Shown: piece by piece, positions 1 through 64,000 of the stretch
Layout of the letters: each line of letters starts with the position of its first letter
How positions within the stretch are numbered: position 1 is the first letter of the stretch
Origin: Panorpa germanica
Lineage: Eukaryota; Arthropoda; Insecta; Mecoptera; Panorpidae
Direction: 5' to 3'
NCBI GenBank assembly: GCA_963678705.1
Contig: OY783212.1
Span: forward strand, 3,224,001-3,288,000
Length of the DNA stretch: 64,000 nucleotides
The notes under the pieces: generated by a model
Told to the model about the DNA's origin: nothing
Databases searched by the model: none
Seen by the model: only the letters and a program-made list of their open reading frames with translations
Position numbers and translations under genes: made by a program

Positions 1-13
1 TTGCTTGTTGCAG

Positions 14-140
14 GAATCTATAAATGAATACTCAATGGAATCAAGCTTACCCTTGACACTAAGAGCTTTCCAGTACAATATCCTGGCTTTATTTAAATGG
101 AAAACAGGGTACATCATTACTTATCTATATATAAAATAAT
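14..140 (+). CDS. Possible exon of an upstream gene (partial)
   Basis: The window opens with a pyrimidine-rich tract ending in CAG at 11-13, a good splice acceptor. The frame starting at 14 is open for 42 codons to a TAA at 138-140. A possible donor (GG|GTAC) lies at 109-110, so this could be an internal exon of 14-108 or a terminal exon. An AATAAA-like signal occurs near 268, which would fit a 3' end. I do not recognise the peptide. A single short open frame beside one splice site is weak evidence, so this is only a candidate. Confidence 0.25.
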
Positions 141-772
141 TCAGCGAATGAATTAAAACTTTTATCAAAGACGCACACTACTTTCTAGCATAGGTTCACA
201 CCAGATTACTAGTACAGCTTTTGAAATATATGAAACAAAGAAATGATAATATTTGTTTTACAAGTAATAATAAATCATAAGAAGTACAATGTATAAAACA
301 ATTTTAAATATAATATGTTGGTGCTGTATAAAAAGTAACAACCAGTTCTATATTAACTGCTTACCTATTACCGTATTTACCGTAACAATCATTGCCTATA
401 TTTTAGGTGTCTTTCTCAGCTAAGAATAAATCAAAATGAATACATAATATGAGGCGATGTAACATAGCTTATGTACAAGAGATTAGTACTGAAACCGTTA
501 AATCAGTGACGTTTCCTTGTTTGCTTGATGTTTATTTGAATTCAAGCCTCAAACGCAGATGCATTCTTTTTCGGATAGAATTAAATTCGGATTAATGCCG
601 TATTTATATATATCACACCTTTTTTTTTAGTTCCCCTTTAAAATTATGAAAATCTTTCATCATACTGTCGTTAAACTTTTTTTTACATTTTGGTATCTCA
701 CATGAAAAATATAAACGTTAACTTAGAATTATTAATATAAGAAGATAATGCATTGACATCAAAAAATTCCAG

Positions 773-2158
773 ATTATACAGCGCAATTCAAGCCAACATT
801 ACAAATTCGGCAAATCGTCTAGAAGGATACGCAAAAGAGTTCATAGATCCTGTTTCGGAGAAAATCACAGAAAAATATGAATCATACACATCAAAATTGA
901 AAGTTATTGAATTTGATATAAGTAACGCAACCGAAATTAGAACTGCTGAATTAAAATTTCATGATACTCGAACCAAAGAGCACTGCACGGTAAACAATAA
1001 AAATCATCAAGTTATCTTAAAATATATTTTATTATATTTTAAAAACATTTTTTCAGGCCATAAAAAAAATATTAAAAAATTTGAAGAAAAACTTTAAGAA
1101 AGCTCCGGATAAAGTGGCATATAAGCAGCAATGTGTGGATAAAGTACAATACTTGCAAAGATCTAATGATAAATTTCTCGCTAAAATACAGTATGTCTAT
1201 TTATTATTTTTTATTTTAATTATAAAATTGAATTTTTGCCGTTGTGCTAATAAGATATCATGAAATATTTTCTTTAATTAATGGACTTGTGAACTTTTTT
1301 TTAAGGAGCGTGTTTTTATTTACTTAAAGTTCACGGAATTATAGCCATATCGAATTTGAATTCCAGTTATGCCACGTTTCAGATACGCATAATAAGCGAT
1401 AATAAGTAACAAAAGAAATAAGTAATCGAGATTAGTTTTCCTTTTTCACAACCTTCGTAATATAATACTTGATGGAATACACAACTCAGCTGTTAGTAGT
1501 AAATGACATACTCGGATGTGTCATAAATCGTCGGATGTGTGACACATTGGAATTTTCTATAACGTTGGATCTCTTTAATAATTAAACAGACAAAATGACT
1601 TTTTAAATTCTTAATATCACCTCAAATTGGACATTTGATGCTCGGGTAGCCAATTTTATCAATATATATAGTACAGTTTTGTATAAATTAAGTCATGGTT
1701 CACAAGCTCATTGGATGACTACGTGACTTGGAGAAAATAGTATATAAAAATTACTGCGCTAAAAATATAGCTCTACTTTTAAGGTGCGTGTCCATTCCAT
1801 CTAAAGTTGCTGTTCGAGGCAACCTTATCACCTGCACTAACGATATGGTGCATACCTTCTGTTAATTTCTTTTACCCAAATACCATTTCATTATTCAAAG
1901 CAATTTTTAATAATAAGAATTCAAAATAAGTGAAACGGTTTCATTGGTGTATTCTATATTTATATAGTTTAGTTTATTTTACAACATTTATTATACAAAT
2001 ACTTAAAAACTAAAAAACTAAATTAAAAGTTCTCTTTTATTTATTGCAGGCAGTTTCCTGAAGGAAATTTTACTCCTTCTGAAGTAAAGAAAATAACAAA
2101 AAAAGTGTCTAAGAATACAGCTAAGCTAAAAACTGAGGAAACAAAATGGAGCTCTTAA
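773..2158 (+). CDS. Small lysine-rich coiled-coil protein, possibly FAM92/CIBAR-like (5' end missing)
   Basis: Three exons join in phase: about 773-989, 1057-1190 and 2050-2158 (TAA). The introns are 990-1056 (67 bp, phase 0) and 1191-2049 (phase 2), all GT-AG. The open frame before 773 has no ATG, and AG at 771-772 looks like an acceptor, so an upstream coding exon is missing. The product is about 150 residues, mostly charged and helical, and ends in a lysine-rich tail (KKITKKVSKN). The order of features (a DPxxEK-type helix, then a KAPD turn, then another helix) reminds me of the BAR-like FAM92/CIBAR proteins of cilium bases, but that is a recollection and not an alignment. A polyadenylation signal AATAAA is at 2260-2265, facing the tail of the next gene. 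The second intron contains a decayed MITE (1281-1711). Confidence 0.45.
1281..1711 (+). mobile_element. Decayed copy of the TA-flanked MITE family A
   Basis: The ends read ATGGACTTGTGAAC and GTTCACAAGCTCAT, an imperfect inverted repeat of about 14 bp, with TA just outside the left end. The right half (about 1560-1711) matches the right half of the copies at 36276, 39193 and elsewhere, including the AATAAT..ACAAAATGACTTTT segment and the run just before the end. The left half is much reduced. It lies in the second intron of the coiled-coil gene and carries no coding capacity. Confidence 0.7.
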
Positions 2159-2406
2159 AAAAATTTTATTAACAGATTTTGCATAAAATTATTTGTCGAA
2201 CATATTATAAATAATTTGTATTGTAATTTACATTAATTTTTTATATATAACTCAAACAAAATAAATTCTAAAAAAATATTGTATAATCGAGTTTTATTAT
2301 TGAGAATTTTTTTTATTCGTTTTTCCTTTAAAGTTTTTTGCATAACTTAATTGTTTAATAGTTCTTTCTAAAGCTTCCTTTGGGTTAACTATTTCGATAT
2401 TGCCTT

Positions 2407-5184
2407 TCACCGGAATAGAGACAATTTTTTGCCACTTGGCACTTTTCCTTCTTCGTTTTTTAACCCGGAAGCTATCTCTTGGAGTGAAGGTAATTTTTTA
2501 ATGTCACCTCTAGCTGCGACTGCCGGTGGTGAACTTAGGAAACGTCTAGCTACTCGAACTATATCTTCTGGTCTAATATCCTCTAAATAACAAAAAAAAA
2601 GTTAAGCTTGGGTATAAATTCATAACTCAAAAAATCACATTGAACATGTAGGTAAGTTAGCTTACCTATTGCTTTTATAAAGTGTTCGGGACGTTTTCTC
2701 ATACCAGTAGCCAGTACTTGCCTACCAATGTCCTCAAAAACTACGGGACGCGCTTCCAAATTCATAAGCAACATAGATTGCAATTGTGTTTTAGCTCTCT
2801 GTTAAAAAACATATATTCTTAATAATAATTTATGTTAACTAATAATAATGTTATTAGAAAAAAAGATTTTATTATTAACCCTTACTTACCCTTAATTCTT
2901 GTAAACCGGGACTTGCGGTCATGGCAACTAGTTCTCTACATAAAACCTCAGCGACTCCTCGAATATGTGTTGGTGGTGCACTTGCATGTATACAAAATAA
3001 ACCAGAGTCCCCATATGCATGATTATAAGCAGTTGCACTATACATCCAATGGTATCTTTAAAAAAAAAAAAAATTATACCTACAAATCTTTTACATCGTG
3101 TTATTATTGAAGATGATAGTTTATTTAAAAATAAGAATTATAAATTACCTATTTAATACGTTTGTATACAATCTAGTATACATGCCCTTTCCTGGGCCAC
3201 CAGCAGAAAATGAACCTCCTCCACCCATCATCATATTAAGTACGCAAGCTGCTATAAAATCATGATCCTGATGAGAGCATCCATGCAAACCAATAACAAC
3301 ATGAGCCAGCTCTGGTAAACCTTCCGCAGCATACATTGGTATATCACAGGTCTCCTTTAAATAGAAGCAACTCAAATTAATAATATCGTTGTGTCAATAA
3401 CGGTTCAAACAACACATAATGCAAAATTGGTTATTCTAAGAACTTAAATATAAATCCCCGGTAAACACATTCATTATGTGTATTTAAGGTTTATTTAAGA
3501 TAACAAAAGTTACCCGTTACGGAAACACTGTTACCTAATATACTTTTTTCAAAAATAGGTATATATTTTTTTGCCCATTAACATACATCATAAAACTTCT
3601 AAAGAAAACCTTCTTAATTGTTATAAAATCTTAAAATTACCGTTTTTGATTAACTGTTTTCAAGATAGCTATAAAATAATAAAGGAAGACCGTTTTAGAT
3701 TAAATATTACCATGTTTTGGTTGAGTAAAATATTATGTGAATGTAAGGTAACAACCATGTTTTTGACCGTATGTTTACCGAGTAAATTCAACTTACTTTT
3801 ATCATTCCCCCAGTATATTGAGATAATGAATTATCAACGGGCAATATTTTGGAATCATTGGTGTAGCCTTCGGTATCCCAAATAGGTACTATATTTTCAA
3901 AATATTCTTGCACCAAAGCTACTAAGTGGTCATGATTTACTCCTACACCAGCAACTACCATTCTTTCTGGAGTATGATGATGTTTAAGGTATGTCAGGAG
4001 AACATTACGATCAAGTAGTTGAGCATTTTTAACTGGACATAATTTTGGAAGACCTAATGTATTTTCTCTGTAGGCTGCCTGTATAATACATAATATTATA
4101 GTAATTTTATTATTAATATAAAAACTGTATAAATCATTACATACCGCGTGAATCATGTCCATCAATTTTGTTTCCTGTTCTGGTTTCATTTCCAATGATT
4201 CTAATTCAAAAAGTACAGCTTGCCGAGCTACATTCACTTCTTCAGTAGTTAGCATAGGCCTTAAAACAACTTCTGCTAGCACCTATAAATTTAATATATT
4301 GATTTAAAAGAATTACTGTATAAACATAATTCCATATATTTTTAAACTGCGAGTATGTTATATACATTGAACTGTATTTACCTTAGTCACTGACTCAAGC
4401 CCTCTACTATCTGCGCTAGCAGCGTAAACAAATGTATCTCTTGAACTTTGACAATCACATATGCCCCCATGTTTTTCTAATTCTCTCAATATATTGTCTT
4501 TATTAGGATATGCTACCGTAGACTACAATTAATAAAGTATGTTCAAACATTAACAGCACACGTCATTCTGTTACATATGATATTAATCAAATTTGAAACT
4601 TACGTTAAATGCAAGTTTTTCCAAAAAATGAGAAACCCCATTTGGATAAGCAATTTCATACCTTGGTCCCGAATCTATTACAACTATAAAAAAAATACAA
4701 TTGTTTAGCGGAAATTTAACAGTAAATAAATATTGATCCAATTTCAAAAATTACCTCCAACAGTACAAAACTGTCCAAACCTATTTTCTGATGCAACTCG
4801 TAGTCCATTTTCAAGTCTAGTTACTTTAGTATTGTGGTGTTCTTCCTCTAGGCTAGCATATCTAGGACTGGGTAATTCAAGGGGAACTGATAAAGGAGGA
4901 AGCGGTGTTACTACTTCTGTTGATGGTATATTTACAGTGGATCCGCCACTTTTGGCACTATATCTTCTGAGACACCTACTTTAAAAGACATATAACAACA
5001 TTGTTCATATGAAATCATTATTATCATCATTAGACGTATACATAAATTAGATGTTTTATTGTAATGTGATTATTTAATATTCATAAAATTAGGTTATGTC
5101 TACTAACAAAATTATGTGAGCTTACCTAAGTTTGCCGGGAACCACAAGTTTCGATAATGTTTTCAGATCTAAACGTAGTGCCAT
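2407..5184 (-). CDS. Pmpca: Mitochondrial-processing peptidase subunit alpha
   Basis: Non-catalytic partner of beta-MPP, which cleaves presequences from proteins imported into the mitochondrial matrix. Ten exons in transcription order: 5126-5184, 4755-4978, 4604-4683, 4382-4522, 4145-4282, 3797-4078, 3149-3354, 2890-3055, 2666-2798, 2407-2582. They sum to 1605 nt (534 aa), with every phase consistent. The N-terminus is rich in Arg and Leu with few acidic residues, as expected for a matrix presequence. The zinc-site region reads HFLEK where the catalytic beta subunit has HFLEH, as in other alpha subunits, so no metal catalysis is expected. The glycine-rich substrate-binding loop is intact at residues 352-366 ([15 protein letters not shown]). 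The protein ends in LSLFR, close to the usual alpha-MPP C-terminus. A reverse polyadenylation signal lies near 2293-2298. The gene is head-to-head with the TBC gene and tail-to-tail with the coiled-coil gene. Confidence 0.97.
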
Positions 5185-6596
5185 TTTTATATATGCTAAT
5201 TTTATATACTTCTTATAATTTTTATTACTTAGATTTATTAATGATGAAACATTTGCTATCAATGAATGACAACTTCTTCACATGAATGATCCAGGATCTT
5301 CAAACATTGCTAAGTGCCATTATTGTCTGTTTTTTTTAAATATATGTGGAGACTATAAAAGAATTCATGACATATAATATACTAATATTGTTGGTAAGAA
5401 TTTATTTTGAATATTTACTTTTGAATAATTTTTTAACAAGAAATATGTTCGCATTTGAATGTTGAATTTTATTGGTTATTTTACTATTCAATAGTTTTAG
5501 GTTACCTTGTCTTTTTGATTGGAAGTGATTGGAAGGATAGAAAAAACGATTTATGGTCACCAACATAGACACAACGGATACAATGTTTCTTGAAACAATT
5601 TACAATGTTTATCTATAGTGCCATCTAATACAAACCACTGCAATTTGGTTGTGAACTCATTTTTTAATTGTTTATTTAAATAGATGTTAATGAATATATA
5701 TTTGCGTTTTTATTTTTTTAATTATCATAAATTCATGAAAATATAGCTGCTTAAAATTTGAATTGGAGTGTTGCCGCTTAATCTCTAGGTCATGGTATTT
5801 GAGTCAGTGATGCAGTATTATCTCTGGGGTGCAGGGGACCCAGAGATCAGAAAACATATTTTTAACCTATCCTCTGCTATGTGACGTCATAACTGACTCT
5901 AGAGATTTAGCTTGGATCATAGGCTTGGATCTTGGATTTAGCGGCAACACTCCAATTCAAATTTCAAGCAGCTATATTTCCATTAATTATGATAATTAAA
6001 AAAAATAAAACGCTAATATATATTCATTAACATCTATTCACATCTATTTAAATAAACAATTAAAAAATCGACTCCTGAAAAAATGAGTTCACAACCAAAA
6101 TAAAATTGACGTATATTGTACATAACCTAATTTACATTATTATCTGTTTTTAATCTGTTGTAAGTTTCTAAGGGTTCTAAGCCAAGAATTAATACCAAAA
6201 ATGTTATGTAATATGAGTGAAATTTTTATATTGAATTCTCAACAAAAATCATAGATGGCAAATTAGCAATTAAAAAACATTAATGTAAATATAACACCAT
6301 TAATAACAAGTAATTATCAGTTTTATATCAACAAACATTGTAGATAATAAATATTTAATGTATCCAGTATCTGCCATATCTATGATATATATTTTTGTGA
6401 ATAAAGATAGCGACTATTAAGGATTATTATTGATGTAAAAACAACCACATCGATCGTAAAAATTATATTTAATTATTCTATATTATATTGGAATGATTCA
6501 TCTTAGTTGTTGATATTTCGTCTTATAATATAATAAAGGAAATAAAATGTATCACTTAAAAGTTTTGTAAAAAGAATTAGACTATATATTTTGTCA
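5185..6596. other. Bidirectional intergenic region between Pmpca and the TBC gene
   Basis: About 1.4 kb separates two divergent start codons, so it must hold both promoters and 5' UTRs. I see no coding exon. The centre (5644-6099) is a foldback element. The remaining flanks, about 460 bp next to Pmpca and 500 bp next to the TBC gene, are AT-rich with no motif I would name. Confidence 0.6.
5644..6099. mobile_element. Foldback MITE related to family A
   Basis: Long inverted arms run from about 5644 to 5797 and from about 5937 to 6099. The outer ends are TTTGGTTGTGAACTCATTTT and its complement. The arms contain the same landmarks as the left end of family A copies (CATTTTTTA, AATTGTT, a TTAATGAATAT stretch, a GCGTTT/ACGCC segment, TTTGAATTG). 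The middle of about 140 bp is unrelated and includes a short hairpin (ATCTCTGG / CCAGAGAT). It looks like a family A relative whose two ends are both left-type arms. Confidence 0.75.
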
Positions 6597-8917
6597 TGGC
6601 AAAATCAGTGTTACAGTAAGTTTCTTTTGCATATACATATATTTCACAATTTATTATTTTTATTAGTATCGTAAAATGAGGTTATAAACTGACGTTTCTG
6701 GTACTATTCAATTACAATATATGTATTTACGAGTAAATAATTAATTACACACTATTGTTAATTGTATTTAATTTTTTAAATTACTCATAATTATTCTTAC
6801 AGTTTCTCAGACTGAATTATATAGTTTTGTTACGAATAAAATAATTTTGAGGGGTGGATAAGTTTTGTATTTACATAAACAAAAAATATTACATTTAGTA
6901 TTTGTTTCTCGTATTAAATACTTTACACATGACGTTCTTTGAATTTATTATTTGTTTTAAGCTCCCTTATAAGGGTTAAGATAAAACACATTTAAAAATG
7001 GACCATGAAAATAATAGAATTAGTAATCATTCCTAATTGTATTTAACTATTAATGATACAACTAAAAATACTTTTGTCAAATGCAATTAAAAACTATTAC
7101 AAACAGAAGTAAAATATAAATAAAAACAATGTAAAATGCAGACTCAATTCTTATTAGTAATAATTTTTATGTAGCACTTTAGAAATTTTTATGCCTCTCT
7201 ATCTTCAATTTCGTATAGAGTAATTTAGACCACAATTATAGAATAAATTGTGGATTCTTTTCAAATTTTTTAAATACTTTTTGATTCAGCTCACGTTCAT
7301 TCAGTTGTTGATGGCTTCAAGTTTGGATTAAATCACACTCAAAAATGTATTAATTTTTCAGAAAAACGGATGAATATGGGTTTGAAAGATCAGAAGACTT
7401 TGATTTTGAGCTTTACGAAGCATTTTTGTCAAAATACTTAAAAATTTTAGCAAATAGATCTAAAAAATGGGAAACACTATTAGGATCAGGTCGAACGTTG
7501 AAAAAAAATAGCACTCTTAAAAGATATGTCAGAAAAGGCATTCCAGGTACATTAATTTAATTTTTTTTTTAAACATGTTCATATTTAGTGTGTAGGACAG
7601 ATTATCACAAAGCTCTTTTGAAGCAATGTATTATTTTTCACTAGATTTCTTTTCAAATATAGCCTAATAAAATTTTCTAGGAGCGCACCGGGGCACAGTG
7701 TGGATGATAATTTCTGGAGCTCAGAATTTGAGTTTGCAAGCACCTGGTATTTATGAAAAACTGATACTGACTGATTTAGATGCTGAAATTGTAGATATTG
7801 TCAAAACAGATTTACCAAGAACTTTCCCAGACAATATATTTTTTAAAGATACTGCTCATCGCCAAGCTCAATTATTTAATATATTGGTGGCTTATGCTCA
7901 CAGTAATCGCGACGTAGGATATTGCCAGGGTCTCAATTATATCGCAGGTGAGATGTACTAATTAATATCGTCGAGACTGTATATTATTTTAAGGGTTATC
8001 TAAATTTTACATAAGCATCATTAAATTTAAACATCTTTTAGGTTTGTTGCTGCTTGTGACTAACAATGAGAAAATGTCATTTTGGCTTCTTAAAGTTATG
8101 GTAGAAGAAATTTTACCTCCATATTACACAAGAACAATGGACGGTCTTATTGTTGACATAGAGGTATTTGCTCAACTTGTGCAACTGAAAATGCCTGATG
8201 TTCACAAACATGTTTCAGATATGGGTAAACAAGAACCACTATTTGCATGATTTTTTTATATTAAAAATATTGTTTTTTTTTAATATTACATGATATATTT
8301 ATAATTGTGAATTGTATCTTTCCCCTTTTTATTTTTAGGTTTACCATGGCCTGTAATTTGTACAAAGTGGCTGGTATGTCTTTATGCCGAGGTCCTACCT
8401 ACGGAAACAGTATTGCGTATATGGGATAGTTTGTTTTATGAAGGATCTAAGGTACTAAGTCCTCTGAATTGATGAGATTAAAAGACTTATATAACACTTT
8501 CTATTGCGAAGATACAGAGAACATTTCTCCGATTATTCTATAATAATATAATCTTGTGAAAACGGTTACAAACAGTTCATAATTGTACTTACTTATAGGT
8601 ATTATTTCGAGTGGGGCTAACGCTTATTGGAATCCATCGAACTGAAATTTTAGAAAGTACAGATTTTTCAGCTTTAGCAGATTGCTTTCGTAACATGGTA
8701 AAGGGACGTGCAGTTCTACAGTGCCATGAATTTATGCAGGTAAATAAGGAATACATATTATAAAGTAAATATACATTTTATGAATGCAACTTTGTTACCA
8801 TTTTTATTTTATTTCCAGAGAATATTTAAAGTACCTGGATCTTTGTCTACAAATACAATAAATAATCTTCGATCGAAAATTACAAAAGAACGACTGGAAC
8901 AAACTAGTAATAGGTAG
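6597..8917 (+). CDS. GRTP1: TBC-domain Rab GTPase-activating protein (GRTP1/TBC1D6-like)
   Basis: Stimulates GTP hydrolysis by Rab GTPases in membrane traffic. Seven exons: 6597-6616, 7362-7546, 7681-7947, 8042-8224, 8339-8451, 8599-8739, 8819-8917 (TAG). They total 1008 nt, 335 aa, close to the vertebrate GRTP1 length. A short N-terminal stretch containing YGFERSEDFDF leads into a TBC domain covering nearly the rest. The arginine finger motif is intact (IVKTDLPR, Arg115), as is the glutamine finger (GYCQG, Gln151), so the GAP should be active. Later landmarks, GLPWPVICTKWL and ETVLRIWD, are typical of the family. The start is the ATG of a six-codon first exon, supported by phase closure with exon 2. 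A further 5' UTR exon cannot be excluded. The substrate Rab cannot be told from sequence. Confidence 0.95.
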
Positions 8918-11121
8918 CGAAGAGCAGCAGGTTCTGTATTATTTAAAATGTAAACCACAATTAAATATACCAAAAATTATTATATTAAATTGTATGAAGT
9001 TCTGTTTTTAATTGGAAAGAAACAAATAATAATTGTTTCTAGAATTCTAATTTATAAATTTGATAATTATTATCAAAAGTTTATTCGAATATACCTACTA
9101 CACACGTACAACTACGCCGAAGTGCATTTGTTACATATATACTACGAAAATGCTACATTTGTTTTGCAAGGCATCTTCTAGACTGCCCTTTTCAATTTTT
9201 TTTTTTTGCTCATTTTTTTAAAATGATTTTCCTTAATCTTCAATTCTACTGATTATAATAATGTGAAAATTTAAGATTTTCTTGTAAGATTAAGATGTAT
9301 TGTAAATGAAACTACATCCAATTCCAAATACACTATTTAATTAATTAATTGAATTGAATTAATTGAAGGAAAGTATTTGCTAGTAAATATTATGTGAATT
9401 ATTCGTTAGTTAATAATATATAACTACTTAAAATACATTCCCCGTAATGTTTTCATTCACTTTATATCTGCTTTTACATCATTCTGTAATTTAATAATGG
9501 AAAGTTATATAACAAAAGTTGTCTTTCGACATATATATATATATACATTTTCTAGCGTTAAAAAGCTTATGCAAAATTATATGTTAATATATATTAAATC
9601 TTTCATATATATATAAGTCTTTTGCATTTATTTAACGACAATGTAACAGAATTATGTTAAACTTTGGTAAATAACAAAACATAACATTAGGTAAAAAAAT
9701 GTTACGTTAAATACTACATGAGTTGATATTTTATGTTTAGAGGGCAGTAATAATCGTTACATTTCTCGCAACAAAAGAAATAGTAACGAAAATCGACGTC
9801 GCAAATATTCTGTTCCGTTGAGAGAGGCCTTATGTTCAATTGTGTAATTAATCAGTTAAATGAGGATACATAGATGCCACTAATTTCTCTTATTTTATTG
9901 ACAATATTTTTGTGGTTTTATAAAGTATGTATGTAGAGTTTTTGTACATATGTGAATCTAAATATTTGCACTAACTAAATTTAATAAAACTTATATCTTT
10001 TGTGATGCCTTCACTGTTGGCTTTGATTTATATTCTTGTTAGTATACCCTATCAAACACTATGATTGTAAACACACCTTCTACTTCTCAAATAATATCGT
10101 CTTATGAAATAATTCGAAAAAAGAAATTTTATGATTCTATTAATCTGAAAAGTGTAATTATATGATTCTAATTGCAATAAAATTTATTTCACTACGTTAT
10201 ATATTATGTTTATATATTTATTTTATATATATATTTAAAGGGTCAGTTACGTTTATGAAACTATTAAGCGGATTTTACACAATCCGTTAAAGTTACAATA
10301 CATATTATATATCTAATTAAAAAATGTAGAATTGTACGGCTTTAGTTTCAGAATTATTGAAAGCTAATTATTTTCAATTAAAAAATGAAAAGTGTTAATG
10401 GCAACTGTAAAGAGATAAAGATCATTTGAAAAGTTTCTAGCCCCAAATGGTTAATGTTTATTGTTCAAATGATCCTTCATATGCTTAAGTTTGATGTTAA
10501 CAGTTTCAAACTACTGAGTTTGTTTGTTATGAATTTGAAAAGAATATTGTTTTCTTCTCTTAAGTCCAAAACTTTCTTTTCTTTAATTATTGTACTTGAC
10601 TACCGCCCAAAGAGTAATTATTTACCCACTTATGTAATGACTAATTTCGTATTTTTGTATGACTGTTCTCGCTGTCATCAAACATGGCGGCAAGGTGTTC
10701 CCGTCCCGTGTTATCTTGGTGTGTCGTTGATTGCATGACGTGAAACTCTGGAAGAATTATTATTTTTGTGAAGTTTTTGTAAAAATTGTGAAATATTATA
10801 TTATTTATATCCATATTTCTAAAAAAAGAAGTAAGAATATCTGTCAGTGAGTACTTGTGGGAGTAAATGTTCTAAATAGACATTAACATTACGTTTTGAC
10901 AATTTAAGTGTAGGTAAACAATTCTGATATAAAAAATCTATTTGCATTTCTGACGTCCGAAAAAAAGTATAACATAATAAATGCTTAGTACAATTAAAAA
11001 AGAGTACAAAAACAACTACATATCTAATAATAGTGTTAGTTTTGAATAACTATATTTACAGTAAATTTTTATAGTAAACAATTGTTTAATTTATACATAT
11101 TGTGAATTTTACATCACAGTT
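8918..11121. other. Intergenic: TBC 3' UTR and phosphatase promoter/5' UTR
   Basis: No coding exon is supported here. The stretch is AT-rich, with short TA runs at about 9530-9545 and 10225-10240. Around 10660-10740 composition changes to a GC-richer patch containing ATGGCGGC, followed by a 19-codon open frame ending TGA at 10736-10738. ATGGCGGC resembles the insect Pleiohomeotic/YY1 core and is common near metazoan promoters, so transcription of the downstream phosphatase may start nearby. That is inference. Confidence 0.4.
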
Positions 11122-14100
11122 ATGGCTGATAATGATTATTTATGTAAATATCGGCAATTTTTTGAGAATTTCGCAAACACTTTGGACCCTTCTGATCAAT
11201 TACCAGTAAAGGTAGCTGGTTACAACTTAACAGAAGAGGAACTTGCTGGAGATATAATTGATTGGACAGTGCAATATCTAACACAAAAGTAAGACTTGGT
11301 TACATTATATTAGGGTAGTGCTGTACAAAATAGATAACGAAGTAACTTGCTTAATTTATGTAGATTAATATTAGAGATATTAGATAACTATTACTTTTTC
11401 ATTTATTTGTAAGCGCTTGCATTGACCATAAATTTATTTATCAACTTATTTATAGGCAATGTCCAGCATCTCTTGTAGCTCCACTGGTGCAGAGGGTGTT
11501 GCTGGAAACGCGAACGCTCTATCGAAAACATCCTACAAATTGCGGTTTCAGATCAGCGGAAAATAGTAAAATTAATTAAAACTTAAATATTACATATATT
11601 TAATAATCAGTTTCGTTAACATAAGTTTTTTGTTACAGTATATCAACCGCTGAAACTGATGCAGTCTGTCGTATCAATTATTAATGATTTATGCTCGCGA
11701 TATTTGGATAATAGTATATTGGACACTCTGCCGGTTCCAAATGACTCTTTTCAACCACCGATGTGTTCATCAGCAGCCGTAAAAAATATCAGAAGAAAGA
11801 TGGAGGATCGACACGTTTGCATACCTGATTTTCACGGAATGTTTGACATTAAAGTTAGCTGTGTTCATTATACTTTATATATTTTATATACTTGACAGAT
11901 GCCAAAAGTTTCCGGCCTAGTTCTCACCTTTCGGAGCATAGTTATATGAGACACGTTGAGCGTCTACTGATATATAGGCTTTAATAAAGTAATTTTTTAT
12001 ACCGATACTGAGGCATGACATTGTTTTTATATCTTTTGTCGATGGTTTCTTAATTTTCAACAATTCAGCACCAAATGCCTTATTTCTCAACTTTTAAGAA
12101 AGATATTTAAGTGCTCCAGGTTTTGTATAATAAACGAACGATGTACTTTGGTTTTAGAATGAAATAAATAGCACTTGGAAAGATAAGACGTGTTTTATCT
12201 TTTACCCTGCAATCTTTTAGTTGTATTGTATACAGTTGCATGGTTGTTGCTCTTATATATTTTCTTCTAATGAACTTTTAAATTTTTCAATATGCGGATT
12301 TCTTCTTATATGTAACTTTATGAAGTAGAATAATAAACATAACAGTTGATTAATAAACACTATTACTCCGGTGCACTTTTTTAAAGATAGTTTAGTATCT
12401 TTTTTTATATCTAATGTTCTTGTTTTTCCTTATCTTAAGAAACACTGAAAAATTAAAATTTGGCGTAATATCTGATATTAGCATAATACAAATCATAATT
12501 TATTATTTCATGTATGTTAAAAATGAACAACTTCCAGGATTCTGGTCCCGCTAGTTATTATTGTGTCTTGGACGGTCATGCTGGCGTGGATGCTGCAACT
12601 TATGGGGCTTCACATCTACAGCAGTATTTAGCGGAAAGTAGTTTGTATCCCAGTGATCCTAAAGCTGCTTTAAGAGAAGCTTTTTTAAGAACAGATCATG
12701 CTTTCGTAGAAAAATGTCAAAGAGAGGTATATACATGCATATTCTTTCACTTATTAAAATATAAAATGTACTGATAACATTTTAATATATCATTATTGCA
12801 GAACCTTAGTAGTGGCACTACTGCAGTGGTTGCACTTTTAAGAGAAAATTGGCTCTATATTGGGTGGGTTGGTGACTCACAAGCTCTTCTTGTAAAACAA
12901 GGTCGCGTTATGCAAGTTGTACTACCTCATAAGCCGTCTAGAAAGGTAAAACTTGCCATTATATACATGTATTTGTTATATTTATTTATTGTTCTGCCTT
13001 TACGGTTTACTATCTATATTTATTTTACATTTCCTTTTATTAATTAAGCTGAATATTTAAATCCTTCCTTTTCAAAGATCCTCTCCCCTCTTGTTATCCT
13101 TATACCTCCTCCTCCTTCTGACTTCCGCTATTTATTTTCTTCCTTTTCTCTTTACTAATAACATTTCCTCCAAATTGACTTTGTAGAATTCCTAATCGAA
13201 AAAATAATTATAATAATATTATTAATCGTTGTTTAATTTAATAATATATTGTATATTCTTTTAGGACGAAAAGGAACGTATAGAGGATCTCGGAGGTTGT
13301 GTCATGTTTTGGGGTACCTGGAGAGTTAGTGGACAATTAGCCGTTAGTCGTGCAATAGGTATATTTCATATTTGATAGCAAATAAGTTATTCCTCGCTAC
13401 TCCAGAAGATATAATAGTGGGCATTACACTATTTTATTCTCATTTTAGGGGACTGTGAATATAAACCTTACGTAACGGGAGAGCCCGATATTGTAGCCGT
13501 TCCCCTCGATGGTCAGGAAGACTTTTTAATTTTAGCGTGCGATGGATTGTGGGATTTTGTAACAGAGGATCAAGCAGCTTTAGCTGTTTACCGACAAATT
13601 GTGGAGCATGCAGGTATTATTTTCGATATTACATTAGAATATTTTAAACTTGGTTATATCATTTAGATTCTGTTAGCCTTCGTATTATTAAATTACGGAC
13701 GTATAGTTATTAAAGTTAAATTGACATGCCGAAAAACTCATGTTGTCGTGCGTGACAAAAGAATTGTATACACCAATTTTAAAACGTAAATATTATATAA
13801 TGATAACATTATATATAAAAAGTTATGCTAATATTTAAATTTCGTAACATGAAAATATGCAAACACAGAAAATATAGCGCCGGTCCGATAAACGAACCCG
13901 AAGACACAGCAGTCTAGTGTCAATGCACAGAGCTGCATTACGTTGTGAACAATAATTGAATTTATATTAAATTGCACTGTATATTGATACGACTATCAAA
14001 ACCTCTAATATCAAATTATTTTTATTCAATTCGCAATAAGTTATTAACGATTGAAGTAGTAATTTTTGTCCCTTTACTAATCAAAAAGGGGTAAATTTGT

Positions 14101-17100
14101 AAAAAAAAAGATTGAGTAATTGACGTCATTTTCCTCCTTACATTCTTCCCACTACCATCGCTGTTAAACAAGAGAAATAAAAGACATGTAGAAAGCAACC
14201 TCATAGCGCTAGCAGCTGTTGCAGCTATCCATAAAGTTTTCATTTAATAACGTGATGTTCAACAATACAAATTCGATTGTTTATTAAATTCTATTAACTT
14301 CGTGACGTCAAGAAATATTCAAACTTTAATTAAATACATCTCCGTCAATCTTTAGATATTTAATAAAATAAAAACGCCTATATACAAAAATTAACCTATA
14401 TTTCAATAAACAATTAAAAAATCGATCCCTAAAAAATCAGTTTATAACGGGATGCTAAAAAAATAATTACACAAAATCAAAAATGTCGCCTGACTACCCT
14501 GATTTCTCCAAATTTAGTTTTTTTTCCAATTCAGGTCTGGGCAGACATTTAAAAAATGTGGTTGTTGGTAATCAAAATTATATATATCCAGTGTAAATAT
14601 GAATAATCTTAGGCCTATGAGTTGCTATGTAAACATGAAAGAAGTTTGTATTTTATTTCAAATTTGAACGGGTATTATAAATTATTTCACATATACATTA
14701 CAAGGAAATATGAAGTGAAACTAAACTACGCCTTAATAAAAAACGTTTTTTTTTATTTTTGTTACTTATTCATCTGTGTAAGTTTATTGCCTTGTCCGAA
14801 TAAAAGTGAGTCACTGAATTTCTCACTGACGAGTTGCCAAGCATATAGTGTGCCTTGAGTCGAGTTTCAGCGTCCGAAACTACGCGCAATCCACATGCGA
14901 TGTTCTGTACATTGTACAGTGTATGAGTATGAGCAGTGTACAAACCCTATTGCCCCTCCCTTCATTGCCTTCCGTGTTATTACACGGAATGAACATTTCA
15001 ACCACATCCAAGACTTTCAATACAAGCACAGACAGTGATTATGACTCATTTTCATTCGCAATAACGCGTCGCTGTGATGGTGAAGATACGGTCTCACTAT
15101 TATTGTACATTTTGATATTTTTTTACTACTAGTCAGGACAAAAAATATTCTTAAAGGGTTTTTGGTTCATCCTCTTATTACAAAATATAAATTAATTTTG
15201 TAACGATATATAATATAAAATACTTGGGTGCTGTACTTCTCACACACAACTTCAACTACATTACGTTAATGCGTGAATTGTTCTTTGTGTTATTTGGGCA
15301 ACATGACATTTTTTCTCAGCTTAAGACTCTTTTTTGCAACTTTGCAAATTTGGTAATTACTACTAAGTAATATTACAGACTATTCCATCGTTTTATCCGA
15401 TTTCGGCTTAAACTCTGTACTGTGGAGAAATTATATATCTATAAACTGTATTAAAATGTTTAAATAATAATATAAATAAAATTATAATTAACTAAGATGT
15501 ACAGTGTAAGGATGGAGAGGGGGGATAAGATTGAGGTATAGGAAAATACTGTGCGAATGCACACCATCGAGTCGTCTTACATTTTAGGGTGCACACCAGG
15601 AGGGCGGTTTTCTTAATAGTGCAAGTGACGATCTTGCAGAGGCATGTCGCAGGGTGCTCTGTAGGTAAAGCTTGCAGTACTATTAAATATTTTATTTTAA
15701 AAATACACTAAATATATTAATATATTATATAATACTCTGTACTTAATGACGTTATCCTTGATAGTATTACATATTAAATAACATTCAATAAACATATTAA
15801 TTTGACAAACGGCAATATCAATTAGACATACAAATATCCATGACGTACTGTGACAACTATACAAATTTATCGAGTGATTGTTACATTTAATAAATTATAT
15901 ATTTATTATATATACTGTTTAACATATTTTGCACTTTTTGCAATCTGGAATGTTGAGCTCTGATAACGAGATTTTTGCATTGCTATTAAGAGCGTCATGA
16001 AAAGGGTGCGTTGGCCCTTTTTGTCCGTTGTTGCTTGATGTCAGTTCAATAATAAATAGTAATATGCTTGGACGCGCCCTTACTTTTTTTTGAGTCGAGG
16101 ATCACTGTATTGCTCCAACACGCCACCATTGCACGTTCATCATCCATCTCCGCACCACCCCCCTGGGACTGGATAATGTCTGTTGGGCCGGTGTGCGGCG
16201 TGCAGCGTGCGCTGTTCTGTCAAACGGCAACTGACGGCGACCAACCGCATCAGTCTACGGTTGAGTCAGTGGCAGAATTAAAACCAAACTATCGTCCATA
16301 GTTGAGCGTTGAGCGTTCACTTTGCAAGCTTGGTTATGCTAAATTATAAGATATTTTAAAACAAGTGCTAACGTATAAAACTAATTATTTACAATACTTT
16401 TACCTGTGACAAGATATAAATAATTTTATTTTATATGTGGATCTACTTCATTTGGATTTTGGGTGACAGACAATTTTAAATGTTGTATTAGGTATGAATA
16501 ATATTTTGTTATTTTCTTTAATAAATTAGTTTGTTTATTCCATAATACATACGATAAAGAACCTATTCATATTCCTAAAAAAATATACCATGTATCATGG
16601 ATGATTCATTTCTTTTTTAGAGCCGGTCTCTTTATTTCGCGTTAGGGGTTCATCAATTCAAGTTAATTAGTAATCTTAATTATATTATTATCCAGTAAAC
16701 ACAATTCTCTATCACTGACGTTTTATATTCGTCTAAACTACATAAATATTACGTAAATTCTACGATTATTATGCTGGGTATTGAATAACAATCGTGCAGG
16801 AAACACAATCGACTGTTTACAGTGGTTTACAGAAAATCATTAATACTTTTTTAATACAATTATTAATTTTTGCATTTTTTTTATAAGAATTCAATTTTTT
16901 TTTACTTCATTTGTTTTTGTTGTTATTTGTCTTTAACGCTATACAGTAATTTAATATAATAATAAAATAAATACATCCGAAGTTTGGATGTTGTTCAAAT
17001 ATGTAACAAATAATTATTAAAGGTATTATTTTATATAGATAATTATTATAAATAAATAACGTGACTTGTAGTTTATGACTTCTAGTAGACATTTTCAAGA

Positions 17101-20100
17101 GAAGAGTCTACTTTAGGGTACCGATACTCGTCTAGATATCTTCAGAGATGTTTTTAAAAGCCAAAGTTTTTATGAACCCGGTTTCATTATGATGTATGGT
17201 TTTCTTATAAGTGCATGGAGCTGATGTACCCGGCTTTGTCAGATTTTAATAATTGACAGGTGTGGCACTACTATAATTAAAACATTAATTGTTCTTAATC
17301 ATTGTATTTATATTTGAAATTACTTTAGTTTTCAATTCTAATTCCATTTCATCTCTATTTCATTTACATCTAGTTATAATTCTACTCGTTTGTGTATTGA
17401 CTTTTTTTATTGCCTTTGATGTCGGTATTTGTTGCACCCTGACCTCGTAATTCTAAAAGTAACTTTAAAAAGTATAGATGATTTTTAAACCTTATTTATA
17501 CTTGCTAAAGTTTCAAATCATATAGATTTAATCCAGTGTTTGCAAAATGAGATAAATTACTCCAAACGTGGTAAAAATAAAAATCTTTGAGGATCGTACA
17601 AATAATCTATTCTGTAACTTTCATGAATTAATTATTCTACTATCTATTACTTTTTTTGTTTCATTTTTAAAGTTCATTTATCATATACATATCGTATAAA
17701 CTACAATATTTGAAATTTAAGTATTTTAAGAGCACGTATTCTGCAGAACGAAGGTTTTTTTTTACTGGATAATATCGTTGCTAGCCAGGCCCTATGCAGG
17801 AAATCAGTTGTATCTAGTTACTATTGCCTGCCAAAATATATTTTATTTAGTTACAAAATGCCACAGAATTGTTCTTTCTATAACGGAACACGGTTCCGGG
17901 ATGTGCTGGCTTTTATTGCTTTTTTAATTATGTCATACATGCATATTTCTCCAAAAATGACGTATTGTGTAAAAATAAACTAACTGACTTATTAGCAGTA
18001 ATATGTAGCTGCAAGTTAAATGACATAGAAAACAATTTCACAGAACTTAATTTCTAAAGATCACAATCAAATCTGTTATCTCTTTTGGAGATATTTATAT
18101 TTTAATTTTTTTAAGGCGGGTTTAGTTTCTTTTTGTGAAGGAAGAACTTGTTTAGGAACCAACTGCGAAAACAAAAATTTAATTTTTTTTTTTTCATCAC
18201 TTCAGTTTCTGCAATTTGACGAAGAAACTGGTCATTTACGAAAGGATGCAATAGGAACAAGAAATTCCATTAGAAATAACGCAGCTGGAGAGTACACTGT
18301 TTTAGAACCCCCCTAAGTTTTGATCATAATTACAGTGAGGCACTTCACTTAATAAGCTCCAAATGCATGACCAACCTTCATCATTTGGAAAAACACTCTT
18401 GACTCCTTTTTTAAATTCTTTTTTTTTAGATTAATAAGAACGCTGAATGATGAATTTTTTAATATAACTAGAATTGAAAAACGTATTTTTTGGGTTAAAG
18501 TTCAATTATGTCATAACTGAAGTTTAACTGAAAATTGAAAAAACGGCACTTACGAAGATAACAATCTTGTTATAATATTAATCTTTATCATTTGCATTTT
18601 TTGCTGCCATGTCGTTAAGTTTAAGAAATTGTAATGTAATATTATGTACAACATTACTTTTTAGGAGAGAGTCGAGTAATTTGTTTCTGCAACATTTCTA
18701 TCTTTTGACTTGGACCGTTATTCGCGTCTTCAATCTTTCCCACCAGCTAGAAGTTATTAAACCTAACACAATGGAAGATAAAATTGTTAAAATTATCAAG
18801 TTGATGTTACATTTGTATATTCAATGTAGATGGAGATCTGCTTTGCTTTTGCGTCGTTTACGTTGCAACTTTCATTGAAACAATCGAACAATGGGAATTC
18901 TGGAGCATCGGACGGCTTTCTGAAACTGTAACACAATTGTAGGTAATCGCAAGACAAGAGCTATTGCAAGAGCATTGTTACAGTCGTTGATTTCTCTATA
19001 AAAATCATGCATTTAAACGTTTAACGTAGCTCAAACTAACACAGATTTAGGCCATGAACTTATCCACTCAAGCAAGCAGAGCGCAAAGCAAGCGGTACAT
19101 CGGTAGTCGTTACAAGGTACATTTACAGTATGTACTTCTATAAATTAATATTAAAATAATAAATACTCGTGTATTACGTATTCTATTCCTATCATCATAC
19201 CATCACACCATAGCACCATAACGCAGGCCGTGAAGCAAATTCATTATTTTTAATTTTCCTTTAATTTTTCTAATTAAAAAATAAATCATTTAAAGGTGTA
19301 TGAATATTTTAACGTTATGTGAGCGCATAGTTGTGATAAGATGTAATTAATTTTAATGATACGGGCTACGAATATTTTAATTTTCGCGAGTGGCGAATAC
19401 CTGGGCGCGGTCGTTTGGGATGGGCCGGGTTCATTTTTAGTCCTACTTTAATTTTTAATATGATAATTATTTTTAAAACGAAACTAATGCATTTGTTTTA
19501 GTATATGCTTTTAGAAGGGTAAATGTATTTTTTTAAACTTATTCAAATTAATTTATTAAAAATCGGTTGATTGTACGATCCTACATACCGTATTCGATAA
19601 TAAAGTTTGAAATATGTGGTAAAAAATTTAAATTAATAGGAATAGTTATGATATTCACTGATTTTTTTAAAAATTATTTAACGTTCGGCCTATTTCCGAT
19701 GCTAAGTCCTATTACCGCCGATCTATACCCTCATCGATTTAAAAATTGTAATTTAGATAAACATGACGAACTTGAAAATTTGAGGCGCCGTACAAACTTG
19801 CATCCCGTTGGCTAAAAATCTGGAGATAGTGAAGACTCATAAAGAAAATATTCTACAACTTTCAAAGAAATCCAATTTCAATTTATTCAGGTCTACTACG
19901 AGAGTTTTATTGAATTTGTCTACTCTCTTTAATCTCTCTTTAATGAACTGCTTAATACTTTTCTTTAATTTTTTATTGTCAGTTATAGAGTGAATTAAAA
20001 TCGACAAAAATCGAAAATTCAATAAAATAAATATTCAATACTTAAATTAAATTTTATCTTTAAATTTCACACTTCCTAGAATGACGAAATATTTTTTCAG

Positions 20101-23100
20101 ATATTTATACAGATATTACACATAAAATACATGTTTTTATCATTTGCATTTTTTTCTAGAGTGATTTATCTTTGGTATTTGTCATAAGAACTATATTGAC
20201 CTTCGATAATCCGGTAAGACCGAGGACCCCAACGGGCCGAATTAAGGAGGGGTTTCTATATATCGAATATAATATATACTTTTAATATTACTGACTTGGG
20301 TTCCATTAGTTGTTATGAAATTCTGCAGCTTCTCGGATTCAATATAATTTGCAATATATAAGAGGGGTAATATTCCAAAAATTTAGCGAACTTCTACTGT
20401 AATGACTTTAGGATAGGCTAATAGATTTCTTTCTAAAATATGGAAAGGAGTCGAGTGTTTCGAAATATTCAAAACTTATTGATAGAAACATATTTCTTAA
20501 ACTGGAGGTTGGGTCACTAAATATATTAGGGAGCGGTAGCGTAAAGTTAGCAATCGTGATAGCAACAAGAAATACAAATTTGTCATTAAGGCACTTGCAT
20601 TAGTAGTTTACTATTGAAATCCAGTTATGAAAAAAACTGTTTTATTCATAAAATAAAATTAGTTTATCTACAATACAATGTAAAAATGTGGCTGCTTTCT
20701 ATAAATTTATAAGCTCTGAATATTTTAATTGCTCTGTAACGCGGTCAGTGACTTCAAGGTATAATCACTTTTTTAATAAAATATTATAATTAGGTACCAC
20801 ATATGAAACAATTTATCCACGAAAAATTTCATTTTATGTTCATATAGTTTAGGTTTTGTATTTTGTTGTACTACTCTTAAAATAATGTGTCCGAAATGAA
20901 CGAAAATTATAAGCAGACATCTGCAAGCCAGCAGCGTTCGGCTCGGTGTTGTATGCGATCCGGTGTGCGATGAAATCATCTTCAGCAACATTTGTTGTGG
21001 ATCCGTGCTCCGGGTCCGTGTCCGCGTTCGCGTTCGCGTTGTAACCGACAGTTGTTGTTACTACTGTACAAAATTAGTGAAATGGTTAAATTAATAACGG
21101 CCATTTTTAATTCAATTAATCTGTGGCTTGCTTCATAACTGCGTTTCACTATTATCTTTCTAACAGAATGAACCAATTTTTTTTATTGAAGGTACACATT
21201 AATGTGCAAATTAAATTTTTCACATTTAATAAATGCTTTTAATGGGGAAACGTCCTCAGAATGTGCCTAATTAATATGTTAACGCCACAATATCGAAAAA
21301 GACAAAAGGAATCCCGTTTTTGTATTCTGGACAGAATATATTTTGTTTATTTTAGTCTAATTTATATGCAAACGTTGATTAATGCTAAATTTCGGTAAAT
21401 AACGTTACGTAAAAATTAGTACGGTAAATATAGTGCATGAATTAACATTTTCTTTAGAGGGATTATTTTATCTTTAATACTTTCTTTACGGGAAATTTTG
21501 TTATAGAATATTTTATGCTGTATTACCCCACAATTTTTATTTTTACTGCAGTTAGCAGACTTCTCTTAAACAAATTATACAATTTAAAAAAAATTACAAA
21601 TTTAGCCTTATGTTGTATCATTTTACTATAAAAATAACGCAAGCGTTAACTGAATTTGACTTATGCGACATATGACTGACACAGCTAAAGCTATCTTGAA
21701 TGTAAAATGATACTATAGCCTAAGGATAAATGAGGACTTTCTATAATATCATAATTAAAAAACTATTTGTTCACCTTTTGTTAATGAAAACCTTCGTACG
21801 AAGAAAGCAATTCCTTCATTATACGTCTCTACCGGTAGGGCGGTAGGTAGGGGTCAGTCAGTGCCGGTACTTGATTTACAATAACTGGTACATTTGATCG
21901 AACCACGCGGGCAAGACAACCCAGTGTATTTACTTAGAGCTGTGCACGTGCTCAGCATGTTTATAAAACATTTAGCTTTCTTATGGCGTTATGTTTGCCA
22001 ACGTGATTGCCGTATTGGATGGATGACATAAACTTAGTTGCCATTTTGGGCAAATTAAATGAAAAAGACGGGAAGTACGAGTATCATACGCGGTCATATT
22101 TTCATTAAAGTGCTCTGAGGTTTCATTTCAATAGCATGAGTCATGTTTATTGTTTTACTGTAAGTGAAATCATGGTACAAGATAAGAAGTGTATGTACTG
22201 AAAATCTCTGTAAACAATTCTTTGTTCTAAGAAAAAATATTTATTCATTACATCGATGGTTCCCAATTAGTGCTTCGCATTTTTAATATTCGCAATTATA
22301 ATATATTTGTTCATAATAAAGATGCTCTCCCTTCTACAGAATCAGGAAAATGTATTTCCGTTCGAAATGGTTTATGAAAACTGCTTGTACGAAGTATATA
22401 GTCATAAATAGGAAAAGTATATTTCCGCTAAACACAAAACATGAATTAGTATACTGTAAATATGTACATGAGACGTTTTGATGAAACGAAACTTTTAAGA
22501 ATTGCTGTTTTAGATATCCATTCATTCTGAATTTCCACATTGTTTGATCAATTGTATCAATATAATCAATCGCCGTGTGGCAGCGTTTCTCCAAAACAAC
22601 TTACAAAACTCATCTGGGACCCTATTCCTGAGTCTTGCGAGCAATGGTCGTGATCGAACAGATATGATTTATATAAGAGAAACATTTTACGAATCACTTA
22701 TAAAAGACTATTTCTAAACTATAATAATAATTAATAATAAAATTCAGGAATAGTACAGAAATACTCTTTTAAAAGTGATTCGTAAAATGTTTCAGTTATA
22801 TAAATTAGATTTGTTCGATCACGATCATTACTCGCAAAACTCAGAAATACGGGCACTGTTTATATTTTTGTAAGTGAAAATAAACTCGTTGCAATAATTT
22901 TCTTTAACATTGTTCTCAACAAACGTGAACATGGCATGAGCCACTTATATTTCATATTCATTTTTATCCCTGATAATTTCTAAACCACACACATGCTTGC
23001 CCGTACGAAATACCAACAGCTTTAACAACTCAGGATGTTTTGTTACACATACAAATTTCGACTGCAGCAAACAGTCCATATTAATGTTGAAGTGTTTATT

Positions 23101-26100
23101 TAGTAATTTTCTAAATCATCAATAACCATAAATGGCGACAAACACTTAGTATAATTATTTTGCAACAATCGCTACTTTTATATTATTCTCGTCAAGCTGC
23201 TGGATATTAATCAGAAAATCCCCGAACGTTCATTCGTTTTTCCACAATCGAAAATAATCTTTGCTCAGTTACTTACTGTATTATAGGATATCTGATAACG
23301 CGCGTATCTAATGGTAGAAGCTTAAATATGGTATGTGCAACAAAATTAACATCATTTAATTATTAGTGAGGTTTGGAAAAATTCTACCAAGAGAAAATAA
23401 CAACTAGAGTAACAAAATAGTCTGATGATTTGTTATTAGTAAACATTAAAAGCATTGCCTTTATATAAGTAAATAATGATATATAGATTAGATTACTGTA
23501 AAAGTAAAGAATTTAAATTGAATTTTAACGTGTAAGTAATATTCGTACACTGTTGGTGCGTTATGCATCACAGTGACATCATCACGATTTTTAAATGAGA
23601 CGTACTTAATTTTACATACAGTTCTAGAAAGAGATAAGAGTGTAGAAATAGTTGTATACCATAAATGTGCATATATGTATATATTGAACATTATGCGTAA
23701 GTCTTCTACCTTACTCAAAAAACACTTGAGCATAAAGCGTGTACGCTAAACATTATAACGCTAGAATTAATTTAATCTTTGATGTATAACCATAAGTATG
23801 CGTTTAATTGAAATATCCTCGCAGCTTGAACTAAACCAAGCCTTTTTCATTTTTTTAAAATACTTTTTATGTGTCATGAACCTTGGGCGTGGTTTTGTCG
23901 CAATATTTTGACATCTCATTATGTTTTTAATTAAACAAATATAAAAGCTATATCATAAATTCGGCCACGCTTACTTGTTTCTAGGTCTGCGACAAAACGA
24001 TTACAGGCTCATTATAGTAAACTACGAGTTTAAAAAGTTATAAATATTGGTATAACAATAACACATAACATACAGAGGCGCCACATACGATTTATTTATT
24101 TTGAATAATATTATAAATAATTAGATTACAATATTTAATAGTTTATTTATATTTTTTTTCAGAAGATCCTAGCATTATTTCTCTGCATCTGGTCCAGCTC
24201 GCTAAACAGCTCGGGAGCACAGATAATATATCAGTAATTATTGTCTTCCTGAAAGATCCTAAAATATTATCGAAAGAACCGCTACCAGTCGCGATGGATT
24301 TAAATATAATGGACAGATCCAACAGCAACAATCAAACTTCTGACATTAACACTAACGAGCTGAATGCAGAAGTTCCGTTATCGTTCACGAGTCAGCTGTT
24401 TGACAATGAAACAGATGTTAAAAATCAAAACGAAGGGACTATCGGCACAGGCATCGAAGAACCTTATCTAAATCAAGATGCCAATCAGTGTCTGAGCCCC
24501 GATTTGAATCTGGAGTTAAGTAATGGCAAGAATATGAGTCTTGGAGTTTTTGAGGGCTACATTGGACCAGAAACCGATATTGATACAGTGGACGATGTAC
24601 AAATGCTTACCGAGGAAATTAAAGACAGAGTTGCAAACGATGTTTTGACGAAATCGAACGAAGTTTTTGACGAAATCAACGAAATGATAAATGTAGGCGA
24701 AAGTGCATTGTCTGGTACTGAAGCAGGTCAGTTTTTCTTTATATTTATTGAGATAGCACAAATATTGCCTTCACCGTAATCATTAATGAAATTAAATTAA
24801 TGCCCTTTTTGTAGAAATATTTTACTAGTATTCGAGCATATAAAAACAACTTATTTAAGAATGTGTGGTTATTTGTTTTACGTATGATAGGGGAGCTAAA
24901 AATAACGTTCTACTTATAGATGTGATTCTGTTGTCAGTCTAATTTAGTATAGGTACGAGTATATTTATTTCCTGCAATGTCATATTGTTTTATCAAGAAT
25001 TCAATACTATAAAAATATTTACTTTCGGAGCATCAATAACTTATAACAATTCAATAGTAATATTAAATATATGTTACGCAGAATTAGTGTACTTGTTGTT
25101 TAATTTGCAAAATAGAGAATTTCTTTGCCTTCTTCGTGAAATAAGCTTAATACTTAGTTAAAATAAATAGCTAATAGGGGTTACGCCAACTTTAAGAACT
25201 TTCCATACTTTTACAAGTCAGTAGCAGTGTACACTCAAGAGCTAATCATCAGATTAAGTTCAAATTTTGAACGAGAACGCAAAACAAATTTTTAACGGAG
25301 TGGATCAAGCTCTGCACTAGCTTTTGTAAATAAAATTATATTTCTGCACCTCCTTAGAGCCAAAATAGAATTTATAGCAGTACTTTTTTATAAATTGAGT
25401 TTAATATTTTGATTTGAATTTTCGTAGAACTCGTAGTTTCCAAAGAGAAAGTGTTATTTTTTTTAATAGTTTTTCTTAAAGTTTAGACGAATGTTGCTTT
25501 ACATTTATTTTACAATACTCTCCTTCTGATTCAATTTTCCGGACTTCCCCTTAAGAATAATACAATTAAAAAAAACTTTGGCTCTTGACTGTATTTGTCG
25601 CTAGCTAGAGGGGTATGAATATGTCTACAATTCCAAGTTCTAGTATTTCATAAATAAATTATTACAGTGCTCTTGCAATTTAGACCCCCTAGACGCCTAA
25701 AATTATAAAAACGGTTTGTCATTTTTTAAATTTTCATAAAACATTTTGAGGTGTCTGCGTACGATACCATATAATACTTTTATACCAAGTTATACTAATT
25801 AAATCTTATAATTTGTTGAAAGTAATACATATCTACTATTATAAGATTTGAAATGTAATCTGTAACTGCGCCGTTTTCAAATTTGGTGGTTCTACTGGCC
25901 TCTTACAGCATCACCACTATTTTCTCGAAGGCCACGGCCATCGCCCGACATCATATCTTGCCATCTCGCTCTTTCGTTGCATCAACACATGCTTATTATA
26001 TTATGCGATGCGATTGAGCGACTGTATTAGGCTGGTTTGGTCTTTGAGTTTATTCCGGGTATTTATCTAGATGTAGAGGTTCAGCTCATTTTAATATTAG

Positions 26101-29100
26101 GGTATTCGTTTGAGATTTAAGATAAATTTTAAATAACCAATATTTTCCTTAATATTTCTTTTCTTAATTATAAAATAAGGTGTGAATTGTATAGAAAATA
26201 TAGCTGCCATTTGCAATCAATTCTTGTAGTGGGTGCAACATTCAAAATAACGATTGAATTTATATAAAAACATTTTGTGGCATGGTATGTACAAATTGTT
26301 ACTACATATGTTAAAATAATATTTAAAAAAAATACATTTTACAATTAGGTATTCAATATTTATATATTTTTTCTTTTAGTTATGTATGAATTTATATATA
26401 TATATATATATTGAAATATGTGAACTGGTTTACAGCCGCGTTATAAATAAGCTTCTGTCAATAAATATACTGCCCCATTATAAGTTAATTTTATTGTAAA
26501 AATACAACATTAATTTACTGGTTTTTGATATTAATTATAGAATTACAATATATCTAAGGAAATACAAGTAAAATATAAATTGTTATCAAATTGGAGAAAT
26601 GGTAAATGTGCTTTTTTTAAACCAGATGTAAATAAAATGCTCCTGGAACTTTCTAAAACATAGAATATATATAAAAAATATAATGGTACAATTGTGAAAT
26701 TTGTTTACAGTTTTCATTAATAAATGTCATTCAAAATATATTTTCGTAAGTGTAACTGAAAAAGATAATTAAATGAGCGAACACCGTTGTAAACCTTATC
26801 TACTCTTTCAAATTATTACATTAATTTGTAATTTATTATGTATCGAGAAATATTTTTATGCTTTAAATAATAATGCATAAATCTTACATATTTTGAAATA
26901 TTTACAACTGGGTATTTTCTAAACCAATAGTTGCATATATCCCCAAATTGTTTGTGGGTCGTTGAATTCAATACGAAAAAACGCGTGTTGAGGTATTCAT
27001 AGATTTCTGCAAAAATATCATGTAGTATACTTAATTGCCTTAACCTTAGGTTTGGAAAAAATGATTAATTATTTTGTAATTTGCTACAAATATTTCAAAT
27101 TATCGCACAGAATAAATAATTTGTGTGAATTTTGTTGATTATGAAATATTTAAATAGTAGTCTCGTTTAGTTTTGAATATACCAACTATATATGTTGGAT
27201 TATGCGAGTCATTAAGACTTTGTAAACCTTAAGTATATAGTGGTAATTAAGCTCCGACAACAATTATTTTTATGTATTATAATTTTTTTTTGTGCGTTTT
27301 CACCTTATAATCTCCATTACATCTCATCTCATTCTAACTTTATTTAAAAATAAATGTAGCCACTTGACACACTATGCTTAAATATAAGTAATACGTAAAT
27401 GTCTTTAGTCCTTGACTAAGTGTCATTTGTCTTTATGCTTTCTACTTTTTTATACCTCCTTTCGTTTGCGCTTCATCTCTGCTACCAAAAAATGAATGTA
27501 TTTTCTTTCTTTTAGTGTTGGACAATGTAGCTGACAGTGATTCAGAGGACGAGTGGAATTATTACACAGGAAACCAGACTACGCAGAGCAACGAAAAGGA
27601 ATCTATTCTTGAGCCTGTAATTATAGTTTGATTTGCAAATTTTTATTTCAAAATCATTTTTTTTCCATTCACTTCCTTTCTAAACTATAACGTATTCTTT
27701 AGTCATCTGAAAAAGAAATTGAAGATATGTCTTCTCAACTGAACCCAGACGCCGCTCCATTTGTTCCGGTATCGCCCAGCGTGTCTCCTGTTCGACCCCC
27801 TATATTAGATCATATTATTATGGGTAACTAGAAAAGATTTTATCAATTTATTACATTACAAAAAATACAAGGGATAATTATATTACATTATATAAATGTG
27901 TTTTAGATGATGTGGTGATAGCTCAAAGTCCGCGAAAGGTTTCTGCGGCGCCAATGGAAAATTTTCCTGTTCCAACTCTACACGAATTTGAAGATGAAAT
28001 CTCTAGTAAACCGGGTGATCTTGAAGTTGATTTAGATATGTTAAGACCTGAATCGTCACATAGTGTAAATTACTCATATTGCTATTTTTGGTACATTTTG
28101 GACATAAGTATTTTTCCCAAATGCATTAAAAACTTTTATTTTTAGGGAAGTTCAAATCAAGAAATGAATTTGAAGGAAACGAGCCATGGAGATGAAAAAC
28201 TTGAAAATGGATTACTGGAAACCGAATGTTCTACTAACTTTAATGTTGTTTCACAGCTGAATCCTTATATTGAAAGTTTTAAACCTCAGGATCCAATGTC
28301 TATGTCGTTTTATCAAGATAAAAATGACCCTTCGGATAATCCGTTTGATGACGAATTATGTCAAATAAAAAATAAAAACCCCTTCGATTTAAATGCAGTG
28401 CAATTAATTCCGGATAGTGATGAAGAGATTGGTGTTAAAGATTCTTTCGACGATGTTGTAAAATATGAGGGTTTGAAAGAAAACGAAATGTTCAGTAACA
28501 ATGTTGAAGGTGATTTAATGTCACCAGTCAATGAACTTGCATCTCCCGACGACAATCAAGGAGTAGACCTCCTAAAACATATAAATGAAATATCAAACAT
28601 CACTACAAATATTTCGGAAGAGGTTGCTGCTAATATTATTTCTCCTATTGATGATTTTAATGATGTTTCTACAGAGCATAACGTGGACTTAATTGCTCCT
28701 ATAGAACAAGACGTTAATGTTGATCTATCATCAATAACAAAAGAAATACAATCTGCCCAAAATGACATTATCTCTTTCATAAACGAAGCTGTATCCGTTA
28801 ATAATGAATTCAATGAAAATGATGAACACGTTGCTCCAATTAGTGATACAGTTAAGGAAAGTCTTTTATCTATGAATGAATTGAATGCACTAGAAGCAAA
28901 CCTGGAACACTTATCTGAAGGTGTGTCTGAATTATCAAATAATATGTCGTTCACAGAATTAACAAACCATAATACAGAAATTGCTAGTGATATTGAGAAT
29001 GAGTTAACGTCTTCGAGAGATAAAGATTTATCACCGCTGGTTGAAAACTTGCAGAATTTACTGATTAATGAGGCTGTAGAAAATATTCCTATTGATGGTT

Positions 29101-31515
29101 TAGATATAGAAAACTTAAACCCAACTCTTAAAGAAAATGTTGAACTAGAAGTTCTTGCGGACACTAACAGTTTCCTGCCTAGTGATGACAAATTAAAAGA
29201 ATCTGTTCTGCCTGCATCACCGATAGAAGATACACTTATTACTCAACTTAAAGAAACAGAGATAAATAGTGTATCGCCAACACCAGACAGCCAATGCAAA
29301 TTTGAAAATGTTGATCAAGATCCTTTAGGATATCCTCCTGCGGAACAAAAAATTGAGTCATTTGAATCTACAGGATATACCGATGAACATTGTTTTGAGA
29401 TCGAGTTACCACAAGTGTGTAATAATCAGGCAATTGTGGAAGCTACTCAAAAAATGACGGAAGAAGTTACATCTTTGTTGCAGGAAGTCTCTCAGCCGTC
29501 TAAAGAACTTTTTGAAAATAATGTTAGTGAAATAATTGACAGCGAAGGATATTTGGATAACGCTGTTTGTAATAATCCTATAAAATCGAATGAAATTCAT
29601 TTAGAAGAAAAACTTAATGAAAATGCAAATAATTTTAAATCTTGTGAAGCGGAAGAGAGCGTTAATAAGCTTGCAGACGCTATTGAACAAGTACTTGATA
29701 CTCATGTCGTTGATTGTGTACCAGAGCCAGCTAAAGAGTCTCCTGTAGAAATTTTAAAAGAAGTCAGTGACTCTCTTGAACAAAAACTTGAAGAACCTAA
29801 AGTGACTAACGTTGATATAGTTGAGGAAATTTCTAAAACTATGCTTGTTACCGAGAAAGAAGTGCCTGCAAAGAAAATTGATAAGCCAACTGTAAAGAAA
29901 AGTAGCATATCGGCTGTCAACAAGAAACCAATTAGTAAGACTACTACTACTGCACCTAAAACTACAACAGTTCCTGCAAAACCTACTACAACCGTTAAAA
30001 GAACTGTACCTAGTTTAAGTTCGAAGACAACTACTGTTACTAAAACAACTACTGATAAAATTGGAACGAGAACATCTAGTCTAACAGCTAAATCTACGGT
30101 AGGTGTGAAGGCACCTTCAGCAAGATCACCTGCAACTCTCAGGGCTTCTACTACATCCAATTCAACATCAGATGTCAAGCTCCGATTATCTTCCGGAGCT
30201 GCTTCTTCCCCTAGATCAACGACTTCTAAAACCACCAGCTCGCCTAGAACAGTTTCGTCTGTGAAAGTTGCATCAACAACAACTTCAAGTTTAGCAAAAC
30301 CTTCCGCAGAAAAGAAACCTTTAACTAGGGCATCCTTAACGAATGGTGCAACTGAAAAAACAGCCCTAAAGAAAACTAATGTTTCTCTCAGTGCACCTAA
30401 ACCAACATCGATCAACAAGACTGGATCCACAACGAAACCACCAACTAGACCTTCTACTGCTCCAACCGTTAAAACAACCGTGCCTCCCAGGTCAGTAAAA
30501 CTCCTTCCAAGTAAAACTATTATAGCTCTATGGTAATCCTACCACAGGTCTTTTTATGTTAAAAAATATATTTATTACAGAGTACCTTTAACGAAGCCCC
30601 GTGTATCATCTGCTGCAGACAAAGTAATGAAAAACACAACAAATTTAGCCGCCAAATCATCAATAAAAGCAACATCGGTTACTGCACCTAGAACAACTTC
30701 CATGAACAGTAGCACTTTGCGTAAAACTGAAACAAAGGTATTTCATTTTTAGATAAATTTCAATAAACGCCAGGGACTATTGTGAAGCGTTTTACTTGTC
30801 TGTTCAAATTTTCGACACAAAATTATAGCAATTACATATTCATTAATTAACCCTTTTTCGTTTTAAGTCCGGGTAATACACGAGAAAGCAGTTCTGTGGT
30901 TTATATTAAAGAAAACTAATGTTTGATCATATACACCGGCTAAACCGGAGTTATATAATATTATATTAACTCTTGCTATTTATCGAAGTTTAATATTGTT
31001 CTGTTACATTGTGTTTATATAAATATTTATATTAATATTTTCTTTACTGATATATTTATTTAATATGTAAAACATTATATAATCTGCATAAAAAATATTA
31101 TTTACGTCAAAAAACGTAAATTTATAGCAAAAGTTTAATTTTTTAAAATAGATTGTATTAGCCTACAGATTTTTATATAAAAGGTAAACTTTTTTCTGTT
31201 AAATAATAAAAATAAATTTTAGTTGTATCTTTTTTAATATTATAGACCAGCGCTGGAAGTAAACCAATTGCAAAGACTTCAACTCTTCAAAAGCTAAAAC
31301 CTACTTCTGAAAAAACAGTATCTAGAACTGTGACAAAAACCACTACCACAAAAACAGCAATCATTAGACCAACGAAAGCATCAGTGATACAAAATGGTGA
31401 CACCAAGATTATTGTGAAAGAAGAGATAACATTTACCAAGGAAATTGAACCGCTTAATCCGAACCCGATAGTGCAAGATACTACACTAATACTTATCGAT
31501 TCTTCCACCGACTAA
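11122..31515 (+). CDS. PP2C-family phosphatase (PPM1E/PPM1F, POPX type) with a long PAM2-bearing tail
   Basis: Metal-dependent Ser/Thr phosphatase. Family members dephosphorylate CaM kinases and PAK. Exons: 11122-11288, 11456-11565, 11639-11853, 12538-12726, 12802-12945, 13265-13358, 13449-13613, 24163-24726, 27516-27616, 27703-27823, 27907-28064, 28146-30490, 30581-30737, 31246-31515. They total 4800 nt, 1599 aa, phases all closing. Residues 1-140 are the helical N-terminus typical of PPM1F. The catalytic domain (about 141-391) has intact motifs: RRKMED (144-149), DGHAG (176-180), GDSQ, AVSRAIGD, ACDGLWD (336-342) and TDN (381-383). Exon 8 encodes both the last catalytic strand and the start of the tail, so the fusion is not an annotation join. 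The tail has an acidic part, a perfect PAM2 motif ([12 protein letters not shown], 594-605), NPF motifs, and a Thr/Ser/Lys-rich basic C-terminus (about 1250-1599). Human PPM1E/F are far shorter. Confidence 0.9.
14320..14450. mobile_element. Relic of family A MITE arm
   Basis: The segment TCTCCGTCAATCTTTAGATA with the following AATAAAA..ACGCC..CAATAAACAATT..AAAATCG order matches the outer 130 bp of the copies at 37965-38525 and 53883-54554. No second end is recognisable, so this is a truncated fragment within the phosphatase intron. Confidence 0.6.
15588..15664 (+). CDS. Candidate exon inside the phosphatase intron
   Basis: A TTTTAG acceptor is followed by 25 open codons with non-AT-driven composition (…[18 protein letters not shown]…) and a TAG|GTAAAG donor. 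It is read from phase 0, which does not fit the phase-1 donor of the preceding phosphatase exon (the phase-compatible frame has a stop). If real it belongs to an alternative transcript start or to a nested gene. I do not recognise the peptide. Confidence 0.3.
18206..18316 (+). CDS. Candidate terminal exon inside the phosphatase intron
   Basis: A long T-tract ending ACTTCAG precedes 36 open codons and a TAA at 18314-18316. The peptide ([19 protein letters not shown]…) is balanced and hydrophilic, unlike translated AT-rich intron. It could be a nested gene's last exon or a coding relic. A frame this short would stay open by chance fairly often, so support is modest. Confidence 0.28.
   Translation, partial: FLQFDEETGHLRKDAIGTRNSIRNNAAGEYTVLEPP
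22623..22849. mobile_element. Foldback MITE (227 bp) in the phosphatase intron
   Basis: Two arms of about 95 bp are near-perfect reverse complements. The left contains GGTCGTGATCGAAC and ACATTTTACGAATCACTT. The right contains AAGTGATTCGTAAAATGT and GTTCGATCACGATC. A loop of about 45 bp made of AATAAT lies between them. No coding capacity. The arms make this a strong potential hairpin in the pre-mRNA. Confidence 0.85.
27745..27793 (+). other. Segment encoding the PAM2 motif within phosphatase exon 10
   Basis: Part of exon 27703-27823. The encoded [12 protein letters not shown] matches the PAM2 consensus (S/T-x-L-N-P-x-A-x-x-F-x-P), which binds the MLLE domain of cytoplasmic poly(A)-binding protein in Paip1/2, Tob, ataxin-2 and others. 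The key Leu and Phe are both present. It lies in an otherwise disordered acidic region, as functional PAM2 motifs usually do. Confidence 0.8.
30847..31202. repeat. Dispersed repeat related to the TTAA-flanked MITE at 52579
   Basis: The central part (about 30977-31095) shares a long, diverged match with 52758-52875, including TTTATCGAAGTTTAA, TTCTGTTA and ACATTATATAAT. TTAACCC at 30847-30853 and TTAA near 31199 may be its ends. It fills most of the intron before the last phosphatase exon. Confidence 0.55.
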
Positions 31516-32023
31516 TTCGTGTAAGAAACAAAAATTGTATAGAGCTTATATTACTTAATTGGAGTTTTAATCTGAACAATGCTTATATGAGTATTTATCA
31601 GTTATTATCATTTTAACTTATGGAATAACCGAAAAAAGGTTTTCATTTATTTGTTGTCTCATAAATTATTTATTAAACTTTTTATCGTTTTATGAAGTAT
31701 ACTTAAATTTAATTTTTTTATGTGAATATGGAGAAATTATAAAATTGCTGTGTTGTTTGTTTTTTTTAAATTATTTATATATCATATTTGAAAGGAATTT
31801 AAATATAACTGTAAAACACTTTCATAATTTTTAATATGTAATAAAATTCTTAAACGTTTTTGGTGTAGTTTTTTGTTATCATATTACTTCAAAATACGTA
31901 TAGAAAATATCTGCTTCTTTATCATCACATATTATATATACTTTATATTAATAAATCACAGACTTATATATACTTCTGGACAGCTAAGATGGTCAATTAA
32001 TTTATCTGCAGGTGAATTGAAGA
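31516..32023. other. Phosphatase 3' UTR and short spacer
   Basis: AT-rich with no open frame worth reporting. An AATAAA-type signal at about 31841-31846 is a plausible polyadenylation site for the phosphatase transcript. Confidence 0.5.
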
Positions 32024-32361
32024 ATGGGACCTGTTGGAAGCGGTCACGAATTATATAAAAGTCTGCGACTCAGTTTGCAACTTGGTAGAGGTTTGAAGGT
32101 ATAGTTCTAGAAGGTCTTTCTGACATTCTAGATATTGGCAAATATAAATTATATAAAGAATTGGAAAAGATAAAATGACTGTTTTATTAGAACAATGTTC
32201 AAAATATTTTGATGACATATTTCTTAACGTGTTCTTAACAGGATCCTTTCTCTATTGATTTGATTGAATTCGTGGATCGGAGTTTGATCGGCTCTATGTT
32301 CTGCGGCTTTGTGGCCCTATTTTGCTTCCTCATGGTTATACTACTGATAAAGATTGTTGTG
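32024..32361 (+). CDS. Candidate small single-pass membrane protein (3' part not resolved)
   Basis: Two exons join in phase 0: 32024-32098 (25 codons from ATG, ending at an AAG|GTAT donor) and 32242-32361 (40 codons after TTAACAG, ending at GTG|GTATGT). The product starts MGPVGSGHELYKSLRLSL, continues with a short amphipathic stretch (DPFSIDLIEFVDRS) and then one hydrophobic helix of about 23 residues (MFCGFVALFCFLMVILL) followed by Lys. GC content and codon use rise locally against AT-rich surroundings. After the donor the next exon is uncertain: an acceptor near 32710 would add Ile then a stop, while reading through gives a stop at 32443-32445. I do not recognise a family. It sits between the phosphatase and the K+ channel on the same strand. 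Confidence 0.5.
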
Positions 32362-33757
32362 GTATGTAAAATTGTTATTGCTAAATGTATACACATTTAT
32401 TATTCTAGAAAAAGATTGTTCGTCACAAAATTTTTTGTAGTATAAGTTAAAAAATGGGTCATCAATAAAATACCATTGTTATTTTAACATCTTTTGTATG
32501 CAATGCCTAGGAATAATATATATTATATCAAATAAATATTTAAATGGTTATTTTGTAAAAATATTTATTATTCGGAAACTCAAAGGTCACATATTTTATT
32601 TATTAAATTATCAGTATAGGATAGGGTGTTGAGAAAAGCTAAATAAATATTATATGTAAGGAGCTTATAATTAATCACAATATCTATTGTATTTCAACAT
32701 TATTTTAGATTTGATTTTCATTTTTTTTTCTAAAAGATAATCTAATTAGTGTCTTTATTTAGTCAGTAAGATATGATTGCTTTTGAAATCTTTTTTTTTA
32801 TTAGAGTTATTATAACATGTTAACATTTATTAAATACAACGAATTTCTTAAGTTTATATATTCCTTAATAATATAATTGTGCTACATTGTTCTTGTGAAA
32901 GTTGTTCGTTCTGACTAAAGCATAGAACTTAGAATTGTGCTCTCAATACAAAGAATACAACAATCTTGCTTGCTTGTATATGTAATAATTTCAGAAGATA
33001 ATGTATTTGAATAATTATAATTTAATGTTCCTTTCTTTGTAAAGTTAATTATAGTTTTAATAAAACCCCTAAAAGAGCAAATAATTTTTAATTTCTTGAG
33101 AGACAATTAAGAACTTTTTTTTCACATTAATCTGAAGTGGGGTAGTAGAGGCTTCTAAAGTAAAGTAAAAAATGTTTTTATGTGATGCATTTTTTCCAAA
33201 TAATAATTGTAATTCTGAATTAGTTTTATCAATTTGTTAAGTGGCGTGTTAAAGAACTGATATCAAAACGGTTGCGGACCTTTCTATTTTAAAATAACAT
33301 TTAAAATATTTTGTGCTATTGTGTCTTAAGTGGTATTATTACACCACATTTAATTAGAATCTCTTATTTGATTCGTTCAAATCGTGTTTATAAAATATGC
33401 AAATATGTATTACAAAAATGTTTCCGCTTTTATAACATTAATAATATATGAACTTTTACAATAAATAATTATATATAACATGTCTTTTCTATTATATATT
33501 ATTATATATGTATTATTAAACAATAAATCTAAAGTAAAATATACCTCATTGTTTCTATTATTTGTTAACAAGAATTAGAATGATGGCCTGTGCCTTTTAA
33601 CATTATCATCAACACGACTTTAAAGGAATTTGTGGGTTGTATGTGTAGACTCAACTGAAATCCATCTTGTTATTACAAGTTGTCGTCTTATGAAGATTAC
33701 ACTGCTCTTTTCAACAAGCTGCATCCACACTACAAACGAAGAACCAAAACACTTTCA

Positions 33758-33888
33758 CTAGATACAATTGATTTTGTCAGATAATAGCAACTAGATACAA
33801 TTGTTTTTGTCAGATAATTGTGACTAGATGCAATTGATTTTGGTATGCAATTGTGACTAGATATAATTGATTTTAGCAGGCAGTTTTC
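33758..33888. repeat. 33-bp tandem repeat, four copies
   Basis: Units begin with CTAGATRYAATTG at 33758, 33791, 33824 and 33857, a period of exactly 33 bp, each followed by a TTTTGTCAGATAAT-like second half. The last two units are more diverged. Non-coding minisatellite. Confidence 0.85.
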
Positions 33889-34846
33889 AGTGTTCGTGTG
33901 CATCCCACTGTATACTGCACTTTACTAACCGATTTCTATATAACCATAAAACTATCTATCCAACAAATTTAAAATTGCTATAAAACTTATAATATAGAAA
34001 GCATAAGCGCGATGAGTCTTGTCATGTGTTTGTGCAGATGTAGTAGAGGGTACCTATTAAGTCAAAAAATTAAAAAAAACACAATTTTTAATTTTATTCT
34101 CATTATTATTATTTGCTGCACAATAAAGCATGTGCTACTTCTCACTCCTATCTTCACCACAGCCTACTACACCTACCACCACTACTTAGTAAGATCAGGA
34201 TTACAGCATTAAAGATAAGAAAATTATCTGAATCGGCGTCTTTAGTTTCACACCTTTAGATATTTTCCTTATCTCTACATCACGTGATAATAGAGATAAA
34301 AAAACTTGTTGTAATTTTAAACAGTGTCTCTAAAATATTTATAAAATATATAAATAATTCTTAAGGAGTGTACAAGTGTATCTTGACGCGTGCTTTGACA
34401 TGCTCATTTTGCACATGTGAATTTCTAGTGTTAAAGTGTATTTCCAAGAGAATATAAATCAACTTAGTTTGTGATTGTCTGGGAGTTTGTGATTTTCTGG
34501 GAGTCTATCTAAACAAATGTGAGTATTCAATACTGGCTGAACAATAAACACCTGTATTTAAGAAACGTTTTTATAATTTATGAATTCTGCATATTGATAA
34601 GGCGTTGTAATTTATACACTTGTATTGAAACCATTTATAAAACAAATAATTAACTTTCTGTGTTATATCTGTGGTGCTTTTTATGTTAAATTTCTTTTCA
34701 ATTACTTTTAGAAAATTAATTAATAATATCTGTAAACTAAATAATAGAGATTTGATAAATAATTTATTAAATTGTTGACAAATCACGAATATCTATTGTT
34801 ACAAACATTTAATAATCTCTGTTCCTTCTTTCGTCTTAAAATTAAA

Positions 34847-35095
34847 AATATCGCATCTTAAGAAATGCAGAAAATCTTATTATTGCTAAAATTTAAAATA
34901 AAACATATTTATCAGCTTTAATAAGACTATAACCTTCTTACTTCTCTAAAAATGCAGAAAATCTAACATTTACTAAAATTAAAAATATAACATTGTTATC
35001 AGATTTAACAAGAGTATAACCTTCTATTTCAAGAAATGCGGAGAATCTTATTTTTCCTAAAATACAAAATATTTATCAATATTACAAGAGTACAT
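34847..35095. repeat. About 85-bp tandem repeat, nearly three copies
   Basis: The landmark ATGCAGAAAATCT recurs at 34865, 34952 and (as ATGCGGAGAATCT) 35036, with CTAAAAT, TTATCAG and ATAACCTTCT in the same order between them. The spacing is 87 and 84 bp. Diverged, non-coding. Confidence 0.8.
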
Positions 35096-35428
35096 ACATA
35101 CCAGGTATGGCTATTTTTAAACGACACTGATGCTACTGTATACGATCTACGCATGTGCCAAAGTTCTATGACCGACTACTGTGTAACGTGAAACCTTCTC
35201 TCGAAAGAGAATGATTTACGCTACACAGCGGTCGATAATGCAACTGTGGCGCATGCTTAGTTCGTCTGCAGCAGTGAGTAGTGAAGTCTGAGCGAACACG
35301 TTAATTGGTAAACTTAACAGTATCTTAACGAGTATAACAAAAATAAATTAAAAATTGTTCTTAAAGAACTGTTAGCTGTCATTATAATATAATCACTTTA
35401 ATTAAAAAATTTCAGATTTATTAATTCA

Positions 35429-38400
35429 ATGAATTACCAGTATTCATCATCCGTACCAGAGAGTAGATCATATTTCGATGATGGGTTTACACCTCCTGGT
35501 TCACCGTACAGCCGAAGAAGATGGTGGCGACGCGGAGAAGATAATCACCAGAGAGAAATGAATAATGAAATAGAATTAAATACCCAAAGTATTAATCGTT
35601 CTGCCGACAACTTGCACAAAATAGAAGATTATGAAAATCTACTGGAGCAGGACGCTCACTCCAGTAATGGAGACAACGCCGTGAACTTGGCACTGCCTGT
35701 CGAGGTAAAGATTGTGACGTCACTTCCGTAATGTAGTGCATCTTTTAAAATGGTTGTAGTTGAAGAATAGTTTAATTAGTCATAACACATCACTCAATAA
35801 GTTCGTAAGATATATATAGAATTTTTAGATTGTGCCAACCTTCAAATGATGTGTGATGATATGTGTCAAAATTTCATTACATTTAGACCATTAGTTTACG
35901 AGTTACAGGAAGTTTGTCAGACAATGTCACAACCGTCACAGGATCTGCTAACTAACGTGAAGGAAAAATATACCAGGAAGAAAGAATCTAATTTGTGTGT
36001 GTATTGTCTACGCCGGTTATAAAACTTTTGTATATTTCTAGGTTAAGTCAAAACATAAACGCTCTTTCATTCCTGGAAACAGAGGCGTGCGAACAAGGCT
36101 TCCAAAAAGAGCAATAACCAAAACGGGGAAAAGAAATGTACATGTCGTAAATGCGCCGCACAGGTCTTTGCGGTTTATGAAAGACATCGTCACAACGCTG
36201 GTCAGTGAAATTATATAAAAAGCGGAAGTAAAGGCTGTGCATTAGTCATAAAATATTTTTATTACACCGATCCAAATGGGCTTGTGTCTTCATTTTTTAG
36301 TGGTCGATTTTCCAATTGTTGATTGAAATTGATGTAAATAAATGTGTATTGGCGTGTTTATTTTATTAAATATCTAAATATTGACGGAGATATAGCAATT
36401 AAGAATTTGAATTGCAGTTTTACCGCTAGAGATGGTCGGCCATATTTGTATGACGTGAAATGCATTTTAACGTCAATTATTTATTGAGTAGGTCAGTGCT
36501 GTGGTAATGTTTTGTAGCTGTTGGTAGTCGAAATAATCAAGTCAAATGAAAGAATAATAAGTTTTTATTTTATTTAACCCTGCTAAGGCAGACATAATAT
36601 TGGAATTTTATTGTTTCTTGAAATAGCTGTAAATAATATTTGATATTTTGATATATAAATACATATAGCAGATATTTATGAGCTGTAAGGTTGGCAGCGG
36701 TTGTGATGCCACATGTATTTGGAATGTGTACAACGTTGAATCCCTTTAATAATTAAAGAGACAAAATGACTTTTTTTATTGTTAATATCTCTTAACATAT
36801 AAGAAGTTATTAAAAAATAATTGAGCATTTGAGGTTCTAGTAACCCACTTTATTAATATATAGTACACTTTTATAGAAATTAAGACATAGGACACAAGCC
36901 CATTAATGTATAAAACGAACAAAACAAATCGCGTGCTTTCGGGTGTTTGATTCTTCTTAGATTTCATTTCTAGATTGACGAGCAATGGCGATATACGCTG
37001 CTGGTGTTTGCATTGAGCTTCTTTGTGTGCTGGGTTGGTTTCGCGTTACTGTGGTGGCTGGTTGCCAGCGCCCATGGTGACCTGGTGTTTGATGAGAAGG
37101 GTACTCGAAAAGGAGATGGTGATAGGCCTTGTGTAGAAGGTGCAACGAACTTCGCAGGATTTTTATTACTCAGTATTGAAACTCAGGTAAATAGAGTTGT
37201 TACGTTGTCATCCTTTACTAATTTTCTACTGTGCCTTTTAATCTTATACTTATACATATATTAGTTTCATATGCAACATTATAGAATCTCGCAATAGAAA
37301 AATATAAATTGAGTTCAATCCGAGCGCCTAGTAAACAGGCAACTAAAGTTGCGTTAAAAAAGATCAAATAAATATGTAATCTATATAGTAATAAAATATA
37401 TTAACTACTTTATTTAACTTTCATCCTGTATTATTTAAGTATGCATTCCATTTTAAATAAAGAAGTTGTCTTTTTTCTTCAGGTGTCCATTGGATTTGGG
37501 CTGAGATACCCCAACGAAGATTGCCCGGAAGCTATATTTTTAATGATTATGCAAATTATTTCCGGTATATGTATAGAAGGTGCCATGGTAGGCATTGTGT
37601 ATGCTAAAATGATCAGACCGGCCAAAACAACTGTGGATGTTCTATTCAGCAAAATGGCCTTGGTAACGTTTCTTCTAATTATTTGTATGGCTTCATATTT
37701 ATATTAAATTTCTCCGGTAAAGGCTTACTTATTGTGGGGACTACTGATGGGATGTACTCCTAGGTTTGCCAACGAGATGGACTACTGTGCCTCATGTTCA
37801 GAATCTGCGACCCTCGACAGAGCCACATCATCGGGACTGAGGTAAAGGCGTATTGGATGGAGGCAAGAACATCTGGTGAAGGTAATAATATTAGGCCACT
37901 GCTTATAAAATGTTCGATTCCAAATCAAAACTTTAGCGTATTACCTCAAGAAAAATAAAATATAATGGGCTTGTTTCCTATGTCTTAATTTCTATAAAAG
38001 TGTACTATATATTGATAAAGTGGGTTACTAGAACCTCAAATGTTCAATTATTTTTTAATAACTCCTTATATGTTAAGAGATTAATTATTAAAGGGATTCA
38101 ATGTTGTACACATTCCAAATGCATGTGACATCACAACCGCTGCCAACCTTACAGCTCATAAATCTCTACTATATGTATTTATATATCAAAATATCAAATA
38201 TTATTTACAGCTATTTCAAGGAACAATAAAATTCGAATATTATGTCTGCCTTAGCAGGGTTAAATAAAATAAAAACTTATTATTCTTTGACATGACTTGA
38301 TATTTCGACTACCAACAGCTACAAAAAATTACCATAGCACTGACCTACTCAACAAATAACTGACATTAAAATGCATTTCACGTCATACAAATATGGCCGA

Positions 38401-41400
38401 CCATTTCTAGCGCTAAAACCACAATTCAAACTTTTAATTGTTATAACTCCAATATTCATTTATTAACATCAATTTTAATCAACAATTGAAAAATCGACCA
38501 CTAAAAAATGAGGACACAAGCCCATTAATGAAAGTATGTAGGATCAAGTAGCGCTTATTGCGCAGACACTGAAAAATGAAACAAATTCTAATATTTGCAG
38601 GTGAACACATTCGTCAGTACCACCACAAGCTAGAACTAGAGTCTCAGGGAAAGCTGCTTTTAATTTGGCCAACTTGTGTAGTCCACGTCATAGACGCACG
38701 CAGTCCTTTGTACGACTTGTCAGCAAAAGATTTGTTAGAAAATAAGTTAGTAACAATATTAAGTCTAGATATGAACTGCTAATAGATAATATACTATATT
38801 GAACGTTGATATTTACACAGATTTGAGCTGGTCGTAACCATTACAGGAAGCTCTGCATCTACGGGGCAGTTCACGCAAACGAGAACATCGTACTTGCCAC
38901 GTGAGATTCTTTGGGGCCACAGATTCAAAAATTTAATTGGGTATTTATTATAATGTGTTGAGCGCCGGTAGTGGTAATAATCGGTATTACTTGTACTCCT
39001 CACAAGTAAGAATATTTTTTCCACAATAATTTCTATCTGTTTAACAAAAACATTAATTTCTTTTACCATTTATTAATCACTTTTTGAAAATACAAAAACT
39101 TTGGTTGTAAAATGTAAGAAATAATAGTGTGCCCCTTATTTTTCAATCTTAGATCGAAATCTATCCAATTTTCTGTAACCTCCTAACTGCCAATAGCCTT
39201 TGTCCTCATTTTTTAGTGGTCGATTTTTCAATTGTTGATTGAAATTGATGTTAATAAATGTGTATTGGCGTGTCTATTTTATTAAATATCTAAATGTTGA
39301 CGGAGATATAGCAATTAAAAATTTGAATTGTAGTTTTAGCGCTAGAGATGGTCGGCCATATTTGTATGACCTTAAATGCATTTTAACGTCAGTTATTTAT
39401 TTAGTAGGTCAGTGCTGTGGTCATGTTTTGTAGCTGTTGGTAGTCGAAATATTCAAGTCAAGTCAAAGAATAATAAGTTTTTATTTTATTTAACCCTGCT
39501 AAGGCAGACATAATATTGAAATTTTATTGTTCCTTGAAATAGCTGTAAATAATATTTGATATTTTGATATACAACACATATAGCAGATATTTATGAGCTG
39601 TAAGGTTGGTAACCAGTAAACTTGTCAGAGTTCTGTCAAGAATATATCTCTTTTACGCACTGTTGTATAAAAGAGATAGCAACTAGCGGTTGTGATATCA
39701 CATGCATTTGGAATGTTGTACAACGTTAAATCCCTTTAATAATTATAAAAACAAAATGACTTTTTTAATTGTTAATATCTCCTAACATATAAGGAGTTAT
39801 TAAAAAATAATTAACCATTTGAGATCCTAGTAACTCACTTTATAATTATATAGTACACTTTTATAGAAATTAAGACATAGGACACAAGCCCATTTTCTGT
39901 AACCTTCTATCTGCCAATGAAAAATACCGTACAAAAAGTTCTCGTATACACCGTTGGGCGCTGCCATCATGTTCTCATTCACATATTATTTTGCTTTAAG
40001 GTTTGATGAATCGGACGAAAAATTTGTAATATATGGAGAATATTTTAACGATACAGTGCAAATAGATACTCCACTTTGTAGCGCGAGGAGGTTAACTGAA
40101 GTCATTGATGAAGTCCACGATGAACTACGACATGATGATATTGATATATACAATCAGGATTTACAAGTAACGATACAACACAAATTTATTTTCAATCAAT
40201 ATTGGTACATGTGTAATCCGCGGGCCTACAATACGCGGATTTATTCCAATTACTTGTTTCATTGTGATTCCTCAAGTTTTAAAATATTCGAGGTCCATTA
40301 TTTAAGTTAGTAAGTGGACACCCATAGCTAACATAGGACATGAGTCGATGAGATGGCACTACTAATTACTTAAGGTGAAACGATACTTGGCCATTTTTTC
40401 TAGCGAAATATAGATGTCGCTACTATACAGCAGGTTAAATATTATCAAAAAAACATGTTTTTTTATGTTTAAATCGTTTTATGTAAGAAACTATAAACGC
40501 GAATCAAAATCTAAAGCTGCAATTAGTTAGATGAATAACGTATCTACATTTTAAGCTTCCTTCCACTGACTTTTAATGAGTTGTAACCGCAAAAATAATT
40601 TTTGAAAATTAATATTGCTATATTTTCTAGTTAAATTCCAATTTTTATATTTTTATACTCTACATATTTTTAAGTTTTAAGCATAAATTTGAGAACCATA
40701 ATAAAGGTTATAAAATTTATGACATACCCTTAGAAATGTTATCAGTCATATATAAATTGGAATTTAACAAGAAAATATAGCAATATTCATTTTCAAAAGT
40801 TATTTTTGCGGTTCCAACTCATTAAAAGTCATTAAGTTATTTCAGTGATTGACTGATACTGAGTGTAAATAAAGTCTGAGCTTTTTTGTTTATTTAAATA
40901 AAAGTGTGTGTATTTAAAACAAGTGTGTCTTTCCTGATATCGTTTAACCGATTATTTAAATTTCTCGTGGATGCCTTTTCGCCTTAACCCGCTATACGTT
41001 AGAAATCCACGTTAGAATGTTTCTTATGTTTACGATATAGATCTTTTTCCGCCGCGCCGGTTACACATGTGGATCTGTAAATATTATTCAGACATTACTT
41101 TGATTATATGAAATTCATTATCTTTCTTTGCGGATATTAAATAATTATTTAAATACAGTTACTACGGATAATTTAGTTGATTTACTTAAAAATAAATCAA
41201 TATTTTCTAGACTAGATTGATGCTGGAGTCTCCTGTGTCTTCATCCCCGGACCTTTATTCACCATCGGACAACTTGGAGCTTCAGAATGCTGTCCATGTT
41301 TTTCGATCACAAATGGATATTTTAGTACATGAGGCTAGCAACTGTATAAGTTCTAGCTCTGAAGAAAGTGTCACCTCCAGTCCAGATGCCGGATTCAAAA

Positions 41401-41426
41401 AGGGCCTGAAGGATACCGCCCTTTAA
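35429..41426 (+). CDS. Inwardly rectifying potassium channel (Kir/Irk)
   Basis: Tetrameric plasma-membrane K+ channel gated by PIP2. Nine exons: 35429-35704, 36042-36200, 36974-37186, 37483-37662, 37764-37881, 38601-38745, 38821-38940, 40001-40166, 41211-41426. They total 1593 nt, 530 aa, phases closing. The long N-terminus (about 145 aa) is followed by the slide helix (IDEQWRYTLL), TM1, a pore loop, filter SIGFG (218-222), TM2 with an acidic rectification residue (Glu248) and the basic post-TM2 segment RPAK. The extracellular loop keeps the paired cysteines (RPCVEG, and Cys230). Cytoplasmic landmarks are VCQRDGLLCLMFRICD, SHIIGTE and TSYLPREILWGHRF. The last exon adds a Ser-rich tail. The filter differs from the usual TIGYG. 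An alternative 3' end without the last splice would stop at 40310. It is an insect Irk but I cannot assign which paralogue. Confidence 0.95.
36276..36903 (+). mobile_element. Family A MITE, copy in Kir intron 2
   Basis: The ends are ATGGGCTTGTGTC and GACACAAGCCCAT, 13-bp inverted repeats. It is 628 bp with no coding capacity. I take this copy's orientation (CATTTTTTAGTGGTCG just inside the left end) as forward. TA follows the right end. Related copies in other genes suggest a TA target duplication like Tc1/mariner elements. Confidence 0.9.
37965..38525 (-). mobile_element. Family A MITE, inverted copy in Kir intron 5
   Basis: It is 561 bp, flanked on both sides by TA, with ATGGGCTTG at the left and GACACAAGCCCAT at the right. 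It is closely similar along its length to the reverse complement of the copy at 36276. It lacks the TTGCTATCTCTT-type segment found in the copies at 39193 and 53883. Confidence 0.9.
39193..39893 (+). mobile_element. Family A MITE, copy in Kir intron 7
   Basis: It is 701 bp in forward orientation, with the left end degraded (ATAGCCTTTGTCC) and the right end intact (GACACAAGCCCAT). It contains an extra block of about 70 bp (near 39607-39685: AACTTGTCAGAGTTCTGTC … AAAAGAGATAGCAACTA) that is also in the 53883 copy and absent from the other two. Imperfect direct repeats of about 27 bp flank it. Confidence 0.9.
40567..40832. mobile_element. Foldback element in the last Kir intron
   Basis: The left arm (from TGACTTTTAATGAGTTG at 40567) and the right arm (ending CAACTCATTAAAAGTCA near 40832) are near-perfect reverse complements of about 80 bp. 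The arms include GCAAAAATAA and ATTGCTATATTTTCT and enclose about 105 bp of AT-rich loop. Confidence 0.85.
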
Positions 41427-43243
41427 AATGACAATACTATAGGTACGAACATTGCAGTTCGAAGATTCTTAATTTGTCAATAGAATGTCAATTCTGTTTT
41501 AATTAAAGTTATTACAGTTTCTATATTTGTCTATTTATGTTGATTTTAAACAATTTCGGTAACTAACAGTACTCTTTCTTATCAGTAACGGTAAAAAATT
41601 TAGATAACTTAAAAGTAACGATTCAAAATATATATATAGAGATATGTACAGTGACCGGACTTCTATTATTATTTGTTATGTAATATGATAACTATATGAA
41701 AAACACTCATTTCCTTATCGTCCTTTTATGGTTATTGAAGTGTTTTTTTTGAACCACGTTATATGAAAAGTAGGCTTTATATTACGTAACGCTGAACATC
41801 ATAACTGTTTAAATACCGTTAAATTGTTATTTTTCGATCTCTACTTTTTAGGAATCAATTAAGCCTATAAAAAAAGAATTTTTTGATAAATCAAGAAGTG
41901 CAATATATATAATATAACAGAGATTGTAATAACAGCTAATATCTATAGTACCAATAGAGTAACATAAGAAGGTCTGAAATAAATATTAAAGAACAAATTA
42001 ATTACTTTTCAGAAAAATTCATAAGGAAGAATTGACATGGATTTCTAGCTCTCAGAAAGAATTAAAATTGCAAAGGACGAGAACATAATGTATTTCATGC
42101 ATGTTTATACCTTTGTGAAGATATTCTACTACTTATTAGGAAATCAATACAGAACTAGGTTTTAGTTAGACAAACTCAAATAGAAATAATAGCTTTGATT
42201 ATTTACTTAAAGAGTGATTTTTATTAAATATTTATCTTATTATTATTTGTCTTTACACTATGCTTAACATATAGTTATAAGGAAATATTTAAATAAAAAT
42301 GTACATCATAATTTGAATTATTGATAATTGTTAAATTTGGTCTTCGAACATAAAAATTAATCACAATTTAAAATATGAACGATTATTCAATTATGTTTTA
42401 AAGTTCAGGACCGCAGATGATATATTGGACAAATAATTCTTAATGAAAAACATAGTAGTTAGTAATATTGAATTGATGGCGAATATTAATACGGATTGTT
42501 TTAATTTTGATAATAAATTAGGTTTCAAAAATTATCAAAACTGTAAGCGGCACTTTTTAAAATTGATTTATACAAATTACACATGTTGTCGATGATAGCG
42601 AGATTTTTTTTTAAATTCTCGTAGAATTTTATTGAGAAAACAACTTGTAGCTGCATTTATTGTCTGATGAATGTACTCATTGGAAACATTAATAATTGGA
42701 ACACAAATACAAAAACAAAAGAAAACCAGTGCCAAACCGTTTAAGGCACAAACCCTAAAACGTCAGACAAATAAGCAGAGATGTGCATAAATAGTTTTCA
42801 AAAGTATTTAAATACAAAATAGACCAGGCTCCCAGAGCAGTTTCGTTTGCAAACAGTTTGCGATCTTCATATTTTGTAAAGAAACTACTCTGGTAGCCTG
42901 GTCTATTTTGTATTTAAATACTTTTGAAAACTATTTGTGCACATCGCTGCAAATAAATGTCCTTATTGGGCTTGATCTTCATAAATGATAAATTTTCTTT
43001 TGTAAAAAAAAAGAGAAAACATTTTTACATTATTAAGTAATTCAAAGAAAATTGATTTCTTGTTTATTTAAATGATGTTTTGCATTTAGTTTCTTTAAAC
43101 TGAGTTTGGAATCGAATAGTTTTTATAAATTTCATTTTAACTGTGCACTATTTACAATAACTATTAACAAATAATTTGAACGCTGTCTAGCACTTGCCCG
43201 ATTGTTAGACCTTCTCCAACTGTTAGAATTGTGCTGCTGGAGG
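41427..43243. other. Intergenic, Kir and KLHDC3 3' regions (convergent genes)
   Basis: AT-rich and without coding signal. It contains one foldback element at 42775-42950. The last few hundred bases before 43244 should hold the KLHDC3 3' UTR, since that gene is transcribed leftward. Confidence 0.5.
42775..42950. mobile_element. Foldback MITE (176 bp)
   Basis: Arms of about 75 bp, nearly identical as reverse complements, start GCAGAGATGTGCA and end TGCACATCGCTGC. Both contain AAAAGTATTTAAATACAAAA and GACCAGGCT. The loop of about 22 bp contains GTTTGCAAACAG. The high arm identity suggests a young insertion. Confidence 0.9.
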
Positions 43244-44749
43244 CTACCCGGTGTTGTTAAGCGGACGACTGATTGTGTTCGGCGTCGTCATTGCTCTGAT
43301 TTCCCATCTAAAAGTAAATACATAAGTAATTATATTATTTCCATTATTACTATTCATCGACAACAAATAATGTAACAATAAAGTGATATTACCTAACCAT
43401 AGGCGGCAAATTTTTCTGTTCTAATCTAGTTTGAATTATAATTAATATGCAAAGGCTTTGAAGACTTGGAGCAAAATCCATGACATACAAATCTCCGTGG
43501 TCCATTAATCTAGCATCGTCCAAATCTTCCCGTTCTGTCCGCATCTGTATTAATTGTGCTGGTGTGAATGGACTAGAATTAAGAACACGATTTGGATTAT
43601 AATAGTTTGTCAAATTTATATTATTATACATATTTTTTTTTATTTTTAATACCTAGTTCCACCAAATAAATATAATTTATCTTTTATCACAATGCATGCT
43701 TGGCGTCTTCTTTCGCAAGGACCTTTTCCATAAACTTGCACTGTTCTCCATTTATTGGTTTTTGGACAAAAACAGTACATGTCATTGAAATGTTCATCCA
43801 GGAGGCCATTATAACCACCAAACATATAAAATTGATTATTATGAACAACTGCAATGAAAAAGTTATTATAAGAGTTATCAGTGTAGAGTATCAATATAAG
43901 AGTATCAGAGTATCAATATAAGGTCATAGTAAGAGCTTATAGAATACTAACATGTCGAATGACTTCTTCTTCCAATGGGAACTTTTCCAATAATGCGGGG
44001 TTCAATCCATCTTCCAGTATCAATATCAAGATACATCATTTTTTCACAATATACTTCCTGTTGAGAATGAAAAGGAGCGTTTCTATCGCCTCGACCACCA
44101 AAAATATACATTCTGCGACCTAGAGGTGTCGCAGTATGAAAATCTCTATATGAAGGTGGTGATCCTCGCGTATAAAAGAAATTCCATTGATTTGTTCGAA
44201 AATCAAAGCAATGTACATCTTGTGAGAACATAGCAACATCCTCTACGAATCCACCAAATATATACATTACATGATCTATGACACAAGCGGAGTGGCCATC
44301 TCGTCGGCCTGGAATTATTCCTGATACTTTTGGAGCTGACCATTTACGTGTGACTGTATCAAAACAATATAGAATATTGCACGCAGCGGAGTTATTTCTT
44401 CCTCCCCAAACGTAGATCTGTAACATTAAGAGAGAATTCAAAATATTATAAGTAGAATATAAAATGTAAAATGATAATTTCGACAACAAACCTTATCTTC
44501 AAAAACAACAGCTGTGTGCCCGTATCGTTGGTAGGGAACTCTTTCTTCCCAATCATCGTCATATTCTTCTAGAGGAACTAAACTCCATCTTAAATTATTT
44601 GTATTTAATATATGAACATCTATGGGGCCCATATTCTGATAAGATCGTTCTGTGCAATATCCTCCAAAAGAATATATAAGTTCTCCAACTGCAACTGCTG
44701 CATGATTAACCCTTCTGGGTCCTCCATCCAAACGAACAGTCCAATGCAT
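43244..44749 (-). CDS. KLHDC3: Kelch domain-containing protein 3
   Basis: Six-bladed kelch propeller protein. In mammals KLHDC3 is a substrate receptor of CUL2 ubiquitin ligases that reads C-terminal degrons. Exons in transcription order: 44492-44749, 43952-44417, 43653-43848, 43393-43572, 43244-43307 (TAG). They total 1164 nt, 387 aa, phases closing. Six double-glycine blade motifs are visible: YSFGGY, YVWGGR, YIFGGF, YIFGGR, YMFGGY, YLFGGT. The start MHWTVRLDGGPRRVNHAA and the C-terminal MVRWEIRAMTTPNTISRP closely follow the animal KLHDC3 pattern. The acceptor at 43573-43574 was chosen over a downstream CAG because only it keeps phase and restores the expected TSPFTP link. The gene is head-to-head with IntS4. 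Confidence 0.95.
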
Positions 44750-45580
44750 AATAAATTTTTGATTACTAATTTTACAGATTTAAAATAATTGATTTATTAC
44801 AAAAAATATTATTTATGCACTATACTTTAAATGTCTAAATTGTCATTAAAAACACTTGTAATGACATTTAATTTAACACAACATAAAACTGTATAAAATA
44901 CGATTTTTATAGGTTAGGAATTAATTTATAAAACTTTCGAATTGTGTTTCAGTAATGGTCATTTATGATTTGGTGTAAAACAAAATTAAATAAAATAAAC
45001 AGTCTATTTTAATTAAGGAACAATAGTGTTTAGTCAAGTATTATTTCAATTACGCTTCAACCTTTTAAACTAGAAAGGAAATAGTTTAGTATTCTGAACA
45101 ATTCTGAACTTAACTGACATATCTTGCTGCTTGCAAAAACAAGTATCTAACAGGATTTGCTGATTTTGATACTGATAGCTGCCTATTTAATTGGCTTGAG
45201 AGTTGTATATGTCGTAATATTTTGCCCCAGAAACATGATTCTTAAGAATTACAAAGTCATGTCATGATAATTATAACATGCTACAATGTTACAGATCCTA
45301 CATCTCTATTCACGAAGGATTAGTGCAACGTAAGACGTAAACGATCATATTTGGTTAGTTTTGTGTTTCACGAACAAGAAATATAAACAAATATAAAACT
45401 GAAGTTTCTGTTTGTTCATTAATTCGATTTCTATTTTAATATCGCAGAATTGTTCCAGTATAAAATTATAATCAAAAAATGAAAATAGGAATTGACAAAA
45501 TCAAACATAATTCAATCATATTTGATGATTAGAAAACATACAAATTATCCATTAACTGTCATTTAATTCAATATTATAAT
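44750..45580. promoter_or_regulatory. Bidirectional promoter region, KLHDC3 / IntS4
   Basis: 831 bp separates two divergent start codons, so both promoters lie here. The sequence is AT-rich with no TATA or initiator that I would single out, and no coding exon. Confidence 0.5.
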
Positions 45581-48500
45581 ATGGCAGTTGCATTAAAAAA
45601 AAGAGTTTTATCCGAGTACAGCCAGACACTCCAGGTTCGTAATATTAGAAATAGAATATTTAAATTTTTGCTTATATATTGATTTTAAGGTTATCTTTTC
45701 TTCTGCAGGAGTCTAGTTTGCCACTTCCAAAAAAAGTACGTCTCACGAAAAAAGCAACTCCTGGTAGTTCTGGAGCTGTCTTTATTAATTTGTTGGAACA
45801 AAGTAAAAGTAGCAATGATGCTTTACAGTTGCTACTGCGAGTGTCAGATAGCTTACAAATTGATGAAGCTGAAGTACCAGATGTACTGAATAAATTACAT
45901 GAACATTTTCTTCGGGAGTTGGAATCTGCTGTTAGAGTAAAAATAATAGCATTAATTGGGGAGATTGGAGCTGAAGCCACTTCAAATATAAAACTTCTAA
46001 TAGATGAAACAATATCTCTCATTAAAAACGATAAATCAAGCAAAGTTGTAGCACAAGGCTTTTCTACATTATTAAAACTTGGAGAACTTTCAGAACAGAT
46101 ACCGCAAGTACGACAAAATTGTATAAGCTTGGCACGTGGATTATTAGAGGGACAAAAATTATTAGCTGGGGGTCACAATCCTGCAGTGCAAGGTCATGCG
46201 TTGAAATTAATCGGCTCACTGCTTCCTATCAAGGAAGCCTGGATCGTTATGGATTTACTTGGAAGCTACACACATTCGCAGGTTTGCTTTTATTTTATAA
46301 ACTTTGCTTAATTTGATTATATGTTTAATCATGTTTTTTTTCAGGATGCTCGTGTGCGCTCTTCTGCTTTCAAAGCTATGTTGACCCTGCATAAGAACGG
46401 AGCCTCTTTAAGTAAAGATCTGTTTCCACTTGTTACAGCTTCTTTGAAGGATGATTATGAAAGTGTTCGAAGAGAGTCGCTTAACATGATAGCAGCATTG
46501 GGGAACGCGTATCCAGAGCAGTATGTTATTTTATTAATTTTCTGATCTAATAATTGACGCATAATATGTCCAAATATCTTCATTGTACTATTCTCATTAG
46601 TAGATATTCACAGATCTGTAGGTCACAAATTACTTAATGAAACCTCAATTTATTAAGTGGTACATGCAGGCATTGACCTATTTTTATATGTGTATTAGAA
46701 TGTTCTAAGGCATAGCTTATAATAGGAATGTGAGACGTGCGTGATCATATGAGGCAAAACAATTTGGTGGTGAACCATGTTTTAATGTAGTGTAATTGAT
46801 AAAGTTGGTTATCAGGTTCTCACATACCCAATTATTATTAATTAGTCATAATATTATAAAAGATATTAACAATTAATTAAGATAGTCATTTTTGTTTTAT
46901 TAATTGTTGAAGGAACAAAAGTTTATAAAAAATCATCTCAATTTTTTACGCCATGTAGTATCTACACTTCTAATCAATTGCCATCTGTGCTATCAACAGA
47001 ATGCTAGATAGATATTTACTCTATAAATATACAAATATAATATATACAGCTGTCTCGAGCAACTCTTTTCTTATTATGATACATTGATAAACAACGTTAA
47101 ATAAAATATATTATTTATTCGGTCACATGCCCCTGACGTGGTAACCAAAGTTCATTTTTAAATTTAATTTTTTTTATTTAAAAAGAGTAAATAACAAACC
47201 AATAGACATATATTAGTATATATTTTTTCGCATAGAACATTTTTGTAGAGATATTCACACGACAGACTCACACGACGTGAAGTGTTTCATTAATGTTTTG
47301 TACATTCATAAATCATTTTATTTTAGTTTAATTACGGTTCCTGAATCTGATAACCAGATGCGATTAATTGATGCAGCCTTTGGACATGTTTGTAGTGGAG
47401 TCTGTGATCTCTCTGTCGGGTAAATTACAGTCTTATCATAATAATAAACAATACATTCTATCCTATATTATAATGTTCCAACTGTTTGTTTATATTCTTA
47501 TATGTTTATATGTTTATATTCTTATATGTTTGGTACTGAATTTTGTATGGCAGCGCGAAAACGGCTCCGGCGATCTTTTTGAAAATTTCCTATTTCGTAG
47601 AGAAAAAAATTCTAAGACTTTTGGCGTCCCCGGATTTTTCCCTGAATTTCCTGGAAACCCGTAATTTTGGAAAAACTGGAAAAAAAGTGATCCCTTTTTT
47701 GCTGTATTACTTTTAATTCGTAAAAGATAGAAAGTTGAAATTTTGCATGTGTATTAAGGTACTTAATGCTGACATTTCTCAAAAATTAGAAATTCAAAAA
47801 TTGAAAAAGGGGGGGTTGAAGAAATTCGGGGGCCCGGTACGGAACTTTTGAGAAAATTCATATTCTGGATTTTAGAATAATTAAGTATAGTATTAATAAA
47901 AAAAAATTCAAAATTTCCAAATTTTATTGGGGGGCACGGGGGCAGTATTTGCCAAAAGTAAAAATTGTGCTAGAAAGTTGAAATTTTGTATATAGGCTAA
48001 TCTTGGTAACTTATTTACGAATCGAAAAAAAAAATTCCAAATTTTGAAAAAAAGTTGGTCAAATAACGCATAAATTGAAAAAAAATTTTATTTTGATAAA
48101 AAAAATATATTTTTTTTAGTCAATTTATATGTGTCAATGTATATGTGCGAGTTTATTTATTATTTCAATTTAAAAATAGAAATAAATATGAAATGTAATT
48201 ACGAATTATTTTATTGGATTCAAATGATGCACGCCAAAAAGACGCTTTACGACGGGAGTAAACTCTGATAGAATTAAATTTTTTACATGAAGTTCAAGCC
48301 ACACACAAAAGACAGACGTCGCTTGCGACGGGGGTAAAAGCTAGTTTATTTATATTTTTTTTGATGATTATAACTTTTGCATAGAATTCGTGTTCAAGCT
48401 GCAATGCTTCTGGGAACAATGACACAAGTTGGAACTACATTCTTGCACCAAACACTTGATAAGAAGTTGATGAGCAATATGAGAGTAAGAGTTTTAAGCA

Positions 48501-51500
48501 TATTCATAATAATATTAGTCAAAAGTGTTTAAAGGATAATTTCGTATTTATAGAAAAAACGCAGCGCCCATGAGCGTGCCCGAGAGATAGTAACCTCTGG
48601 GGAATGGGCATCTGGTAAGAGGTGGGGAGAAGATGCACCTAAGGAAAAAATAAGTGCTGATTCTGTGAGTTTAATTGGTAGTGGAGCATGTGGTGCACTT
48701 GTTCATGGATTAGAAGACGAGTACCTGGGTATGATGCTTTACTTTGATATTAACTATCATTATCATAATTATTTTAATGTGAGCTCTTAAACCTATGTTA
48801 TACTTTTTTTATTAGAGGTTAGAAATGCTTCTGTGGATTCAATGTGCCTTTTGGCTTTACAAAATCATGATTTTGCTGAAATGTCTCTCGACTTCTTAGT
48901 AGACATGTTTAATGATGAAATTGAAGATGTTCGACTAAGAGCCATTAGCAGTTTATCTAGAATTTCTGAAAACATTGTATTAAGAGAAGATCAGTTAGAA
49001 ACGATTCTAGGCGCTCTGGAGGTAATTTTTAATCTGGAACAAATTATATAAAAGCGTTATAAATCAGATACATTACATTAATTTTATAATGATATTTTTT
49101 ATAGGACTTTTCGGTCGAGGTTCGTGAAGGATTGCATGATATGCTGGGCTCTTGTAATTTAGCAAGTGCTGATTGCTTGCAAATGTTATTGGATAAATTA
49201 ATGGCTATTTTGTTGAAATATCCACAGGTAAAACAATTATGTTCTTATAGTAGAATAGTGAGATTAAAGTATGTTTTAATTAATTCTTTTTTAGGATAAA
49301 GTATCAACGTGGGGCTGCACGAAACGTGTAGGAGCTCGTCACCCTTCATTTGTGTTGATGTTAGCGCCGCAGCTGTTGCATTCACATCCATTCCTTGAAC
49401 AAGCCGAACCAAATGTTGATGACCCAGCATGTATCCTTTTTGTGGATATCTATCATTGTTTTCTAAGTACTTATGAAATACTTATATAATATTTCAGTTT
49501 TAGTCGAGATTCACACTTATTTATACACCTGTTAAACAGTTATTTATATTTAGTGTTTATCTTTTTCGCACTAACATAATCATAAAACTTCTTAAAAATA
49601 CCATTTAAGGATTATAGAATCTTAAAAATATCCTTTTAAGGATTAAAGGTTTTTAATATAGAAATCAACCCTTTCTTTCTTTCGTATTACCCGTTTAGAT
49701 TCAATTGCTAGGTTTTGTTTAAGTAAAATATTACAATATTGCCGGCATATTGTCTAGCTGTAGTATTTAATATTAAGATGTTTTTGTAACTGAACCAATT
49801 CATGCTTTAACTTATCCTTAATGATTATTATAGATATTGCGATATTAATTTTAATATTTAATGCTGCGCAATTTAATCAACCTCTTATAGCGTTATTTCC
49901 TCAGTACACAATCTGGCATTATAATTACCTCCGCGACACAATGCCAAATAGAGTTCCCAAGTTAAGTTTCTCTGGAAGCCACACAATTGAGAGAGAACTT
50001 AAAGTTATGTTGGATTCCGGCAATTTTTTGAAAATGTTAGTTAAACAAATTAGTACAGCCATTGAAAACACTCCACGAGCGACACTGATTAGTCTTCTTA
50101 AAGGAGCACAAAGAGATTTAGATAAGTATGTCCTAGGGTCTCTCACACTGGACCAGACTACTTGCAACCTCCGATTTTTCAAGAGGTGTGTTGTAGTTGT
50201 TTCGCGTAAACACTCTTTATCATGAGAAGACTTTAATGTTTATCAATACACCACTGTATTAAAATGTGTGTGGTTCATATGTTCCAGTGTGAGATAGACC
50301 TAATATGTTAAATGAAGTGTTACTTATATATTTGACAATATAAGTATAACTTAATTTGAAACTATATGTTTATTCTATTAGATTGGCCGAAATAGATCCA
50401 GAAATATCGGCACCTGCACAGTTCATTAATATATTTTTAAATACTCAATTATTATTTATTCGATGCTTGGAATTTCGGGATACGTATACTACAGCGGGGC
50501 CTCCAACTTTCATCGCACAACTGCTACAGAAATGTAAAAAGCAAGTAATTTTTTAATTCAAATAATCTATCACGAGACTCTGCAACTAAAGAATAAAATA
50601 TTGTTTAGTTAACAATATAATATTGTAAATAAATAATCATTTTTTAGATTGCAGTATTTATTTTCCGGTTTATCAGTGGAAGGCTCCAGCACCGTAATAC
50701 AGTTATGTTTAAAAGCAAGAGCTTTACATCTAGCTATAGTCACTAGAGAAAGCAAACAATCAGCACTCTCTCCGTGTCAAATGTTTTTGAAAATTTTGAA
50801 AGAAACGAAAACTTTTTTACAAGCAAATGGTCAGTATCTCAAATGTTTCCCGTTTCCGTTTATGTTTCTGCTACTAAAGCGAAGGTTATAATACAATTAC
50901 TATTTCCACATTATAGACTTAGAACCAGATAGTTTTACGAAACAAATTTTTACTCAAGTAAGTTGTCTTGAGAATGACAGTCGGGGATCAAAAGCTCTAC
51001 TTCCCGGACCTGTTGGACGTGCTTTAATGCCGTTATTGCAGAATTGTTCACTAAGTAAACTACCTAGTCCAGATACCAATGTACGTAGAATGGTAGACCT
51101 TTACAGGACTGTTAAGAGATTTATGAATGAAATAAAGTCAGCGAGTGTGGTATTTTAAGTTCATTTTAATTTTAATTTTTAGATTCGAATGTGTTATGCA
51201 GTTATTCATCAGCCAACCAGTAATAAATCTGATAATGCACTAAAGTTAACTGCAGGTTTTATTGCATCTGTAGATCTACATGCAGATATTTATAATCTTC
51301 AAGATCCAAAAACATTGCGATTGATGGCTAAGTATCCCGATCAAAAGGTGCATCTTCTGATTCCAAGGAAGAGTCATTTAAAGCCATTGCCAGAACATGA
51401 AGGTAAATAAATTGGTTTTATTGTAACATGACTTAACTGTTCGGAATTAATGGTTTACTGGTTTAATAGGAGTGGGGTACCGTCTTAGAACAACCGTATT

Positions 51501-51675
51501 GTTGTCTCATGGGGTCTGGTCCGAGTCTTGTTTAGTAGAAGTGGGGTTGTGTTTGTCACCTTCATCAATAGTAAGTGGGCTTCAAAACTCCCAAACTATG
51601 TTTTCTGAGGATTTGGAGCTGTGTCCAACAGTTCAAGTGGGTCTTGCACCTAAACTTGTAAAACGGGGAATTTGA
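45581..51675 (+). CDS. IntS4: Integrator complex subunit 4
   Basis: HEAT-repeat scaffold of the Integrator cleavage module. With the INTS9-INTS11 endonuclease it processes snRNA 3' ends and terminates paused transcription in the nucleus. Fifteen exons: 45581-45634, 45709-46281, 46345-46520, 47327-47419, 48385-48484, 48554-48728, 48816-49021, 49105-49227, 49295-49430, 49834-50125, 50382-50544, 50655-50829, 50917-51149, 51183-51402, 51470-51675. They sum to 2925 nt, 974 aa (human about 963). Landmarks match INTS4: VALKKRV at the start, [49 protein letters not shown] and [14 protein letters not shown]. For exon 10 I took the GTATGT donor after 50125. The next GT (50186) is also in phase but inserts about 20 unfamiliar residues. 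Confidence 0.96.
46795..46915. mobile_element. Family A MITE fragment in IntS4 intron 3
   Basis: TTGATAAAGTTGGTTATCAGG, the following CCCAATTATT and the AGATATTAACAATTAA..GTCATTTTT series match the inner right-end third of family A in reverse orientation. Ends are missing. Relic. Confidence 0.55.
47460..48344 (+). mobile_element. Helitron-like non-autonomous element in IntS4 intron 4
   Basis: The 3' end has the Helitron signature: a GTCGCTTGCGAC hairpin (48329-48340 region), a short G-rich spacer, then CTAG at 48341-48344 followed by host T. Toward the 5' side is a GCGAAAACGGCT..CGATCTTTTTGAAAATTT segment of the sort seen near insect Helitron 5' ends. TC near 47458 is a possible 5' terminus but is not certain. 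Much of the interior is strand-biased with A-runs and G-runs. There is no Rep/helicase frame, so it would move only with help in trans. Confidence 0.65.
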
Positions 51676-52578
51676 TTTGTACATACAAAATATGTAACAT
51701 AGGTTTATAGAAATTTGTATTTTTATATAGAACTTGAAAATTAAAATATATGTAATAAAATATTAAGGGTTATTATTCAATAATTATAATAAAAATTTAA
51801 ATTTAACGAATATAAACAATATATTTTACAATGCAAATTTATAATAGGCATTGAAACGCCTAATAGATAGAGAACAGTAATAACAGTGAATATTTCATAT
51901 TGACTTTATTATGAAGTTAATAGTTCTAGTAATGACATTAAAATATTAAATAAATAAAAGTTCTGTAGATAGTATTGTTACGAACAGCATAAAAATCTGA
52001 GTAATATTCGGGGAAATATATACATATTTCAGGAAAATCTCAACATTTTATCACTTTTATTTATATTTACATTTTTTTATATTTACATACACATTTATAT
52101 ACTTATATAAATCAAGGAAGTGGCGTTTATTTAAATAAAATACCTATGTTATAAAAATATCAAATAGTTTATTAAAAAACAGTTTTTACTATATAGTTTA
52201 AATATAAAAAACAGTACAAATAATAGAAAATTAAGCTATATTGATTATTTATATCTGGCAGTTCACAATACTCGTATATTCACATGATGCTCGTATTGTG
52301 ATTATCAATTGGATTTATTCGTATAATTAAATATATGTATCATTCATTAATAAAACTACTTCAACAATATTAATAAAATATATTTTTGTATTTTAATATA
52401 TTAACTTTAGAAAGCTGAGATCTAACTCCCCGTGTACCAATCTACATCTAATTACATAGAAACTAATACAATTTATCAACTTATAAACAATTTAGCAATA
52501 AACAAATAAAAAATATATCTAGTAAAAATAAGTTAAACTATTAGAAATTTTATAATGAAATTTTTTGTGCTAATTTAA

Positions 52579-53020
52579 CCCGCTAAACACAACAAATGTA
52601 TATATGAGTTATGCATATGTGACGTTTATTTAACATATAAAAGTTTACCTTTTACATAATTCTTTTTATGTTAATATAATGTTAGATTACATAAGAAAAG
52701 TTAACTTTCGGCATAAATTTATGTTTTCTAACGTCAATAAATAATCTAACACTATGTTTTATTATTTATCGAAGTTTAACATAATTCTGTTATAATGTCA
52801 TTATATATATGTAAACATCTTTTGCTAATATATTACTTTAATATGCAACATTATATAATTTTACATAAAAATATTTATTAAAGTCAACAAAACAAAGTTA
52901 TTTCGGAGGATACTGTTGTTATGTAATTTTACATCATATTAACTTAAAAACAATTATGAAATCTGTAATTTTCTAATGTTATTTAAACCTTAAATATACT
53001 TAACTGTGTTTAGCGGGGAG
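52579..53020. mobile_element. piggyBac-type MITE with TTAA flanks
   Basis: TTAA at 52575-52578 and again at 53021-53024 bracket a segment starting CCCGCTAAACACA and ending TGTGTTTAGCGGGGAG. TTAA duplication plus CCC..GGG ends is the piggyBac pattern. It is 442 bp and non-coding. Related sequence occurs at about 30847-31202, and 3'-end fragments lie near 60078-60108 and 60455-60508. Confidence 0.75.
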
Positions 53021-53684
53021 TTAAGAGATTAAGGTCATTTTCTCAATTCTCAGTCAACTGAGATTTAATATTATTTTCTTTCATTGGAACATAACTGTAG
53101 CTTAACCAAGCCAAATATTTTGGTTATATTTTCGCTGGTTTTTTGTCTTTGAAAAAACTAAAATTGAAGTTGAAGTTAAACTTCAGTTATGCCATAAGAG
53201 ATGTTTAGCTCTGCACAAGGAGAGGAAGGATATCGAGGAAGATATCTCGCGTCATGTGGAATCTCAACTGACGCGTAAAATGTTACTTGTAGACTCAATT
53301 TAAGTAAGAATTGAAAAAACGAATTGAACTGTTTTCATGCAGTATTGTTCAATAATAATTAAATTGTTTATAAGAAGAGGTTTTTTAGTAAATTATTAAA
53401 TAAATAAATCACTAATTATCTTGGCAACTTCTCATTCATTTGAGTATTATTATGTATTTTTAAATAATAAAAAAATATCTTTTTAAATAAACTTAGAAAT
53501 TAATTTCATACTCGTAAAAGTCCTTTTTAAAATAATAATGTGTTATCGAATAACGCATATTCAATGTCGATAGTTTTATTTAGTTTATAACAATTTTATT
53601 TGTTTGTACTAAAATGGACGGTCACTACTAAATCACATAGAAAAACTGACGTGTGATTTATACTAATTAACATGATTTGATTTC

Positions 53685-55225
53685 AACAACAAAATATTTC
53701 CATTCAAGTTAAATGTTAGCTTATGACTTATAGACCTCTGCAAACAACGGCGACAAGAATCGTATAAGATTCGTACGAGATTCAGATAAATTGTTTGTAT
53801 CTAAGCAACGTTCATTTCATTTTAGATACGTATTTAGTCATGGTCTTTATGGATCTCTTTCAACGGGCCACGAGCCGCCACAATGAGCTTGTGTCCTATG
53901 TGTTAACTTCTATAAAATTGTACTATATATTGATAAGGTTGATTACTATAACCTCAAATGTCCAATTATTTTTTAATAACTCCTTATATTTCAGGAGATA
54001 TTAGCAATTAAAAAAGTCATTTTTTCTCTTTATTTATTAAAGGGATTCAACGTTGGACAACATTCCAACTGCATGTGACATCACAACCGGTAGTTGCTAT
54101 CTCTTTTATACAACAGAGCGTAAAAGAAATAGCATGTTCAAGACAGAACTCTGGCAAGTTTACAGGTTACCAACCTTACAGCTCATAAATCTCTGCTATA
54201 TGTATTTATATATCAAAATATCAAATATTATTTACAGCTATTTCCGTAACAGAGTTAAATAAAATAAAAACTTATTATTCTTTGACTTGACTTGATTATT
54301 TCGACTACCAACGGTTACAAAACATTACCACAGCACTGATCTACTCAACAAATAACTGACATTAATGCATTTCCCGTCATACAGATATAGCCGACCATTT
54401 CTAGCGCTAAAACTACAATTCAAATTTTTAATTGCTATATCTCCGTCAACATTTAGATATTTAATAAAATAGACACGCCAATACACATTTATTAACATCA
54501 ATTTTAATCAACAATTGAAAAATCCACCAGTAAAAAATTAAGACACAAGCCCATTAACCCAAACTAAAGCTAATGGTTCGTACCTAATTCGCTCACAAAC
54601 AGTCAATGTGCAATACTGAAAAGCTCAGAGCTTGTCTAAGCTTTCTAGTGATTTAAATAAAAATATTCAAACCGGCCTGTAAACCATTTAAGGCCAATTT
54701 TACAATAGCCTAATTTTTAACTGTGGCTTATTATAACCCTTGGGTGATACATTTGTTTCTAAGCTCTGAGTTCTCTTTGAGTTGAAAATAACTCTATAAC
54801 TAACTAAGTTTACCCAAGCAAAATACCTTGATCACATGCTCCGTTAGTTAACTGTGGTCGGTTTTTGACAAACATAGAATTTGAAATCCAATTTTTTAGG
54901 TTAATGTTATAACTATAGTTTAACTGAGAAAAGGAGGAAGAATCGAACTTTGCTAAGCCAAAATCTTTCACCAAATTGTTTAATGAGTACTCATAGTGTA
55001 AGATTTACGTAATAATTCTCTCTAAACGTAATTACCACATCATGTTACATTTTTTTTAAGTTTTCTAACTCTCGTACGAATCTTATACGATTCGTTTCAA
55101 TTCGTTCGAATCTTATCCGATTTTGGTCAACATTGTTTGTAGAGTAGTAACGTAAAATGTTCAGTTTTCATCTGACGGATTGTTTTACACTTTTACAAAA
55201 ATGGAAATATTTTGTTCACAATTCT
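53685..55225. mobile_element. Element with long inverted ends, carrying a nested family A MITE
   Basis: The left end (about 53685-53790) and right end (about 55065-55225) are imperfect reverse complements sharing AAAATATTTCC, AAACAA, AATCGTATAAGATTCGTACGAG and neighbours. The right arm has an additional ATTCGTTCGAATCTTATCC insertion. Between them lie a family A copy at 53883-54554 and unrelated AT-rich sequence. No transposase frame. Confidence 0.6.
53883..54554 (-). mobile_element. Family A MITE, inverted copy
   Basis: It is 672 bp, with ATGAGCTTGTGTCC at the left and GACACAAGCCCAT at the right, reverse orientation. It has the extra AACTCTGGCAAGTTTACAGG block also present in the 39193 copy. 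The intergenic location shows that family A is not restricted to introns. Confidence 0.9.
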
Positions 55226-56402
55226 TATGTATAATATATTATATTTATTTATATTTTAAATTGATATTATATAAATACTTTTCTAATTCAATAAGAATAT
55301 TTAATGGTTAACAAATTGTTTTTTTGCTTTTCAAGCAAAAATGCCTCTGTCATGGTAAAAAAAACATTTTTCTAAAATATTTGTAAAAACAAGTAAATCT
55401 ATTATTTAACAATAAAAATGTAGGTTTCGTGGTAACGCGCCAATAGTTGATGAAACTGTTTCCTGTGGTTTATTTCTGGAGCTCTTTTACTGCGGGATAA
55501 CCTGCGGAAACGGAAACAGAAACAGTTTCTGGAAAAGCGTGTGCGTGTTCAATTTATCAGAGCAATTAGAATTAGAATTATGAATTAGACAGTTAGTGTA
55601 CTCGTATGTGTTAGTTAGAAATCAATCTAGGAAATTGGCAAGTAAAGGCACCATATTGTTAAATAAAAAATGTTTAAATTGTTTTTTCTTTCTTACTTTG
55701 ATAAGATTTGATAAAAAATAAGCAAAAAATCACAGCACATTAATTATAATATTTATATTTCTATAATCAAAGAAAAAGCTTAGGAACAATTTGTGTGATT
55801 ACTTTATTTTTAAGTTTCGTCTAATATCTTTTTTTATTAATTGATTTTTCTAATTTTCTGTTATTTTCCTAAAGTATACTTTCTCCGCTTTTTTACCTTT
55901 TTAAACTTAGACAACTTCATTTATTTTTCTGTCAGTTGGTACTTTGAGTATTTCACTTAACTTAAAACTAAGTTCACGATGAATGAACAAATTGTGAAGT
56001 TGTTTAATATCAAAACCGATAATTTGGAAATTCTTATGTACATATACTTACAATGCATTGATTTTAAATTAAAAACTAAATTCTTCCAGATCTACTTCTG
56101 AATTTTGTAAAATGAGGATTTTACTCAACGGCCAGTAACACATAATTAGTAACGGTATCCGGTTTACGTTGAAAATCGTTGCAAAACGTTTGTCTGGTCT
56201 TCCCCCAGTCTTCGTTTTACTCAACCTTACTGAACCTTACAGCATCCTTGTTGGACTTAAAACCGTGACGATTCGTTTACATATGTACAATTTTTATGGA
56301 AAAGTTTGTACGCCATCTTGAAACTGTAAGTCATTTATTTGAGGTGAATTAACAAGAAGATCTGTAACACATTTATTTCCTGGAAGCCATTATTATTATC
56401 AG

Positions 56403-57668
56403 CTACCTCTTACTCGGCTTGGCGGCACTTCCGGCCGTCGCGTTCTTCTGTGCTAGATGAGTTTGATAATGTTTAGCGAGATGCGCTTTCTGCCGGAAAC
56501 TTTTTCCACAAAGCGAACATGCAAATGGTTTTTCACCAGTATGCGTACGTATGTGCACATTTACGGAATACTTATCTTTAAACCCCTTTGAACAAATAGA
56601 ACAATAATGTAAAGATCTTTCCTTTCGCGCTCCACCCGTGCACGTGGAGGCTGTAGTTCCCGTTGTTGCGGTATTTGTGGGTTTTCCTCCTGCGTTGCTT
56701 TTCCGATATTTTTTCACGGCAGGTTTAGCAACACTACTCGTGACTTCCGCTGGTGTGTAGGTTTCCGTACAGAATTGCTGCACTTCCGTTGCTATCCTTT
56801 TTAGTTTTTCATAGTCCTCGGGGTATGTTACTACATCTAATTGTGAAAGGAACATATCGTCTACTGGAGTTGATTGGTGCTCCTCGTCGAACAACGGAAG
56901 TGTTGCATCGACGAACCCTAGCGAGTCTTGATCTGTGGTGACGGGTATGATAGGAAATAATACTGTGTCCGATGGAGTCGTCAGCGCTCGTCGCAGCTCC
57001 TCGTCTGGTTTTGGTTTTCCGTAGCCCTTCCCTTGTAGAGCACTACGTAACAGTGAATCTGCACTACTGTTGTGGTCGGCTAAGCGCCAGTCGTTGTTAT
57101 TGTTCTGAAACTCATTCAGGTCATCCTTGTTATCGGCAAAACCACTGTCTTCATATGAGAAACTCTCTGTTTTAACGGCAAACCCTGGCAAGCCCCCGAG
57201 GATGCTTTCCAAGTCTAGTGGAGCTGGAGCTTCCTCCTTCCTGCCTGGCCAAGGCTCCGTCGCCGTTCCATTGAGAACAGTTAGTGTGTAGATCTGACCA
57301 TCAGTGTTGCTACCTGATCCTAAACTTGGAAGGGAGTCCTGTGGCTGGTTCCAGCAATACCGGCTTAAGTCTTCCAGGATGGCTGACTCCAGCCTCGTTG
57401 AGTCCTTGTTGTCCGCACTCCAGAACTGATCGTATCCTGCCAGAGGAGGAGTACCATCTGAACTTAGCAGGTTGTTGTTTTGCTCCTTTGATGATGTTGA
57501 CGTTTCTGGAGGAGATTGAACATCCTGTTCCAGGAAAACGTTCACTGAGCGCATTTGTTTGGCTAGTTGCAGCTGCGATTCTGTAAGATCCGGGGAAACT
57601 ACAAAATCGAAAAAGTCTGTTTTGGAAATGTCTTCTTGCCGAAAGGCTTCTGTTATATTTATGTCCAT
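56403..57668 (-). CDS. Transcription factor with two C-terminal C2H2 zinc fingers
   Basis: One uninterrupted coding exon of 421 codons plus stop. Residues 1-340 are acidic and Ser/Thr/Gln/Asn-rich, with possible activation segments ([11 protein letters not shown] near 18-28, [21 protein letters not shown]). A basic stretch (VKKYRKS) precedes the fingers. Finger 1 (355-376) is YCSIC…HIRTH and finger 2 (382-404) is FACSLC…HYQTH, joined by the standard TGEKP linker. A short Lys-rich tail ends the protein. Two adjacent fingers can contact about 6 bp of DNA, so partners or the flanks probably add specificity. The ATG at 57668 follows AAA and is the first in frame. A nine-codon upstream frame lies 5' of it. 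I do not recognise the orthologue. Confidence 0.88.
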
Positions 57669-58343
57669 TTTGAATTTTATTTGTTCACTTTACTAGTAGC
57701 ACATGAAATCACAGAGCAGTTAACCTGGAGACCTGTTGGCTGCTGCGGTGTGCTGTGGTGGCGGTGTGGTTGGTGATTGACTGATGCAGGCACTTCAGGA
57801 TTACTTCAGTAACGTCCGCTTGTGGTCCATGGTCTGAAACAAACACGACAATTAGTAACATATATTCACTTTTTATATTTGCGAGCTAAGCTACATGCAA
57901 AACATACAGAAAACAACAAACACCGTAATGCCAAAAGTACGGAATTGAGGGTGCTTTTCCTTCCCGGGAAAATTACGGCCGTAATAATTGTACAAATTAT
58001 GAACAAAAGAATGGAAAACATTATAAATTGTACTCAACTAATATTATAATATGTCTTTTATAGAAAATAAAGTGGTTAAAGTGGTGAGGAAAATGCGCGG
58101 AGTCGTTTTCGAGCCACCATACGAATCGCGTAAACATATGAACAAACAAACATATAAACTTTCAGTTGGAACATTATAATATAGGATCTGTAAAGTATTT
58201 GCTAAAGATGTCAATAAGACGATATAACAAAATAGCCGGTGCAAATGGCGATAACAGCTTTAACCTGAAAAGAACAAAAGTTTATGCATCGCTCGCAATA
58301 TTTATGGTTATTTATTAAAAAATTTCAAATGTCCATAATGCAG
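57669..58343 (-). promoter_or_regulatory. 5' UTR and promoter side of the zinc-finger gene
   Basis: On the minus strand a TTTCAG acceptor-like site is followed directly by ACCATGG, which opens a nine-codon upstream frame (MDHKRTLLK, then stop) at about 57830-57801, about 130 bases before the main ATG. Further upstream the sequence is AT-rich with no coding signal. Confidence 0.5.
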
Positions 58344-58349
58344 TTCTAA

Positions 58350-58738
58350 ATTTAGAGGCAGCATCATGTCCAGCGACACGGTATCCAGTTCGAGACCACG
58401 CTGCCCTGCCACAACCTGCAGATCGTGGTGAACCAGCTGGACTAGCCGGACTAGTCGGACCGCAGAAGGTTTTTACTATTAGAGTCATACATCATTTAGA
58501 TTTTTTTATAAAGTTATATGTATAGAGCCAAGAACCAAGAACCAGCATTTAAAAGAATTTGGGGCAGTGTGCTAGAGTTGTTTTTTTTATTATAAAGTTT
58601 ATAGGATTAGGACAAATGCCGCAGCAAGCGGGGGCAGCACCAGCGAATAAAATTAATTTGAAATTGGTGTCGATGTTCGAAGCTAGAAATGCAGAGCAGC
58701 AGTTGGAAATTCTATCTTAACTTAACTGAAATAATATT
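58350..58738 (+). pseudogene. GC-rich patches, possibly a decayed coding sequence
   Basis: Two patches of unusually high GC. At about 58358-58450 one frame reads HGIQFETTLPCHNLQIV and ends at a stop. At 58617-58718 an ATG opens MPQQAGAAPANKINLKLV and stops after 33 codons. Composition and residues are protein-like but frames are short and interrupted by AT-rich sequence without obvious splice sites. It could be a relic or two exons of an unrecognised gene. Confidence 0.25.
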
Positions 58739-59044
58739 GAGACAGAGACATACGACAATTCGTTTGTGACTAGAGGTTATATATACTAAAGGTATTTATA
58801 AATTTGATTTTGATTTTTGACGTCACATGGCAAAGAGTAGTACAGAACGTATTGAGTTCTCATTAGTGCAATACTTTGTTGCTCGAAACAGATGTAATGC
58901 AATCTCTTTTGCATTATTTTGCATAACAGATATAGCAAATTGATTAGAAATTTTCATAGAATTGATTTTATAAATTTGTCTCATTAAAGAGTAAAAAAGA
59001 ATATTTTATTTGTTAATGTCTTCTATAATATTCTAACTAATTTA

Positions 59045-59200
59045 GGAATTGCAGTTTTATAGAAATTAAGACATGGTTCTTCACCCAGTAATTCTTTTAT
59101 TAATGTGTGGATCTCCACTATGAGCTTACTTTACTATATATGGATAAAGTTATCTATCAGGACGTAAAGTTGCCTAGAATGACGTAGTATTTATCTCTTT
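59045..59200. mobile_element. Family A MITE fragments
   Basis: AGTTTTATAGAAATTAAGACA (right-end type) and ATGAGCTTAC..ACTATATATGGATAAAGTT (inverted right-end type) lie side by side, suggesting two broken copies or a small foldback derivative. Confidence 0.5.
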
Positions 59201-60149
59201 AATTATTTTGTATATAAAAATTAAAAGTAATTCTATACTTAAGGTGAATAGACGTCCCGTTTCCGATCCCGATCTCGCTGCTTGTTCCGTAATTCATTAT
59301 TGAATCGTGGCACACATTTTTCATAACACCCTCAAAACTCAAAACATGAATGTTAGTCTGTATTCATGCAATATTTTATTTAAGAGAAACCTAGTAATAT
59401 TTCGTATAAAACTGCCTAAATAAGAAAACTTTATATTGTCGGGATACAAAGTTTAATTAAAGTAAAATTTAAGTTAAAGCAGAATATTATTAGAGGCGAT
59501 AAAAGGCTACGTGCCTAGGAAGCCCGAGAAATTATATATGAAAAAAAAGAATACTTTAATACGATTTAATCCCTAAAATTCCTTTCTAAAATAAAAACGG
59601 TCTACTTAAGAAGTAATATGAAATATAACACATACTCATATATATATGTAAAGAAATGATATTTCTTTAGTTGGCAACACTGACTAGAGATATTACAACT
59701 GCGTTCTGGTCAGATCAGGTAACGGTATACATTAGTTATAGCTACTTACATGGTAGTGTGTGCCAACGGACAACACAATTGATATTTGGAGTCGAGTCGT
59801 TATAAAATTAGATAAAACGGAATTGACAATTTAAATAATAAACTTTAAATGTCGTTTCTTTGATTTCAGGTATGATTTAAGTTAAATACTGTAATTATTA
59901 AAATGTGAACGTAAATTACTAAAATAAACTTCGTGTATCGAATGGGTTTTTCGTTGACTGTAAGAACAAATGTAATGAAGGCTGTGGAAGTTTCGGGCGC
60001 TCGTCGCATATAGAGAAATAACTGAGAAAAAATTAGAAGATAAAGAAAGAAGCGATATATACTTATAGTTACTTATGTTAGATAAATCTTAAATATACGT
60101 TACTATGTTCAGCGGGTGTATACTCGTATACCATTGTACCATATGTAGA

Positions 60150-60360
60150 GTCATTCAACAAGCGCTGTCTTTTTAAATTTTGCACCATTTTTTAACTGTC
60201 AACATACAACCATGGTTGCGGTGATATTTGGCAGATATTGTGCTTCATTACGAACTACTGAGTTTGTACTTTGGATTAAAGCAAAAATATCACCACTTTT
60301 CACGAAAATATTGCCTTTTCATGTGGATTTAAAATATCACCTCTTATTAAAAGACCCTAT
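60150..60360. repeat. Repeat shared with the MITE at 62918
   Basis: ATTCAACAAGCGCTGTC, GACAGATATTGTGCTTC-like and TTTGTACTTTGGATTAAAGCAAAAATATC parts correspond, in a different order and orientation, to the element at 62918-63178. Diverged copy with one recognisable end. Confidence 0.45.
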
Positions 60361-61010
60361 GTACCATTTATCAAAATGAGCCCAAGGCAGCATCTGACTT
60401 AAATCTGCCCGTAAGCAATACTTTGCCCTTTAGGGTAATATTGTTGACGTAACACGTAACGTTAGCTATGTTAGATAAACCCTAAAATGCACGTAACTGT
60501 ATTAAGCGAGAGTCATGCTGTCTTTCGCGTGAGAGTGAGAGCCGTTTTCTTTGAACGGTCACATCCTGTTCCATTTTGCTAAACTTGATTCCATATTTAT
60601 TGATATATATTTCCATCTTGCAGAATTTAAGGCTCATAATCAATTCCAAAACAAAATGCGGTCCTGCCCAATTTTTCGCGGATATCATTATACAACGTAG
60701 CTGGGGGGCTGAGAGGCTGAGAGGCTGAGACCACGAAGTCCATGAGTCGTTGGTTCACGTACGAGATTTGTATACCTATGTACCTCCACAGCTCCACAGC
60801 TCTACAGCACTACAGGGGCCCCTCTGTCGGTAAAGTAGGTCAGTTTAATCGTGATTTGGTTTCCCCTGACCGCGCGGCACCGCGAGAACATTGTTGGGGT
60901 TACAGTGTGATGCTGAGTGTGCGAGGACGGGAGGAGGGGCGGGGGAAACATCACGAGGTAATTTGAATAGAACTCCAGCTCCCACTTGATGTTTGACTTG
61001 AATCTTGCAG

Positions 61011-61614
61011 ATTCCATTTTTGATGGTTCTAGTTAGTGATGGCCACACGAAAGCAGATTCTTCATCCTGCGAGCAGGGAGAATTGTGCATCGCAGTATTG
61101 TCTATTGGTAGGGCATTCCGCTTGATTCCAACATGCAGATGCAAGTCAAGGTAACTTGTTGCACGCGAGATCTTCGATGCGTTTATTCGTACGACTAAAT
61201 CCTCTTATTTACGACATAATTATTGGATAGAGAAATGAACAACCGCTTTACATCTAGTCGTATATTCTTCTTTAATCGCTGGTTTTATGAGTTTATTGGA
61301 AAGCTTTCAGAACTGCTGCTGGAACTCTAGTTGGTCTATCCGTGTGTTACCACTTTGCTTAATAGAGTAGCATCTTAGAGCTACGTTGTTTCAGCAAAAC
61401 TGAAGTTTTGACGGAGACCCTTTTACAGGTACCAGGAGCAAAAGGTACGTATCTGCGTACCTGTGAGAGTATGATAACTGTTTTCTATTTGTTTTACAGA
61501 ATATTGTTAAAGACCAACATTCCCCAACTTGTGCCAGACGCTTTAAAGCTCTTAAATAAAAGAAGGTACCGGCTCGTTTTCAAGCTATCAAGTACGCTTG
61601 CTAGCGAAGAATAG
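61011..61614 (+). CDS. Candidate secreted cysteine-containing peptide (5' end missing)
   Basis: Exon 61011-61150 follows a CTTGCAG acceptor and ends at an AAG|GTAAC donor. It encodes a hydrophobic start (IPFLMVLVSDGHTKA), like the back half of a signal peptide with a cleavage site, then DSSSCEQGELCIAV and PTCRCKS with four cysteines spaced C-x4-C-x16-C-x-C. Exon 61500-61614 follows TTTTACAG, fits the phase-2 junction and runs 37 codons (RILLKTNIPQLVPD…) to TAG at 61612-61614. A first exon with the initiator Met should lie upstream but I could not place it. I do not recognise the family. The two exons could also belong to different transcripts. Confidence 0.35.
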
Positions 61615-64000
61615 AATTCGAGAATTTGTTACTTAACGAAATTGTATTCTCCATCTAGTCTAGATGCCATCACCGAACCGACTCTATTTCACATCGTTTT
61701 TAAATAATAATTTCAATATTCGATGGTATTTTATTGTTCAATGGTTCCTAGTATCTCCTCTCGTATGATCAAGTAAGGTCGAATGGCTAATATTGGATAA
61801 ATGTGCATTGGAACTCATAATTTGTCTGAGGTGTTTTAGTTATATTTTATTGCTTTGTCAATATTTACCCTCGCTATCACGCTTATGTTTTTAACTATAC
61901 ATATAACCCTATTTATTCTCAAAATTTTAGCCCTGCTAAAACGAGTAGGTCTGCGGGCTCTGGAATCTTAGACTATAAGTGTGTGATAATTATTTTATTT
62001 CGATATGATACATAGATGAATTTAAAAGAATTCTAGCTATAAAAATAATAGCAAAAACATTTTTCGCTTGATTTGCGTGATTTTGAATTTACTAAACAAT
62101 TGTATAGAAAGCATGCAGCAACTATTTTTGAGGAGCCTTAAATAAAAAAATCGCCAAATTCTTTAGTCAACAAATTTACTATCTTGGCAGTAAATAACCT
62201 TTTTGGGTTGTGCACCAACCAAGTATACAATTTGGATTACATTTGAAATCATATTTATTAAAATCTAAGAATTTTTGTCATTAAAGAGTGAGGTCCGTGT
62301 TCAGTTTCTCACAGTTGTTCATATAAAATGTAATTAAAAAACCGTAGAAGGGAATTCCTCTTGCGACCAAATGAGGATGGATCTCAACATTTAAGACCTG
62401 CATGAAACGCACTGAAGGAATAGATAAAACAGGATTTGAGACAACTCAAACTTCCGGAAGTAACTGTCGTACGATCGATAGTAATTGGATGTTTTTATCC
62501 GACCGAACCGTAGCCATTGAGTGCCAGTGCCGTTCGTTTGCCACTTTGCCGGATTTAGCCAATGACATTGTGGTTGTCGGCATTTGGCATTCGGCCCCGA
62601 AGATAATTTGGTCAGTTCCGCATTGTTTATTTCGTGTATACACGACAACATTAAACAAACACAGAAAAAAACAGCCTCAGATAATAATAATAAAGGTATT
62701 ACCAATTCAGAATACCGACTCATTTGTTCTGTGGAGGCTCGCGTTAGTAAAGTTAGTAAAGAAATGTTACAGTGAAACTCCGCAAACTAGGTAATCTACT
62801 GTAGAATACCAATATGGTATTTGGTAATTACACCAGGGCCCTGATTTGCGTCGTTTGGAAGTTGTGTGGGTCATAAAAGCTACCAATTTCGATTTTACAT
62901 CAGTTTATAATAGGTCTTTCAACAAGAGCTGTCATTTAAAACGTTTTTCAACAAGAAATGTCATTTTAAATCAACTGAAAAACACAATATATTCCTAAAA
63001 AGTGGGGATATTTTTATTTTAATCCAAAGTACACACACTGAGGTTAGTAATGCAATACAATATCTACCAAATGTCACCACAATGACAGTTGTTTGATGAC
63101 AAATGATGATTTGATTTTTATGAAATACGTACTTTTTAAATATGTACTGTATCAATTAACAAAACACTTGTTGAAAGAAATTATTACATATAGAAAAAAT
63201 TTGTTCAATTTGCGTCGTCCTTTTTCGGCCTCTATTAACGACACAAATTTTCTTAAAAGAGTTGTATAGGACTCCTAGTCCTTCTCAAGGTCACAACCGC
63301 AGTCGTTTAACGCGTTAAGTTAAGGGTAATATGTAAATGAAAGAGATAGTAATCTTATGTGTACCATCATACATATGTTGAAAAGAGATAGTACACTTTA
63401 TATTATAATTTTTAAAATTTTATTTTTAATGTTTTTTCCATTGGGCACTACATTCTTCTGCTTTAACTCATTAAATTACATATCATTGTGTTTAATTCAT
63501 TTTTGATACTTATTATATCTAAACATTTTCATTCCTTCCAAAAGAAATAAAAATATCCTTATAAAAATAAAAACAAAACTGCTGCTGCTACTGCTTCGCT
63601 CCTTCTGCTACTCTCCCTCCTGTTTCTACTCTGTCATTTCTTCTCTTTCCTCACTTCTTTTCTCTATCTACACCATCCACCTCTTCCCTTCACTGCCTCC
63701 CTTTAATAACTACACAATATTCTTTTCGCTTATTACCTTTTTCTCACATGAAAACTTAAGGTACTCCAATGTTTCTATCTCCGTTCCTTACACCCTGCAC
63801 ATCCTGTCCTCTCTATTTGCCCAGTATCTGTTTCCTTTCTCCTCGTTTCCCAATCTGAATCTGGTAATCCTTCTAATCCTTTTATATCTTTTGTTATAAT
63901 TGCTCTCCTCAATTTTTTCCATTCTTTCCTGTTTATATAATCTTATACTTTATATAATCCCATTAAATTCAAATCGTATAAAGCGTGCAGATTCTGAATC
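61615..64000. other. Non-coding tail of the window
   Basis: A GC-richer patch at 62400-62660 is open on both strands, but neither frame has splice or codon support. A short MITE lies at 62918-63178. From about 63570 to 63960 the plus strand is markedly pyrimidine-rich (TTCTGCTACT, CTCTTTCCTC and similar) without a fixed period. Nothing else can be supported. Confidence 0.4.
62918..63178. mobile_element. MITE with TCTTTCAACAAG ends
   Basis: Left end TCTTTCAACAAG, right end CTTGTTGAAAGA, about 260 bp apart. The interior has no coding capacity. A second TTTCAACAAG lies just inside the left end. A related diverged copy is at about 60150-60360. Confidence 0.65.

Follow-up and report, generated by a model that had tools for sequence, protein, structure and literature searches.

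A POPX-type protein phosphatase apparently fused to a Map205-like tail with a PAM2 motif and a putative Polo-docking element

The window analysed here is a 64-kb stretch of DNA, whose plus strand carries, at 11122..31515, a reading frame of 14 exons separated by 13 GT-AG introns, all in phase (4800 nt, 1599 residues). It starts with the ATG at 11122, and its stop codon ends at 31515. Exons 1-4 (11122-11288, 11456-11565, 11639-11853 and 12538-12726, plus strand) and exons 5-7 (12802-12945, 13265-13358 and 13449-13613, plus strand) are joined in phase at GT-AG boundaries, and together (11122..13613) they encode an N-terminal region and most of a PP2C catalytic domain (PF00481). Exon 8 (24163..24726, plus strand, as are all exons that follow) supplies in one frame the last strand of this domain (16 residues) and about 155 acidic residues of the tail. 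The next exon, exon 9 (27516..27616), is also acidic and is the first clearly coding-like one past exon 8. It ends in a weak donor of 6.0 bits, and reading of the sequence points to a possible alternative, unscored, nine bases downstream. Exon 10 (27703..27823) contains a PAM2 motif and exon 11 (27907..28064) an element of the type by which Map205 binds Polo. Exon 12 (28146..30490) comprises an acidic stretch and then the beginning of a basic part rich in Ser, Thr, Pro and Lys, which continues through exon 13 (30581..30737) and ends with the stop codon in exon 14 (31246..31515). The sequence-only reading had proposed one continuous in-phase gene, and the 14 exons, with GT-AG introns and 1599 codons plus a stop, bear out a continuous reading frame. 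It is confirmed that exons 1-14 form one reading frame with a complete PP2C domain and one canonical PAM2.

Pieces of neighbouring genes were recognised with Pfam elsewhere in the window, namely an M16 peptidase (3788-4282, minus strand), a TBC RabGAP (7671-7961, plus strand), an inward-rectifier potassium channel (37405-37707, plus strand) and a kelch-repeat protein (43947-44492, minus strand). On the minus strand, 56403-57689 is a single open frame of 428 codons with C2H2 zinc fingers near the C-terminal end. Pfam gave no family for the pieces at 2829-3110, 39921-40310 and 45664-46311, and Rfam at gathering scores gave no match in the window. As for repeats, a sequence of approximately 120 bp is found in four places and in both orientations, at 14317-14440 in intron 7 and at 36292-36412, 39205-39328 and 54418-54538, the last three being 79.5-82% identical to the intron 7 copy; it resembles a small mobile element that has become dispersed. 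Intron 7 also harbours an inverted repeat (22605-22867), with arms of 118 nt that are 82% complementary and lie 27 nt apart.

The PF00481 match spans residues 137-384 (E-value 6.6e-66) and covers profile positions 5-255 of 255, which indicates a complete domain. MEDRH, LDGHAG, CDGLWDF and STDNIS, which we take to be the metal-site motifs of PP2C enzymes, are all present in the translated region. Compared with human PPM1F using phmmer, the first 420 residues yield 286 bits and 156 identities over 393 aligned positions (40%), and the likeness takes in the N-terminal region that precedes the PP2C domain. In the PDB, the best match of the phosphatase part is the CaMKP of Caenorhabditis elegans (4jnd, 119.3 bits), followed by a plant PP2C (118.7 bits) and PPM1A (102 bits), so that the PDB by itself does not split the subfamilies. 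Beyond Pfam, the NCBIfam collection returned only bacterial PP2C models, far under their cut-offs. Assignment of the enzyme to the POPX-type (PPM1E/F/FEM-2) metal-dependent phosphatases holds on this likeness, with the caveat that the decisive comparison was pairwise, with a human PPM1F sequence entered by hand. An intact PPM1E/F catalytic domain had been claimed beforehand, in agreement with the full-length profile match and the PPM1F alignment. Presumably, CG10376 is the PPM1E/F-type gene of flies; the sources consulted on it do not name its human PPM1E/F counterpart. Another candidate orthologue, Drosophila Pp2C1, was rejected because a wing-screen table pairs it with PPM1D (PMC8664455).

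The PAM2 motif (27733..27768, plus strand) corresponds to the 12 residues 594-605 and was identified both by its pattern and by its profile. It fits xxLNxxAxxFxP, and nothing else in the 64-kb window, read in all six frames, matches L[NS]..A..[FWY].P. The Pfam PAM2 profile (PF07145) matches residues 592-605 with 24.6 bits in a piece of 191 residues, over the gathering score of 20 bits, and with 19.7 bits, slightly under it, in a piece of 800 residues. As the motif is short and probably lies in a disordered region, a chance match has to be considered, all the more so since shuffling the 1205-residue tail 20,000 times produced the loose pattern 38 times and the longer piece falls short of the Pfam cut-off. 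However, the strict core L[NS]P.A..F.P arose only once in the same 20,000 shuffles, and the 191-residue piece exceeds the gathering score; we consider a chance match very unlikely. The prior description of a tail of about 1,200 residues with a full PAM2 match is hence upheld by Pfam, the pattern scan and the shuffles. A peptide of 29 residues around the PAM2, used alone, found no match in the PDB. Scans of two of eight sets of viral contigs and one of two sets of genome contigs, together with a phage tblastn search, all in collections of viral, prokaryotic and phage records, yielded no relative. Another string with LNP in exon 12 (28251-28286, plus strand; residues 712-723) is weakly PAM2-like over 12 residues, but as a second PAM2 it was rejected, having no Pfam PAM2 match even at an E-value of 10.

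Approximately 20 residues past the PAM2, from about residue 623, begins a stretch that aligns with Map205. When exons 9-11 were searched against the PDB, the only match with an E-value of at most 10 was chain C of 4j7b, the Polo-binding peptide of Drosophila Map205 (E-value 0.017), and the tail up to residue 800, from exons 8-12, again had this chain as its best match (0.086). As controls, the reversed exons 9-11 query gave 0.69 with an unrelated protein, and residues 801-1599 gave 0.16 at best with an unrelated enzyme. In view of this second control, the E-value of the 4j7b match is weak on its own, and because it is modest (0.017-0.086) the case for the element rests on position-by-position agreement. 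In Map205, M293, I296 and V298 contact the YKK pocket of the Polo-box domain, F304 its cryptic pocket, and E314-L315-E316 makes the phosphomimetic pincer contact (PMC13161223). These residues are matched at identical spacing by M640, F643, V645, F651 and D661-L662-E663, the changes being I to F and E to D, both conservative. The CDK site SPRK is kept as well, S631 (at 27927) being the counterpart of Map205 S283, with a one-residue gap in the alignment between this site and the Met contact. The BLOSUM62 local score against the Map205 peptide is 69, to be compared with a maximum of 57 when the whole tail was shuffled 3000 times and of 51 when exons 9-11 were shuffled equally often. The contact pattern itself appeared in 2 of 20,000 tail shuffles and, with the SP site included, in none of 20,000; these counts are partly post hoc, as the residue classes were broadened after the alignment had been seen, a choice that does not affect the alignment-score shuffles. 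Judging from this agreement, the exon 11 element is homologous to the Polo-kinase-binding element of Drosophila Map205, and it is this match that makes the gene look insect-like.

In flies, Map205 is described as binding the Polo-box domain and keeping Polo closed and inhibited on microtubules, from which CDK phosphorylation of S283 frees the kinase, a step reversed by PP2A-Tws (PMC11682627). No human orthologue of Map205 is reported to have been identified (PMC13161223). As for the rest of the tail, residues 691-1248 form an acidic stretch with a net charge of -93, and the last 351 residues, rich in Ser, Thr, Pro and Lys, are basic, with a net charge of +46; this basic end has no domain match in Pfam. 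By composition only, this order of acidic and basic parts is consistent with a microtubule-associated protein. Because the tail holds a Polo-docking element of the Map205 type together with the CDK site, the PAM2 would appear to belong to the Map205-like region and not to characterise PPM1E/F phosphatases in general. The locus should consequently be read not as a phosphatase that docks on PABP but as a POPX-type phosphatase with an apparently fused, Map205-like tail that would dock Polo and carries a PAM2.

A single gene, with or without extra internal starts, is fairly probable (roughly two in three), and we favour the inclusion of exons 8 and 9 in one mRNA, as phase and coding signal suggest. 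It might be instead that the locus holds two adjacent genes on the same strand: a POPX-type phosphatase would stop after exon 8, and a Map205 homologue, its first exon short or non-coding, would begin in intron 8. The PAM2 would then be Map205's alone. Flies presumably have Map205 and the PPM1E/F-type gene as separate genes, and the free-standing state of Map205 speaks for such an arrangement. Intron 8 also contains a GC/CpG-rich patch (25851..26100) that might be the promoter of a separate downstream gene, and 13 AATAAA or ATTAAA sites occur in 24701-27520, the number expected for AT-rich DNA. However, exon 8 is coding right up to a good donor (8.7 bits, with a matrix that includes this donor): it scores +73.5 bits in frame and -90.0 and -75.9 bits in the other frames, with codon models trained on the same gene without the tested exon. 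The 16 codons from this donor to the next stop score -5 with a model trained on all exons, and are therefore not coding-like. An in-frame ATG is missing from exon 9 and first occurs in exon 10, shortly before the PAM2.

The search for other exons in the intervening DNA also argues against two genes. From 24790 to exon 9 there are 112 AG acceptors; their highest coding score in the required frame, 7.4 bits, belongs to a poor acceptor (-6.4), and none exceeds 11.2 when the scores are combined. By comparison, exon 9 reaches 19.5 for coding and 29.9 combined, having been excluded from training in these acceptor scans. Over all scored acceptors it ranks only 78th of 331, because acceptors within the long exon 12 score higher. 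Nine first-exon candidates (at least 25 nt) lie ahead of exon 9, and the best of them has 4.2 coding bits, scored, like the sliding windows, with the model trained on all exons. No intervening acceptor or first exon thus approaches exon 9 in coding score, although very short first or last exons could escape the scan, since short exons cannot score high in coding. Altogether we regard two genes as unlikely, without being far-fetched.

It is also conceivable that the locus makes both products, the full phosphatase fusion together with a Map205-like protein that comprises only 1194 residues of tail, would start at M406, the in-frame ATG of exon 8 (24294, plus strand), and would be translated from an mRNA with an internal promoter in intron 7. 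This intron contains GC/CpG-rich patches at 16001..16400, a possible internal promoter for a tail-only mRNA, and at 20851-21200, and the SPRK serine would be residue 226 of the tail-only protein, to be compared with 283 in Map205. The intron 7 patches may nevertheless be enhancers or unrelated to transcription of the tail, and we find the production of both proteins improbable. More generally, the GC/CpG-rich patches of introns 7 and 8 are possible internal promoters or enhancers; no second copy of them is present within the 64-kb window, and the intron 7 patch had no match in a plasmid search. Other windows of intron 7, such as 19251-19850 and 21751-22100, have many CpG at lower GC content.

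Taking these elements together, the explanation that we put forward is a single gene that would encode a POPX-type phosphatase followed by a long Map205-like, microtubule-associated and Polo-inhibiting tail, with the PAM2 directly upstream of the Polo element; we give it about an even chance of being correct. Because the same element and CDK site as in Map205 are present, a Polo sink on microtubules is the simplest proposal for how such a protein might work. From its composition, the basic C-terminal end would hold the protein on microtubules. The conserved contacts suggest that the exon 11 element might bind the Polo-box domain in the manner of Map205 and keep Polo closed. In mitosis, CDK phosphorylation of the SPRK serine would free Polo, as reported for S283 of fly Map205. 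It is tempting to speculate that the PP2C domain, in cis, then strips the phosphate from SPRK or from the T-loop of Polo and so resets the sink at mitotic exit, a role whose counterpart at S283 in flies is attributed to PP2A-Tws (PMC11682627). Mammalian POPX2 substrates include the microtubule-linked KIF3A (PMC7547661), and the C-terminal tail of PPM1E is described as regulatory and cut off by proteolysis (PMC3749536). Lastly, the PAM2 might tie the complex to a protein with an MLLE domain, either PABP or Hyd/UBR5.

As to which of these partners is used, it had been proposed that the PAM2 recruits the enzyme to PABP, where it would dephosphorylate mRNP components. The genuine PAM2 and the POPX-type enzyme with its complete PP2C domain stand from that proposal. 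As the main reading, recruitment to PABP is not supported, since the PAM2 is located in the Map205-like region, in a tail with a Map205-type Polo element and CDK site, and since it leaves this element and the basic tail unexplained. mRNP dephosphorylation is only one of several options, and as the leading explanation we deem it a weak contender. Hyd/UBR5 would be as good a candidate partner as PABP. If the PAM2 worked with the MLLE domain of Hyd/UBR5 and not with PABP, the Polo sink might be tied to the ubiquitination or turnover of mitotic regulators, and this would be compatible with every gene model considered, be it the fusion, two genes or both products. It has been reported that UBR5 carries an MLLE domain (PMC2854688), that BUB1 and BUB1beta (BUBR1) are UBR5 associates with a PAM2 motif (PMC5592244), and that BUB1, and BUBR1 by an AlphaFold model, are also ligands of the Polo-box domain (PMC13161223). 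The best-known PAM2 peptides are nevertheless PABP ligands, and our support for Hyd/UBR5 as the exclusive partner is tentative, somewhat short of even.

A phosphatase, a PAM2 and a Map205-type Polo element in one frame are a combination of which we found no description in the literature searched. Among the matches listed, in a search of largely open-access literature, PAM2 was not described together with PPM1E/F, and within the same limits PAM2, MLLE or PABP occurred with Map205 only in a shared gene table. It might even be that Map205 descends from the C-terminal end of a POPX/FEM-2-type phosphatase and that the undivided form is kept here, as one protein that docks Polo on microtubules, contains a phosphatase able to reset its own CDK switch and reaches PABP or Hyd/UBR5 via the PAM2. 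In flies, the halves would afterwards have been separated or rearranged, a scenario that we advance as a rather doubtful conjecture. If the single-gene reading is true, it would provide an evolutionary origin for Map205, bring a phosphatase in cis to an established Polo switch under CDK control and add an MLLE-docking motif to a Polo inhibitor. It would also connect the microtubule storage of a cell-cycle kinase with poly(A) mRNPs or Hyd/UBR5. With two genes, too, a PAM2 that adjoins the Polo-binding element of a Map205 homologue represents a testable link, apparently undescribed in the literature searched.

Several known systems share parts of this arrangement. Paip1/2, Tob, ataxin-2, PAN3 and eRF3 likewise have a canonical PAM2 in an otherwise domain-free region, but here a phosphatase and a Polo-binding element are found in the same frame as the PAM2. 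BUB1 and BUBR1 differ in being checkpoint proteins of the kinase or pseudokinase type, and we claim no sequence relation between them and the tail. What they share with it is the pairing of Polo-box binding with PAM2 motifs in reported UBR5 associates (PMC13161223, PMC5592244). PPM1E and PPM1F (POPX1/2, CaMKP) and FEM-2 of C. elegans resemble the present enzyme in their N-terminal region and PP2C domain. PPM1E likewise has a long regulatory C-terminal tail (PMC3749536). Unlike in these phosphatases, the tail here is approximately 1200 residues long, with a Polo element and a PAM2. As for Drosophila Map205, a 205-kDa microtubule-associated protein, the acidic-then-basic layout found here fits that kind of protein, and its Polo-binding element has the same CDK site SPRK, hydrophobic contacts, Phe and acidic-Leu-Glu tripeptide with matching spacing, as compared with the 4J7B peptide only. 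Unlike in the fly protein, this element trails a PP2C phosphatase in one frame.
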